Shown here in pieces: positions 1-64,000 of a DNA stretch of 64,000 nucleotides. This DNA is from Pyropia yezoensis (taxonomy: Eukaryota; Rhodophyta; Bangiophyceae; Bangiales; Bangiaceae). How positions within the stretch are numbered: position 1 is the stretch's first letter; each line of letters opens with the position of its first letter. Made by a program: the position numbers and the translations under genes. Where the stretch lies: the NCBI GenBank assembly GCA_009829735.1, contig CM020618.1:22181346-22245345 (forward strand). Direction: 5' to 3'. Below the pieces are notes generated by a model, which was not told the DNA's origin, made no database searches, and saw only the letters and a list, made by a program, of their open reading frames with translations.

Positions 1-1879
1 GGACGACGTGTCCGCCTCTTCCGCCGGGGGTGTGGCCACAGCCACCACCGGCCGCGTACTCCCTTCTCGGCGCGAGCTTACTTCGCTCATTGCCGTCTTC
101 TTGCTTGCATTCCTGACCAGTTGTTGAAAGCGTTTACTCAACATAGGGCAGTCGTAAGCCCAGTGTCCATCAGCGTTGCAGTTCCAACACCGATTCTCCG
201 TTCCCGGAAGGGTCTTTTCGACTTGAGAACACGAGAGGCTGCCTTGGGAAGTTCCGATAGCGGCCACCACCTTATCCTTACGGATCGGGCGAGCCTCTCG
301 CAGCGCTTTGGCTCTGCGAGCCTACTCTTTCTCCTTGGCCAACTCGGCCTGCCGTTCCTGGCGTTGTTCATTTCGCAGCTTGCGGTAAGCCTCCCCTCTG
401 CGGTAGGCAAACCTGGCCAACTCGGCCAGTGTCGCCCAGGAAGTGTTATGCTTCCGGGTCTCTCTACGGACCGAACAATGGAGACCTTCCACAAAGCGAC
501 TCTTCACCACAGCTTGTGGGCGAAGAAAGCCACAGAGATTGTTGATCTTACGGACTCGGTCCGCGAAGGACAACTCGTCCTCATTCTCCTTCTTGTACGC
601 CTGCGTAAACTCCTCGACTTGAGAAGCCAACGCGGCTTCATCAACCATAGCCCTGAACAACCAGTTGATGAGCTCCAGGCAGAACGTCACCTCAACAGCT
701 CCTCCACTTGAGGAACTGGGCATGAAGGACATAATTTTCCTCCGTAGGTCGCCGTTTGTGAATTCTTGTATCATGTAGAAAGCCATGCATTTACTTATGG
801 CATTGGCGTCACAGGCTGTTGTAAAAAGACGTAGGAACTCAAAGACATGGAGGGGGGCAGTTCCATCCCACTCCGCTTTGTGCCCAAAAGAGCAAGTTAC
901 GTTCCTCTTGGCACGGTCCATTACTCGGGCCTAAACAGGGCCATACGCCACTGACTTTTTGTTCAGGGCGTAAGCCTCACAGTCAAAGATACCCTGGTAG
1001 ACCAGGTTGGCTACCTGGATCTTGGGCGACACCTCACGTTGAGGGAGCAGCCGCTGGGGCAGAGGGGTAAACTGACCCGTCTCTGCCATCTGCACCGGCG
1101 GGCTGGGTGTAACCCCCGGTATCTCTACAGGAGACGCCCTTGTATAAAACGTTCGACCTGCTGACGTCCCCGTGGCTCCCAAGTTGGGAGTCACACGGGT
1201 TGGTCCCTGTTCGGGACGCCCCGATACAGGCGTAGGGTGAAGTGTTCCCTGCGTCTGCGGGCTCGAGAGCTCCACTCCGGCTGGACATTGAGACCATCTG
1301 GCAAACTCGCCACAATCTGATTTAAAATGACACTTGTCATCGTGACCACCAGTTCCGGCAAAGTCTGCCGCAACACATCGGTCGCCTCCCGAGCGACAGT
1401 TTCCGCCAGGAGAGGGTTCTCGACTCCAGTCGAGTCTCGGTCAGCCTCCGGGAGTCCACCTCAGGGGAAACCACGATCCTCAGAAGTCTCAACCGAGGGC
1501 AAGGGCGCGAGCCCATCAGCGACCGACGGAGGCTCGCCGTCCTCCGAAAGCCTATTTGGCGATGGCTCCATGCCAAGTTGGCTGCAACCCGAGTGGATCC
1601 CGCGGGGACAGTCCTCTCACCTTGGGACGTTCCCGTTGAGTGTACCACACGGTGGCCGGACTTCGGCCAACCATCATCGGGGGTGTCACCCGAATGAACT
1701 CCCGACTGAGTCGGGGTAACCAATTGCCCGCCCGTACTCCCAGTCCTGCTGGCTTGAGGGACCTCTAGTCCCTCTACGACCCCGGGTACACCTACCTGAG
1801 TCACACCAGTGTTCAAAGGCACTTGAGGACGTGCGTCACCCGTGTACTCCCCGGACGACGGGGGGTCCGATCCAGCCAT
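1..1879 (-). pseudogene. Decayed gag of family-A copy A1
   Basis: Gag is the structural (capsid/nucleocapsid) protein that packages element RNA. The start is the ATG at 1879, equivalent to the start in the better copy (25505). The N-terminal Pro/Ser/Gly-rich region reads from 1879 to about 1340, then the frame shifts. Later segments reappear in other frames (about 1376-1191, 1275-931, 921-322 and 494-138). An in-frame TAG at about 928-930 sits where the better copy has Gln in the GPDQAR region. The capsid-like segment with FEFLR and LINWLFRAMVDEAA motifs is recognisable at about 850-640. The zinc-knuckle region near 200-130 is present but out of frame. It cannot encode a full Gag. Confidence 0.85.
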
Positions 1880-1977
1880 GTTCGCTAAAGCTCCGTACGA
1901 CATAGTCCAAGACCACCGTTCCTGTGAGACAAATCGCCCCCCACACCCGGGTGCACCCGGAGGTAAAGCTTACCTCT

Positions 1978-1998
1978 GTCCCCTGCTGCTCTACCAAA
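1978..1998 (-). other. Primer-binding site, copy A1
   Basis: On the minus strand the bases just inside the 5' LTR are TTTGGTAGAGCAGCAGGGGA. This matches the site of the other family-A copies and of family B except for one base (TAG for TGG). The adjoining leader keeps a hairpin in the GAGGTAA/TTACCTC sequence at about 1959-1976. Confidence 0.8.
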
Positions 1999-2463
1999 TG
2001 TGGCAAAAACCACTCGCACACCCAGCACCCAAGTTGGGGTGGTGCACAAGGGCTGCCTCCCGTGTCGGGGGAACCGGAAGAATTGCAAGTCGCACACACG
2101 CTGTCTCTGTAGTGGGGCAATCCCCCCGGAAACAAGAAGATGGTGTGTGGGCCAACAGTTTCTTGGTCGGGACGGGGAAGCGAGGCCAAGCCCCGCTGTC
2201 CTTCCCCTTATCCCCCCAGGGTCCTCTCAAAATCTCGCCACTCAGAGTCTCCCACCCCAGCACCTGCCCACCGGGCCACACGAAAATTCAAGACGATAAA
2301 ATGAAGAAAACCCTCAAATCCATGTTCGATTTACTATCAAGCAAAGTATCCCTGACTTAAGGAAATTCGGGGTCAAATGCAACGGGAGGAGCGGGTTGGA
2401 CCAGTTGTCTCCCGCCCCAGGATGGCGCGCCCTGCCCCCCGGCATGGGGCCAGTTCTGCCACA
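1999..2463 (-). repeat. 5' LTR of family-A copy A1
   Basis: The 465-bp block begins TGTGGCAAAAACC and ends CTGCCACA on the plus strand, so it has TG...CA termini with a short inverted TGTGGCA/TGCCACA. It aligns along its length with the 469-bp LTRs of the second copy but has more substitutions and small indels, especially after about 2300. An LTR of this kind carries promoter and poly(A) signals for the element; none is obvious by eye. Confidence 0.88.
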
Positions 2464-2465
2464 GC

Positions 2466-3899
2466 TTGGTCAACCTCGTGAATGGGCGGGCGCTGGTCAT
2501 TAGCCTCGACGATGGTCTGTCGCAAGCGGAGACTACCGCTTCTGGTCGCTCCGCAATTAAAGCTGCCAGGCTGCCGTTGTATCCTGTGACGAAGGTGCTT
2601 GAAGATGTCCTTCGCGAGCATTCAGAGATCCAGGACATGCATCTGAACCTCGAAGGTAAGCTGTTCATTGCTTCTGATGACGGCGGACTGTCGCGTATCT
2701 CTGAACAAGCGGCTTCGCTTGCTGCCATTGTGGGGGCCGATGTGCGGTTTGCTTCCTACCTCCGAGAGCAGCTTGTTGCTGCGAAGTGCGGGGACCAGCT
2801 TTCGCTACTGTTGGAGAACGCTGTCAACGCCACCAGCATGTCGAGCTCCAAGATCTGGGCGCAGCCCGACTGCAAGCTCGTAGTCGCGCATGCCATTTGT
2901 GGAGTCGATGTCGCTGCTGATGACTTCCTGGTCAGCGGGGTATATGGGACGCGGTTCGTCGTACCGGCATCTTCCATGCAATTGGAGGTCCACAGCTCTC
3001 GGTGACACTGCTTCTGTACATCTTGTGGGTGCTAACTGAAGCACGTGCCCGCGGCCGCATGGTCATCCGAGCTCTCTTCAACATGACGAAAAGGGTCGAA
3101 GGCCAGCCGTCGTGGCAGGCGTGGGAGCTGATCTGTGCCAACCTAGGGGTTCTTGAGAATGCACGCAATAGGTGCTGTGTTCCTGTCTACCCGTGTCTCT
3201 GTCAGGAATCTACCGTCTCTCGCGCTGCGGATTTTGGCGACGCACTTGACGCTGCCCAAGTGCATGTGGCAGCTGCCGGCTGGCACTCCTGGCATTGACC
3301 TCGTGCGCTTCATCTTCGGCGACGTTGGACAGTTAATCACTGAGTGCCATCAAGTCAAGCATTGCGACGTCGACGATGCCTTATCTTGGAGCGAGGCATG
3401 GTTGCTCGTGAAGAACATGCGGAACTGGTTGCTCTTGGCGACGTGGCTGGCGTCAAGTGCCACGCGAGTGCAATGCAAGTTGAGCTGGTCTCTTCCTCGA
3501 AAGGAAGTCATGCAGCTGTGGACCTTATTGAGCGACTGTTACAACTCAACTGAGGTGCCGACGAGCCTGAGCGACGAGAAGGCCCTGCACAGTTTCATCT
3601 CCGATTGCCTGGATGGCGACACAAATGGCACTGAGAGGTTTCGTGACGGGACTCGAGCCGCATCGGCAGTACTCTGGAACGCCGCATTTGCCGTTGCTGT
3701 ACAGTGCCCGTGCGGCGGCTACTTCGTGCGCGACCGCGCTGCAAGTTCAGATCGATGAATGGACGCTGCGATTGTACTGACCCGGGAAGACGTGGACGCG
3801 CAAGTCGGACGTCTTCTTGCCCCTGTCATTGAAGACGGTGACCGCACTTTCAATACCATGTTCACCGAGGAGACTGATATCCTGGGGACGTCTGAGTAG
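2466..3899 (+). pseudogene. Broken, unrecognised protein-coding stretch between two transposons
   Basis: No family recognised. Moderate GC and non-repetitive amino-acid composition set this stretch apart from the GC-rich junk elsewhere. It reads open at 2466-3005. It then seems to continue in another frame (about 3002-3170, with motif LLYILWVLTEARARG) and returns to the first frame at 3153-3758. A further 46 codons follow immediately at 3759-3899 after a TGA. The pattern suggests one gene broken by two frameshifts and a stop, or exons whose splice sites I could not place. The start at 2466 abuts the LTR end, so the 5' part may have been lost to the A1 insertion. Confidence 0.35.
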
Positions 3900-5130
3900 C
3901 CGCTTGTGTGGTCCTCGGCGTTTCCTGAGGTGTGTGGGGTGGTAAAGAGGGACAGGGGAGCGCCGCAGCCAAGTCGAATCACGAGCGTGCCTGGTGTGGC
4001 GGCGGCAACCCTTTCGAGAGTGCCCCTGCCCGTCGCCGAGTAGGCCGATTGAACGTGAGATGCAGATGGAAGTGTTCACCACCCCTTGCGCCCCATCAGC
4101 TGCTGCCACTGGAGGCCTTCAGCAGATAGTGGGTGACGCACGTCGTCCCCTCTCGTTCAATGTGAATAGCCGACTTACTGGCGGCGGCGGAGGCTTTTTT
4201 ACGTCCGCGACCGTCGCGCAATTGGTTCCTTACCTTCGCTCAGGCCCCCACGAGCGAGGTTGGGGACGACTGTAGCCGCGGCTCCTGTCCAAATGGAAGG
4301 TGCAGGATGTAGGGTTGATGAGGCTGCGGCTCAGGTGACTACGAAGATGGCAGACCGGAAAGTGCGGCTTTGGTGGTCGTTTTTTGCCGCGATAGAGACG
4401 CCGGCGCGCCTTTTTCTGCTGAGCCCTTACTCCCCCACAGCCTCCTTGAACTCAGACGTATCTGCTCCACCCCCCTGATCATGACCACATTTGCTGCCTC
4501 CCTCTACGCATCCCCGTCCGCCCCTCTCTCCCTATGAAATCCCTCCATCACGTCCAGCTGCGTCCGGTAATTCGAGCTGAAAAGCACCCCATACGGCCGC
4601 GTAGTTGGCTTTTGTAGTGGCGTCGAAGCGCTTTGACGGACGGATAGGGAGATTAACTCCAGCGTCACTCTCTGAAGGCACTGTTTGCAGCTCTTCCGCG
4701 GCCAGTAACCGCAGTTGTGATTCACGGTTGCCGTGACCCGCAGCATGCCCCCCCTCACCGCAATGGCGCGCCGCCATGGCGCGCTCCTCTGCGCGTGCTG
4801 CCGCGAGCTCATCACGGGGTGTGGGCGGGGAAGACCACTCCCGGCAGGCCGCGCTGGTGTACTGTACCGAGAAATTGCGGCGGCGGTAGTCGGCGCTGTT
4901 GCGTAAGAGAACTGTGAGTGTCCCTGCCGGCGGGCGCTTGCTCGACATTCTCTTCTATCCATCCTCAAGCCGTCCGACACTCCAGTCCCAGGGAGCGGTC
5001 GCAAGGGGAGTGGTTCAAGAGCTCGCCAGCTGCCAGCCGGTGAGCCTCGTCACCTGCCCTTGACCTTCACGTCCCCCCTTTTCGCCCTCCCTTGGTTCCG
5101 CACACCTTACTGTTTGTCGTGTCGCGCGAG
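3900..5130. other. Intergenic stretch without supported genes
   Basis: Mixed-composition sequence with only short, overlapping open frames on both strands. No RNA gene, repeat array or recognisable domain was seen. A T-run at about 4194-4200 and another at about 4379-4384 are the only simple-sequence features. Confidence 0.6.
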
Positions 5131-5721
5131 ATGCGGTCGGCCAAGGCCGCTGCCCTGGTGCTTGCCTCCCTCGCCGCCGCGACCATCGTGAGCCCACTCG
5201 AGATGGCGCTCATCGTTACCACCGGGGAGACGCGCAAGATCGCGATTGTGTCTAAGGCGCCGCCGTCGTGCACTACGGAAGTGAGGTCGATTGGCGGCGG
5301 CCGCTTTGAGTACACCCTCTCGGCCAATGGCGCCGGCTGCTCGCCTACATGGGGTGTGTCACATCAGCCGCTACGCACATGTGACAGGCGTTTTCCGTCG
5401 ACGCTCCCTGGGGGCCAGCAGCAGCGCCGCCACGGCAAGGGGAGCCGGACAGGACTGTCGCGGACGCAGCAGCCACTCCTGCGGGAGGCGCCGCTGGTGG
5501 GGCAACTGACAGGGGTGCAGCGGAAGGCGCAGAGGCTGCAGCAGGTGGCACAGCCGCGCCGGGAGCGGCCGCACCTGCAGGCGGGCAAAGGGACCACCCG
5601 CGGGAGAGGCGTCTGGGAGTCAGCTGGCGCACGAGCAGCAGGATCCGCAGCAGGAGACGAGGGAGCACAAGGAGCGACAGCAGCAGCGGCAGTCGCAGCA
5701 CGAGACGTCGTGGGGCCGTGA
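5131..5721 (+). CDS. Possible small secreted or membrane protein, unrecognised
   Basis: An ATG at 5131 opens a frame of 196 codons. The first residues (MRSAKAAALVLASLAAATIV) form a basic start followed by an Ala/Leu/Val-rich hydrophobic stretch typical of a signal peptide or anchor. After about residue 70 it becomes Arg/Gln/Ala-rich low complexity, so the frame may leave the gene there, possibly at an intron. No domain recognised. The family-A element inserted 170 bases downstream (target duplication at 5887), so any 3' part of the gene could have been displaced beyond 26094. Confidence 0.25.
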   Translation: MRSAKAAALVLASLAAATIVSPLEMALIVTTGETRKIAIVSKAPPSCTTEVRSIGGGRFEYTLSANGAGCSPTWGVSHQPLRTCDRRFPSTLPGGQQQRRHGKGSRTGLSRTQQPLLREAPLVGQLTGVQRKAQRLQQVAQPRRERPHLQAGKGTTRGRGVWESAGARAAGSAAGDEGAQGATAAAAVAARDVVGP

Positions 5722-5886
5722 CGGGGGCCCCCACGGGGTCGGCTCCCCAGCCGCGAGAGAGCTGATACGCAGCGGCGCCACCTCGCCAACTGCGCACGCT
5801 GGCCGGGGCGGCGGCCAGGGCCCGGCGACGCCACCGACTATCTTTTTGGCCCCCACTGCAGCGCCGTTGCCGTCGGCGGACCGGTC

Positions 5887-5891
5887 GCTGG
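5887..5891. repeat. Target-site duplication of family-A copy A2, left
   Basis: GCTGG directly precedes the left LTR and is repeated directly after the right LTR at 26094-26098. A 5-bp duplication is usual for Ty3/gypsy integrases. Confidence 0.92.
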
Positions 5892-6360
5892 TGTGGCAAA
5901 AACCACTCGCACACACGGCACTCAAGTTGGGGCGGTGTACAAGGGCTGCCTCCCGTGTCGGGGGAACCGGAAGAAGTGCAAGTCGCACACACTCCGTCCC
6001 TGTTGTGGGGCAAACCCCCCACTGACAAACAAGAGGATGGTGTGTGGTCCAACAGTTTCTTGGTCGGGACGGGGACGCAGGGCCAAGCCCCGCTGTCCCT
6101 CCCCTTATCCCCCCAGGGTCCACTCGGAATCTCGCCACTCAGAATCTCCCACCCCAGCACCTGCCCACCGGGCCAAACGAAAATTCAAGACGATAAATGC
6201 AGAAAACCCTCGAATCCAAGTTGGATTTACTACTAAACTAACTATCCCAAACTTAGGGAATATGGACCCAAATGCAGGGGGAGGAACGGATCAGGCTAGT
6301 GGCCTGCCGCCCCTTGCATGGCACGTGTTGCCCCCCTACCTGGAAGACAATATTGCCACA
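5892..6360 (-). repeat. 3' LTR of family-A copy A2
   Basis: 469 bp, beginning TGTGGCAAAAACC and ending AATATTGCCACA on the plus strand. It matches the right LTR (25625-26093) base for base except for about seven substitutions, four of them clustered in the last 20 bases. Because the antisense gene starts 342 bases inside this LTR, the LTR could also supply a promoter in the opposite direction; that is inference. Confidence 0.95.
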
Positions 6361-6376
6361 CTCCCCTCTCCTCAGT
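6361..6376 (-). other. Polypurine tract of family-A copy A2
   Basis: Immediately inside the 3' LTR the minus strand reads ACTGAGGAGAGGGGAG, purine-rich and ending at the LTR boundary. This is the expected primer for plus-strand DNA synthesis. The equivalent flank beside the truncated LTR near 60921 is also C/T-rich on the plus strand. Confidence 0.75.
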
Positions 6377-6702
6377 TCCGACCGACCCGGTCGGCCCTGT
6401 GAGGGGGTGCGTAAACGCACGTCTCGGCGTTGGGGGAAGCGACTTGCTGTCCCCCCCCCTTGAGTACGTAACGCGGATGTGGAGGCGGTCACGTTGACCG
6501 CCCCTCTCCTCAAGCTTGCCCACTCGGAAGCTTGCTCTCCTCGGTTTACAACTCACCATCACCACCACCTCCCCCTTACCTTACACGGGGCCGCCCCACG
6601 CTGGGGAGGCCACCCGTCTACCCACGATCCGAGTCCCCCTCAACTCGAGGCGGGTCTCGTGCCGCTATAGCCAGGGCGTCTCTCCCCACCTTGGGGAGAG
6701 CC
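6377..6702. other. Leader between the 3' LTR and the antisense gene of A2
   Basis: No gene seen apart from in-frame upstream codons of the antisense ORF, open back to an ATG at 6532. It contains small palindromes such as ACCGACCCGGTCGG near 6381. No TATA box is obvious. Confidence 0.5.
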
Positions 6703-8616
6703 ATGGCGACTCCGGGGGTGGAGACGGACTCTCTCGATGAGCGTATGGAGGACACCTCCTACGGTGCAGCGCCCGCCGGGACTTCCGGCGGGGGCTCCGC
6801 GATTGCTCCGGGGGATGGGAATCCCGCGTCACCCGGCTTTGGGTTGACGGCGGGATCTCCCCCGGAGGCGGGACAAGTTGTCCCGCGTGAGGCCTTGGGG
6901 CGGTGGTTTTACCCCGCTTGGCCTCTATATGAGGAGGGGTTGACTGTTCTTCGCTGTGGCCGACTTGGCGCAGCGATGGGTCGAGTATGGGACCGCCTAC
7001 GGGAGAAGTATTCCCGTAGGGTCGGGTTCCCTGCCGGCTTCAGGACGGACCAGTTTGCCTTCCTGGACGACGAGGAGGTCGAGGACGTACAGCGGGCCAA
7101 GGCCATGGTGGACCGCGGGGGAACTATCCCGGGTCCCGGCGACTTGCCGACCTTTACTTGGGACGCGGTGGCAACTCGTCCCCCGTACCTTCACGAGGCC
7201 GATCCGCACACTCATCACTTTGATGTGCGGATGGAGAAGGACTTCCGGCGAGGTCCCTACTTGGTGACCTCGGCTGAACTTGAGTTTCCTCAGCAGTCTA
7301 CTGCCAGTAAGGAGCAGTACTATCCGAAGAAGCTCGAGTGGTGGCCTCAAGTTGAGGTCCCCTACGGGTTCCCGGCGTTGCTGCCTCGGTTGCTTGACCA
7401 CTTCGGCTCCGTCATGTCGACAGATGGCCCTGATCACCTGGTGTGGGCCATGTTGGCCACCCAGTGGCTCCTCGAGGTCATGTCGACCTGGGTCTCTTGT
7501 GTTCAGCGGCGGGGGATGCTCTGGCATCTCCCCCTCCGGCTTATCCAAGGTTTGGAACAGCTCACCCCTCAGCTAGTTGCTGAGGGGTGCTCATCAGGAC
7601 AACTCACTCTACTTGAGGAGATGCTCCGACTTCACAAGTTTATCGAGTGGGAGAGCATTGAGCACAAGTTGCGCCGCCCCACTCGTGGGCCCAAGGACGA
7701 TGGCGCACTTCGCCAGTTCGTGTGGGTCGCTCGTGAACTTCACGACGGCCGTGTGGTCCTACGAGAGGGGTTGGGCATCGGGGACTACCCGTATGCCCCG
7801 GGGGTGGATCGCCACACTGCGCCACCCCCGGACAAGTTCATAGTTATGGCCGTGCCGTCATATGATGACCATATGACTCAACGTACTGCGGGGGCCCCAA
7901 GTTGGGGTCGCAGTTACACCCGGGTCCCGCCACCTCGGCGTGTCCCTCCGCTTCCTCCTGTCCCCTACCAACCGCACGAGGACATCCCGATTAGCGTGGC
8001 CATTGAGTCGTCCACCCCGGTGTCCCCAAACTTGGGGGTCACCCTCCTGACGGTATACCCCAAGTTGGTGTTACCGCCCACGCCTCTAACCTCAGAGATG
8101 ATGATCACCACGTTGGTGCGCACCATTTCCTGGTTGGCCGCGTCGACCGCAACCCTCCAAACTTCCGAGACTCCTCAACTTGAGGAGCGCGTTCGTACTG
8201 CAGTGGCGACCGCGAGTTGCGAGTCGGTGGCGGAGTTCATGACGGCCGAGTTGGCTCGCATCGGGGCTATTATGCCCCAGCCAGCCCCACTTGGGCGTGG
8301 CAAACGTCGTGCGAGCCGGGCATACTCGCCTCCTCGCCGTCGTCGCCGTCACTCACGGCGCTCTCCCTCCGTGTCGGAAGAAGAGTTGTCTTACTCCGTT
8401 TCGGAGTCCTCTACCCCGTCGGAGACGGAGTCTGTCCGGCGTCTGCGTCGCAAACTTGCGCGCAGGACCAAGCAGAAGAGTAGCCACGGTCGGCGCCACT
8501 TGCGCGACCGTGAGAAGCGAGACGGGTCCGACTTGGAGCCGCCGGACCCGCCGACTGGTGGGGAGCGTTATCGCCGCGAGGGCCGTGGGATTGGTGAGTC
8601 TAGCATGCATGCCTAG
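6703..8616 (+). CDS. Antisense accessory protein of the family-A retrotransposon (novel)
   Basis: A 637-residue protein runs opposite to gag-pol, between the end of pol and the 3' LTR. The start at 6703 has the context GCCATGG; the frame is open upstream to 6532, but that part is Pro/Ser-rich. Acidic N-terminus, then a region with many aromatic residues. A block at about 7390-7660 contains FGSVM, RRGMLWHLP and LLEEMLRLHKFIEW, and it recurs with nearly the same spacing in the antisense gene of family B. The C-terminal ~100 residues are Arg/Ser-rich (PPRRRRRHSRRSPS), like an SR-type nuclear RNA-binding tail. No known domain recognised. It ends 228 bases from the pol stop, so the two genes converge. 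The C-terminus is also kept open in copy C (63716-64000). Function unknown; a role in regulating or exporting element RNA is only inference. Confidence 0.75.
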   Translation: MATPGVETDSLDERMEDTSYGAAPAGTSGGGSAIAPGDGNPASPGFGLTAGSPPEAGQVVPREALGRWFYPAWPLYEEGLTVLRCGRLGAAMGRVWDRLREKYSRRVGFPAGFRTDQFAFLDDEEVEDVQRAKAMVDRGGTIPGPGDLPTFTWDAVATRPPYLHEADPHTHHFDVRMEKDFRRGPYLVTSAELEFPQQSTASKEQYYPKKLEWWPQVEVPYGFPALLPRLLDHFGSVMSTDGPDHLVWAMLATQWLLEVMSTWVSCVQRRGMLWHLPLRLIQGLEQLTPQLVAEGCSSGQLTLLEEMLRLHKFIEWESIEHKLRRPTRGPKDDGALRQFVWVARELHDGRVVLREGLGIGDYPYAPGVDRHTAPPPDKFIVMAVPSYDDHMTQRTAGAPSWGRSYTRVPPPRRVPPLPPVPYQPHEDIPISVAIESSTPVSPNLGVTLLTVYPKLVLPPTPLTSEMMITTLVRTISWLAASTATLQTSETPQLEERVRTAVATASCESVAEFMTAELARIGAIMPQPAPLGRGKRRASRAYSPPRRRRRHSRRSPSVSEEELSYSVSESSTPSETESVRRLRRKLARRTKQKSSHGRRHLRDREKRDGSDLEPPDPPTGGERYRREGRGIGESSMHA

Positions 8617-8844
8617 TTGGGAGCTGCCTTTAATGAGAGAGTGTGAGGGTTAGGGCTGTAGTTAAAAGCCACTCTGCGTACCACTTCGACTTGAAGCACT
8701 CTCCTGGCACTGTTGCTCGGCCTTCCCTCACGTTGAGGGAGGGCTGTTAGGGTCCATCTCATTCCGGGCACAGTACGCCCGGACCTTCTCAGCGGGAAGG
8801 TCCTCCACATACTCCCACGTATCATCCTTGGCCTTGTAGCCAAA
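8617..8844 (-). pseudogene. Untranslated remainder of the pol C-terminus (chromodomain tail) in A2
   Basis: On the minus strand, in frame with pol and directly after its TAG stop, the sequence still encodes a chromodomain-like tail (FGYKAKDDTWEYVEDLP) and ends at a TAG near 8746. Copy C has Trp at the stop position (TGG, about 63562-63564) and reads through to a stop at 63680-63682. So a TGG-to-TAG change removed this part from A2. Between here and the antisense gene lies a 7-bp-arm palindrome at 8724-8740. Confidence 0.8.
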
Positions 8845-11800
8845 CTAACGCACCCTCCACATGAGGTGCTCGGTGTCCTCATCCCAGCCGTGGTCGATGA
8901 ACTTATCGAGCACGTACTCCTGCGGACCCTGTTTGGCCGCAGGCAGCGAGGGGAGGCGCCACGCTTCCAACGCACGCGCCCAAGCTGGGTCGCCTGCAGG
9001 CGGTGGTACAACTTTCACCACGTCCTGTCCGTTCACTGTGCGGACCCCATCGTCACTTTCGATGGTGAAGCGCCGCCCGTCCGTACGAAGGACCTGGTAC
9101 GGCCCCTTCGTCTGGAAAACCAACTTACCCCCAGTTGGGGTGTGTGAGTGTACCAGCACCCAGTCACCCTGCTCGGGGACATGCTTCGCATTGCGCACCT
9201 TTTTGTCAAAGGTACGCTTGTAGCGCTTTTGTGCTTTGTCCATCTCAGCCCTGACTTTAGGGATGAGGTTTTCAAGCCTAGCAGCGAACTCCGCCTTACT
9301 CTCAGTAGGAGTAGGCGTACTGCCACCATCCTCCCTAGTTGGGAGCGGCCGCCGCACAGCAATAGACCGCACGCGACGGGGGGTCACAAAAGCGAGGGGC
9401 ACTTCCCCGGTAGATGAGTGAACCTGCGAATTGTAGGCAGTGGTAAGAATGGAAATGTATTGGTCCCACGTCTTCACGTGCTCACTCACATAGTGGCGCA
9501 GCTGCCTAACAATAGTTTTGTTGAAGCGCTCCACCTGCCCATTAGTTTGTGGGTGGTAGGGGGTGGCATAGTTTGCCTTAACCCCCAACATATCCAGCAC
9601 TCCCTGAAACAGTACAGACACAAATTGCGGTCCATTGTCCGATAGTGTACTATCCGGAATGCCATACGCGGCAACCCAGTGATCTAGGAAGGCTGACACG
9701 ACCGACATGGCCGTGATCTCTGCCAGTGGGATCGCTCGCGTAAGTTTCGTGAAGCGGTCACAGATGACCAGGAGGTACTGGTTGCCCTCCTCGGTCACTG
9801 GCAGTGGCCCAAGGATGTCCATCGCCAACGCGGCGAAGGGCTCCTTGGCCGGGAACAATAGCATAGCCGTAGTAGGCCGCCGTTCCATCAGACGGTTCTG
9901 TGCACAACTTTTGCAGGCAGCCACCCAACTGTAGATGTCCACCACCATGGACGGCCAGTAGTACCTGGTCCTCAGGGTCTGGTACAGTTTACTAGACCCC
10001 AGGTGTCCACCCGTGGGAGCGTTGTGCTCCCTCTCAAGGATACTGTCCTTGAGGGATGCGGGGACGACAAGTTGTTCGGTCCCCTGGAATACCCCCCTCC
10101 TCATGAGGAGGCCATCATCTCCCAGAAAGAATCGCGTCTCCGCCACTGTATCCAGTGTATCCCTCTGCGACTTGCAGAAGAGATCCTCGGCCTGGGCCTT
10201 CACCACCTCGTCCAGGGACAAGGGCAAGTACTTCTTGTTCCCTGGCGCCTCGGGGTTCAACGCCTGACCCGAGCGCGTGACTACCCCCACGATGGGGATG
10301 TCCTCATCGACTGGGGTGGTGTCCAGTCCCTCGGTAGGTACCCGAGAGAGGCCGTCGGCAAGGGCATGTTGCCTGCCAGGTCGGTACTCAATATCAATGT
10401 TGAAGGGTGCCAGTCGCACCCTCCACCGGTTGAGACGAGTGTTCGTACAGTCCGTCTTGAAGATGAACTGCAACGCGCGGTGGTCACAGCGGATGAGGAA
10501 CTTCTCACCCTCTAGGTAGTGACGAAGTAACGTCACCGCCCACACCACTGCGAGTCCTTCCAACTCGGTGACTCCGTAGTTCTTCTCGGCCGAGTTTAGC
10601 CCTTTGCTGAAGTATCCCACCGGCAAGTACTCCTTGTCCGGCTGCTGCTGAAGCAACACACAACCAAGTTGGTCGTAGCTTGCGTCCACATCCAGGATGT
10701 AGTGGCCTCCCAACCTGGGAATAGCCAGGATAGGGGGCTTCAGCAGAAGGTCCCGAAGAGTCTCAAAGGATTCCTGCTCCACCCGACTTGGGGGAGGCAG
10801 GTTCTTCGGTAGCGTTGAGCTCACAAACTCATTCAACGGTTTCGCCACCTTGGCGAAGCCCTTGGTAAAACGTCGGTACACGTTACACATCCCGAGGAAG
10901 CTCCTCATCTGGGTCTGGGTCCGGGGGTACTGAGCCTTACGGATGGCCCTCAAGTTTTTCTCGTTGACACTGAGACGCCCCGGACGGACAACATGTCCCA
11001 AGTATTCCACCTCTTGAGTGAAGAGGTGGCACTTACTCGCCTTCAGTGACACACCGGCGTCAGCAAGTAGCTTGAACACCTGGCCAAGATGGCCAATGTG
11101 TTCCTCCGGACTTCGGGAGAACACAATGATATCGTCTAGGTACACGAGACAGATCTGCCACCGTACTCCGGCCAGAATCATGTCCATAGCGCGCTGGAAA
11201 GTTGCCGGCGCGTTACACAGGCCAAACGGTAGACGCTTGCACTGGTAGGTACCACAGTGACAGGCAAAGGTAGTTTTATGCCTGTCCTCCGGGGCAATGG
11301 GAATTTGCCAGTACCCCGCGTTACAGTCCAGGGTAGAGAACACGTTTGCCTCCCCCAGAGAGTCCAGACAGTCGTCCATCCTAGGTAGGGGATAACTGTC
11401 CTTCACCGTGCTCTCGTTGAGCTTACGGTAGTCGATACAAAACCGGGGGGTCCCATCAACTTTGGGGACGATAACCACCGGACTCGCCCACTCGGCGTTG
11501 CTGGCCTCGATCACATCGAGGGCCTCCATGCGAGCAACTTGCTCCTTAACGAGGGCCCTTGAACGGGGTCCTCCCCTATACGGTTGTTGGCGTATAGGGG
11601 GTGCACCGGGCTTCAACTCGATCCGGTGTTGGGTAGCTCTCATGAGTCCCAATTGACCATCCCACAACTTGTGATATTGGTCCAAGAGCCGTTCAACTTG
11701 AACCCTCAACCTGGGTGGGACACCCTCCATGTTCACATGGGGCCGAGGAGAGGCGGCCGACTTGGCTTGATGCTTCTCCTTTCCGGACTTTGGGTCGCTA

Positions 11801-12711
11801 CTTGCGCCCGCGTCGAGGGTGACCGCTACTACCGGTCCCTCGTGTTGGTCGATATAGCCGAACTTGGCTCTCGACTTGAAGTACTTGGGCGACGAGCTCA
11901 GGTTCATCACCTGGATCCTCCACGGGACTCCGGCTTTGGAGTCCATCGTGCCAAGGGCAACATGCACTTGGTGCTTGCGAGCAAGACGGGGGTTAGGGTG
12001 CACCAACCCGTTCCCCGTATAATCAGTTACAACATCAACGTGCGCCACCGAGTTGGGGGGCAACGTGACTTTACGGGCTAAACGCAGAGTAGCAGTAAAC
12101 CCTTCCCTCACCGAACAAACAGGCTTCGACTGTGAGACTGTCACAGGAGCCACAGACTTTCCCTTATCAAGGATGGGGATAGTCTCCCCATTCATCAACT
12201 TGACCGAGTACTCAGGGCCACAAATCAAAGGCACTTGTGCCACGACATAAGGGGTACCCAGAAGCAGGGGTACAGATATATTCTCAACTACACCATAGGT
12301 CACGTCGACCTCATGGGTCCCCAACCTAGTTGGTAGGGTCACGGCACCAACGATGGGAAGTACCCCGCCATTGATATCGATCAGATGGTCAGCTTTAGAC
12401 TTCCAGCGTTGGAGCTTCATCTCCTTTGGTAATAGCGACTTGCGTATCAAGGAAGCTCCTGACCCGGTATCAAGTACGATACGGGCACAACAGGCGCGGC
12501 CGGGGGCAAGTTGCACCCGTCCAGCCACCTGGAAGTTCTCACCCGTCAGCACCGCGATGACCCGACGTGGGTTTACGTTCTTGGGGAGTCCTACCCGAGG
12601 TGGGCGGACTCCCTTAGGTCGCCGCAGTATCCGGCACGGTTGGTTCGTCCTCTTGGCCCACTTGGCCGAGGCGACCGTTGTGAGCTTCGGACGACCAGCT
12701 CCAACGGTCAT
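8845..12711 (-). CDS. pol: Pol polyprotein of family-A Ty3/gypsy element (chromodomain truncated)
   Basis: The 1288-residue open frame encodes the enzymes that copy and integrate the element. Order: aspartic protease (VLDTGSGASL, about residues 78-87), reverse transcriptase ([20 protein letters not shown] and the catalytic YLDD near residue 522), RNase H (LDVDASYDQLG), integrase with an HHCC finger (HNAPTGGHLG to CKSC) and a DDE core (MDILGPLP, DNGPQF, NGQVERFN). A GPY/F-like segment and the start of a chromodomain follow. Protease-RT-RNase H-integrase order places it in Ty3/gypsy, and the chromodomain makes it a chromovirus. The ATG overlaps the gag stop as ATGA (12708-12711), which suggests stop-restart translation. 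The TAG at 8845 cuts the chromodomain; otherwise the frame is intact. Confidence 0.95.
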   Translation of the reverse strand: MTVGAGRPKLTTVASAKWAKRTNQPCRILRRPKGVRPPRVGLPKNVNPRRVIAVLTGENFQVAGRVQLAPGRACCARIVLDTGSGASLIRKSLLPKEMKLQRWKSKADHLIDINGGVLPIVGAVTLPTRLGTHEVDVTYGVVENISVPLLLGTPYVVAQVPLICGPEYSVKLMNGETIPILDKGKSVAPVTVSQSKPVCSVREGFTATLRLARKVTLPPNSVAHVDVVTDYTGNGLVHPNPRLARKHQVHVALGTMDSKAGVPWRIQVMNLSSSPKYFKSRAKFGYIDQHEGPVVAVTLDAGASSDPKSGKEKHQAKSAASPRPHVNMEGVPPRLRVQVERLLDQYHKLWDGQLGLMRATQHRIELKPGAPPIRQQPYRGGPRSRALVKEQVARMEALDVIEASNAEWASPVVIVPKVDGTPRFCIDYRKLNESTVKDSYPLPRMDDCLDSLGEANVFSTLDCNAGYWQIPIAPEDRHKTTFACHCGTYQCKRLPFGLCNAPATFQRAMDMILAGVRWQICLVYLDDIIVFSRSPEEHIGHLGQVFKLLADAGVSLKASKCHLFTQEVEYLGHVVRPGRLSVNEKNLRAIRKAQYPRTQTQMRSFLGMCNVYRRFTKGFAKVAKPLNEFVSSTLPKNLPPPSRVEQESFETLRDLLLKPPILAIPRLGGHYILDVDASYDQLGCVLLQQQPDKEYLPVGYFSKGLNSAEKNYGVTELEGLAVVWAVTLLRHYLEGEKFLIRCDHRALQFIFKTDCTNTRLNRWRVRLAPFNIDIEYRPGRQHALADGLSRVPTEGLDTTPVDEDIPIVGVVTRSGQALNPEAPGNKKYLPLSLDEVVKAQAEDLFCKSQRDTLDTVAETRFFLGDDGLLMRRGVFQGTEQLVVPASLKDSILEREHNAPTGGHLGSSKLYQTLRTRYYWPSMVVDIYSWVAACKSCAQNRLMERRPTTAMLLFPAKEPFAALAMDILGPLPVTEEGNQYLLVICDRFTKLTRAIPLAEITAMSVVSAFLDHWVAAYGIPDSTLSDNGPQFVSVLFQGVLDMLGVKANYATPYHPQTNGQVERFNKTIVRQLRHYVSEHVKTWDQYISILTTAYNSQVHSSTGEVPLAFVTPRRVRSIAVRRPLPTREDGGSTPTPTESKAEFAARLENLIPKVRAEMDKAQKRYKRTFDKKVRNAKHVPEQGDWVLVHSHTPTGGKLVFQTKGPYQVLRTDGRRFTIESDDGVRTVNGQDVVKVVPPPAGDPAWARALEAWRLPSLPAAKQGPQEYVLDKFIDHGWDEDTEHLMWRVR

Positions 12712-13282
12712 TCGTTTCCCGCCGACTTGGCGTCCGAATCTGAGGGCGAAGGGGAAGACGACGAGTCCGAGGACGACGTGTCCGCCCCCTCCGCCGAGGG
12801 TGTGGCGACCGCCACCACTGGTCGAGACCCACCCTCGCGGCGTAAACGTACTTCGTTCGTAGCCGACTTCTTACTCGCATTCCTAACAAGTTGTTGGATG
12901 CGTTTACTCAACCTGGGGCAATCATATGCCCAGTGTCCATCGGAGTTGCAGTTCCAACACCGATGGTCAGTTCCCGGAGGGGTCTTCCCAACTGGGGAAG
13001 ACGAAGGGATACCCTGGGCAGTTCCCACGGCAGCTACCACCCTCTCCTTGCGGATTCGGCGTGCCTCTCTCAACTCTCTGGCCTGGCGCGCCTCCTCCCG
13101 TTCCTTGGCCAACTCGGCTTGACGCTCCTGGCGTTGTTCCTCCCGCAACTTGCGGTAGGCCTCGCCTCTGCGGTAGGCGAACCTAGCCAACTCGGCCAGG
13201 GTCGCCCGGGCAGTGTTATGCTCCCGGGTCTCCATCCGGACTGACCAATGGAGTCCCTCCACAAACCGACTCTTCACCACAG
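12708..13282 (-). CDS. gag: Gag of family-A copy A2, 3' portion (split by nested element B)
   Basis: The nucleocapsid half of Gag starts at VKSRFVEGL next to the nested LTR. It carries a long Arg/Glu/Gln-rich helix (YRRGEAYRKLREEQRQER), a CCHC zinc knuckle (CX2CX4HX4C, CWNCNSDGHWAYDC, at about 12960-12919) and a Ser/Asp-rich C-terminus ending AGNE. The knuckle binds element RNA. The stop overlaps the pol start as ATGA. Its 5' half continues at 24129-25505, where the reading frame resumes after B and the CACAG duplication are removed, so this gag was whole before B arrived. Confidence 0.93.
13278..13282. repeat. Target-site duplication of nested element B, left
   Basis: CACAG precedes the left LTR of B and is repeated at 24129-24133 after its right LTR. 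The uninterrupted site CCACAGCTTGTGG is visible in copy A1 at about 507-519, which confirms the insertion point. Confidence 0.95.
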
Positions 13283-13645
13283 TGTAGCACAATAGGAATC
13301 CGTCGCACGTCCACTCTCAGGGAACACTCACCAAGGGGGATCGGCACCAACGTCACCGGGAGGCCAAGGTTGCTGTCCTTGGAGCGCAAGCCACGGGACC
13401 AAGATGGGAGCCCAAATGGGAGGGGTTTGTTGTTCTGCCTTGGCTGGCGGTGGATTCGCCGCCGGCCCCCTCGTTATAAACCCTCGGAGACACTACTAAC
13501 TACCCTCCACCCCAAGATGCAAGTCCCTCTGGTCATACGTAACTTATAGATACTGGGACCAGTACGAACTATCAAATTGAAAGTTAAGGGTTAGAAGTAG
13601 CCCCCCTAATATTAGGGTCACAATACGGACAACCATATTGCTACA
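13283..13645 (-). repeat. 3' LTR of family-B element
   Basis: 363 bp with TGTAGCAC...TTGCTACA ends. It is identical to 23766-24128 except for one base (ATACTGGG against ATACCGGG near 13553). It contains a TATAAA at about 13476, usable as a TATA box on one strand, and an AT-rich segment near its right end. Confidence 0.96.
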
Positions 13646-13659
13646 TATCCCCCCCTTAG
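13646..13659 (-). other. Polypurine tract of family-B element
   Basis: The minus strand reads CTAAGGGGGGGATA up to the 3' LTR start: a purine run of seven G in the position expected for the plus-strand primer. Confidence 0.8.
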
Positions 13660-14249
13660 ATTCGACCCGTCCTCGTGTCGAGTTGCATTCGGGTAACCGA
13701 ATGTAAGTGGGTCGCGTGACCGTTTACCAGTCGGGTGGGGCTTTGCGCCCCGTCGCGACAGACACCCCTTTTCGAGGTTGTCTGAGGGGGGTGCCCCCCT
13801 TTGTGTGGTACACACACTTGATCCGTTTTCCGGACCGTTAAATTCCCGATGCGGGTTTCTGCTCACGACCCCCCTTTCCGAGGGGTGGTGCAAGCGGATC
13901 CGCCACCAGGTGCCTGGTGGTAGGGAGGCCCCACTCGAGTGGACGATTGAGTGGGGGGCGGGGGCTGCCCGCGTTGAGTGGGGGCGGTTGGGGGTGACCC
14001 CCCCTTGCTTACCCCGTGTGTGGGTGTGGCCCCGTCCCGCCCAGGTGCCTGGGTGGAGCGCGTTCGTAGCCCCGTGGGGCGCGGGTCGACCCGCGTGCCT
14101 GCGGCGCTTCTCGTGGCCGTTTGTGGTCATAAGCGCGGGTGCCCGCGCTTCCCTGGCTCGTCCCGGTTGTCCCACCGTACCGGGTCGTAGCCGTCGACGG
14201 CTTGTGGGCGCGGGGGACGATGCCACCCGTTATCATGTCCTAGCCCCAG
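13660..14249. other. Leader between the 3' LTR and the antisense gene of B
   Basis: No supported gene. It is dense in perfect palindromes: 13903-13920 (CCACCAGG-TG-CCTGGTGG), 14040-14053 (CCCAGG-TG-CCTGGG) and the 16-bp palindrome at 14080-14095. It would be the 5' leader or promoter region for the antisense gene. Confidence 0.55.
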
Positions 14250-16681
14250 GTGCTTGGGGAGGAGGAGGACCTCCTGATCGGGGAAGAGATGGAGGACGAC
14301 GCGCCTGTCGGTCCCGACGCCGCGCGTTACGGGGTGAGCTCGTCTGACGACGACGCGCCTGCTGTGTCCGTCCGTCTGTCGGCCGGAGGACTGTCGTCCG
14401 TGTGCCGCGGCACGACGGTGCCGTCGGCCGGAGGTCAACCCGGCGGTCAACCGCGCGTGGCGGCTTCTACCCCCCCTCTGCCGGCTGCCCGGATGGAGCC
14501 TCGTGCCGGTGCCGGTTCACCGCAGCTACCCCAAGATGGTCGGCCCTGCGGAGGAGGTGGCGACCCGCAGCCGACTCCGGCTGGTCAAGGTGGTCCGGGT
14601 GTCCGGGCGGTGACTCCTCGAGGCGGCCCCGACATTGACGCGGGTGGTGGTGGCGGTGCGACACCCGGTGCGGCGAGTCAAGACGGTGCGGGTGTCCGCA
14701 CGGCCGGTGCTCCGGCTCCGGAGGCTGTCCAAGTGCCTTCCCCTTCCGAGGCGGGGGCTACGTCGACGGGTGGTGCCGGCGCCGGTACCCTACCCGCGGT
14801 GCCGCGGGCGTCGAGCGGTCAAGACGCTCCTTCCCCCATGGCCGTTGACACCGGGAGCTACTCCGGGCGGGCGCCCGCCCTTCTTCTTCCTCCTCGGCCG
14901 CGCGTGCCTCCGGCGCCGGCCCCTCTGCCGGTGGTGCGTCCCCCGGCACCCCCGATTCTTCCTGGTCCTGCCCGGGTTGCCCCGTTGGGTGGCGGCGTCG
15001 CCGTGGCAGCGGGTCAACCCGCCATGTCGATGTCCGACTTGGTGGCTCGGGTTCGAGGCCTGTCTGTGCAAGAGGCAATGGAATCCGATGGGCGGATGCG
15101 GGTGGACTTCCACCTGCCCCATCCCCGTGGAGAGTCCTCCCGGCGTGTCAAGGTGGACCCGAGTTGGGAGCGGGAGTTGATGCGGCTGGTCAACCAGCCG
15201 AATGCGGTGCGGGTGGAACACCATTGGATCCTGAGTCAGCCGGACGACCGGCATGCGCAGCTCTGGCGCACCCGGGTGGGACGGGGTGAGGTCTACCTCG
15301 ACCCCAACTTCGGGGTATGCGACCTGATTGCCCCCGCGTTGCCGCGGGAGATTGTCTACCCGGCTAGTGCTCGGGGGATTGCGTCGGCAGCGGAGCCGGT
15401 TGCGTTTGGGGAGACGGTGGGCAGTACCGGTCGGTATCCCGACTTTGACTACTACCCGGGGGTACCCCCGTATCTGTCGTTGACGGCTCCCTACCCGCCT
15501 ATGGCGGGGTTGAAGTCGGCGTCGAGCTGGCGACGTAACCATGGTGTCATGGCGGATGCGTTCCGCACCGATATAACGTGTGCGTTGCAGACCGGCAACG
15601 GTCGTGCGCCGGTATACACTCCCGTGCGCCCGCCTCTGTGGCAGGAGGGGTGGGAACCCGCCCCTGCTTTCCGGTTTGACACCGGCTCCTGTCTCCGATA
15701 CTTCGGGAGTGTGTTGGCCTCCCGGCTGGTCCACCCGTTGCAGGGTACCTTCACCCTTGAGGTTACCCTCGGGCAGGCTTTCTCCTTCTTGCTGTCCGTC
15801 CGCCGGCAGGGGCGCCTGTTTCATCTTCCGACGGGTGTCCGTCGGCACATCGCGCAGTTGGGCGTGGACCTGATAGCTGCCAAGACCGGGTTGGCCCGGG
15901 AGTTTGAGTCCCTGCTGGCTGTTCACGATGCCGTGAACTGGGCTGGGGTGTTGGCCCTTCCCCCGTACCGGGACCCGCAGGCTGGGGCTACCCCCTTGCC
16001 TCGTCACTCGTTCGTATCCGGCGTACTCAGCCGGGTGAGCCCTGTTGCCATGGGTGGGCGTCCACCGAGGCTGTTGCTGACCTGGGTATTCCCATGGTTA
16101 TCCATGACCCTCTTCAGGTCCTTGCCCCGTGGTTCGGTAACCCGATACCGGCGGCGGTTGGCCGTCGTCCCCGAGAGTGGGGCTCTGCGGGTGGGGAGCG
16201 TGATGTGTCCCGTCGTCGGGCGGAGCCCCGCCGGGTCTACGGTGGAGCCCCTTCGGTAGGGTCCTACCGGGCCTCGTATCATGTGCCACCGGCTCCGGTG
16301 GTAGCCGTGTCGGCTCCTGTGGCTCCTCTGGCTGCGCCAGTGTCACCTCCCGTCCCTGTCATGCCTGACGGGGGGCCCCGTCTCTGGTATGAGGGCGTTG
16401 ACGCCCTTGTTACCCGCGCAATGCGGGGGGGTCTCTCTGTTAGCTGGGGGGATATCCCCCCAGGTGCTGCGCTGGTTGGGTCAGCGCGTTGCTTCGGTGG
16501 CATGCTTGACCGCCTCCAGAAAGCTCTGGAGGACGTGGAGGCTGGCCGCAGCACCCTCGTCCAGCTATGCACCGAGGTAACTCGGGTGATTGACCGTCGT
16601 GAGATTGCCGACCGGTGGAGCACGGAGGTATACGCGCTTACGCGTGAGTGGCCTCCCTCGGGCAGTGGGTCTACCCACTGA
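14250..16681 (+). pseudogene. Antisense accessory gene of the family-B retrotransposon, probably frameshifted
   Basis: The plus-strand frame runs open from ATG 14250 to 16259 (669 residues), opposite to gag-pol and placed as in family A. It has an acidic N-terminus (EEEDLLIGEEMEDD) and a Gly/Pro/Ala-rich linker to about 15000. A globular region follows with CLRYFGSVL, RRQGRLFHLP and FESLLAVHDAVNW, matching the family-A protein in motif and spacing. From about 16040-16090 the better-looking protein switches to another frame (ADLGIPMVIHDPLQVLAPWF) and continues to 16681. An indel therefore probably splits the gene; a natural frameshift or an intron is less likely. No RS-rich tail like that of family A was seen. 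No known domain; function unknown. Confidence 0.65.
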
Positions 16682-16990
16682 GAAGTGCTATTGTTTGTAC
16701 GGGAGAGGGACCCGGTGGCCCTTATGGTGGCCGGGTAGTAGTGAGTATAAACTCATCCCCCGCTGGGGGCATTGCTTGGCTCTGTGTTGCCCTGGGGAGT
16801 ACCCCTTCCGGCTCAGTGGTGCCTTGCCTCCCGTCCAACTTCTTCCGGTTGGTTCATGCTTGGGGAGGTCATCCTCCCTCACTTGGTGTCTTGGCTTGGG
16901 GAGGTCCTCCTCCCGTGTAGGCCCCCTAGTTACTTCGATAATATTGGAGTTAGCCATTACCTTTAAGTCAACTTATTAAGGTTCTGGTTT
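16682..16990. other. Spacer between convergent genes of element B
   Basis: No gene supported. It contains short inverted repeats such as GGGAGG-TCAT-CCTCCC near 16864 and becomes AT-rich from about 16920, just before the hairpin array. Confidence 0.5.
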
Positions 16991-17107
16991 ACTTAGTTAC
17001 CTAAGCTTGACTCTACTTAGTTACCTAAGCTTGGTTCGACTTAGAAACCTAAGTCTGACTTGACTTAGAAACCTAAGTCTGACTTGACTTAGAAACCTAA
17101 GTCTGCC
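16991..17107. repeat. Tandem hairpin array (five units of 24 bp) at the convergence point of element B
   Basis: Units start at 16991, 17015, 17039, 17063 and 17087. The first two have the core CTTAG-TTAC-CTAAG. The last three have GACTTAG-AAAC-CTAAGTC, 7-bp arms around a 4-base loop. Each unit is self-complementary, so both the gag-pol transcript and the antisense transcript would fold here. The array lies between the pol stop (17182) and the end of the antisense gene. A 3'-end or insulation role is inference. Confidence 0.85.
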
Positions 17108-17181
17108 GTAACCATGTGACACCCTACTTAGTAGGTGTAAGCCTCACCCCCCAACAGCCGAAGTCGGTGTCGGTTGGGTTG

Positions 17182-20100
17182 TTACAGAAGGCGTCGTCGC
17201 CTCATGTAAGGCATGAGGAGTTGGCGGGGTATATTTGCCGCCTGTTCCCAGGTGGGTGAGTCGTATCCGACCCACATAACCTTGACGTACCAGGGTCCTG
17301 GTAGGTCCGGGTCGGTGTGTCCGACCACGCTCTCTACTTGGTATGGAATCCCATCCGGTCCCCCCGGGTCATCTGACCGGTGGGTTGTAAGAGCTTCATG
17401 TAGCAACCCAGCCGGTACTGGCTGAGGCTGTTCCGGCTTCGGAGCAGGTGTGACGTCATTCACACTGATGCGTTGGATCTCCGTATCGGAGTGTAAGATA
17501 ACAGAGTGGTCATCTCTGTGTAAGATCTGGTACGGTCCCTTGACCGGTTGCATAAGCTTGTTCCCTCGGAACTTCTGGTGTCTGATATATACCCAGTCAC
17601 CTGTCACCAGGGTTGCGTTGCGCACCCGTAGTCGGGCGTCGAAGTTCCTCTTATAACGAAGCTGTGTTCTGTCAAGGGCACCCTTGAGCTTAGGAATCAT
17701 CCACGATAGCTTGGCCAACCAAGCTAGGTGGATGCGTTCGGCCGGTCGGCCCTTCTGTGTATCATACCGAGTGCACCTGCCGGGTGGCAGCGTCAGGTTA
17801 CCGACGCCTAAGGGCATGACCCACTCCAGCGGAGCGATGTTTGTGCTCCGATGTGGCCTGGCATTATATGCCAGGGTGAGTACGGACAGAAGCCTGTCCC
17901 AAGTGTTCGTGTGCTCGGCCACGTAGCACTGTAGCATCTTCACGATGGTGCGGTTGAACCGCTCCACCTGTCCGTTGGTTTGCGGGTGGTAGTCGGATGC
18001 CCGACGTGGTTCGATGCCGAACATGCCCAGGACCTTAGTGCAGAATGCCGACGTAAGCTTTGCTCCGTTGTCGGAGAGGAGTTGCTTCATGACTCCGTAT
18101 GCACTGATCCAGTGGTCAACCACTGCGTTCATGATCGTGTATGCCGTATCATTCGGGATGGCTGCCGCTCGTGACAGCTTGGTGAAGCGGTCCGACATGA
18201 CCAGGATGTACCTGTTCCCTTCTTCCGTTACCGGAAGTGGCCCGAGTATGTCGATAGCGACTTGCTCGTTGGGCCCATCAGGTGGGAACAGTTTCATGGC
18301 AGACGCCTGCCTATGTAGACTCATGCGGTTACGTGCACAGGGGTGGCATCCCCTTACGTGGTCGACCACGTCGACGGCCATTGCTGGCCAGTAGAAGAAC
18401 CTTCGCATTGCTGCGAACATACGTGAACCCCCCGGGTGTCCGGCTGTGGGGTTCTCGTGTTCTCGTTCCATGACGGCTTGCCGTAAGGACACGGGAACCA
18501 CGACTTGATGTCGTCCATCGGCGGGTGCCCGCCGGTATATGAGTCCGTCTTCGTTCTCGGAGAAGATGCCAGCCGTACCGGCCAGGAGGTTAGCGCGATG
18601 GCGTCTACAGTCGTCGTCATTGGCTTGTGCCTCGCGGAAGTCCGCGAGGGTCAGTGGGCATGCTCGGTGTGCCATGGTATGGTCAACCATACCTTGGGTG
18701 GCGTTACCCACCATGCAGACCGGTACCACCGGGATGTCTTCGTCCACCGGGCGGGTATCCCCGCTCGGGGTGTCGAGTCGAGACAATGCGTCTCCGAGAT
18801 GGTGGGTTGACCCAGCCTTATACACGGTACGGTAGTCGTGCTCGGCCATCTTCAGCCTCCATCGGGCTAGCCTCCCGTGGCTATCGGAATCCTTGTCACC
18901 AAGGTTGAGGAGCCATCGTAGGGGTTCGTGGTCGGACCTCACGATGAACCTGGAGCCCTCCAGGTATGGACGGAGCAGTTGCACTGCCCATATAACTCCG
19001 AGGCACTCACGCTCGGTGGCACTATAGTTACGTTCAGCCGGGTTGAGTGTCCGGCTGAAGTACCCTACCGGACGTAGGTCCGGGATAACGTTATCGGTAC
19101 CGATCAACGTCTCTCCTTGTAACAGGGTGCATCCCACTTGTGTATCACACGCATCGACATCGATGACGAAGGTCCCCTGTCTATGCGGTAACGCAAGGAC
19201 GGGTGGGGATAGTAGGGCTCGCTTCAGCGACTCGAATGCCTCCTCTTCGCTAGGCGAAGGGGGTTGGAGTACCTTGGGTAAGGTACTGCTCGTAAGAACC
19301 GTTAACGGTTTAGCTATCCGAGCGAAGTCCTTGACGAACCGTCGGTATACATTGCACATTCCCAGGAAGCTCTTGAGCTGCGTCTGGGTGTTAGGGAACC
19401 GGGCATCCCGGAGTGCCCGGGTATTGGCTTCTAGTACCCCTAGTTTACCAGGGGTTATCTGGTGGCCCAGATACTCGACCGTCTGTTGGAAGAAGGCGCA
19501 CTTCTTCAGACGCAGGGTTACCCCGGCGTTCCTCAAGAGGGTGAGTACCTCGTCAACATGTTGCACATGGTCATCCATGTTACGCGAGAAGACGATGACG
19601 TCATCGAGGTACACTAGGCAGTTACGCCACTTCACCCCCGACAGTATAATGTCGATAGCCCGCTGGAATGTAGCGGGGGCGTTGGACAATCCGAAGGGCA
19701 TCCTTAGGAACTCGTACACTCCACTGTGACAGACGAATGCCGTCTTGAGGATATCCTCGTCCGCCACCGGGATCTGCCAGTATCCGGCATTGCAGTCGAT
19801 GGTGGTAAACACCGTAGTTTACCCCAGGGAGTCGATGCATTCATCCATCCTTGGTAAAGGGTATGAGTCCTTCTTGGTAACCAAGTTGAGGCGTCGATAG
19901 TCGATGCAAAACCGAGGGGTTTGATCCTTATTCGGTACGATAACGACTGGGGCACCCCACTCCGACATCGAAGGTCGTATCACCTTCGCTTCGCTCATCC
20001 TCTTCACTTCTCCATCAACGATCTCTCGTTGCATAGGTCCCGCTCGGTGCGGCTGTGACCGGGCGGGGCGTGCGCCTGGTACCAGGTCAATACGATGTTG

Positions 20101-21348
20101 GGTTGCCCCAATGGTACCCAAGGCCCCGCCTGTCCACATGACGTCATGCTTTCTTAGCATCCGTCGTACCCCTTCGGCTACCGAAGGGGGAAGGTGGTCG
20201 AGGTCAGCCTCGGCCAGGGCCTTCAATGCTTCTTGGTCCTTCGGCGGAATATCCGCCGGTAGTGATGGTCGACTAGGCTTCCCGTCATCGGGTTGCTGTC
20301 GCTCGGTGGTCTCGGCGACCGCCAGCACCTCAAGTGGTTCCACTTGACCTTCCTTGTCAGGGGTAAGGATATCTCCTTCGTAGAGCTCGGCAATCCCGAG
20401 GATAGTTCCCTTCGGGAGGGTGACTGCCTTACGGCGATAGTTCGCCATCACTAGGAGGGACGACCCTCCTGCTGGGAGGTCTATGAGACCGTTGGCCATG
20501 GTCAACCCATGGCGCTTGTACGTCCGCAGGTTGGACTGGACTCTGCAGATGCCTGCGAGGTCACAGTTAACCGGGAGGACTGTCTCCGACAACGTCTCAA
20601 AGCGAATTCGCTTGGCCAACCGAAGTGTCTTCGGCTCGACGCTTGCGTACACCTCAGCCACGTTAACGTGGCTCCCTTGTAGCGTCAGGTCCCTGACGAT
20701 AGCCGCATGTCCTTGCTTCGTCCCGTCGGCTTCTGGAAGCTCGACGGTCCTCCGGCCTGGCCGGATTGCATCAACGTGAACGTTGATGAAGGTGCATCCC
20801 AGTATGCAGGGCACCGATAGGGTTTCACACACCAGGAAGTCAACTTCCGTAGTCAGTTCCCCGATGGTAACCCGCAGCGACATCGCTGCGGTCGTACGAA
20901 TGAGGCGACCATTCGCGTCCTTGATGGTGGGTCCCCGAGTCACTCTGACTCGCGGAAGCCACTTGTCCGGGAGGGTATCCTTCCGGATAAGGTTGGGTCC
21001 AGCCCCTGTATCCAGTACAGGGTAGTACGATCGTGTCGACTGGGGGTCAACCCCCAGTGTAGCTGATACCTTGAAGTTCTCCAAGGTGAACAGTACGTGA
21101 CCTACACCGATATCCGGTGTAGCTCGGGCATCCTGAACAGGGCCCTTGTCTGGTTCAACGTGACGGGGCATCCCGTCCTCTCCTCCCAACCTTGGAGGTT
21201 GGTCATCAATCCCCTGACGCCGTGTCGTCGGGGCCGGAAGGTGTACCCGGGGGTTGATGCGGCGTCGGCTCAACCGCGCTCTCCGTGGGGCCTTCCCCGC
21301 GGTACTCCGGGGTGGCTTGCTTGGGTTACCCCAGCGCCCCCCGGTCAT
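17182..21348 (-). pseudogene. pol: Pol polyprotein of family-B Ty3/gypsy element with one in-frame stop
   Basis: The frame is open from ATG 21348 to a stop at 17182 except for one TAA at 19819-19821. That stop lies between IDSLG and TTVFTTIDCN in the reverse transcriptase, where family A has Glu. Domains: protease ([12 protein letters not shown], about residue 110), RT ([17 protein letters not shown] and the catalytic YLDD near residue 579), RNase H (IDVDACDTQVG), integrase HHCC finger and DDE core (AIDILGPLPV, DNGAKL, NGQVERFN), GPY/F-like segment and an intact C-terminal chromodomain (VESVVGH, YVKVMWVGYDSPTWE). The chromodomain would direct integration to marked chromatin. The start lies eight bases after the gag stop, in another frame. 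Without readthrough this copy makes no complete RT. Confidence 0.92.
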
Positions 21349-21356
21349 CCTTCCTC

Positions 21357-23309
21357 TTACTCGTTTCCCGCCCTTGGTAGAGTGCTGTCCGCCGGGACAT
21401 CCGGCTGAGGAGGTACCTCCTCGACGGCCAGTACTCCGCCTGGGGCTGGCTGCCTACCCGGTGCGGATCCGGGTGCTCTGGCGGGATACCCCCCGGTGGA
21501 TGCCTTGCGTTGCGCCGCTGCCCGCCGAGACTCCTCGGGGATGAGTGGGCAGGAAGACACCCAGTGTTGGGGATCCCCACACAGCATACATCCGGACGTA
21601 CCGGTCCCCCCTTGAGTTCGCATCGGGGTAGCCCCGTAGTTGCGGTTGCCTCCCTCGGGCGCCCGAGAGCCTGCTCCTTGGTAGGCCTTGGGTCCTTGGG
21701 TCAACCGGAACATGGACTCCCCCAACCGGTTGGGTCGGCCCGCAATCTGCGGAGGTGCCTCCGTGCGCACCGCCCATGTTGGCAAGGGTTGGTGAGGGTT
21801 ACCCGTCACCGGGGAGTACCCCGTAGTCCGTACGTACGGGACGCGACGTCCCGCTCCTTCGTTGACCTGGAACTGGGTTCCAGCCGGGGCGATGTACGCT
21901 ACCGTACCATGTTCATCAATCACCGGCGTCGCCGGTAGCAACAGGTGGCCCTGTTGGTCGACTAGAGGTTCATCCTCACCCGAAGGGGGATGTTCGGTCG
22001 CCACCAGTACTGGTGCGGCCTTACGCTCCACCTTCTCTTGCCTCGGTACCGGGGTAAGACTGGGCTTGCCTCCCTCACCCTTGGGCTTCGGGGCCAAGGC
22101 ACACTCCGGGTGTAGCACCCGGTAGGCGTCCCCTAGGGACTTGCACATGTGCATCAGTCGACTGAAGTTCGTCCGGGCCGTATTGGCTCCCCGTGCGGAT
22201 ATCCGCACGTAGTTGGGTACTCCTGCGAACAGGATGGCCCGTAGCTTCCCTTCTCCGAGGAGCTTCCCCAGCTCGTAGTCGAGCTCTTGGATCCGGCGTC
22301 CAAACATCTCCTCATCCTCCCAGGACTGGGCGGTGGCAGTGCGAAGGGCCCGATAGTGGTCCTCGCACTTGTCCTCACTGAGGTAGCTGCTAAGCAGCTC
22401 CTTCAATATCCCACGGGAATCCATGGGGGTGGCTGCGACCCTCATTCCCGGCATCGGGGATGCCTGGCGAAGAATGCCTCGCACCCGTTTATCAACAAAG
22501 AACGGGAGGATCTCCAGTGCCAGCCCCTCGTTGACGAGCGCCTTGTCCGCGGCTGCCTTGAAGCTAGTCAAGAAGCCAATGACTGCCAACGGACGTCCGT
22601 TGGGGCCCCCGAACATAGGGACTCCCTTCATAAGGGTCTGCATAGAGCGAATCGCTCGATGCGACGTATTACGCATCGATTCCGATACGGTGGTAGAGCG
22701 GTCCTCCAAACGATAACGTTCCGGAGTAAGAACCGACCGGAAGACTTCGTTGACGATCTCCGTGTCAGCGTCCTGGATATTCAGTCGCTTAGCCAGTTGG
22801 TGAGCGAACTCATCGGACTCCATCCGCTTCAGTAGGCTCGCAGTTACCTGCGCGGTCATAGCTTCCACCACTGAAGATGGTACTTCAGGCGTCGGCGCCT
22901 CGGGAGCCCGAGTTGCCTGGCCTCCTTCGTCGTGGGGATACTGTGAGAGGGTACCCCCTCCCCCAATAACCGACTCTCCACCGGCGTAAGTATCCGCCGG
23001 GTCGTGTCCGCGGAGTCCGCTTCGGGTGCTCCGAGCGTATCGCTCCGTGTGACTCCGTTCCAACTCTGCCGACGAGTCGGATCCATACCCCATTGTGTCC
23101 GGGGGTTGTCCGGGAGTTGCTGCACCGGGGTCGACCCTGGTGGACTCCGAAAGTAGTCCGGCCGGTTCGAACCGTACCGGTGTGGGAGGAACACGACGGG
23201 GTCCCGTCGTGTGGCGTGTTGACATCAGCACTGCCATTGCGTCCTCCGTCCGATCTTGACGAGCGTCGAGCCCGGAAAACCGGGCCTCGATGCGGGCCAA
23301 TGATGCCAT
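21357..23309 (-). CDS. gag: Gag of family-B Ty3/gypsy element
   Basis: A 650-residue frame from ATG 23309 ([20 protein letters not shown]). It has a Ser/Gly/Pro-rich N-terminal third and a helical capsid-like centre ([39 protein letters not shown]). A CCHC zinc knuckle follows ([14 protein letters not shown], near 21590-21549), and the C-terminus ends AGNE, like Gag of family A. The same frame is open further upstream to 23546 (MTMSTQETGNVQ) but is broken by a TAG at 23352-23354, so either the natural start is 23309 or the N-terminus has acquired a stop. It packages element RNA; the pol ATG lies eight bases downstream. Confidence 0.88.
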
Positions 23310-23351
23310 CAGGGAATCGCCTGGTGAAGGAGGCGGCGGCGTGAGGTCGGT

Positions 23352-23546
23352 CTATGACAGTTGAGGCGGGCCCCCGCCTCCTGCCGTCCGAGCCGTGCCA
23401 AACGTCGATCCGGCACCGGAAAGCATTGGCGTCTCAATGTTGTCGATCGGGTTCCCGATCCCGGTTCCCGTAGTCACCTCCGGGGTCGGCGTCGACGCCG
23501 ATCCGTCATCTTGAACGTTCCCCGTCTCTTGGGTAGACATAGTCAC
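23352..23546 (-). other. Upstream open frame in line with family-B gag
   Basis: 64 codons beginning MTMSTQETGNVQDDGSAS and ending at a TAG, in the same frame as gag. It may be the true Gag N-terminus with a nonsense change, or a short upstream ORF. Confidence 0.45.
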
Positions 23547-23745
23547 AATCAGTCAACCGACGTAACGATCACCACGAATAAGAGAGCGAGGGGGTAGATT
23601 GGGGAGAATAACAGTAGGTCACAGTCACAGGTAAAGGCTCAACACAATCGATCAGGTCGCAACACCACGAGTACAAGAAAAGGACCGGATCCCTATCCGT
23701 GTGCCAGGGCCGAAGACGGCGTCACCACAAGGGTGACGGAAACCC

Positions 23746-23765
23746 GTCCCCTGCTGCTCCACCAA
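23746..23765 (-). other. Primer-binding site of family-B element
   Basis: On the minus strand TTGGTGGAGCAGCAGGGGAC directly follows the 5' LTR. It begins with the TGG expected opposite a tRNA CCA end, one base in. The same 20 bases serve family A at 25604. The primer tRNA would end in CTGCTCCACCA; I cannot identify it with certainty. The U at the position equivalent to 70 would fit an alanine tRNA. Confidence 0.8.
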
Positions 23766-24128
23766 TGTAGCACAATAGGAATCCGTCGCACGTCCACTCT
23801 CAGGGAACACTCACCAAGGGGGATCGGCACCAACGTCACCGGGAGGCCAAGGTTGCTGTCCTTGGAGCGCAAGCCACGGGACCAAGATGGGAGCCCAAAT
23901 GGGAGGGGTTTGTTGTTCTGCCTTGGCTGGCGGTGGATTCGCCGCCGGCCCCCTCGTTATAAACCCTCGGAGACACTACTAACTACCCTCCACCCCAAGA
24001 TGCAAGTCCCTCTGGTCATACGTAACTTATAGATACCGGGACCAGTACGAACTATCAAATTGAAAGTTAAGGGTTAGAAGTAGCCCCCCTAATATTAGGG
24101 TCACAATACGGACAACCATATTGCTACA
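23766..24128 (-). repeat. 5' LTR of family-B element
   Basis: 363 bp, TG...CA ends, one base different from the left LTR. It is followed on the right by the CACAG duplication (24129-24133) and the resumed family-A gag. Confidence 0.96.
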
Positions 24129-25505
24129 CACAGCTTGTGGATGAAGAAACCCACAAAGATTGTTGAGCTTACGGACTCGCTCCGCAAAGGACAACTCGTC
24201 CTCCGCCTCTTCCTGATGGGCTTGCGTAAACTCCTCGACTTGAGAAGCCAACGCCGCTTCATCAACCATGGCTCTCAACAACCAGTTGACGAGCTCCAAA
24301 TAGGACGTCACCTCCCCAGCGCCTCCACTTGAGGAGCTGGGCATGACGGACATAAGTTCTGTCCGCAGGTCGCCCTTCGTAAACTCCTGTAGCATATAAA
24401 AAGCCATGCCTTCACTTATGGCATTGTCGTCACAGGCTTTTGTGAAACGACGTAGGAACTCAAAGACACGGAGGGGGGGAGTTCCATCCCACTCCGCTTT
24501 GTGCCCAAAAGAGTGGAGTGCATTCTTCTTGGCACGGCCCATGGCTCGGGCCTGGTCAGGACCATACGCCACCGACTTGTTGTGGAGGGCGTAGGTCTCA
24601 CAGTCAAAGATCCTCTGGTAGACCGGGTTGGCTACCTGGATGTTGGGCGGCACCTCACGTTGAGGGAACAGCCGCTGTGGCACTGGGGTAAGTTCACCCT
24701 CAGTGCCTGTAGTCCGGCGCGGCGCGCTTGGTGTAGCCGCCGGCGTTGCCGGGGGGAACTCTCCCATGAAGGGCGTATGCCCCACCGAGTATGGTGTGGC
24801 TCCCTCGTTGGGAGTCACAGGTGTCGCCCCCTGTTCGGGGCGACCCGAGATGGGCGTGAGGGGGGATTCCCCCTGCGCCTGCGGGCTCGAAAGCCCCAAT
24901 CCGGTCTGGACATTAAGGCCATCTGGCAAACTCGCCACAATCTGATTCAGAATAGTATTCGTCATCGTGACCACCAGGTCCGGCAAAGTCTGCCGCAACA
25001 CATTGGTCGCCTCCCGACGGACAGTTTCCGCGAGGAGTGGATTGACGACTCCAGTTGAGTCTCGGTCCGCCTCCGGGAGTCCACCTGAGGGGTAACCACG
25101 TTCCTCAGGGGTCTCAACCGGGGGCATGGGCGCAAGCCCATCGCCGACCAACGGAGGTCCGCCGTCCTCCGAAAGCCTAGTTGGCGACGGCTCCATGCCA
25201 AAGTTGGCTCCAACCCGAGTGGAACCCGCGGGGACAGTCCTCACCCCTTGGGACGTTCCCGTTGAGTATACCACGCGGTGGCCAGACTTCGGCCCACCCA
25301 CATCAGAAGTGTCACCCGAGTGAACTCCCGACTGAGTCGGGGTGGCCTGTTGCCCGCCCGCACTTCCAGTCCTGCTGGCTTGTGGGACCTCTAGTCCCTC
25401 TGCGACCCCAGGTAAACCCACCTGTGTCTCACCAGTATTCAAAGGCACTGAAGTACGTGCGTCACCCGTGTACTCCCCGGACGACGGGGGGTCCGAGCTA
25501 GCCAT
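24129..25505 (-). CDS. gag: Gag of family-A copy A2, 5' portion
   Basis: The start is ATG 25505 (MASSDPPSSGEYTGDA). Upstream codons are open to 25529 but have no ATG. A long Pro/Ser/Gly/Thr-rich N-terminus is followed by a capsid-like region (HKAEWDGTPPLRVFEFLRRF, YLELVNWLLRAMVDEAALAS, RVRKLNNLCGFL). The segment stops making sense at the nested LTR (24128) and resumes at 13282. Apart from that insertion no frameshift or stop was seen, so A2 Gag was intact when B inserted. Confidence 0.92.
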
Positions 25506-25585
25506 GTTGGCTAACGATCCGTATGACACGGTCCAAGTCCACCGTTCCTCTGAGACAGAGGGCCCCCTACACCCGGGTGCACCCG

Positions 25586-25602
25586 GAGGTAAAGTTTACC
25601 TC
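25586..25602. other. Hairpin beside the primer-binding site, conserved in all three family-A copies
   Basis: GAGGTAAA-G-TTTACCTC has perfect 8-bp arms. Copy A1 has GAGGTAA-AGC-TTACCTC (about 1960) and copy C GAGGTAAA-C-TTTACCTC (about 61450). A second hairpin, CCTCTG-AGA-CAGAGG, lies at about 25550. Their place between PBS and gag suggests RNA dimerisation or packaging; that is inference. Confidence 0.7.
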
Positions 25603-25603
25603 T

Positions 25604-25624
25604 GTCCCCTGCTGCTCCACCAAA
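25604..25624 (-). other. Primer-binding site, copy A2
   Basis: The minus strand reads TTTGGTGGAGCAGCAGGGGA just inside the 5' LTR. It has the same core as family B, with one extra T at the LTR junction. Confidence 0.82.
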
Positions 25625-26093
25625 TGTGGCAAAAACCACTCGCACACACGGCACCCAAGTTGGGGCGGTGTACAAGGGCTGCCTCCCGTGTCGGGGGAAC
25701 CGGAAGAAGTGCAAGTCGCACACACTCTGTCCCTGTTGTGGGGCAAACCCCCCACTGACAAACAAGAGGATGGTGTGTGGTCCAACAGTTTCTTGGTCGG
25801 GACGGGGACGCAGGGCCAAGCCCCGCTGTCCCTCCCCTTATCCCCCCAGGGTCCACTCGGAATCTCGCCACTCAGAATCTCCCACCCCAGCACCTGCCCA
25901 CCGGGCCACACGAAAATTCAAGACGATAAATGCAGAAAACCCTCGAATCCAAGTTGGATTTACTACTAAACTAACTATCCCAAACTTAGGGAATATGGAC
26001 CCAAATGCAGGGGGAGGAACGGATCAGGCTAGTGGCCTGCCGCCCCTTGCATGGCACGTGTTGCCCCCCTACCTGGGGGTCAATACTGCCACA
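25625..26093 (-). repeat. 5' LTR of family-A copy A2
   Basis: 469 bp, TGTGGCAAAAACC to AATACTGCCACA on the plus strand, followed by the GCTGG duplication at 26094-26098. It differs from the 3' LTR at about seven positions. Confidence 0.95.
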
Positions 26094-26098
26094 GCTGG
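26094..26098. repeat. Target-site duplication of family-A copy A2, right
   Basis: GCTGG, identical to 5887-5891. Host sequence resumes here with TACCGCGCTGCCG. Confidence 0.92.
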
Positions 26099-26138
26099 TA
26101 CCGCGCTGCCGTGAAACCCACACTGGTGCAGGGGCGAT

Positions 26139-26403
26139 GGCGGCTACGGCACTTGCCTCTTCAGCTGCGGCGGCAGCGGTAGCCATCGGCAAAGCTTCTT
26201 TTTTTTTCGATCTCGAGAACAGCGCAAATGAAAGAGCTTTCATGTATCATTCACTTTTTCGTGGCAGAGCCTGTGCGCAAAAGGACGTGGCAGTGTTGGA
26301 AGAAGAGGTTGTTAAGCGTATCGTGCTTTTCTATAAAATGCCCGGACACCGTGCTGCGGCGTTTTTCATGTCGGAGGTGGACCACCAAGTCGCGAGGGCG
26401 TAG
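26139..26403 (+). CDS. Short unrecognised ORF
   Basis: 88 residues from ATG 26139: an Ala-rich start, then SFFFDLENSANERAFMYHSLF, a short Glu/Val helix and FYKMPGHRAAAFF. No domain recognised. The FYKMPG-coding DNA is part of a 30-bp sequence repeated in inverse orientation at 29903-29932, so this may be repeat-derived rather than a gene. Confidence 0.25.
26319..26348 (+). repeat. 30-bp inverted repeat, left copy
   Basis: Starts TATCGTGCTTTTC and ends GCCCGGACA. Its exact reverse complement lies at 29903-29932. Similarity continues weakly inward (CGTGC, GCGGCGTTT). Confidence 0.8.
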
Positions 26404-28614
26404 GCAGCCAATGGCAGCTGGGGCAGCCCAAGCCCGTTCACGTGCCTGGGCCTGCTTCCTGTACTCTGGTGAGTGCCGCTGACCAAGGCCAGACCTCACG
26501 GGAGAAGTCTATCTGTGAGGCGAGTTGGCTGCTTGCCTGGTGGCCCCGTCTCTGCGATCGATCGAGGCCAGTTCCCAACAGTCCCAGCGTGAATGGGATG
26601 TGCAAACTGTTTAAGCTTACCCTGTACATTTCCTGGCACATCGCGATAATTCTTGAGATCGACCGACGACGGCTCGACAGCAGCCACACATTGACAGGAC
26701 TCGAGTTGGCAGGCCACTTCTTGAAATATGTGGAATGCTTCTCGTGGCGGATTGTCCATCACCGTCGTCGCCGCCACCGCCGTCGTCGCCGCGATCTGGC
26801 CCGCCGGCGATCGGCGGCGGCGGCGACGGCGGCGGCGGACGCGATGGTGGCGGCGACGTCACGGATGGTGGTAACGATGATGCTGTGCTGTCGTACTGCT
26901 CGCTGTCCATATTTTTTGCGGCGGTGGGTGTCCGTTGCGACGGTGGCGGCGGCCCCGTCCGTGGTGATGACGGTGGATAACGGTCGTCACGTCGGTGGGC
27001 TTCAGCGTCGGCGGTGGCGGTTGATGGCGACCTCGACGGCGACGGCAAGTGTGCTCGTCTGTGGTGGTGAAGGGCAGGGGGGGAGGGGGCGGCGGCGGAG
27101 GGGGAGAGAAGGCGGTGGAGTGGGGGGACGGGGGCGGTGGAGCCGGGGGGGGGGGAGCGGTGGAGGGGGGGGGGGGGGGGGGGGCTGCGGTGGATGTGGG
27201 TGGTGAGCGACGGTGGAGGCGGGGATAGTTGCTGTGGCGGTAGTGGTGAGCGACGGAGGGGGGGGGATGGTTGCGGTGGTGTTGGATGGGCTGTCGGCGG
27301 GGGAGGAGGGTCGGCGCGGCGGCGGCGGGCTCGTTTGCTGAGGCGGCGGGCTCGTCTGCGGCGGCGGCAAGGGCGGTTGCGTTCATCCACGGCGGCAAGA
27401 GGTGTCCACGTCTGGCGATTGAGGTGGGGGGAGGTGCACGACGGCGGCAGTGGTGTAATGAGGGGCCGGAGGGGGGGGCTGCTGCGGTTGTGATGGTGGG
27501 GGTGGGAAGGAGGGGACGGCGCAGAGAGTGGCGGGTGGGGGGGGACGGTGGTGTGGAAAGCTATATGGAGGGTGGGGGGGAACTTTTGGTAGTGCGCTTG
27601 TGGTTGTGCGGGTGGTGGATGCGTGAAGAGGCGATGGATGGTAGGAGGGGGGTTCATGGTGAGGGGGTGGGGGGGGGAGGTGGGTGCTAGAGCTGGTGGG
27701 GTGCTTGGGGGGAGGAGGCGCTCGGGGGCCGGAGGGGTCGTTGGGGGCGACCCCGCCGCCTCTGTTCTTTTATCAGTAGTTTTTCCTTACTTTCTTCTCC
27801 CCTATCGTTGAGGTGATGGGCGAGTTTTTTGGCCGGTTGTTGTGACTGCTTTTCAGGTGAAGGGAACTGTAGCGGTGGCGGCCGTGGGCTTTTCGGCGGT
27901 CGTGGAGAGGGACGGCTGCGGCGATGTCGTCGCTGTGGCGGTTTTCCGCCGCGGTGGTGCACGTTGCCGCCTCCGGTGGTGACGACAACCAGATGGAGGT
28001 GGCGGTGGCGGCGATCGTGCTTTGGGGGAGCAGTCGAGCGGCGACTGCGATTGTGGCTGCGGGGGGGGAGTGGCGGTCGCTACTGCGCGCTGAGGTGACA
28101 GGGTTGAAGGAGCGGCGTTCGCTCAGGTGCCACCGCTGAGGACGTTGTTTGTCCTGGTCCGTCGTGGTGGAGGAGGGATGGGGGGAGTGGACACGACGGC
28201 TGCGTGGACGTGCAGACGGGGGCCGGAGGAGGGGACAGCTGTTGTCGTCGTGGTACGAGTGGGGGGGGGGGCTGCGATGATTGTGCCGGCTGTGTGGGGA
28301 TGGCCGTAAGGGGCTCGACGTTGGGAGGGGCCAGATAATGGCCGCAGAGTGCTCGTGATGTAGGAGCTTGGTTGGGTGCTGCGCCGGGGATTTGTGCCGG
28401 GGGGGGCTTCGTGCTGGGGGGGGGGCGGGTGTAGGCAGAGGGGTGGGGGTGTTTGGGGAAGGGGCGGGGGCAGGGGTAGACTAAATAGTTGGGTCGCCAC
28501 CGCAGTTCTTTTTCTCCTTGTGTTGGGGGTGACAGGCACGCTTCGTCGCAGTTTGTGACGGTGGAAAGCCGCTGTGGAGGTACCGCGGCGGTGGGCTCGT
28601 GGGGGGACGGGGCC
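26404..28614. other. GC-rich stretch without supported genes
   Basis: Up to about 26730 the sequence is mixed. From there to about 28550 it is G-rich on the plus strand, with GGC, GGT and poly-G runs. Long open frames exist in several frames on both strands but encode only Pro/His/Ser or Gly/Arg runs, as any stop-poor repeat would. No domain recognised. Confidence 0.6.
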
Positions 28615-28774
28615 GCCACCGCCACCGCCACCGCCACCGCCACCGCCACCGCCACCGCCACCGCCACCGCCACCGCCACCGCCACCGCCACCGCCACCGC
28701 CACCGCCACCGCCACCGCCACCGCCACCGCCACCGCCACCGCCACCGCCACCGCCACCGCCACCGCCACCGCCA
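28615..28774. repeat. Hexanucleotide microsatellite (GCCACC)n
   Basis: About 160 bp of near-perfect GCCACC units, roughly 26 copies. The unit contains no stop in any of the six frames, which explains the overlapping open frames here encoding poly-Pro, Ala-Thr, His-Arg, poly-Gly and Val-Ala. Confidence 0.95.
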
Positions 28775-29047
28775 ACGCCGGCGGCGACCGCCGCGTCGCC
28801 GTGCCTGCCGCCACCCGGGTGTGGCCGCAACGGCACGCCGGGGTGGCGATGATGGTGGGGGGACGACGGTGGTGGATGTGGGTGGAGGACAGGGTGGGGA
28901 ACGACGGTGCGTGCACCCGGAAAGAAAAGCTTCTGGTAGCTGCCAGTGGTCAATGGGTGCTTCTGGGCCTCACGCTGGAGATCACCGTAAAAACTTGGTG
29001 CCAAATTATCTTGTACATCGTGTTCCGTGGCGAATTTTGCGATAGAA

Positions 29048-29133
29048 CGCTCGGCTTGAGCGCCGGAGGGAGACCCATCCGCTTTGAGGACGCTCGGCTG
29101 GAGCGCCGGAGGGAGACCCATCCGCTCCGAGGC
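29048..29133. repeat. 43-bp tandem duplication
   Basis: Two copies, starting at 29048 and 29091, of a unit beginning CGCTCGGCT and containing CGCCGGAGGGAGACCCATCC. They differ at about four positions. Confidence 0.85.
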
Positions 29134-29902
29134 CCCACGAAGTCACCAAGTCGATACAGGCGCGCCACGAGGACGCAGAGGCTAGCCCAGCCTCCTTTTC
29201 GAAGTGGCCGGTGCGTGTGCCATGGTGAGAAGGCGATCAGTTGGACATGGGTTCTCTGCAGAGTGACCTCACGTCATTGCCGAAAAGCAGGAAGACGACT
29301 CTGTTTCTGACACGAACAATCAACCTCCCCGCGGTTCCCACAACACGAGAAAATGGGAGATCCTCTGTGGATCAACTGCTCTTTGCTCGTCCAATGGCAA
29401 GCCGCCATGAAATTCCAACTTGTGTGGGGCAGCGTCGAAAGCTCCCTGACGCGGTCTGGAGGCTGCGGCGTTCCGAGCCCATTTCAGGCCTGGCTGGTGT
29501 CTGCGGCTGCGACGTTCCAGCCAATTGGGGGCAGGGGCGCCCCCAGTGCCTCAGTTAGCAGATGGATCGGCCGGACGCCGACCTGGGGAATCGTATCGTG
29601 CGGCGTTTGCACCCCATTCTGGAGGGCCACCCGGCGCGGTGCGGAGGTTTTTTCAGCGAATAAGTGGGTCACAGAGTGGCCCAACAGGAGCAACGGAGAG
29701 GCCTTCTTTTCGGGCCAGCGGGTGACACGTCCGGCGGGGAGATACAAATCGCGAGCTTTTCCACGTGAGGCAAACGAGATGATTGGAATTCCCGGGCCTG
29801 GTGGCTGGAACGTTTTGCCTCAGTCCGACGTAGTGTCCGGACCACCCCCGCCCAGGCCAATGGAACAGTGTCTGAACAGACAGCGCAAACGCCGCACGTT
29901 CT

Positions 29903-29932
29903 TGTCCGGGCATTTTATAGAAAAGCACGATA
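29903..29932 (-). repeat. 30-bp inverted repeat, right copy
   Basis: Exact reverse complement of 26319-26348, ending in GCACGATA. Both copies begin with TA at their outer ends, as a TA-target DNA transposon would. Confidence 0.8.
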
Positions 29933-31283
29933 TCTGGCTCAAGCGTTTACGCGCGTACTTTCTAAGCGCAGTGACGGTACTCGTGCCATTGTCGCTCAGC
30001 ATCCCGAATACTCACTTGCTTCATGCGCGTGTATCCATAAGACGCTTGCATGGAAATCACCCGAGTATTGGCGGCCAGTACTTCTGGGATCTTTTCTCGG
30101 CCCGTGAAGTGCGGAGTTCGAAAACTCAAGCGTAGCACGACCCTGTCGACGCGGATTCTGACGTGTTTTCGCTCCTCGAACCGACGCGTCCCAGGCGCAC
30201 GCGCCACAGCAACCCTGGATGCGTCGCCAAGGTCCCGCGGGCCCTCGGGGCGGTCCCCAGGGTCGGGCGGGTGAGGGGCTGACAAACTTCTTTGCAGCCT
30301 GCTGATGCGATGGAAGGTCAGGCGGTGCTCTCGGGCAAGCCGAAGCCAATGACAATCACGTTTGCCAGCGCCCGTGCACCACCTGGCTCTGGAATGTCCA
30401 CAGTCGTGACAACAGACAGGCCTAGCGCAGGATCCCTTGCTCCCTTCGCTTGTCAAGTATGCAGAAGAGCCATCAGAGCAGGAAATCCAGTCCCACGAAA
30501 ATGTAAAGTGTGGTATATTTTCGCAAATTGACCTGTTTTTCATGCGCTGGATACTCTTGCAGTACTCATACTGTTGCCGAAATATATGTCCTACTGGCTA
30601 GTGCGCATGTGAATACTCGTGACTCCGGTCACAGGCGCCACTACGCTTGGCGAGAAGTCGGCTGGCTGACAGTAGATACTCGTGCCCCAGCCACGACTCC
30701 CAATACCATACGCTGGACCAAAACTGGTACGCATGACAACCCCTGGTTGGAAGCCCCTGGAAAGACCGTCGATGCTGCTCGGTGCGCCTCGCCAGCCCGC
30801 CCGGTTCCGTTTGCGCCGCGCCCTGCGAGGCCGTCCGCGGCGCGCCACGTCGGCGACAAGGGGCGTGCACTTGGCCCGTTGGACGCTGCCATCTGTGGCC
30901 CGCCCACCTCGCCATCTAGCGACCCATCGAGTGGCCAGCTGGTGGTGGGTGGCGGCGGCGCATTGTGTTTTTGTACCGGGCGGAGCTGCGTCTGCTGCCA
31001 CTTGCTGACGGCGGCGCGCCGCGTCTTTCCCTGCGAGTGGTGCCGTGCCCGCCGCCGGGGTAGCGGTGTAGGGAACGGTGCGTGCCCCGTCCCTCGCTCG
31101 GCTTGCTCCGCTCCGCTGTGTTGTGTCTGCCGCTGCCCATCCTGTCGCGTCTCCTCCTCCCTTCTTTTTTTCCTCTCTCTTGTTCCTCCTCTTGGTATTG
31201 TCCTTGGCCGTCCGTCGAACAGGGCCAGGACAGTCCCTGCCCCCCCCCCCCTTGTCTGTCTGCCTCCCCCCGCGCTCGTCACC

Positions 31284-33532
31284 ATGGCGGCTGTGGCTGA
31301 TTCCGTCGCCCGCTTTATGGACATTACCGGCGCCGAGGCGGCCTACGCCATCACCCTCCTGTCCGAGCACGGGGGGGACTTGGACCTGTCGCTCGCCTCC
31401 CACTTTGCCATGCAGGAGGCTGCCGAAGGAGGGGGGGGGGGTGGCAGCGGTGGCGGCCACAGCGGCTTTGGCAGCGGCGGTGGTAGCAGCGGTGGCGGCG
31501 GTCGCCGTGGTAGCAGTGGCGGCGGCGGTCGCGGTGGCGGTGGTGGCGGCATGGCGTCCCCACACGCCCCAGCCCCCAACGACGCCATCCCCCCTGGGGA
31601 GGACTTTTGGTCCGTTGCCCCCTTTGACTCGGTCGTTGAGCGGGCGGCGGCGGCGGTGCCAAGAGCCCGGCGGTCCGCCGCCCCCGCGCGCTTTGGCCCG
31701 TTTGGGTCGGAGCTGTCGGCGGCGTCGGCGGCGGCGGCAGCGGCGTCGGCAGGCGGTGGTGGCGGGGGCGGGGACGACCTCACCGTCGCCGAGGTGGCAA
31801 TGGCAGCGGTCATGCGGGGGGAAGATGCGGAGGTGGCGGCAGCGGCAGCGGGCGGCGTCGGCGGCGTGGGGGGGGGGGTGGGCGAGCCCCGCGTCCGTGC
31901 GCCCATCCCGTCGGTGGTGGACCGCCTCATTGACGCGCCGCCGCCGCCGTGGGCGGCTCTCGCGGGTCTGGGGGGCGGAGACCTTGGGCATCTGGGCGGC
32001 TGGGGTGGAGGGGGGGGGCTTGGCGGCAGCCCCTTTCCGGTGGCGCCGCCGCCGGCCTCACCCTTTGTGGCGGGTACGTGTGTGAGGGGGAGGGGTCTTG
32101 GATCTGCAGCGTGTTGTGGGTGATGGTGTGGTGTGGTTGCGGAGCTGAGGGGGGAGGGGGGTGGGGTGGGCGTGTGGTCCTCCGCGTGTGTGCCCTAGCT
32201 GCTGACTGTTCGGTTTGGAACCCCCTTTCTCACCTGTTTGTTGAACGCCCTGTTTTGCCCTCCCGCAGATGTTACGTTTGTTGGCACCTTTGATGAGGCC
32301 ATGCAGTACGTTGGTCTCGCCCTCAGCTGTCCTCGTTAGGAGTGGCGTTGGTGGTGGCTCTGCATGTGTCTCCCACCAACCCGGCCGCGGATGCATCCTG
32401 ACACGCTTTATTTCCCTCCCCCCGTTTCCGTGCGCGCGCTGCTGTTGTGCCGTTTTGGTTTGGTCTGGGCTTGCCCGACCGACCGCAATCCCCTCCTCCC
32501 CTGGCCGTCCCCCTCCCCAGGTTTGCCAAGGCGGTGTCTAAGTGGCTGCTCGTCAACATTCAGTCGGCCGACACCCCCGTCTCGGACGTATTGAACCGGG
32601 AGGTGTGGGGTCGGCCGGCCGCGCGGGACCTCCTCGACACCTCGTACGTGCTTTGGCAGGTGGAGGCCACCTCCACAGACGGCGCCCGCTACCTGAACTA
32701 CTACCCGAGTGGCATTCCACCGGCTGTGGCGGTCGTGGACCCCCGTTCCGGCGAGCGCGTCCGCTCCTGGGACGCCGGCGGGCCTACTGGTGCGTGGGCC
32801 TTGGCGGAAGCCAACCTCGTAGCCGAGCTCCGTGCCTGGGCCACCGACCACGTGCTGGGCGGCGGTGGCGGCGGTGGTGGCAGCGGCGGCGGTGGCGGCG
32901 GTGGCGGCAGCGGCGGCGGTGGCGGTAGCGGCGGCGACATTGGCGGCGACGCGGCGCTGGCCGCCGCGCTGGCCGCGTCGCTCGAGGACGCCCCCCCCTC
33001 GCCGCCACCCGCCGCCGCGCCGCCGCCGCCCCCGCCGTTTCGGACGGCGCCTGCCGCCTCTGCCGCGGCGGCGGCGTCGCCACGGCGCTCGTCGCCACCC
33101 ACCTCTGCCGCGGCACGCGGGTCGTCGCGGCCCCCTCTGGCGGCGGCGACCCCCGCCGCTGACCCGTCGGCGGGGGCGGCGGCGGCGGCGGCGGCGGCGG
33201 CGACGGCGGCGGCCTCGTCAGCGTCGGCCTTGGCGGCGGCTGACGCGGCGCACGCGGCGGCCGTGGCGGCGGGCGCCCGCGGCGCGCCCGTCCGGCTGGC
33301 CGTCCGCCTCTCCCGTGGCGGCCGGCATACCCGCACCTGGGGTACCACCGACACGGTCGGGGACGTGCGGCGGTGGGTGGCGGCTGCGCTGGCGGCGGCG
33401 GAACCCGACGAGCCCCCCGGCGGGTGGGAGCTGGCGAGCGTCCACCCACGCCGGGTGCTCGATGATGACGCGCAGACGGTGGGCGCCGCGGGGCTGGCGC
33501 CGTCCGCGTCGTTGGTGGTGCAACGTCTGTGA
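31284..33532 (+). CDS. UBXN7: UBXN7-like UBA-UAS-UBX protein (p97/Cdc48 cofactor)
   Basis: Exons 31284-32073, 32269-32305 and 32521-33532; introns of 195 and 215 bases have GTACGT donors and CCGCAG and CCCCAG acceptors. The 612-residue protein has a UBA-like domain (residues about 5-43, FMDITGAEAAYAITLLSEHGG), a Gly-rich linker and a UAS thioredoxin-like domain (about 265-390, VGTFDEAMQFAKAVSKWLLV and LNREVW). After an Ala/Pro/Gly-rich linker it ends in a UBX domain (about 530-612, ending SLVVQRL). Members of this family bridge ubiquitylated substrates and cullin ligases to the p97/Cdc48 unfoldase, in nucleus and cytosol. The start has the context ACCATGG. The UAS and UBX match is strong; orthology with UBXN7 rests on the three-domain order. 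Long homopolymer-like linkers are typical of this locus. Confidence 0.88.
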
Positions 33533-34705
33533 GAGGGGGGGCGTGGAGGTTGGGGGACTTGCGTGGTCGTGGGTGGGGGGTAGGGGGGTTGGGGGAGGCG
33601 CGAGTGGTTTTGCGGCGGTGGCGCGGGAGAGGGGCTATGCTGAATGGCCGAGGGGGCGGATGTGGTGAGGGGCTTGGCATGGTTGGGGGCGTTGGCAACA
33701 CTCGTGGCAAGGCGTGTCTGTGGCACGCCACGTGGGTGCGCTGGTGGCGTGCGTGCGCGCACGCCGTCGGCCAGCGGTCGCCGCTGGGGCCGGCCTGGCC
33801 GGCTCTCCTGGCGGCGACCGCGACGGCGCGTTGCCCCGGCGGCGGCGGCGGCGGCAGCGGCAGCGGCAGCAGCAGGGGGCACCCGCCGCCCCGCCTGCGG
33901 GTCCCCCGCGCGCAAAACCGCGGTGGTGCGACAGCGGGCGGGCGCACGCCGGCTGGGCCACACGCCGCCGCTCTGCGGTCCATGCCGCCGGCGGCGGCGG
34001 CTGCGGGTGGGCCCGCCGGCGACGCCCCCCCCCGCAAGCCCCACATTCGCACTGGGCGGCGGGAACGTCGGCGGCAGTGTCGGCGGCAACGGCTGCGGCG
34101 ACGGCGACGGTGACGGCGGCGGCGGGCGGCGCTCATCGCCCCCACCCGCGGCGGTTGGCCTCTGACGCAACGTTGCGGGGAGGATGGAGGCTGTGGCTCC
34201 GCACCCGCGGCCGCGGGTGGCGGCGGCGGCGGCGGCGCGGGGAGGGGGTGGGGGAGGGGGGGAGGGGGCACGCGCCGGTGGCGGCAGACGGCGGCGGCGG
34301 CTGCTGGGTGGGGGGGGGCGGGCCGACTGACGGCGGCAGGGCGGGCGGGGTGGGTGGGTGAGCGGGGTCGGTCGGAAGGGGGCGGAGGAAGCAGCCGCGG
34401 CGGCGTCTGCCACTCAACGGCTGCTCGCTCTACACCTACTGGCCAGGCACTGTACAGACCGACAAAAAACCATTGATACCGCAGACGCGCGCGCGTCTGT
34501 CGGGCGCCGCACGACGAGACCACGGGCGCCCGCCCTTCCCCCCCCCCACTCCCTCCATCCCATCCTCCCCAGTCTCCCAGCTCCTTCCCGCGCCCCCCAC
34601 CCACACCCTTGCCACTCTCACCTCTTGCCCGCCCGCCCACCTACTCACCCACACCCCCGCCCCCCCCCCAACCCCACCCCCCCCACTTCCTTCCTCCCCC
34701 CCCGC
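33533..34705. other. GC-rich spacer between convergent host genes
   Basis: Contains the 3' ends of the UBXN7-like gene and of the minus-strand TPR gene. Long open frames on both strands here encode only Pro/Ala/Arg low complexity. C-runs dominate from about 34530 to 34720. No gene supported. Confidence 0.6.
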
Positions 34706-37700
34706 TCACCGCTTGAGCACCACGCTCTCCACCTTGCGCCCCCGCCCCCCCCACACGGCCGCCGCCGCCGCGCCCTCCCCCCCCCGCCCCTGGGCGGCCA
34801 GGTTGGCCTCCAGCTTGCGCCACGCTTTCCGCCAGGCGGCCCCCCCCTCCGGCACCCCCGCGGCGGCCAGGTCGTGGAGGCCCCGCACGTGCTCGCCCTC
34901 CGCCTCGGGGTGGCGGCGGAGCTTGTCCAGCACCACCGCCAGGCTGCCCCGCGTCTCCCCCCGCAGCAGCGCCACCCCGTCCGCCCGCCGCCGCGGGTCG
35001 GGCCCGCCGCCGCCACCGCCGCCCCCCCCGGCACTCCCGGCCGTGGCGGGGGCGGCGGCGGGGGCGGCGGCCAGGGCGGGGGTCTCGAGGATCTCCACCG
35101 CGTCCCGCAGCGTGCCGACCGTCTCGGGGAGGCGGCCCGACGCGAACAGCGCGCGCGCCGTATCCACGTGGCACTCGGCGTTGGCGACCGACGCCCACGG
35201 GCCGTGCCGCTTGCGCGCGTAGATGGCCAGCGTGTAGGCGTCGAGGGCGCCGTCGTAGTCCCCGCGGAGCAGCGCCGCGCGCCCGTCGGCCTGCCACCCG
35301 CGGGCCATATCCTCAATCGTCGACGCGTCGTCGGCGGCGGCGGCGGGCGGCTGGTATTCGTGCCGCACCGCCCCGCTGTCGTCGGCGGCAGCGTCGTCGT
35401 CGTCGCCGTCGCCATCGTCGTCTGTGTCAGAGGGGGTGGGGTGGTGGGCGGGGGGAACGCGGTGGTGGTGGGCGGTGGGCGGGGGGGGGGGGCGCCCGCC
35501 GGGCGGGACCCCGATCCACCGACGACAGCCGGGACAGCTGCGTCACGGTCGGCGGCGGCGGCGGCGGCGGCGGCCGGGCGGCGGCGGCCGCCGCTGCCGC
35601 CGCTGCCGCCGCCGCTGCCGCCGCTGCCGCCGCCGCCGCCGCCGGCCCGCCGCCGCCGCCGCCGCCGCCGCCATCGTCCGTGTCACTGCTGGCGGCCGAG
35701 TCCCCACTCCCCCCCCCCCCGTCGGTGCCACTGCCGCCGCCGTCGCCGCCACCATAACCGCCGTCCCCGCCGCCGCCGCCATACGCGCCGCCACCCCCGC
35801 CGCCGCCACCCCCGCCGCCGCCGCCCAGCTGCTGCAGCGGCGGCCCCCCCCCCACGTACGTGCGGCCAATGGTGGACAGGCGGGTGGGCGCCTCTGGCGC
35901 GAGCCCCCCCCAAGGCCCGGGCGCACCTTCCCCCCCCCCCCGCCCCCCCCCCCAACGCCCACCACCCGCGGCGGCGGCACATTCTCCCGCCCCGCCGCCG
36001 CCACCGCCGCCACCCCCCCCGCGGCGGCCACCTTGGCCGCCACCGCCGCCCGGTTCTCCCGCGCCACCCCCACATTCGCGCCCGTGTACCGCCCGCGGGC
36101 GTAGCACTGGAGCGCCGCCGCGTACTCGGCGTCGGCGTCCAGCCAGGCCCCCCCGCGGTCGAGCACCACCCCCAGCCGCAGCCGCAGGTCGCCTAGCCGC
36201 GCGCCCGCCCCCCGCAGGTGGCCCACCGTCCACACCCGCACCGCCGCGCGGAGGTGCTTCTCCTCATTCGCCGCGTCGCCCAGCGCCGCAAACGCCCGCG
36301 CCACCTCCCCGTGCGCCCCCGCGTTGCGCTCCGCGTACTTGAGGCCGTTCTTCTCCCGCAGCCGCACGGCGAGGGAGAAGAGCGCCAACGCCGCGTCCGC
36401 CTCCCCGCGGGCCAGCAGCGCCGCCCCCACCGCCTGCCGCTGCGCCGCGTTCTCCTCCACCTGCGCCAGGAACTGGGACCGCGCGGCGGGGTCAATGACC
36501 GCGTCCGCCGACCGGACGGGCACCCCGGCGCCGGCCATGGGCCGAAAGCCGGGCTCCGTCGGGAAGTGCACCGCGGGGGGGGGGGCGCCGGGCGCGCCCG
36601 CCGCCGACCGCTCGGCCAGCCGCGCGCGCACCCGCGCCGCCTCCCGCGCCTGCGCAAGCCGCACCGCCTCGGGGGAGCCGAGCGTGCCATTCCCGCCGCC
36701 GCCCCCACCACCGGCACCACCACCACCGCCACCACCGCCACCGCCACCGCCACTGGCACCGCCACCACGGTCGCCCCCATCGCCGGGGCGACCACCCCCC
36801 GCCTGCTGCCGCCGCCGCCGCCCCCCCCCCCCACAGCGGCCACGAAACAGGCCGCCAAGCAGCCGCTCCAACAGCCCCGGCCGCGCAGGGCGAGGCCCCC
36901 CCCCCGGCGGGGAGCGCCCGCCCGCGCCCCCCCCCGGGCCACCCCCCCCCCCCCCGCCGCGGCCCGCGGCGGCCGCCCGCGCCGCCCGCGCCCGCTCCGC
37001 GGCGGTCGGGGCGGTGGCGGTGGACGCTTCGGCGCCCAGCTTGATGGCCTCGTACACGTCGTGCTGGAGGTCCAGGCTCGCCGCGTCGTCCTCGTCATAG
37101 TCCCGCACCACGTGCAGCGCCTCGGCGCTCGCATCGTCGGCCCCGCCGTCGGCCCCGCCGTCGGCGGCGGCCGAGCCGTCGCCGCCGCCGGGGGAGGCGG
37201 TGCCACCGCCGCCAGACGGGGGGGGGGGCTTGGCATCCCGCCGGGGGGGGAGCGTCACGGGGGCGGGCGCGTCGCGGCGGCGCTCGGGCGGCCGCACCGG
37301 CCGCACCACCGACGCGCGGGGGGGGAGGGCGCCGCCACCACCACCACCGCCACCACCGCCACCGCCACCACCACCACCACCACCACCACCACCACCGCCG
37401 CGGCCACGGCGGGCGGGGCTGCCGCCGCCCCCCCCCCCCCCAAACCGCCGGTGGCCCCTACCCCCCCCCCCCCCCCGTCGCCCGCGTCCGAGTTGAGCGT
37501 CAGCGGCGGCGCCGGGGGGTGGCGGAAGTAGTCGTCGGGCATCGCCTCGTCATCCGAGGGGAGGTCGTCAAAGCTCTGGCGGTCCACCACCCCCACCCCC
37601 CCCCCCCCCTCTGCCCCAGCAGCAGCAGCAGCAGCAGCAGCGGCGGCAGCCTCGCCAACGCCGTCGGCGGCCGCCTCCACCGCCGCCACCGCCGCCGCCG

Positions 37701-37774
37701 CCGCCGCCGCCCGCCGCACCGTCGCGGCCGAGATGGACACCACCGACGACCGGGCGGTGGGGCGGGCCGCCGCA

Positions 37775-37810
<36 letters not shown>

Positions 37811-38394
37811 ACGCCGTCGACGACCGCCGCGTTCTCCGCCGCCGCCCGCTCCACCGCCGCCGCGGCGGCGGTGGTGGCGGCGAGGACGTCCACCCCCGGC
37901 GGAGCGGCCGCCCCGTCGAGCCGCAGCACGTGGCTCTGCTCCCCAAACGCGTCCACCCCGATATCCGTCGCGTCCTCTGCCAGCCGCCACCGCCCATCCA
38001 CCACAAACCGGTAGTGGTACTCCCCGGGGGGCACCTCCACGACCAGGATGAACAGGCGCAGCGACGGCACGTACTCCATCGGGTGCTTCCGCCAGTCATC
38101 AAACGAGCCGGCCAGCGCCACCGACACGCCGCTGCCCTTCCACAGGAAGGTCGTCACCAGCGCGGCGGGGCCGGGGTCCGCCGCCCCCTCCCCCCCGTCC
38201 CCGCCCCCGTCGCCGTCCGCGTCGCCCTCCCCGCGCGCCGCCGCGGCGTCGGTGACGGTGGTGGGCGTCGTCGGGCCCAGCACGCGCACGGAGAAGCGGG
38301 AGTTGGACGCCACCGCCGTGCCCACCTGCGGGCGGGTGAGCGCCAGCGCGTGGCGCACCGAGTGGCGCTCCACGAGGGCGGGGCGGGACGCCAT
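34706..38394 (-). CDS. Glycogen-binding (AMPK-beta/CBM48) plus TPR protein, exon structure uncertain
   Basis: From ATG 38394 (MASRPALVERHSVRHALAL) the first segment carries a CBM48 domain at about residues 80-160 (TTFLWKGSGVSVALAGSFDDW, then YHYRFVVDGRW), close to the glycogen-binding domain of AMPK/SNF1 beta subunits. After an Ala/Gly linker a second segment (about 37430-35990) has tetratricopeptide-like helices (LLARGEADAALALFSLAVRL, AFAALGDAANEEKHLRAAV). A third segment (about 35430-34706) repeats the pattern (ALLRGDYDGALDAYTLAIYA). The reading frame switches at poly-C tracts near 37430-37490 and 35935-35960, and a spliced intron is likely near 35430-35520. I join the parts because spacing is tight and the strand is the same. 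The final TGA overlaps a GTGAGC that could be a splice donor. No ASC domain of AMPK-beta was seen. It may be two genes. Confidence 0.6.
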
Positions 38395-39765
38395 GGCGGC
38401 CACACCGCCCAGCCGACGTCGAGAACAGGGGGAGGGGGGGGAAGGGGGGGGGAATAGGGGCGGCGGCGTGGGGGGGGAAGGGGGAGGGGGGGGGGGGGGA
38501 GGGGGGGGTGAGTTGGGTAGGTGTGCGATGGACGGGAGGGAGAAGGGGGAAAGGAAGGGGGGGGCAAGGGGGGAGGGGGTGGGCCGTCGGGCGGAGACGG
38601 GCGGCGGCGGCGGCGGCGGCGGCGGCGGGGGTGGAAGCCGACAGCGGCCAAGGCGGGATGGAGGAGGCCGGGAGGGGTGCGGTGTCGGGGAGGAAGGAGG
38701 GCGACGGTGGATGCACCGCCGGCCGCGGGGGTATGACCGGCGAGGCGCGGACGTACGCCGTCCGCCGCAACGGCCGAGCGGTGAGACGTTCGCTGGCGCG
38801 GGCGTTGGCAGGAACGGGGAGAGAGGCGGGGGGGGGGGGTGCACAAGGGAGCAGCAGGGGGGGGGGGGGAAGAGCGAGGCGGCGGCGCGCCCCGCGGTGA
38901 GCGGCGCGTCGACGCACCGACCGGGCGGCACCGCGCGCCGTCGCCGGCGCGAGCGGCCTGTGGGGGGGAGTAAATAGCGACGGGGACCGCGGCAGTCGCG
39001 CGGCGCGCGGCCACGAAGAGCAAGGGTGCCGGCTGGTGTGTGGGTGGGGGGGGGGGGGGGATGGCGCCAAAAGGGGGAGACGGCGTGTGTGGCGCCACCG
39101 GTAGGGAGCGGCAGCCAGGGGGAAGAGCGGGGAGGGGGGGGGGAAGGGAGCGGCGGGAAAGGGGGCGGCGCCCTACGCCGGCGGGGAGGTGGCAGCGACC
39201 GCCGCCGCGGGGGGCGCCGCGCCAAGGCAGACCGGCGGGCGGGGCGTCAAGCGGGGGACCGCCATCCCCGCCGCGGCGCGCCGCCACCCGCCGTCTGTGG
39301 GGGCATCGCCAAGCGTCCGGGGGGGGGTGTACAGATAGCTAAGGCGCGCGGGGGCGTGGACGAAAAACGGGCTACAACACCATAGATACAGGTGTCTGTA
39401 CGGGACAGTACATACGCCCCAGCGAGGAGGAAGATGTGGGGGGGGGGGTGGGGCGAGCGCCTCGGCCACCGTGGCGAAACGGCTGTGCGTCACTCGGGGC
39501 AGCGCCGCGTGGGGGGGTGCGTGGGAGGGGGGGGGGGCCGTTTTGGAATGGCGTCGACGCCCGCGGGAGGGGGGGGAGCGAAAAAAGGGCGGGAAGCGCA
39601 CGGGGGAGAAGGAAAAACGCTGCTGGCGGCGCGCCTCCCGCGCACGGCTCGGCTAGTTTGGCACAGCCGTAGAGCAGGAATGGTAATGGAAGGGTGCTAC
39701 TTTGTTGTGTTCCCGCCAACGTCCGGCGGCGACTGGCGGCCATTCTCCATGGCACGTTCAAGATA
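38395..39765. other. GC-rich upstream region, no gene supported
   Basis: Likely promoter and 5' region of the minus-strand CBM/TPR gene. Rich in G-runs (for example around 38480-38510 and 39048-39060). Open frames on both strands encode Gly/Arg or Pro/Ser runs only. Confidence 0.6.
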
Positions 39766-39884
39766 TAGGGCGTCCCGTAAAAAGTAGACGTGCACGTGTC
39801 CTGATCATGTCAAATATCGGCCACTGGACCAATCAAACCCACACTGCACGACCTGTGCACGTCCACTTTTTACGGGACGCACAA
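39766..39884. mobile_element. Tc1/mariner-like MITE, copy 1
   Basis: 119 bp with terminal inverted repeats of about 25-28 bp (GGGCGTCCCGTAAAAAG at the left, CTTTTTACGGGACGC at the right), flanked by TA (39764-39765 and 39885-39886). It is about 90% identical to the copy at 56088-56208. No coding capacity. TA target and this terminal sequence fit a Stowaway-like derivative of Tc1/mariner transposons. Confidence 0.85.
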
Positions 39885-40099
39885 TACACACTTGACACTT
39901 GATGCACAAGCCAGTAGACTATCATTCAAATGTTACGTGGAGTTCGGTACTTATTGAGTCCTTTTTACACAGAAATGGAAGATTGCGAAATATCAATGTA
40001 TTTGTTGTATGGTCATTGAGCGTGTGATCGACAAGCCCGTTTGGAGACGTAGTTACTGTACGACGCAATGTTGCCGTCCCCACTGATCCGCCCCCCCCC

Positions 40100-40599
40100 N
40101 NNNNNNNNNNNNNNNNNNNNNNNNNNNNNNNNNNNNNNNNNNNNNNNNNNNNNNNNNNNNNNNNNNNNNNNNNNNNNNNNNNNNNNNNNNNNNNNNNNNN
40201 NNNNNNNNNNNNNNNNNNNNNNNNNNNNNNNNNNNNNNNNNNNNNNNNNNNNNNNNNNNNNNNNNNNNNNNNNNNNNNNNNNNNNNNNNNNNNNNNNNNN
40301 NNNNNNNNNNNNNNNNNNNNNNNNNNNNNNNNNNNNNNNNNNNNNNNNNNNNNNNNNNNNNNNNNNNNNNNNNNNNNNNNNNNNNNNNNNNNNNNNNNNN
40401 NNNNNNNNNNNNNNNNNNNNNNNNNNNNNNNNNNNNNNNNNNNNNNNNNNNNNNNNNNNNNNNNNNNNNNNNNNNNNNNNNNNNNNNNNNNNNNNNNNNN
40501 NNNNNNNNNNNNNNNNNNNNNNNNNNNNNNNNNNNNNNNNNNNNNNNNNNNNNNNNNNNNNNNNNNNNNNNNNNNNNNNNNNNNNNNNNNNNNNNNNNN
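40100..40599. other. Assembly gap (500 N)
   Basis: Exactly 500 undetermined bases, probably a placeholder of unknown real length. The left edge is a C-run. The right edge lies in the open Ala-rich frame upstream of TAF6, so a 5' exon of TAF6 could be hidden here. Confidence 0.99.
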
Positions 40600-40682
40600 C
40601 CTGTTCCGCTGTTGCTCGCCTCTCCCCCCGCCTTTTGGCCCCCCACATGTGACGGGGCTCCCCGCGAGCCCGCCGTCGCTGT

Positions 40683-40721
<39 letters not shown>

Positions 40722-41772
40722 TGCTGCCTCCGCCGCCGCCGCCGCCGCCTCTGCCGGCGTTGTCTTTGTCGCTGTCGCCGCGGCCGCCGCTCGGGGGCGG
40801 TGCCACCGTCGCTGCCTGTGCGGCGGCCGTCGCGGCTGTGCGGCATGGCGGGCACGCGCGCCGCGCCAATGCCAGCGGCGGCGCCGCCGCCGCCGCTCGG
40901 GGGCGGCGTCCCGGGAGGCGGGGGTGGTGGCGCGGGGGGGGGAGGGGGGGGGGGCGGTGCGCCCACCGCCGCACCGCTGCCGCTGCCACCGCCCCCTGCC
41001 GTCGCCGCCGCCGCCGCGCCCGCCGCCGCGCCCGCCGCCGTTGCTACCCCCGCCGCCGCCGCCACCACTTTCCCCGCCGCCGCCGCCGCCACCCCCCCTG
41101 CCACCCCCGCCGGTGGGGTTGCTGCCGCGCCCGCTGGGGGGGGGGGGGGGTGGCCACCGCAGGGGGGGGCGCCGCCCCGCCCGCCGCCGCCGCGCCCCCG
41201 CGCGGCGGGGCACCCCGGCCGCGACGACGGTGGCGGCGGCACCGGCGCCGACGCCGGCGGTGCCCGGTGCGGGGGCGGCGGCGGCCGCCGCCACCGCGCC
41301 GGCAACGCCAACGCCAACGCCCGCCGCCGCTTCCTCCCCGACGGCGGCGGCGGCTGCCACCACCCTGCCAACGCCACCGCCACCCCCGTCGCCGGCGACG
41401 CCGGCCGCATCTGCGGCGGCACCGGCGGCACCGGCAGCGGCACCGGCGGGGGGGGGGGGGGAGGGGGCGGTGGCGGCGCGTTTGGCTGGGGGGGCCTCCC
41501 CGGCTGGGGCCTTGTCCCCAGCGGCGGGAGGGCCAGACCTCAAGGGGAGAGCGCCAAAGGCGGGCCCCCTGGCCAATGGCCATTTGGCGGTGTCGCCACC
41601 GCCGCCACTGCCACCACCCCCGGCGGGCGTGGCCCCGCCGCCACCGCCCACGGCGGCGGTTGCGGCACCGTCGATACTGTCCGCGGTGGCGTCGCCGGCG
41701 CCGGCTCCGGCGGCAACGCCGGCAACGTCGCCGGGCGGCGTAGCACGTGGGGGTTTGTCAACGCCGGGGACG
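40600..41772 (+). other. Ala/Pro/Arg low-complexity region upstream of TAF6
   Basis: Open in all three plus frames for most of its length and in the TAF6 frame throughout. It is composed of GCC and CCG triplet runs. It may be an N-terminal extension of TAF6 or its 5' UTR; there is no in-frame ATG before 41773, so a translated extension would have to start inside the gap. Confidence 0.5.
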
Positions 41773-44172
41773 ATGGCGGTGGCGGGGACGCCCCCGCCAC
41801 CGCCGTCGCCAGCGGCGGATGCCATGGTGGTGGACGCGCCCTCCCCCGCAAGGACGGCCGTCGCTGGTGGGAATGGCGGGCGGCCACCCTCCACCCCGGG
41901 CCGTGCCTTCCCCCCAGCATCACCCGTGGTGGCGACGGTGGCGGGGTCAAACGTGTCCCCTGCCCACCCCGTCGCCGCCCCCGCCGTGACACCGCCCCCC
42001 CTCCCCAGCAGCCGACCCCGTCCGCCGTCTGCGGCGGCCGCGGCGGCCGCGACCGCCGCGGCGGTGGCGGCCACCGCCGCCGCGGCGGCGGCACGCCGCC
42101 GATCCACCGTCCCCCCCGCGTCTATGGCGGTGATTGCCGCCGCCCACTACGCGGGCAGCGGGGCGGTGCTGTCAGAGGATGGCGCGGCCGCGCTGGCGGC
42201 GGACGTGGAGTTTGTTCTCCGTGAGACGGTGCAGGAGGCGCTCAAGTTTATGCGCCATGCCAAGCGCACCGTCCTGACTGGCGGGGACATTGAGGACGCG
42301 CTGCGGCTGCGGGGAATGGAGCCTCTGTACGGTGTTGGCCCGGGCGGCGATGGGGGGCGGGGGGGGGGGGGCGCCCTCGTCCCCGCTGGGAGGGGAGGGG
42401 GGGTTTTCAATGGAGGTCCCGCGGGGGGCGGCGGGGGTGCCGCCCCTGCTGGTGTCGACCTGGCCGACGCGGCAGGCTGGCCGGCAGGCGTCCCCCGCCC
42501 CCTGTTCCGCCGCGTCGACGCGCACTTGTACGTTGCCCCCGACGCGATGGTGGACGTGCGGGAGGCCATCCGCGCGCCGCTGCCGCGGGTGCCCCTTGCG
42601 CCGTCGTTCACCGCCCACTGGCTGGCGCTGGACGGGGTGCAGCCGTCGGTGCCGGAAAACCCGCCGCCCGGTCCCCCGCCGGGGGCGGTAGGCGTCGTGG
42701 CGCCAAGCCCCCGGGGGGGGAGGGGAGGCGCCGCCGCCGCCGTCGGCGGCGGCGTGCTTGGAGGCGGCGTCGGCGCGGTCGGCCCGGCCGCGCCGGGGGT
42801 GGTCCCGCCGCCCACGTCCAAGCGGAGGCGACGGCGTGGCACCGCCGATGGGGTTGGGGGCGGGGGCGGCTTGGGCCCCGGCGGTGGCTCCCCCGCGCCC
42901 GCCGAGGTGCTCCCCGTCCTCACCCACGAGCTGTCCAACGAGCTGCAGCTCTACTACCAGCACGTCATTTCGGCGGTCCGCGGCGGCGACGCGCTGCGGC
43001 GGGACACGGCGCTGGCGTCGGTGGCAGTGGAGCCCGGCCTGTCGCCGCTGCTGCCTTACCTCACCCGCTGGGTGCACAACGAGGTGGACGCCTCCCTCCG
43101 CTCCCTCCCGTCGCTGCTGGGCGCGCTCCGCCTGGTGGGGGCGGTGCTGGCCAATGGGCAGCTGGGGGTGGAGGCGTACCTCCACCAGCTCCTCCCGCCG
43201 GTGCTCACCTGCCTCGTTGGCCGGCGGCTGTGTGGGCGCAGCCGGGAGGACCACTGGGCGCTGCGCGACTACGCGGCGGGGGTGGTGGGCGTCGTTGTCA
43301 GCGCCTACGCGGGGCGGTACACGTCGCTGCAGCCGCGGATCACCAAGACGCTGGTCAACGCGGTGCTCGATCCGGGGCGGCCGCTGACGACCCACTATGG
43401 TGCAACGGTGGGGCTCGCCGCCCTGGGGGGGGTCGTCGTCGAGCGGCTGCTCCTTCCGCATGTGGCCGCGTACGCGCCGCTGCTCGAGGAAGAGCTTGTC
43501 GCCGCCACGGCTGACACGCCACCGCCGCCATCGGGGGGGGACGGCGGCGGCAGTGGAGGGGGGGGGGGTGGCGGGGGGAGTGGGGGCGCCGCCCGCCGCG
43601 CCGAGGCTGTCCGCGTATACGGGGCAATCCTGTCGGCGGTGGGCGGGCACTTGCGGGGCGGCGGCGACGGCGGGCCGGGGCAGCCGCGTGGACCCGGCGG
43701 CGGGGGCGGCAGCGGCAGCGGCGGCAGCGGCAGTGGCTGCAGCGGCATCGGTAGCGGCAGCGGCGTCGGTGGGGGCGGCTATGGCTATGGGGGCCTCCCG
43801 TACGGCGCCGCCACCCCCGACGGGGACGACCCCGGCGCGGCCGCCGCGAGCTGCTGGCCCGCCCTCCGCCGCTGCGCGGCGGGCGCGGCAGACCTGCGCG
43901 CGTTGGGCGAGGCGGCTGTTGCCGCCGCCGTCCCCGGCTACACCGCCGCCCGGCTGGAGCGGCTGCTGGCGCGGTACGGGGAGGACCGCCTCTTCCCGTT
44001 TCGGGCCACTGACGCGTCGGCGCTGCACGAGCGGCTGGCAGCCGACGCGGCGGTCGGGAAGGGTAACGGGGCGGGGGGGACGCGAGGGGCCAGAAAGACG
44101 CTGGCGGGTGGGGGGGGCGGGGGTTTGGTAGGGGGGGGCATTCCGCGCCCGGCACTGCCGGCGCCCAGGTAG
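41773..44172 (+). CDS. TAF6: TAF6, transcription initiation factor TFIID subunit 6
   Basis: TAF6 pairs with TAF9 through a histone fold and forms part of the TFIID core that binds RNA polymerase II promoters. From ATG 41773 the frame encodes 799 residues. A Pro/Ala-rich N-terminus is followed by a histone fold at about residues 112-185 (VPPASMAVIAAAHYAG, VQEALKFMRHAKR, GDIEDALRLRGMEPLYG). The TAF6 signature then follows (LPRVPLAPSFTAHWLALDGV, PSVPENPPP). HEAT repeats occupy about 375-575 (LPVLTHELSNELQLYYQHV, LHQLLPPVLTCLVG, ITKTLVNAVLDPGRPLTTHYG). The C-terminus is Gly/Ala-rich. No intron is needed. The true start is uncertain because the frame is open back to the assembly gap; ATGs at 41824 and 42124 are alternatives. 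Confidence 0.93.
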   Translation: MAVAGTPPPPPSPAADAMVVDAPSPARTAVAGGNGGRPPSTPGRAFPPASPVVATVAGSNVSPAHPVAAPAVTPPPLPSSRPRPPSAAAAAAATAAAVAATAAAAAARRRSTVPPASMAVIAAAHYAGSGAVLSEDGAAALAADVEFVLRETVQEALKFMRHAKRTVLTGGDIEDALRLRGMEPLYGVGPGGDGGRGGGGALVPAGRGGGVFNGGPAGGGGGAAPAGVDLADAAGWPAGVPRPLFRRVDAHLYVAPDAMVDVREAIRAPLPRVPLAPSFTAHWLALDGVQPSVPENPPPGPPPGAVGVVAPSPRGGRGGAAAAVGGGVLGGGVGAVGPAAPGVVPPPTSKRRRRRGTADGVGGGGGLGPGGGSPAPAEVLPVLTHELSNELQLYYQHVISAVRGGDALRRDTALASVAVEPGLSPLLPYLTRWVHNEVDASLRSLPSLLGALRLVGAVLANGQLGVEAYLHQLLPPVLTCLVGRRLCGRSREDHWALRDYAAGVVGVVVSAYAGRYTSLQPRITKTLVNAVLDPGRPLTTHYGATVGLAALGGVVVERLLLPHVAAYAPLLEEELVAATADTPPPPSGGDGGGSGGGGGGGGSGGAARRAEAVRVYGAILSAVGGHLRGGGDGGPGQPRGPGGGGGSGSGGSGSGCSGIGSGSGVGGGGYGYGGLPYGAATPDGDDPGAAAASCWPALRRCAAGAADLRALGEAAVAAAVPGYTAARLERLLARYGEDRLFPFRATDASALHERLAADAAVGKGNGAGGTRGARKTLAGGGGGGLVGGGIPRPALPAPR

Positions 44173-45828
44173 CCCAGGCAAGTAGCAGTTGGGGGAAGAG
44201 GTGGCGTGGGGGGGAGGATGGCGTGTGGGTGGGGGGCGGTGGAGGGCGCGGAGGAGGGCGGGGGGGAGGGGCGCCGCCGCCCCACTCACCGACGGGGGCG
44301 CGTGTGCTGGAGCGGGTCGGCAGCGGCGGGGGGAGCGCGCGGACGACCGGCGCGTCGGCGGGATGGAAAACAAGAAAGGGCGCACGCGCGCCGCCGCCGC
44401 CCCGTGGCGGTTGCGGCCGCCGCTGCCGCCGCCGCCGCCCCGCGCGGGCGGCGGCGTGCCCGAGTTCCCCATTGTCCGTGCCCGTTTTTTGTGTGTTGTT
44501 GTGCCGCCGCCGGCCGCTGTTGGTGCAGTGGGCCCGCCCCAGGCCCCTGGTGTTGCCTCCAGGAGAGGGCGGGGGGGACTGGGGACGTTTTTTCTCGTCT
44601 TGTCTTGCGTGCCCCGCCCCGGCATTGGCTGCGGCGCACGGATCGTCGTCGACCGCGGCAGAGGGGTGGGGGGGGGGGGAGGTGTCCCCGCCGTCGGGAG
44701 GGGGGGCACTGTACAGTGCATACTGTATGTACAGCACAGAAAACAGACAACCGCGATAGGGACAAGACGGCGTCGCCCTGGTCAGCGCGTCTTGTCTTAC
44801 CCCGAAAGTGTGGAAGTGCTGCTATCGACTGGTTGCATGAAAGACGTGCGCGGATGACCCTATACGAGACAGTCCAGTAAATGGACAACAGAAACGGCAC
44901 GCCATTCAACTGGCCTGGCCTCTGCTTCGGAGGGACGCTTGGGGGGCAGGGGGTGCAACCAGTAGACCTTGTCTATGAACAGCGGTGGGGAAAGGGGCAC
45001 GCTGGGGTCAAGGTGCGGACGGGTGGGCGGCGCGGGGAGCAGCAATTTCTTTCAGGTATGTGCTGTATGTACGTATGTGTATATACAATATAGTCCATCG
45101 CAAGGGGAAAGAGTGGTCTGCCACTGTCACCGTGGCATGGACTGGCCCCCTGCGCGTTCGCCGCGCCCCCCCTCGCCCTATCCCCAACAGCAACGAATGA
45201 ATCCTCAAGGCCCCAAGACCATCCATGCGGCCGCTGCCAACGCCGGCACTGGCACACACGGCGCCGCGGGGCGGCCGCTCGGGTTTTACCCCCAGCTGCG
45301 CCGTCGGATGATGGGTGGTGGTGGAGGCGAGCGGGGAAGGTGGGGTTTGGGGGGTGGGGGAATGGAGCTCCTCGTTTTTTCTCTTCCATTTTGGGGGCAC
45401 CCCCCACCGATGTCGCTGCGAGAGCGCCGTAACCGTCAATGATCAGTGCCATCAGAGGGAGTGGCGGTGGCGACGGTGGCGGCGGTAGCCGCGCGTCCGT
45501 GAGTCCATCATGGTGTGATACAGTACTGGCGTCGGGAAGGCGTCGGGAAGGCGTCGGGAAGGCGTCGGGAAGTACCACAGCCGTGGCGTCAACCTTCTTC
45601 TTTTGCATCCCGCCCGCCTGCCCGCCCACCCGCCCGCCCGCCCACCCGTCCCGCCAGTCCGACGAGCGCATTCAACGTCCCCCCAGCCCCAGTGTCCATC
45701 CCCCCTCCCCCCTTCCTTGTCGTCGTCCCCTAAACTTTACGCCACACACACCCCCGGGATCCGCTAGCCGCCCCCTCAGCCATCCGCTCGCCCCCCCACC
45801 CCCCAACGTCATCGGCGTGCCGGCGCGT
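44173..45828. other. Intergenic region between TAF6 and the next minus-strand gene
   Basis: GC-rich to about 44700, then mixed with AT-richer patches (44700-44760 and 45055-45100, including TGTATGTACGTATGTGTATA). An 11-bp unit GGCGTCGGGAA is repeated four times at about 45535-45579. Short frames on both strands show no domain. Confidence 0.6.
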
Positions 45829-47841
45829 TCACAGCCCGCCCCTGCCGCCGCCGCCGTCGCCCTCGAGGCCGCTCATATTTTCAATCATCCGCAGCGACCG
45901 GAGCATCACCTCGGACGCTGCAATCTCCCGCTCCCGCCGCGACGCGCCAAGGCTCTTGGGCGCCCCGCCGCAGCCGCCGCCGCCGCCACCAGCGGCGGCG
46001 GCGCCCCAGCCCCAACCCGCACTGTCGCTGCACGCGTGCTGCCAGTCGCCCTCCCAGCTGCTGCCATCGTCCGAGCCACCATCGTCGTCCAGCAGCAGCG
46101 CCGACTCATCGACGCTACCCCCACAACCACCCACATCACCAGTGGTGTGGGTGGTGGTGGTGGTGGGGGTGGAAGGAGCTGGAGTGCTCAGAAGACTCAG
46201 AGTATTCCCGCGGCTTCTCCCACCACCGCCACCACCACTCGGAGTACTCAGAGCACTACAGCTTCTTCTTCCACCACCACCACCACCACAACCACCACCG
46301 CCGACGCCGCCGGAACCGGCAGCGGAGACGGCGGCAGCGGCGGCGGCGGCGGCACCGGCGGCAGAGGCGGCGGCGGCGGCGGCACAGGCGGCGGCAATGC
46401 TGCAGCCGCCTCCGCCGCCGCTCCGTGACAAGGACGGCACGCCCGGCCCCCCGTCGGCGGCGGCGGCATCCCGGTGGTGGTGGCCAATCAATGAGGAGGA
46501 GCGGGAGTGGTGGACGTGGTTGCCGGCGGTGGCGCCACGGCGAGAGGAGGCCGCCGCAGACGCTGCACGGGGGCGCTCGCGGTGGGCGGATGGGCGGGAA
46601 AACCTGTGGACTCGCCCGCTGCTACTGCCGCCGCCGGTACCAGCGCCGCCACCGCCACCACTGCCGCCGCCGCCGCCGCCGCAACCGCCGCCGCCGACGC
46701 TGCCGCAAAGGCCGCCGCCGCTGATGCTGCTGCAACTGCCGCCGCCGTCGCCGCTGACGCCACGACCCGGCACTTCCCGGCTGACCGACCGGTGGTGGTG
46801 GCGGCGGCGGTGGCAGCCGCGTGTCAGCCACTCGCGCAGGTTCTTGCGAAAGTGCTGGTGGGGAAGGCCCTCGCCGTCGCCGCCAACGACGACGTCGCCC
46901 GACGTGCTGTCTCGGTGCGAGGCCGGCCCAGCCACCATTGCCGTCGCCGCCGCAGACGCCGTCGCCGCCGCTGCTCCCGCCGCCACCAGCGCGTCGAGGG
47001 TGGAGCGGTGGGGCATAGCGGCGCCAGCCATATTTCTACTGCTGCCACCACCGCCACCACCACCACCACCACCACCACCACCACCACCACCACCACCACC
47101 ACCACCACCACCACCACCACCACTGCCGCCGCCGCCGCTGCCAAGGCCAATAATGCATTTGGAGCGTCGTACCAGCCCCCGGCGGGGCGGTCCGATGGTG
47201 CCGCCCGGGGCATCCCCGTCATGGACGGCGGTGGCCCACGTGGCGGCCAGCCACGACCTGCGGGCGCCGACGGTAGTGGTGGCGGCACGGCTACCAGCGG
47301 CACCCCCAGCCAAGCCCTCGTAACTGCCGGTCCCACGGCTACCACCACCGCCAACACCACCGCCACCGCCACCGCCCCCCACTCCTGCCCCTTCCTTCCC
47401 ACTCACAAACGACAAGGACTTCGACAGCATCGACGATGGCACAGACTTGACGCAGAGGCCCCCCGAAGAGTCGGCGAAGGAGCTCGACGTCGCCGCCGAG
47501 CCGCCGCCTCCGTCACCGCCGCCACCACCACCACCACCGCCGCCGCTGGCACGCAGGACAGGGTCTGACGCGGCGCTGCCGCCGCCGCCGCCGCCGTCGG
47601 TCGGCGGGTGCCGAAATACTGCCGCCGCCGACCGCCGCCGCGGCGGGGGCCGCTTGGATGGCGCACCCCCGTTCGCGGCCGCCCCGCCCCCGCCCCCGCC
47701 CACTCGGCCGCTCCTCCGCCTCCCGCCATCCCCCGCACCTCCCCTTCCGCTTCCATGGCCACCGCCATCGCGCGTGGGAGACAGCCGGCTGGATACGCTG
47801 GGCAGCCGCCGGAGGGAACGGCGGAGAGGGTGGGACGACAT
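45829..47841 (-). CDS. Unrecognised Gly/Arg/His-rich protein
   Basis: 670 residues from ATG 47841 (MSSHPLRRSLRRLPSVSSRL). Alternating Gly/Ala runs separate less repetitive blocks: SVPSSMLSKSLSFVSGKEGAG, SKCIIGLGSG, HQHFRKNLREWLTRGCHRRR, a Ser/Arg/His-rich segment (HVHHSRSSSLIGHHHRD) and a conserved-looking C-terminus (SRREREIAASEVMLRSLRMI). These blocks argue for real coding against the repeat background. No known domain. Ser/Arg content and basic start suggest a nuclear or phosphoregulated protein, which is inference. It could contain unseen introns. Confidence 0.5.
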   Translation of the reverse strand: MSSHPLRRSLRRLPSVSSRLSPTRDGGGHGSGRGGAGDGGRRRSGRVGGGGGGAAANGGAPSKRPPPRRRSAAAVFRHPPTDGGGGGGSAASDPVLRASGGGGGGGGGGDGGGGSAATSSSFADSSGGLCVKSVPSSMLSKSLSFVSGKEGAGVGGGGGGGGVGGGGSRGTGSYEGLAGGAAGSRAATTTVGARRSWLAATWATAVHDGDAPGGTIGPPRRGLVRRSKCIIGLGSGGGGSGGGGGGGGGGGGGGGGGGGGGGGGGGSSRNMAGAAMPHRSTLDALVAAGAAAATASAAATAMVAGPASHRDSTSGDVVVGGDGEGLPHQHFRKNLREWLTRGCHRRRHHHRSVSREVPGRGVSGDGGGSCSSISGGGLCGSVGGGGCGGGGGGSGGGGGAGTGGGSSSGRVHRFSRPSAHRERPRAASAAASSRRGATAGNHVHHSRSSSLIGHHHRDAAAADGGPGVPSLSRSGGGGGCSIAAACAAAAAASAAGAAAAAAAAVSAAGSGGVGGGGCGGGGGGRRSCSALSTPSGGGGGGRSRGNTLSLLSTPAPSTPTTTTTHTTGDVGGCGGSVDESALLLDDDGGSDDGSSWEGDWQHACSDSAGWGWGAAAAGGGGGGCGGAPKSLGASRREREIAASEVMLRSLRMIENMSGLEGDGGGGRGGL

Positions 47842-48738
47842 GCGCGGAGGGGGGGGGACCGGGGGGGGGGGAGGGGAATGGGGGCGGTGGTGGTGGTGGA
47901 CGGACACGGACGCACGCGGCCGTGTCGACTGCGGGCGGGCGGGTCCCCACCGGCGCCTTTCCCTTCGGGTGCGGGGACGGCCAAGCCGTCACGGCCCGCA
48001 GCAGCGGCGGCCACGCAAAGTTCAAGCGTTGGGGGACGGCCGCCGCGTCCCGACTGCCCACGCGTGGTGGGGTTGGAGGGTGCCCCATACCCCTTCCCCA
48101 CTTCCACCGCCCCTGGCCGCCGCCGCGCCGCGGCGGCACCCTCCACGGCGGCACCACCGCCGTGCCGGTGCACCCGGGGGGGAGGCGGAACAGCGCGGGC
48201 GGCGGGCGGCGGCACCCCCCCTCCCCCCCCCCCCCCCCCCCGTCAAGCACGCGACACACACCGCAACGGGGAAATTCTTCTCTCTTCTCTTGCCCCGCCT
48301 CCCCCGCCGTTGTGGTTGTGCGCCGCCGTGACGGCGGCACACGCCCCCGGCCCAGAGCGACCACGACAGCGTCGGCGGGGATATGAAAAAAAACGACGCA
48401 TGCACGGGGGAAAAAGCCCCAGCACCAACCGGGGGGAAAGAAAAAAACAAAGCAGCGCGAGGGCACACACACGCACACGCTTAGACGGAGGTCTGGGGGG
48501 GGGGGGGGGGAGGGATGGGTGGCAGCGGCGGCGGCGGCGGGGGGGCGTCAGGAGGTGGCCATCACCAACTTGGCGTTGAACGCGGTTGGACGACCCCCGC
48601 CGGCAGGTAGCCGTCATCATGAGGGCAAGCGACTCGCCGTCGGCAGCCCCCCCCCACCTTCCCACCCCCCCACCTTCCCACCCCCCCCCCACCTTCCCAC
48701 CCCCCCCCCACCTTCCCACACCCCCCCCGATCCCTCCC
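47842..48738. other. Intergenic region with C-rich minisatellite
   Basis: Likely promoter region of the preceding minus-strand gene and filler. C-run at about 48221-48241, G-run at about 48494-48511. A minisatellite at about 48650-48725 has four units of CACCTTCCCAC plus a C-run. No gene supported. Confidence 0.6.
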
Positions 48739-48746
48739 TGATGGGC
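48739..48746. repeat. 8-bp target duplication of hAT element, left
   Basis: TGATGGGC; the partner CGATGGGC at 50616-50623 matches 7 of 8 bases. Eight-base duplications are the hallmark of hAT transposons. Confidence 0.7.
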
Positions 48747-49163
48747 CAGGGTTGTCACGAGAAAAACGTATACGTTTCTTTTTAATGCATCTATAGATTA
48801 ATCTATAGATTAATCTACCTGGGGCTCCGCGCTTTTAGATTAATCGAGAACAGTTGCTGTATTGATACCACGTACAGTGCGTACGCGATCATATCCAGGG
48901 GTCTCCCGAGGAAGTAGCCCACTTCTGTACCTCAGCATTTGGAGTCGGAACAGTACTGTTCCGACTTGATGTACCACCAAGTGCAGTAATGTGTCAGGTG
49001 GCGAGAGGAATCGCGACAACGAGCCTACAAAGTACGAAAATGCCTGTTCTGACTTGGCCAGGAAAAATGTGAAGGGGACGGGCGTACAGAGGAGGCGGAC
49101 CTCGTCTGCGACTCTGGGAGGATCGTCGTGAAGGAGGAGAGATGCGGGGGGGGGGCGGCGGAG

Positions 49164-49250
49164 CGGGATGGGGATGCGGGGGGGGCTCGCGAGAACGGTG
49201 CTCAACCGAAAAGTGCGGGGGGGGCTCGCGAGAATGGAGCCCAACCGAAA
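49164..49250. repeat. Short tandem duplication inside the hAT element
   Basis: A GGGGGGCTCGCGAGAA unit followed by CGGTGCTCAACCGAAA or TGGAGCCCAACCGAAA occurs twice, about 36 bases apart. Confidence 0.75.
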
Positions 49251-49417
49251 CTCATGGCCGCAGATGGGGAGTACAAGGGGACCGGCAGGGTGCGGAGGAG
49301 CCCGCAGGTGACGTGACGCAGACGGTGGCGGTACGACGCACAAGGGTTGTACCTGGACAAGTGAATGATGTGGGGGCAAGCGTAAAACAAATACAATAAA
49401 AGTGTGTAGAAAAACAC

Positions 49418-49987
49418 TCACAGGTCGTCCTCCTCCCCGTCCAGAACCATATCCATTGTCTCTTCAATCGCAGCGACGTCGCTCTCAGCATCCATCCACG
49501 GCTGCGCCGCGCGCACGCGGTCTGGCGTGTCCACCCCCATCAACTCGTCCGCCAGCGACGGGTTGGCCATCAAGGCAACGACGGCTGGGACGTCCATATG
49601 GGCGTTCTCAAAGGGTGAAGCGTCGAAAGAGCGGTACCAGGCGAGAGAAGCGGGCGATGCGGGTGACACCCGTGGCGTCGCCGATTTCCCGTCCGTAGCA
49701 CAGTGACGTTGGCAGGCGGTGCGCGTTCGTAGTGCACAGGAAATCGATAAGTGCTGTAGATTTTTGCAATGCTGCAGAACGGGCTCGAAGAAATACATTA
49801 TTGGAATCTTGCTGTACAGTGCTGAGGAGCTCTCTCGTGCGTTGTTCGGCTCGTTCATATCCAGGGTGGATATACACGAGCCCGATATAATCGCGTACGC
49901 ACTGTACATTCCTGATTTCTGGGGCAGTTGCGACCACAATTGTTCGACTGAGACTGGCTGTTGTCTCACCTGAACCATTCTCCTCAT
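49418..49987 (-). CDS. Unrecognised ORF inside the hAT element
   Basis: 189 residues downstream of the transposase fragment. The N-terminal part (YSAYAIISGSCISTLDMNEP) and the acidic C-terminus (WMDAESDVAAIEETMDMVLDGEEDDL) look non-repetitive, but no family is recognised. It might be captured host sequence or a decayed exon of the transposon. Confidence 0.3.
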   Translation of the reverse strand: MRRMVQVRQQPVSVEQLWSQLPQKSGMYSAYAIISGSCISTLDMNEPNNARESSSALYSKIPIMYFFEPVLQHCKNLQHLSISCALRTRTACQRHCATDGKSATPRVSPASPASLAWYRSFDASPFENAHMDVPAVVALMANPSLADELMGVDTPDRVRAAQPWMDAESDVAAIEETMDMVLDGEEDDL

Positions 49988-50035
49988 CGCACAAAGGTCC
50001 CCTCTCGGAGCGCCAGCGGGCCAACATTGTCAAAG

Positions 50036-50442
50036 TCACGGGGTGGCTCCCAGTGACACAAGGAACTCATTTTCCTCCAGCCCATCCATACCGCGCCCGC
50101 CGTCACCCACACTATCGGTTGCACCACCAATCTCTCCATCCTCTTCAACAACTGAACCAAAGAAGTCGAGGTCGTCCTCGGTCATGTTAACGCCGTCCAG
50201 GAGCTTGATGTTCATGTGCACAAACATTTGCTTGGCCACCTCGTCATGAGTCAACCTGTTCCGGATGAGGGAGTGGATAGACTTCTGCGCTGAGAAGGAC
50301 CTTTTCACAGCGCAGGATGACGGCGCCATGCCCCCGAGCGCCTTCCCAATCTCGCGCAGGGCGGGCGTGGATCGCCCAAAGAGAGACCACCAGCCCCACA
50401 GGTCCCATGGAGAGGCGACGAATTCAAGTTGGGGGCTACTTT
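50036..50442 (-). pseudogene. hAT transposase C-terminal fragment
   Basis: Reading leftward from about 50442: SSPQLEFVASPWDLWGWWSL, then LREIGKALGGMAPSSCAVKR, then SFSAQKSIHSLIRNRL and VAKQMFVHMNIKLLDG. This is the characteristic hAT C-terminal dimerisation region (Pro-Ser-Ser, Glu/Lys-Arg-Ser-Phe-Ser, Arg-Asn-Arg-Leu, Val at the end of the domain). An acidic tail of about 45 residues follows to the TGA at 50036. Only about 135 codons remain. The zinc-finger and RNase H-like catalytic parts that should lie to the right are absent, replaced by AT-rich terminal sequence. Confidence 0.78.
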
Positions 50443-50615
50443 ATATTTGTCTATATTTAGGTTTGATTTCAGTCGATCCTGGACCTGACTTAATAATATA
50501 ATTATTAATGTTGATTAAACGCAATAAAACTAAACACTAAAACTAAAAACGTATTGATTTAATCTATAGGTTAATCAAGTCAAAATCTAAAAACGTTACG
50601 TTTTTGCCAACCATG

Positions 50616-50623
50616 CGATGGGC
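50616..50623. repeat. 8-bp target duplication of hAT element, right
   Basis: CGATGGGC, 7 of 8 bases equal to 48739-48746. Confidence 0.7.
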
Positions 50624-50770
50624 CCATTGAAAGAGTTGCCTGGACTCGATGCTCCTCGACACCCCCCTGACCTGCACGACACCTAACGAGACACGCTCTT
50701 CGACCAATGAAGTGGCCATCCATGGCGCCTGCTAGGCCACCGCGGGGTACTACGCAAAGGGGAGGGTCGC

Positions 50771-50775
50771 AAAGA
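50771..50775. repeat. Target-site duplication of copia element, left
   Basis: AAAGA, repeated at 55882-55886 after the right LTR. Confidence 0.92.
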
Positions 50776-51087
50776 TGTTGACAAAGCACGTTATCCTTTT
50801 CCCGGTCGGGTCGGACTGCGTCCCGACCCCGACCCTTTCTAACACCCGCCCCCTTCCCCTCACCGTCGGGGAGGGGGGTGGTCCCCTCAGAGTCCCCCGT
50901 ATAGGGGGCCCGCCAGCGCACACCCCCGACGCCCAGAATGGGCCGGTCGGTGCCCCACTGTCTCCTCACTCGCTGCCCCGCCTCATCCTCGATCGTCGGC
51001 CCAAGTCCCCGACGTGTCGGGCGATGGGTACCCCCCAAGTAGCCCCCCGGTGGCCGTAAGTCCCGGGGGAGGGGGCACAGCTCAACA
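50776..51087 (-). repeat. 3' LTR of copia element
   Basis: 312 bp, TGTTGACAAAGC to GCTCAACA on the plus strand, with inverted TGTTGA/TCAACA ends. Confidence 0.95.
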
Positions 51088-51098
51088 CTCCCCCGTGT
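51088..51098 (-). other. Polypurine tract of copia element
   Basis: The minus strand reads ACACGGGGGAG directly before the 3' LTR. Confidence 0.7.
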
Positions 51099-51174
51099 CC
51101 ACCCCACGGGACAGTCGGTGGCCCCGTCCAGACACTGTCCCACCGTCGGTCCTCCCGTGTCGGATCAAAAACCG

Positions 51175-54100
51175 TCACTCGTCCGTCCTCCCTTCTCCCG
51201 CCGTGTGATTGGTGGTCGTGGCCTCGCCCACCCCAATCTTGTCGCGGAAGGTGGAGAAAGCCGGCTCGGGTAGCGCCTTGGTTAGACCGTCCGCGACCAT
51301 CTCGTCGGTGGGGACGTAAACAAGCTTGAGCTCCCCCGACGCCACGCGCTCGCGCACCATGTGGTGCTTGGTGTCAATGTGCTTGACGCGCCCACCGGCG
51401 CCCGTGTTGTTAGCGATGGCAATACAGGCCTGGTTGTCCTCGCCCACGATGAGTGGGCCGTCGGTCTCATACCCCAGGTCGTTCTGCAGCTTGCGGAGCC
51501 ACATCGTCTCCCGCGTTGCCTCGGCCAAGCCGACGTACTCGGCTTCTGCCGTCGATGTTGACACGGTGGGTTGCCGCTTGCTGGCCCAGTGGATAGCGGC
51601 TCCGTTCAAAGTGAACACCCATCCTGTGGTTGACCTCCGTGTCTCAGAGCAGCCGGCATAATCCGCGTCCACCGACAGGATGGCCCCGTCTGGCGCCGAC
51701 CTCCCGGGGTAGTGTGTGTCGACGGCTCCGGTGACGGGGTCTCTACCATTGTAGACAAGCCCCATCTCTGCCGTGCCGCACAGGTACCGCAGCAGTAACT
51801 TTGCGGCTCGCCAGTGGAGCTTCTCGGGCTCTTGGAGGTAGAGGGACAGTCGACCAACCGCCCAGGCAATGTCGGGTCGCGTGGTCGTTGCAAGGTAGTT
51901 CAGACTGCCTGCCTACCAGTGCTTGGTATATGGTGGCGTCAGGTAGGATGCTGTTGCCTGTCTTGGCCAGCACCAGCCCCGGTGTCATTGGGAGCTTGGC
52001 AGGGTTGGCCTTGACCAGCCCATGTTCCTTGATGAGGTCGTGTATACGGCCCGGGCAAGACAGCGTCAGCGTCTGTCTCGCACGGTTCCGCTCGACACGC
52101 ATGCCGAGGAAGCATCGTAGCTCCCCCGAGTCCCGGGCCTCGTATGTGTCAGTGATGATCCTCTTGCCAAATAACACGGCTTCCAGCGTCCGTGCAACGA
52201 ACGCCACGTCGTCGATATGGACGAGGATGAAAATAATCCCTAGCCCAGGGTCCGTCAGGATGTAGAGGCAGTGGTCCGCTTCTGACCGCCTGGCCCCCGC
52301 CGACGTCAAGGTCACATGGAGATGCTCTGCCCATAGGTTCCGGGCTTGCTTTGCTCCATAAATCGCCTTGAGTACCTCACACACCATCCCCTCCCCACGT
52401 TCGTAGCCCTTCGGGGGGTGGATGTACATCTCCTTGTCCATGGTCGCGTTGAGGTATGCCGTCTTAACGTCCACGGAGTGCATCTCCCAGCCCCGGTCGG
52501 CAGCCATGGCGAGCACTGCCCTCACGGTAGCCCGGGCCGGGCAGGGTGCCCATGTTTCCTTGTAGTCGACACCCTTCAGCTGGGTGTACCCCTTCGCCAC
52601 GAACCGCGCCTTGTAGCGGTTGACGTTTCCGTCTGCGTCCGTCTTGTAGTCGTACACCCACTTGCTCCCGGTGATGTGCATCTTGGTGGGGGTGCCCTGC
52701 ATCCACCGCAGGGCGCGCTTAGCGTCCAATGATGAAACCTCGTCGTCCATGGCACCCCGCCACAGGTCCGCATCTGGTCGACTCATCGCCTCCGCATAGG
52801 TTGTCGGTGGCACGTTGTTCCACCATGGCGCCTTCGTTGCCTCGTGGACCGTCAGCTTCCCATAGGGATCGGTCGGGGTCTGCTGGTTCGCGCTGTACGC
52901 GTGAGCCCCATAATGGTCGATGTCTTGTAAAGCCTCGGCCAGACCAGCCCCAGGCCCGCGACCGCGTAGGAGATAGGGTGAGCGGGTTTGCCCACTCGAC
53001 GGCCCGGCCCCTCCAGCAATCCCCGCCTCCCAGGTCGAGGGCGTCGCGGGGAGCGGGCTTGTCTGTGGGGTGCTTGGTGGTGCGTCGGGTGGTGATGGTG
53101 GTGGCGCGTCCGTCGACGTGGAGAGCGTGTCATTCTCATTCCCGGGGGTACTCCCCGATGCCCCCGTCGCGTGGGCGTCCTCGGGGGTATCCTCTTCGAC
53201 GACGACGTCCCGCCGGGTCAGGACAGTGTTGGAGTTCGGGACGAGGATTCGATAGGAGTGGGGGTTGCCGCCGTAGCCCACCATTCGTCCAACAATGACC
53301 TTTGGGCCTAACTTCCGCTGCAAACCGGGCGGTTGCAGGGCGTAGGCCGTACTTCCCCAGACCCGGAGTCCCCCGACGTCCGGCTTCTTCCCATAGAAGC
53401 GTTCAAACGGGGTAGACTTCCCATCCTTGGTGGGGGCGCGGTTGTGCGTAATCACAACCGTCATAAGGGCCTCCGCCCAGAACTCCTTTGACATGGCTGA
53501 CGCCGCCAACATCGCCCTCACACGCTCCATCAGGGTGCGGTTGAGCCGTTCTGCCGCCCCGTTAGACTGGGCGGAGTACGGGGCGGTCGGCTCCACGCTG
53601 ATACCCTTCTCCTGGAAGAACTCCTGCATGTCGGCGCTCCCGATCAGCTCCCCGGCGCCATCGGCGCGCAGCCTCTTGACCTTCAATCCCGATTGGTTCT
53701 CCCAGTTGACGATCCAGTTGCGGAGGGCTTTTCCACCCTCGGCCTTGGTCCTCAATGGGGTGGCCGCCGCGAATTCAGTCTTGTCGTCGTGGAGGCCCAA
53801 GAAGTGGACACACCCCCCCCGGGATGGGTCCAGCGGTCCCACAAGGTCCACGTGGAGGAGTTCGAGCTTGGACGTTGATGAGGTCTCCCCTTGGAACGGC
53901 TGCCGCTCCATCCGGGCCTTGACGCAGGGAACACAGTGCACCACGTCGATGGGGGAGGTGTCCTCCGCTGCAATGTCCATCCCAAGGACCACCTTACTTG
54001 CCTTGGCCACGTTGCCCAGACCCATATGGCAATATCGACGGTGCCATAGGTCCTCTTTCCGCCCTGCCTTGGCATAGGTTGCCGTGCTGGCGGATGGGTC

Positions 54101-55423
54101 GGTGGGATCCGGGGTTGACACCGTCATAGCACTCGGCGACCCACCCCGCCGCTGGTTCAGTACGTACTGCTCACTCTCAATGATGCGGGCAGCCGCAACG
54201 ATCCGCCCATCCTTCTTGATGACGCAGCGCTTGTCGTCGAAGCAGACCTTTCCCCCGTTCCTTGTAATCGTCCGGATCGACAGGAGGTTGTTGCTGAATG
54301 ATGGTACGTGTAGCGCATTGTTGAGCACCATCGTCGTGCCCCGGTTGGTCGTAATTTGGACGGTGCCCTTCCCTTCCGCCGGGGCGACGCTGCCGTCCGC
54401 CATCTTGACCAGGACGCCGGGGGTTGCTACGTAGTCTTGTATCTGGTCGCGGCTCTTTGCCATGTGGTGGGATGCGCCAGAGTCCAATACCCAGGCGTTC
54501 GGGTCAATCGCGACAGTTGCTGCCAGAGCCGCGCCCGTCGGCGCCCGCGGCGCCGCCTCGTCAGTTGGTGCGACGAGGGGAAAGACGGCTTGGGCACTGA
54601 AGCTGAACGACACGTGGTTGGCGGTTGCTCCGCCATCTTGCCCGCTACCCCCTTGCCCCCCACCGCCTCCCCGCTTGTTACACTCGCGGGCGTAGTGGCC
54701 CTGCGTGTTGCAGGTGTAACACACCACTCGGCGTCGGCGTTCGGCCTTACTCATCCGGCCACCGGCGCCCCCGTCCGCGTTGTCGCTGATGGACGCGAGG
54801 GCGTTGGGGCCACCACTGGTCTTGTTGGACTCATGTGCTCGCTCCTTAAGACGTGACTCGACGGGGAGTAGGGCGCCGATGGCGTCCTCCCAGGATGGGA
54901 GACGACTCTGGTTGATCAGCACAGCGATGGTTGGCTGGTAGGCTTCATCTCGGATCCCGTCCAGTAGGAAGCCGAGTGCTGCTTTTTCTGTGATCTCGTT
55001 GTCTGCGCGTCGAAGCGCGCTACGGAGTGCGCCCGCTCGCCCCGCGTACTACATGATGGTCTCCTCTGGTTGTTTTCGTAGGTTCGTCATTTCCCGCTGC
55101 AGTTGTAGTCCGCGCGCTGTCACGCTTGCCTCGAAGGCATTCTTGAGCGCGTCCCACGCCTGCTTAGCCGTGTTGCACCCGTCCACCTTGTCGTGGTGGA
55201 CGGCCTCCACCCCTCGTCGTATCCAGGCAAGTGCTTTTCTGTCCAGCTTGGACCAGTCGGCATACTCGCCGGCCGCCTGGGGGTTGGGGGGAAGGGGATC
55301 TTCGATCGTCCCCCAAAGGTCCTTCGTTTCCAGAAACGCCTGAAAGTCCACCGCCCAACTTGCATAGTCGTACTCAAGCCGCCTGGGGGCTAGCCCCGAC
55401 GACCCCCCGCCCAGATCAGTCAT
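51175..55423 (-). pseudogene. gag-pol: Gag-pol polyprotein of the copia element (one stop, one frameshift)
   Basis: Starts at ATG 55423 (MTDLGGGSSGLAPRRLEYDY). A UBN2-type gag region is followed by a TAG at 55049-55051 and resumes in the same frame. Then come a CCHC knuckle (CYTCNTQGHYAREC), protease (WVLDSGASHHM), integrase finger (HRRYCHMG to CVPCVKARM) and core (LLHVDLVGPL, ADGAGEL, NGAAERLNR). RT follows (YKARFVAKGYTQLKGVDYKE and VHIDDVAFVA as the active-site variant of YVDD), then RNase H (VDADYAGCSETRRSTTGW, TSTAEAEYVGLAEATRE). An AGGC duplication near 51915 shifts the frame, so RNase H reads from the 51175-51765 frame. This order defines Ty1/copia. Otherwise the protein is complete, so decay is recent. 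Confidence 0.93.
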
Positions 55424-55554
55424 CCCTTATCGCCGAAAATCGGCGCAGGGTGGCCGACGATGGGATAGAGTGGGATTAGAGACGGAGAGGTGTACTGGGG
55501 GTCAGCGATGGGAACGTGTTTGGTGGGGTTGTGTAATCGTGACGCCGTAGCGCG

Positions 55555-55569
55555 TCTGGGCCCATAACC
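55555..55569 (-). promoter_or_regulatory. Primer-binding site of copia element (initiator tRNA-Met anticodon arm)
   Basis: The plus strand TCTGGGCCCATAACC abuts the LTR. CTGGGCCCATAACC is the anticodon stem-loop of eukaryotic initiator tRNA-Met (anticodon CAU). So the minus-strand PBS pairs with the middle of the tRNA rather than its CCA end. Drosophila copia and yeast Ty5 use such a half-tRNA primer. Confidence 0.85.
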
Positions 55570-55881
55570 TGTTGACAAAGCACGTTATCCTTTTCCCGGT
55601 CGGGTCGGACTGCGTCCCGACCCCGACCCTTTCTAACACCCGCCCCCTTCCCCTCACCGTCGGGGAGGGCGGTGGTCCCCTCAGAGTCCCCCGCATAGGG
55701 GGCCCGCCAGCGCACACCCCCGACGCCCAGAATGGGCCGGTCGGTGCCCCACTGTCTCCTCACTCGCTGCCCCGCCTCATCCTCGATCGTCGGCCCAAGT
55801 CCCCGACGTGTCGGGCGATGGGTACCCCCCAAGTAGCCCCCCGGGGGCCGTAAGTCCCGGGGGAGGGGGCACAGCTCAACA
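55570..55881 (-). repeat. 5' LTR of copia element
   Basis: 312 bp, three bases different from 50776-51087. Followed by AAAGA and then a run of about 20 G at 55888-55907. Confidence 0.95.
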
Positions 55882-55930
55882 AAAGATGGGGGGGGGGGGG
55901 GGGGGGGTGGAGCACCGCTCATGAGGGGCT

Positions 55931-56362
55931 CCATGCCCGCGTGATGCGGCCGCCGGGTGCCGTGACGTTGGGGCGGTACGCGCGGCAGCTGGTCGAGCGG
56001 GGATGACGGGGGTCTGGCGGCGATGCACGGACGTGTCGACCACCCAGCACGAGTCCCCCCCGCGCACGGACGCACGCCGTCTCGGTATAGTGCGTCCCGT
56101 AAAAAGTGGACGTGCACGTGTCGTTATCATGTCAAACATCGGCCACTGGACCAATCAAGAACCCACACTGCTCGACCTGTGCGCGTCCACTTTTTACGGG
56201 ACGCACAATAGTTGTGAATACTCGTGTCGGGGATCAGCTGCATTCTGTCGACAGTCCGGCTGCTTTCAATCTTTTCTTAAGGTGGGCGTGAATGTGTATC
56301 CGTGCCTGACGGGGCTAACGTCACCATTGAGTCAGGGTCGGAAAATCACAAATCTCGTCGGG
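55931..56362 (-). repeat. Direct repeat of element D, left (probable truncated 3' LTR) containing a MITE
   Basis: Begins CCATGCCCGC and ends AATCTCGTCGGG. Without the MITE and one TA it is 309 bases, the same as the right copy, and differs at about a dozen positions. Confidence 0.75.
56088..56208. mobile_element. Tc1/mariner-like MITE, copy 2, with empty site in the window
   Basis: 121 bp with terminal inverted repeats TAGTGCGTCCCGTAAAAAG and, reversed, TTGTGCGTCCCGTAAAAAG. Flanked by TA at 56086-56087 and 56209-56210. The right repeat of element D carries the unoccupied site CTCGGTAGTTGTGAAT at about 60085-60100, while here it reads CTCGGTA-MITE-TAGTTGTGAAT. This proves insertion with TA duplication after the D repeats formed. 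Confidence 0.93.
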
Positions 56363-57607
56363 CAAGCAAACGGCGACTGCATCGATACAAACGCTTCCGA
56401 CGCCGCATGGACCTTGGATACGAACCGCTCCCCGGCAAGGACGGCGTCCAGGATGCGCCCGTAGTCGGAGCTGTCTGTAGTCCCAGAGCCGGTCGGAGTC
56501 GCTCCAGCGGTATCGGACGGCCCGCCGGGTGAGGCATCTGCGTCGGGTCTGGTCGCCGCTGTGTCCGACGACCGAGGATCTGCTCCCGATCCAGCATTGT
56601 CGGTATTGCCCTCCCCCTGGGCAGGGGGACTACCCGCTTCATCGGGCGGTTGACCCGAACCAGGTACACCTGGGGCAGGTTCGGTTTGCGGCTGCAAATA
56701 GGGCTTCACCTTGTCAATGCTGAAAACCCTAAGTTGGCCGTCGACCGCTAGCCAAACTTGCTTATCCCGTTGTACAACGAGAGTGAAAGGCCCGTCCCAG
56801 CTGTCCTGCGGCGGTTCACGGTAGACAAGGACAGCGATCCCAGGGTGGACAGGAGCATCAGCTGCCCTAGGGACGCGCGCAGCCAGCGCAGTCGACACTC
56901 GGCTGCGTGCCACCATTGCCTCCATCTCCTTACGTGCCGTCACCATTGCTAGGATACGATCGCGTTGGGCAGGTAGTGGCAGTGGGGAGACGGGCATGCG
57001 AGGGATGATTCCAAAGACCAAGAGTGTTGGGATGAGTCTGCGCCCGCCCGCCGACTGGTTCATGGTAGCCGTTGCCATGCTGAGTGCCATCCCCTGGGAC
57101 AGGCCCAGATAAGCAAGCCGGACCTTGCGGTAGATGGCGCGGAGGATTGAATGGTACCGCTCACCAACACCCAAGGGGTTATGGGACTCATTCCCAGAGT
57201 GGATGAGCTCGGTTTCCACCGCTTCGGTCAGTGCCTTCCAGCCAGCGGCCTTAAACTGCGGCGCCTGGTCGGTGTGCATCACTTGTGGATGGCCAGCGTA
57301 GGCGTGCACCCGTAAGGTCAGGAATTGTTGCCACAGGTCTTCCAGAGACTCGCCGCGATAGAAGCTTGCCGCGCTGTACAGGGTGTCCTTGTCCACCACG
57401 TGCAGCAGACTGCGCCTGGCTGGGCGTGATGGTGCCCCCGAACATAAACTTAGCCGGCGTGGACTTGTTGGCAAACGTGAGGGTGCCGGTCAGCTGGGCG
57501 TAGGCCCGCGCTTGGCTTGGCCCCACGACTGACCGGGTTGCGCCCGTATCCAAACAGGCGCCAAGGAAATCATGACGGTCCGGGGTGCAGGTGAACAGGT
57601 GATGCAT
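56332..57607 (-). pseudogene. Partial pol of element D: protease start fused to integrase core
   Basis: From about 57607 a protease active site is readable (ACLDTGATRSVVG) and stops after FMFGG. At about 57430 the frame changes and an integrase core begins directly (LLHVVDKDTLYSAASF, HTDQAPQF, GVGERYH: the three acidic residues). A C-terminal region (SWDGPFTLVVQRDKQVWLA) and a Pro/Ser/Asp-rich linker follow. The frame ends inside the left direct repeat (PTRFVIFRP). The rest of protease, the integrase zinc finger and all of RT and RNase H are absent. Gag-protease-integrase order suggests copia ancestry; the missing RT leaves this unproven. Confidence 0.75.
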
Positions 57608-57669
57608 GGCAGACGAGCTCAGTGCCCACGGGGGGGCTGGCCGTCTTGGACCAGGGGGCGGACGACGAG

Positions 57670-59244
57670 CTATGCCCCCGGCCGGAAACTTGGCCCCTCC
57701 TCAAAACCCGACCCAGTGTCGTCCTCCGCATCACTACTGCAGCTAGCCGTCATAAGCGTCTCGTAGTACAGCTCCTCTAAACCGTCGATTGTCTCTCCCT
57801 TGGCCACCTTGCCGTCGTTGGCGCTTGGAGGATTCATCTCCTCCATGGCGGCAAACAGGACTGCGGCGGCCGTGGGTCTGCCGGCCCTCTTCTTAGTCCA
57901 GTAAGCGAGCTTGCGCTGCGCCGCCTTGACGAAGTCGACGGGCCTTTTACAGTCCCGCATCACGTGGTCCTTTGCATCACAATTGAAGCAACCGGATATC
58001 GAGAAGGGGTCGAACTTGGCCCCCCCGCCGCCGTCGCCCTTCACGGAGCTGCCAAATCCCCTTTTGGGGAGGGCGTTCATGCCCTGGTTGGCATAGTGCG
58101 TTGGGGTTGTCAGGCGCTTGCTGTCTGCCGTGAGCTGGACAGAGATGGCGACCGCCTTCTGCTCCTCCGCGCCATCCACGCGCGCATTGGTCATGCGTCC
58201 CTCCAGGTTGAGCTGCAGTGCGCCCGCCAACTCAGCGTGGAGCTCTTGGAACTGTGAACCCGTCGATGCACATCGGTTGATGACAAGTTCTGCCCACAGG
58301 ACGCCCACTACCGCGTGCCGGATGAAGTCCCTCTTCTGCCGGTCGGTTCGATACTCGAGGGGGAGCAAAGGGGCGTTATTCGTGATGAACTTGTGCAGTT
58401 CCTTCAACGCGTTCATCTCGGACATCCCCTGCTTCACAAAGGCGTTGAACCTCAGCAAGTCTAGCTCGTTCCGCGTCTGTATCTGCGTAATCTCGGGGTT
58501 GAACTTCTCGGAGATGAGATGGACTACCTCCGCAAGAGTGGCCACCTGGCCCTCCACCTGTTCGTCGTAGTATCGCTTTGCCTCGCCGTGCAGGACGTTG
58601 TACATCAGCTCCAGCTTCTGCTCATGGCTGGCGCCGGACGCCCGCTTCACCTGCTGGTAAGAGGCGGCGTACTCATGAAAGGCTTTCCCATCAGCGCCGC
58701 TAAACTTCTTCGACACGTCCCGGTATGCGGAGTCCAGCTGCATGGTCAGAGAGCGCGTTGTCGGCGCTCCGTGATCGGCGCCGAGCGCCACCAACCGGCT
58801 GGGGCCCCCTCCGCCCATCTGTACCAGATCAGCCTGGCGCCCGAGGCGCTGCTTGTCAAGCACCATCTTGGCCATGTCATGAGCCATCTTCTTGTCGTCC
58901 TCATCGACGTACAAGTATTCGACGATGTGGTGAAGGATGCGTCGCTTGGGATGGGCGCCGATCGCTACCCCGTGCGCCTGCAGCCAGGCACGGAAGTCGC
59001 GATACAGGGTAGGTATCGCGTTAAGCTCTGGGTGAAGCAGCGAGTCGGGCGGGAAGGTCTCGGTGACCATCGGCTTCACCTCCGCGCGCGTAGTTGCCGT
59101 CGTGATGCTTTCCTCGATCTGGCGCATCGCTAGAACGAAGCCGCGCTGGGAGATCGTCAGGTCCGCGATCGTAAATCCTGTCATGAAGGCGATGGTAGGG
59201 CCTCCGTCTTCCCCGCCCTGCATGGGCGGGACCACTTGCGCCAT
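57670..59244 (-). CDS. gag: Gag of element D
   Basis: The start chosen is ATG 59244 (MAQVVPPMQGGEDGGPTIAF, context GCCATGG), giving 524 residues; the frame is open upstream to 59442 with a less likely N-terminus. It contains a capsid-like helical region (FHEYAASYQQVKRASGASHE, KLELMYNVLHGEAKRYYDEQ, FNPEITQIQTRNELDLLRFN). A CCHC zinc knuckle lies near 57999-57958 (CFNCDAKDHVMRDC), and the C-terminus is acidic (SCSSDAEDDTGSGFEEG). It is intact, so a non-autonomous copy could still make Gag. It is not obviously related to the gag of families A or B. Confidence 0.85.
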   Translation of the reverse strand: MAQVVPPMQGGEDGGPTIAFMTGFTIADLTISQRGFVLAMRQIEESITTATTRAEVKPMVTETFPPDSLLHPELNAIPTLYRDFRAWLQAHGVAIGAHPKRRILHHIVEYLYVDEDDKKMAHDMAKMVLDKQRLGRQADLVQMGGGGPSRLVALGADHGAPTTRSLTMQLDSAYRDVSKKFSGADGKAFHEYAASYQQVKRASGASHEQKLELMYNVLHGEAKRYYDEQVEGQVATLAEVVHLISEKFNPEITQIQTRNELDLLRFNAFVKQGMSEMNALKELHKFITNNAPLLPLEYRTDRQKRDFIRHAVVGVLWAELVINRCASTGSQFQELHAELAGALQLNLEGRMTNARVDGAEEQKAVAISVQLTADSKRLTTPTHYANQGMNALPKRGFGSSVKGDGGGGAKFDPFSISGCFNCDAKDHVMRDCKRPVDFVKAAQRKLAYWTKKRAGRPTAAAVLFAAMEEMNPPSANDGKVAKGETIDGLEELYYETLMTASCSSDAEDDTGSGFEEGPSFRPGA

Positions 59245-59934
59245 GGCCACGCGAGTCGGGTGGCCAAACTGGACGGTGGGGCAACGTAAGCTGGGGCAAG
59301 TGCCGCCGCAAAGCTGGCCAGGGTCAAACGGACACGACACGGCCCTGTCGGGGACCGCTTGTCTCCGAAGAGAGAAACATGATAGGTCAAAAACACCCAA
59401 TGAGCCTGAGCCCAATAGAGCGTAATTCGCGAATGTGCACACTATCGGTCAGCTGCGTGGCCCTGTTCGCGAGGATCGATTCCGCCGTTCCCCGTGCTTG
59501 CCCAAAGTGAAGCGCCGTCGTGCGAGCGCGTCCAACGTAAAGGCAGAGTTTACAAAGTAATAACAAGACAACGAAAGGGGAGCGAGATGGCCGCCTGCGG
59601 CGTGTCGCCGGCTCGCTAAAGAACCCCCCCTCTCCACTCGGCCCACGGGCCCAGTCGCGCGCACGGTTGTGCGGTCGTGCGCCAGGGCCTCGTGTGGCCC
59701 CCCAGTCACGAGGCTGCCCACAAGTCGACACGGGGCGCCCAGCTAACGGGGCGTCCCTCCCGCTCGAGCAGCCGGAATGGTGGCCGACGAGGCACCACAA
59801 ACCCCCCGTGGCCGACCACGTTCCACTCAATATCTCGCATCTTCCCCCCCCCCCACACCAATGTCAACCATATCTAACTGTCGCCTGAACTTCCCAAAGT
59901 GGAACCCGCCGCCATCTTCCGCAGAATCTCACAA
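59245..59934. other. Leader region of element D
   Basis: No supported gene. Between gag and the right direct repeat; contains a C-run at about 59847-59855. Confidence 0.5.
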
Positions 59935-60243
59935 CCATGCCCGCATGATGCGGCCGCCGGGTGCCGTGACGTCGGGGCGGTCCGCGCGGCAGCTGGTCGA
60001 GTGGGGATGACGGGGGTCTGGCGGCGATGCACGGACGTGTCGACCACCCAGCACGAGTCCCCCCTGCACACGGACGCACGCGGTCTCGGTAGTTGTGAAT
60101 ACTCGTGTCGGGGATCAGCTGCATTCTGTCGACAGTCCGGCTGCTTTCAATTTTTTCGGAAGGTGGGCGTGAATGTGAATCCGTGCCTGACGGGGCTAAC
60201 GTCACCATTGAATCAGGGTCGGAAAATCACAAATCTCGTCGGG
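59935..60243 (-). repeat. Direct repeat of element D, right (probable 5' LTR part)
   Basis: 309 bases matching 55931-56362 without the MITE. The true LTR may extend further right, since the left copy is cut by a deletion. Confidence 0.72.
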
Positions 60244-60565
60244 AAGTCACAATTGCAAAACGGAGAAATCGCGAGAGGACGGAAGAAGAATACGAAGAAT
60301 AAGAACACAGGGGCCGTGTGCGGTAATATAACTAATCGGACACAAAAGAATTCTCGATACGTCACACTCACCACGATGCCCTGTGAGGGCCTCAGCTGCT
60401 GTGGTGTTGCCTTTGCGGACAGGGCACAACCTAAAGAGGGCACACTCGCATACCACCCACCCTATACCCCCTCCGTGCTATTTTTTCTCAGACACGCGGC
60501 ACATGCGCCCCACGCGAACAGCCGCCCGCTCAGACCGATTCTTGGCTTTCTCCTCGCTGTCCCGG
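60244..60565. other. Unassigned stretch
   Basis: A-rich segment (about 60250-60310), then mixed sequence; possibly the rest of the D LTR. No gene seen. Confidence 0.5.
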
Positions 60566-60921
60566 CTGTGGGGCAAACCCCCCACCACGAAACAAGAGGA
60601 TGGTGTGTGGGCCAGCAGTTTCTTGGTCGGGACGGGGAAGCGAGGCCAAGCCCCGCTGTGCCTCCCCTTATCCCACAAGGGTCCCTCAAATTCTCGCCAC
60701 TCAGATTCTCCCAGCCCAGCACAGGCCCACCGGGCCACACGAAAGCTCCAGACGATAAAATGCAGAAAACCTTCAAGTCCAAATTGAACTTACTACTAAG
60801 CTACCTATCCCGAACTTGGGGAATATGGACCCAGAGGAACGGGGAGAAACGGGTCAGGCTAGCTGCCTGCCGCCCCTTGCATGGCACGTGTTGCCACCTA
60901 CCTGGGGTCAATACTGCCACA
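60566..60921 (-). repeat. Truncated family-A LTR, inverted against its neighbour
   Basis: About 356 bp matching the distal three quarters of the family-A LTR, from GTGGGGCAAACCCCCCA to TACTGCCACA. The following bases, GTCCCCTCTGTAGTTG, resemble the polypurine-tract side of A2, so this is the internal edge of a 3' LTR from a lost minus-strand element. Confidence 0.85.
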
Positions 60922-60958
60922 GTCCCCTCTGTAGTTGTCAACCCGAGGTTGTCCCTTT

Positions 60959-61426
60959 TGTGGCAGTATTGACCCCAGGTAGGGGGGCAGCACGTGCCAT
61001 GCAAGGGGCGGCTGGCAGCTAGCCTGACCCGTTTCTCCCTATGCATTTGGGTCCATATTCCCTAAGTTCGGGATAGTTAGCTTAGTAGTAAATCTCACGT
61101 GGATTTGAGGGTTTTCTGCATTTATCGTCTTGAATTTTCGTGTGGCCCGGTGGGCAGGTGCTGGGGTGGGAGATTCCGAGTGGCGAGATTCTGAGGGGAC
61201 CCTGGGGGGATAAGGGGAGGGACAGCGGGGCTTGGCCCTGCTTCCCCGTCCCGACCAAGAAACTGTTGGTTCACACACTATCTTCTTGTTTTGTCGTGGG
61301 GGGTTTGCCCCACAACAGGGATAGAGTGTGTGCAACTTGCACTTCTTCAGGTTCCCCCGACACGGGAGGCGGCCCTTGCGCACCGCCCCAACTTGGGTGC
61401 CGTGTGTGCGAGTGGTTTTTGCCATA
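60959..61426 (+). repeat. 5' LTR of copy C
   Basis: 468 bp from TGTGGCAGTATTGACC to GTTTTTGCCATA; the last CACA has become CATA. Reverse orientation relative to copies A1 and A2. Confidence 0.9.
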
Positions 61427-61447
61427 TTTTGTGGAGCAGCAGGGGAC
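61427..61447 (+). other. Primer-binding site, copy C
   Basis: TTTTGTGGAGCAGCAGGGGAC; one G of the usual TTTGGTGG is changed. Followed by the conserved GAGGTAAA-C-TTTACCTC hairpin. Confidence 0.75.
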
Positions 61448-61545
61448 AGAGGTAAACTTTACCTCCCGGTGCACTTGGGTGTAGAGGGCCCTCTGTCTCA
61501 GAGGAACGGTGGTCTTGGACTGTATCGTGTGGATCGCTAGCCCAC

Positions 61546-61980
61546 ACGGCTGGATCGGACCCTCCCGCGTTCGGGAAGCTCTGCGGTGACGACTTTACTC
61601 CGGCGCCTGCGAATACTGGCCAGACACAGGGTGGACCTGGGGTCGCGGAGGTGCTAGAGGCACTCCAGCCAGCAGGGCCGGTGGTATCGGTGCGGGCGGT
61701 ATGCCTCCCCGACAAAGTCGGGTGTTCACCCTGAGGGTTTTCCTCGGAACGGTTGTTCGCACTTCGGCCACCGGGTGGTACACTCAGAGGGAACGTCCCA
61801 AGGTGAGAGGATTGTCCCCGCGAGATCCACTCGGGTTGGATTCAACTTCAGCGTAGAGCCATCGCCAACCAGTCGGGTGGAGGACGGCGGATCTTCTCTC
61901 GTCGGTAATGGGCTCGAGCCTGTGACAGGAGTCGTAACGAGTTGTTACCCCCACCACCCTCAAGGAAAGTGTCTTTGATC
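61546..61980 (+). pseudogene. Gag N-terminal remnant of copy C
   Basis: Aligns with the start of family-A gag, but the start codon has become ACG (61546-61548, ACGGCTGGATCGGAC). Only the N-terminal low-complexity part remains, with many substitutions and indels, before the sequence jumps to pol. Confidence 0.7.
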
Positions 61981-61984
61981 GGGA

Positions 61985-62210
61985 ACGTAACGCCCCCTGG
62001 GGTGCACATCTCGGGTCTAGTACACTATACCAGATCCTGAGCACAAGATACTACTGGCCCTTGTGAAAGTGACGCATGTGGATGGGTTGTTGTATGCACA
62101 AGTGGTGCGTGGAGACGTCCCGCACTACCTCTGCGTGTAGCAGCACCCTTGACAGGACCTTTTCAGAGACCGGACCGCGGTTTGTGCCCGTTATGTTCCA
62201 AGGAGTATTT
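61985..62210 (+). pseudogene. Older diverged integrase fragment
   Basis: Two recognisable pieces: the HHCC region (about 62006-62062, equivalent to HLGSSKLYQTLRTRYYWP) and the second-Asp region (about 62146-62210, ETGPRFVPVMFQGVF, equivalent to DNGPQFVSVLFQGV). Both are far more diverged than the integrase that follows and are separated by a deletion. Confidence 0.7.
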
Positions 62211-62219
62211 CCCAGGGCG

Positions 62220-63682
62220 AAGATCCCTCCTGCAAGTCCCAGAGGGAGGCGCTGGACACCGTCGCAGAGTCGCGATTCTTCGTCGGAGACGATGGCCTCC
62301 TCTTGAGGGGGGGGGTAATTCAGGGGACTGAAAAACTTGTCGTCCCCGCATCCCTCAAGGACAGTATCCGTGAGAGGGAGCATAATGCTCCCACAGGTGG
62401 ACACTTAGGGTCTAGGAAACTGTACCAGACCCTGAGGACCAGGTACTACTGGCGCGTCCATGGTGGTGGACATCTACAGTTGGGTGGCTGCCTGCACAAG
62501 TTGTGCGCAGAACCGTCTGATGGAACGGCGGCCTACCACGGCTAGGCTGCTGTTCCCGTCTAAGAAGCCCTTTGCCGCGTTGGTAATGGACATCCTTGGG
62601 CCCCTGCCAGTGACAGAGGATGGAAACCAGTACCTCCTGGTCATCTGCAATCGCTCCACGAAACTTACGCGAGCGATCCCTCTGGCAGAGATCACGGCCA
62701 TGTCGGTCGTGTCAGCCTTCCTAGATCACTGGGTTGCCGCTTATGGCATCCCGGACAGTACATTGTCGGACAACAGACTGCAGTTTGCGTCGGTACTGTT
62801 TCAGGGAGTGCTGGATATGTTAAGGGTTCAGGAAACTATGCCACCCCCTACCACCCACAAACTACTTGGCAGGTGGAGCGCTTCAACAACAAAACTATTG
62901 TTCGACAGCTGCGCCACTATGTGAGTGAGCACGTTAAAACGTAGGACCAATACATTTCTATTCTTACCACTGCCTACAACTCGCAGGTTCACTCATCTAC
63001 CAGGGAAGTACCCCTCGCTTTCGTGACCCCACGTCGCGTGCGGTCTATTGCCGTACAGCGGCCGCTCCCGACTAGGGAGGCCGATGGCATTACACCTACT
63101 ACCACAGAGAGTAAGGTGGAGTTCGCCGCTAGGCTCGAGAAATTCATCCCTAAAGTCAGGGCTGTGATGGACAAAGCGCAAAAGCGCTACAAACGTACTT
63201 TTGAAAAGAAGGTGCGTAATGCCAAGCACGTCCCCGAGCAGGGTGACTGGGTGCTGGCACACTCACATACCCCAACTGGGGGTAAGTTGGTGTTCCAAAC
63301 GAAGGGGCCATACCAAGTCCTTCGTACGGATGGGCGACGGTTTACCATCGAAAGTGACGATGGCATCCGCACAGTACACAGACAGGACGTGGTAAAAGTT
63401 GCACCACCTCCGGCAGGCGACCCGGCTTGGGCCCGTGCGCTGAAGGCGTGGCGCCTGCCTTCGTTCCCTGCGACGAAACAGGGCCCGCAGGAGTACGTGT
63501 TCGATAATTTCATCGACCACGGCTGGGATGAGGACACTAACCGCCTCATGTTGAGGGTGCGTTGGTTCGGCTGTAAGGCCAAAGATGATACGTGGGAGTA
63601 CGTGGAGGATCTTCCCGCTGAAAAGGTCCGGGCGTACTGCGCCCAGAATGATATCGACTCTAACTGCCCTCCTGCAACGTGA
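62220..63682 (+). pseudogene. pol: Pol 3' region of copy C (integrase and chromodomain)
   Basis: Begins in the RNase H-integrase linker (SQREALDTVAES). It then encodes the integrase finger (HNAPTGGHLGSRKLYQTLRT, CTSCAQN) and core (MDILGPLPV, LSDNRLQFAS, in which the usual Gly-Pro of DNGPQF is changed). Frameshifts occur near 62460, near 62830 in the PQTNGQVERF region and near 62940, where a TAG also lies. The last frame, 63023-63682, is intact and includes an undamaged chromodomain (FIDHGWDEDTNRLMLRVRWF, DDTWEYVEDLPAEKV). This shows what copy A2 lost through its TAG at 8845. Confidence 0.88.
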
Positions 63683-63715
63683 GGGAAGGCCAAGTGACGG
63701 TGTCAAGAGAGTGCT

Positions 63716-64000
63716 TCAAGTCGAAGTGGTACGCAGAGTGGGCTCGAAATACAGCCCTAACCCACACACTCTCACAACAGAGGCAGATGCCAACTGGGCA
63801 CGCATGCAAGACTCCCCACCACCACGACGCTCGCCCTCACGCGGACGCGAGCGGCGAGACCCATGCCGATAACGTTCTCCACTCGTCGGAGGGGGCGGCG
63901 GCTCCACGTCGGAACCGTCGCGCCCCTCACGGCCGCGCAAGTGGCAACGACCGCGGCTATTAATCTGCTTGTTCTTGCGCGCAAGTTGGCGACGCAGACG
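63716..64000 (-). CDS. Antisense accessory gene of copy C, C-terminal part
   Basis: The minus strand encodes RLRRQLARKNKQ, then GREGRDGSDVEP, GERYRHGSRR and GESCMRA. It is collinear with the C-terminus of the 6703-8616 protein (RLRRKLARRTKQ, EKRDGSDLEP, GERYRREGRG, GESSMHA). The frame is open from the right edge through this region, with a 10-codon insertion relative to A2 and loss of the A2 stop. Survival of this frame in an otherwise broken element supports it being a real gene of the family. Confidence 0.65.
   Translation of the reverse strand, partial: RLRRQLARKNKQINSRGRCHLRGREGRDGSDVEPPPPPTSGERYRHGSRRSRPREGERRGGGESCMRAQLASASVVRVCGLGLYFEPTLRTTST

What the first reader, a model, noticed from the sequence alone, without database searches (positions are those of the whole stretch)
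6703..16681. Two different Ty3/gypsy families carry a homologous large gene antisense to gag-pol
In family A (6703-8616) and family B (14250-16681) a 640- to 800-codon gene lies between the pol end and the 3' LTR, on the opposite strand and convergent with pol. The proteins share FGSV(M/L), then a basic R(R/Q)G(M/R)L(W/F)HLP motif about 33-35 residues later, then a LLEEMLRLHKFIEW / FESLLAVHDAVNW helix about 34 residues after that. Gag and pol of the two families are otherwise very different, so the gene was present in a common ancestor or has been exchanged. Antisense ORFs in this position are known in some plant Ty3/gypsy elements (for example Retand and Grande/RIRE2 types), but I recognise no domain here and know of none described in this kind of host.
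Basis: partly seen in the sequence, partly recalled or inferred. Interest (0 to 1): 0.88.

Follow-up and report, generated by a model that had tools for sequence, protein, structure and literature searches.

The report
Selected antisense gene in seaweed retrotransposons
Two families of LTR retrotransposons in what appears to be the nori seaweed genome carry a large extra gene on the strand opposite to their other genes; natural selection preserves its protein, although it matches no known protein domain and its job is unknown.

Summary
Element A (LTRs 5892-6360 and 25625-26093) and element B (LTRs 13283-13645 and 23766-24128, nested in A's gag) each carry a large ORF between pol and the 3' LTR, antisense to pol and convergent with it. 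The two proteins are homologous (41.2 bits; best of 2000 shuffles 30.0; hhalign E 1.4e-5). Contig sizes match Pyropia yezoensis, a red alga. In 7 A copies the antisense ORF has dN/dS 0.131, pol 0.142; between B subfamilies 0.27-0.33 (pol C-terminus 0.07-0.10). Relatives occur in subfamily B3 (about 55%) and in Pyropia vietnamensis. No Pfam, PDB or Transposase_28 match was found; AlphaFold models were poor. It is a real accessory gene in the position of plant aORF-3R genes (Retand, Grande, RIRE2), with a protein not recognisably related to theirs. An antisense frame is not new for algae: REM1 of Chlamydomonas has one (integrase GPY/F plus chromodomain). I found none reported for red algae in a limited library. 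Function is inferred only: most likely a nuclear regulator. Side finding: both elements are studded with short hairpins; in part of B pol the arms covary.

The parts
5892..6360 (-). 3' LTR of element A (469 bp; 98.5% identical to 25625-26093); TSD GCTGG outside both LTRs
6361..6372 (-). polypurine tract of A next to the 3' LTR (read on the minus strand; by position and composition)
6373..6702 (+). spacer between polypurine tract and antisense ORF of A, rich in inverted repeats; possible promoter/leader of the antisense gene or structured RNA (unproven; not more conserved than the LTR: 0.045 against 0.025 differences per site)
6703..8616 (+). antisense accessory ORF of A, 637 aa; part alignable to B about residues 129-320; weakly predicted C-terminal helices about 464-519; Arg/Ser-rich basic tail about 531-600
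8845..12711 (-). pol of A (protease, RT, RNase H, integrase); this copy stops inside a chromodomain-like C-terminus (by reading); 9 of 9 other copies examined have no stop at that codon
13283..13645 (-). 3' LTR of element B (TG...CA; BLAST match with the other LTR 99.45%); TSD CACAG; inserted in gag of A
13649..14249 (+). stretch between polypurine tract and antisense ORF of B; 14 inverted-repeat pairs found
14250..16259 (+). antisense accessory ORF of B: low-complexity N-terminus and homologous core; start codon uncertain (GTG under table 11; first in-frame ATG 14289); the frame is shifted after about 16013 in this copy
16094..16681 (+). C-terminal part of the same B protein in a shifted frame in this copy; in one frame in P0010 and L022, L023, L024, L027
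16991..17105 (.). 24-bp tandem array, 4.8 copies, between antisense ORF and pol end of B
17182..21348 (-). pol of B, interrupted by an in-frame stop between 19812 and 19822 in this copy
21357..23309 (-). gag of B (by position and a weak zinc-knuckle match, E 0.06)
23766..24128 (-). 5' LTR of element B; primer-binding-site sequence follows on the minus strand
24134..25529 (-). N-terminal part of gag of A beyond the B insertion
25625..26093 (-). 5' LTR of element A; same primer-binding-site sequence as B

Best explanation
The antisense ORF is a genuine accessory gene of a Bangiales (red algal) Ty3/gypsy lineage, inherited with gag-pol since before families A and B split. SHOWN: conserved position, opposite orientation and frame; purifying selection on the protein; homology between A, B1, B2, B3 and Pyropia vietnamensis proteins. 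INFERRED: the gene is transcribed from a promoter near the 3' LTR, convergent with the genomic transcript, and its protein (low-complexity N-terminus, conserved core, helical C-terminal part, basic tail in A) acts in the nucleus as a nucleic-acid-binding regulator of the element's transcription, RNA fate or integration, as has been proposed for plant aORF-3R proteins. A selected protein-coding gene is near certain (about 0.97); the nuclear regulatory role is about 0.35.
For: dN/dS: 12 A copies each against the window copy 0.144-0.251, and a more diverged, broken copy (L010, first 445 codons) 0.269. Over the 21 pairs of 7 copies with complete pol: antisense ORF 0.131, pol 0.142; regional pN/pS lowest in codons 241-320 (0.054), which hold two of the three motifs. 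Non-mirror wrong frames give 1.0-2.6; the mirror frame that shares third positions gives 0.24-0.44, above the true frame in each of the five comparisons. B1 against B2 0.273-0.329; B1 core against B3 0.24-0.29. No stop in 58 of the 64 A matches scored (best of 11,579 candidates, window copy included, so biased to intact copies). In 13 of 14 B loci L021-L034 (window copy included) the pol end was found, always on the opposite strand; L031 gave no pol match. In 9 of 9 A loci L011-L019 pol is opposite too. Relatives: P0012, P0013, P0014, P0016, P0021, named hypothetical proteins of Pyropia vietnamensis. Arg/Ser-rich basic tail in A. Plant precedent: nuclear Grande GENE23 with its own promoter (PMC7264820, parts 1 and 2 of 3 read).
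Against: No expression data. No significant Pfam match or PDB sequence match (best E 0.49), and both AlphaFold models are poor, so nucleic-acid binding is not shown. The spacer before the ORF is not conserved beyond the LTR once L017 is left out (0.045 against 0.025 differences per site; ORF third positions 0.077); an earlier figure of 0.12 for the LTR came from L017, where a B-type LTR stands in that place. So a promoter there has no support from conservation. The basic tail of A is its least constrained part (pN/pS 0.27-0.33; 59 codons against the copy at 64000 show no third-position excess), and B has no equally strong basic tail. Within B2 the pairs L029-L030 and L031-L032 give 0.65 and 1.03, as for copies decaying after insertion. 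In B the protein changes three to four times faster than the pol C-terminus.
Confidence: 0.55

Rival explanations
1. Fortuitous open frame: a GC-rich sequence leaves a long antisense frame open without a function.
For: GC-rich region; B also has a 435-codon open stretch on the minus strand.
Against: dN/dS 0.13-0.33 between subfamilies and across A copies in this frame against 1.0-2.6 in non-mirror frames; homologous proteins in another species; the ORF lies outside gag and pol.
Confidence: 0.01
2. The antisense RNA matters, not only the protein: a convergent transcript pairs with the genomic RNA and sets copy number through small RNAs.
For: Convergent arrangement; strong predicted folding near the polypurine tract; proposed as a possibility for plant aORF-3R (PMC7264820).
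Against: Selection acts on the amino-acid sequence, so RNA alone cannot explain the gene; the two roles can coexist.
Confidence: 0.12
3. Structural or envelope-like protein, or a second Gag that became inverted.
For: Mostly helical core in the weak model of A; large size.
Against: Profile comparison with gag gives E 0.41 and 0.33; highest 19-residue Kyte-Doolittle mean 1.39 in the three proteins measured, so no clear membrane segment.
Confidence: 0.12
4. A captured host gene kept by the element (transduction or a nested insertion).
For: No similarity to gag or pol; the Pyropia vietnamensis relatives are annotated as host hypothetical proteins.
Against: One of those clusters has 19 member sequences; the own-genome loci that I read are element-linked (13 of 14 B, 9 of 9 A). 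Only best matches were scored, so a lone host homologue is not excluded.
Confidence: 0.2

Closest known systems
Plant aORF-3R genes: Retand (TRP28 / Transposase_28, PF04195), Grande GENE23, RIRE2
   Same: Large gene between pol and 3' LTR, antisense to gag-pol, conserved like other element proteins; tandem arrays can occur in the same region (PMC11963269: abstract, sections 11 part 1 and 12; PMC7264820: parts 1 and 2).
   Different: No PF04195 match in the proteins tested or in the genome search. Host is a red alga. Pol ends in a chromodomain-like stretch (B: Pfam Chromo E 0.23, below cut-off; A: by reading), whereas Retand is described as non-chromovirus.
REM1 of Chlamydomonas reinhardtii
   Same: Algal Ty3/gypsy element with a reverse-frame ORF.
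   Different: REM1's reverse frame keeps the integrase GPY/F module and chromodomain (passage in PMC2774666; the original paper is not held; a PHD finger is recalled only). Here integrase is in sense pol and the antisense protein has no such match.
Boty of Botrytis cinerea / Sclerotinia
   Same: Named in PMC7264820 as a non-plant element with an antisense aORF.
   Different: Sequence not available to me; not compared.
Tekay 5' aORF proteins of sunflower and grasses
   Same: Proline-rich, largely disordered accessory proteins with predicted nuclear signals, conserved over about 500 copies (passages of PMC11728184).
   Different: Located 5' of gag-pol; no sequence comparison made.

Membership tests
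Ty3/gypsy LTR retrotransposon (elements A and B) | Paired LTRs with TG..CA, target-site duplication, PBS and PPT positions, gag, and protease-RT-RNase H-integrase order | tested here: met
   gag recognised mainly by position; the priming tRNA was not identified (one search found no tRNA gene in the window)
aORF-3R kind (antisense accessory gene between pol and 3' LTR) | Position, antisense orientation, present and conserved across copies like other element proteins | tested here: met
   copies were the best-scored ones
aORF-3R kind | Antisense transcription from its own promoter (reported for Grande) | not testable with these tools
   no RNA data; spacer conservation gives no support
Retand TRP28 / Transposase_28 (PF04195) | PF04195 domain in the antisense protein | tested here: not met
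   hmmscan: up to E 1 on P0001-P0003 and the 16 members of A4, up to E 10 on 7 proteins or pieces; six-frame genome search 0 hits (a weak test: its control rang only below cut-off, in E. coli). A distant relation is not excluded.
REM1-type reverse ORF | Chromodomain / GPY-F module in the antisense protein | tested here: not met
   no Pfam Chromo match in the antisense proteins; integrase is in sense pol
ATHILA ORF1 (PF03078) | PF03078 match | tested here: inconclusive
   0 hits, but no control genome rang; hmmscan silent as well
Gag-derived protein | Profile similarity to gag of A or B | tested here: not met
   (shallow profiles)
One family for the A and B antisense proteins | Significant sequence similarity | tested here: met
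One family for the A and B antisense proteins | Same predicted fold | tested here: inconclusive
   models below usable confidence

The most novel reading that the evidence does not exclude
The antisense protein is a Rev-like reader of the element's own RNA: both families carry many short perfect hairpins along gag, pol and the antisense region, with the strongest predicted structure beside the polypurine tract, and the protein recognises this hairpin code to export, package or protect the genomic RNA. That would be a new kind of retroelement regulation: a trans-acting antisense gene matched to a hairpin-marked transcript.
Probability: 0.07. Interest if true: 0.92.

Novelty: new variant of a known kind. 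Interest (0 to 1): 0.6.

Why it matters
Antisense accessory genes of LTR retrotransposons are described mainly from plants, and the papers that I read give them no established function. A selected one in red algae, whose protein is not recognisably related and which persists in subfamilies at dS above 1, says that the arrangement exists or arose outside plants and that the gene does something the elements need. Many copies with open frames in a sequenced genome of about 107 Mb make the question testable with RNA and protein work.

Tried and rejected
Chance open frame: rejected by selection tests. Gag origin: no support in profiles. TRP28 and chromodomain membership: not met. A supposed third element family left of the window proved to be a B-type fragment. 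My first reading that antisense gene and pol of B1 and B2 diverged at one rate was dropped: synonymous divergence varies along the gene and reaches 0.83 in the core against 0.42-0.44 in the pol C-terminus. Collection scans without a relative: viral contigs, genome contigs. Rfam: one match, mir-44, 25.4 bits against a cut-off of 54. Because the models were poor no fold search was run. Rows left out of dN/dS: B loci L025, L028, L033, L034 (frameshifts, gaps or stops); for pol of A only 7 copies were used, others being interrupted or not fetched whole; of L010 only the first in-frame 445 codons. L012 and L003 have one internal stop each, whose codon was skipped. L006 and L013 are near-identical neighbours and not independent.
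Full report
WHERE. The window lies in G000:C1:22181346-22245345 of a 107,475,971-base assembly in 11 contigs. Contigs C1-C3 are 43,592,136, 34,331,705 and 29,385,039 bases and match the three scaffolds of 43.6, 34.3 and 29.4 Mbp reported for Pyropia yezoensis (passages of PMC7423979). The host is therefore most likely this red alga (inference from sizes; relatives named Pyropia vietnamensis agree). That paper names LTR retrotransposons as the predominant repeats and does not contain 'antisense' in its main text.

ANATOMY. Element A runs from 5892 to 26093: LTRs of 469 bp at 98.5% identity, TSD GCTGG on both sides. Element B is inserted in gag of A: LTRs 13283-13645 and 23766-24128, BLAST match 99.45%, TSD CACAG. 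Both have gag and pol on the minus strand, the same sequence at the primer-binding-site position and Pfam matches to RT, RNase H and integrase. Their pol proteins are 41-47% identical; gag, compared over the N-terminal part of A, 27%. Between the end of pol and the 3' LTR each has a large open frame on the plus strand, convergent with pol. The window copies are not perfect: pol of A stops inside a chromodomain-like end where 9 of 9 other copies do not, pol of B has an in-frame stop, and the antisense ORF of B is frameshifted where P0010 and several loci are not.

HOMOLOGY. The A and B antisense proteins align over 196 positions at 23% (41.2 bits, E 1e-7). The best of 2000 shuffles that keep local composition reaches 30.0 bits, the reversed sequence 26.2, and the other frames of both regions at most 25.4. 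Profile against profile gives E 1.4e-5, probability 80 (the A profile rests on two sequences). Database searches (3 of 3 used; each scored only the candidates sharing most words) found P0008 for A, P0009-P0011 for B and, with a profile, 15 proteins, 12 of them new, five named hypothetical proteins of Pyropia vietnamensis (P0012, P0013, P0014, P0016, P0021). P0022 proved to be a further subfamily, B3, in this genome (99% at C2:9532685 and C2:9542978); there too the ORF is convergent with pol, which is 86.5% identical to B pol, while the antisense protein is about 55% identical.

SELECTION. Twelve A copies against the window copy give dN/dS 0.144-0.251; a diverged copy gives 0.269. For seven copies with complete pol, 21 pairs, the antisense ORF has 0.131 (mean dS 0.117) and pol 0.142 (mean dS 0.090). 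For B, six B1 and four B2 copies give 0.195-0.235 between the window copy and other B1, 0.141-0.428 among the other B1 copies (few changes), 0.273-0.329 between B1 and B2, and 0.318-1.03 within B2. B1 core against B3 gives 0.24-0.29 at dS 1.09-1.26; pol 0.073 at dS 1.26. So the protein is selected, about as strongly as pol in A and more weakly than pol in B. These are pairwise Nei-Gojobori values on related copies, not independent events, and copies came from the best matches (64 scored of 11,579 candidates for A; 149 of 2255 for B), which favours intact ones.

ORIGIN. Position, orientation and primer-binding-site sequence are shared, and B1-B3 divergence of pol and antisense core agrees, so descent from a common ancestor is the simpler account. 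Close subfamilies do recombine: along the B1-B2 alignment synonymous differences rise from 0.08 to 0.54 per site, and the core (dS 0.83) exceeds the pol C-terminus (0.42-0.44).

WHAT THE PROTEIN MIGHT DO. No significant Pfam hit (HTH_IclR, DUF3545 and DUF6214 appear far below cut-off), no PDB sequence match, no clear membrane segment, no similarity to gag. AlphaFold gave mean pLDDT 35.0 and 35.9, with helices in the core of A and 23 residues at 70-90 in the C-terminal helices of the Pyropia vietnamensis protein; I drew no fold conclusion. A has a strongly basic Arg/Ser tail. The spacer between polypurine tract and ORF is not specially conserved: leaving out L017, differences per site are 0.025 in the LTR, 0.045 in 6373-6702, 0.036 in the ORF and 0.077 at its third positions; the block 6392-6441 is at 0.009, but several LTR stretches are as low, and 6542-6591 is at 0.108 (correcting). 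The first 150 bases inside the 3' LTR have the most extreme folding z-score of the windows tested, -7.3 in the gag-pol sense, against a mean of -1.46 and a minimum of -3.9 in 64 gag-pol control values; other windows within the ORF reach -5 to -6.7, so this is the extreme of a structured region. By analogy with Grande GENE23 (nuclear, own promoter) and the regulatory role proposed for aORF-3R proteins (PMC7264820; PMC11963269), I take a nuclear regulator as most likely; nothing here shows it.

COMPARISON WITH THE KNOWN. The arrangement is that of plant aORF-3R genes. In Retand 97% of clusters carry TRP28, which that paper places only in flowering plants. TRP28 is not detected here. REM1 of Chlamydomonas has a reverse-frame ORF holding the GPY/F module and chromodomain, a different protein. 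My ten paper searches listed no report of such a gene in red algae; most listings were capped (for example 12 of 251, 10 of 147), I saw titles and abstract starts only, and the library lacks most subscription journals.

SIDE FINDING. Both elements are studded with short perfect hairpins (arm 7, loop 2-8): B pol 31 against 1.9 expected, B spacer plus antisense ORF 20 against 2.1, B gag 9 against 1.1, A antisense region 11 against 1.2, A pol 9 against 2.1; for comparison a copia element 3 against 1.4, a host genic stretch 14 against 9.6, the A LTR 0 against 0.4. Between B1 and B3 pol (17185-19812 part) 147 of 174 arm pairs still pair and 9 show compensatory double changes against 2.07 expected from shuffled changes, reached by 0 of 500; in the reverse direction 4 against 1.16, reached by 12 of 500. 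The protease-RT part, the antisense core B1-B3, the antisense ORF B1-B2, A pol within A, and A pol against B1 pol show no excess. This suggests, for one region only, selection on hairpins inside coding sequence; the shuffles do not model codon constraint fully.

Noticed in passing
6361-13282 and 13646-23765: Short perfect hairpins, 40 and 116 with arms of 6 or more, in both Ty3 elements, coding parts included, well above dinucleotide-shuffled expectation; in part of B pol the arms covary between B1 and B3 (9 compensatory changes against 2.07 expected), no excess in five other comparisons.
   Followed up: partly
6361-12711: In element A the hexamer AACTTG/CAAGTT is over-represented (11 against 0.7 in 6361-8844; 9 against 1.5 in pol), sometimes inside a palindrome; not so in B.
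   Followed up: partly
6361-6510: Most extreme predicted folding of the windows tested (z -7.3 in gag-pol sense, 60 shuffles) right beside the polypurine tract.
   Followed up: partly
16991-17105: 24-bp tandem array (4.8 copies) between antisense ORF and pol of B, a feature also described for plant Retand elements.
   Followed up: no
L017 (G000:C2:8105410-8115409): An A copy in which a B-type LTR end abuts the A spacer in place of the A LTR and polypurine tract: nested insertion or recombination.
   Followed up: no
60944-64000: A deleted A-family copy on the plus strand with 5' LTR, gag start and pol end, continuing beyond the window into L010.
   Followed up: partly
G000:C2:9532685 and 9542978: Subfamily B3 gives two 99% matches about 10 kb apart in inverted orientation, with open frames of 850 and 895 codons.
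   Followed up: partly
51743-54922: A Ty1/copia-like gag-pol frame of 1059 codons on the minus strand (by reading, no domain search).
   Followed up: no
40612-44172: Long open frame of 1186 codons with a TAF6-like histone-fold stretch, near a run of N (identified by eye from recall).
   Followed up: no
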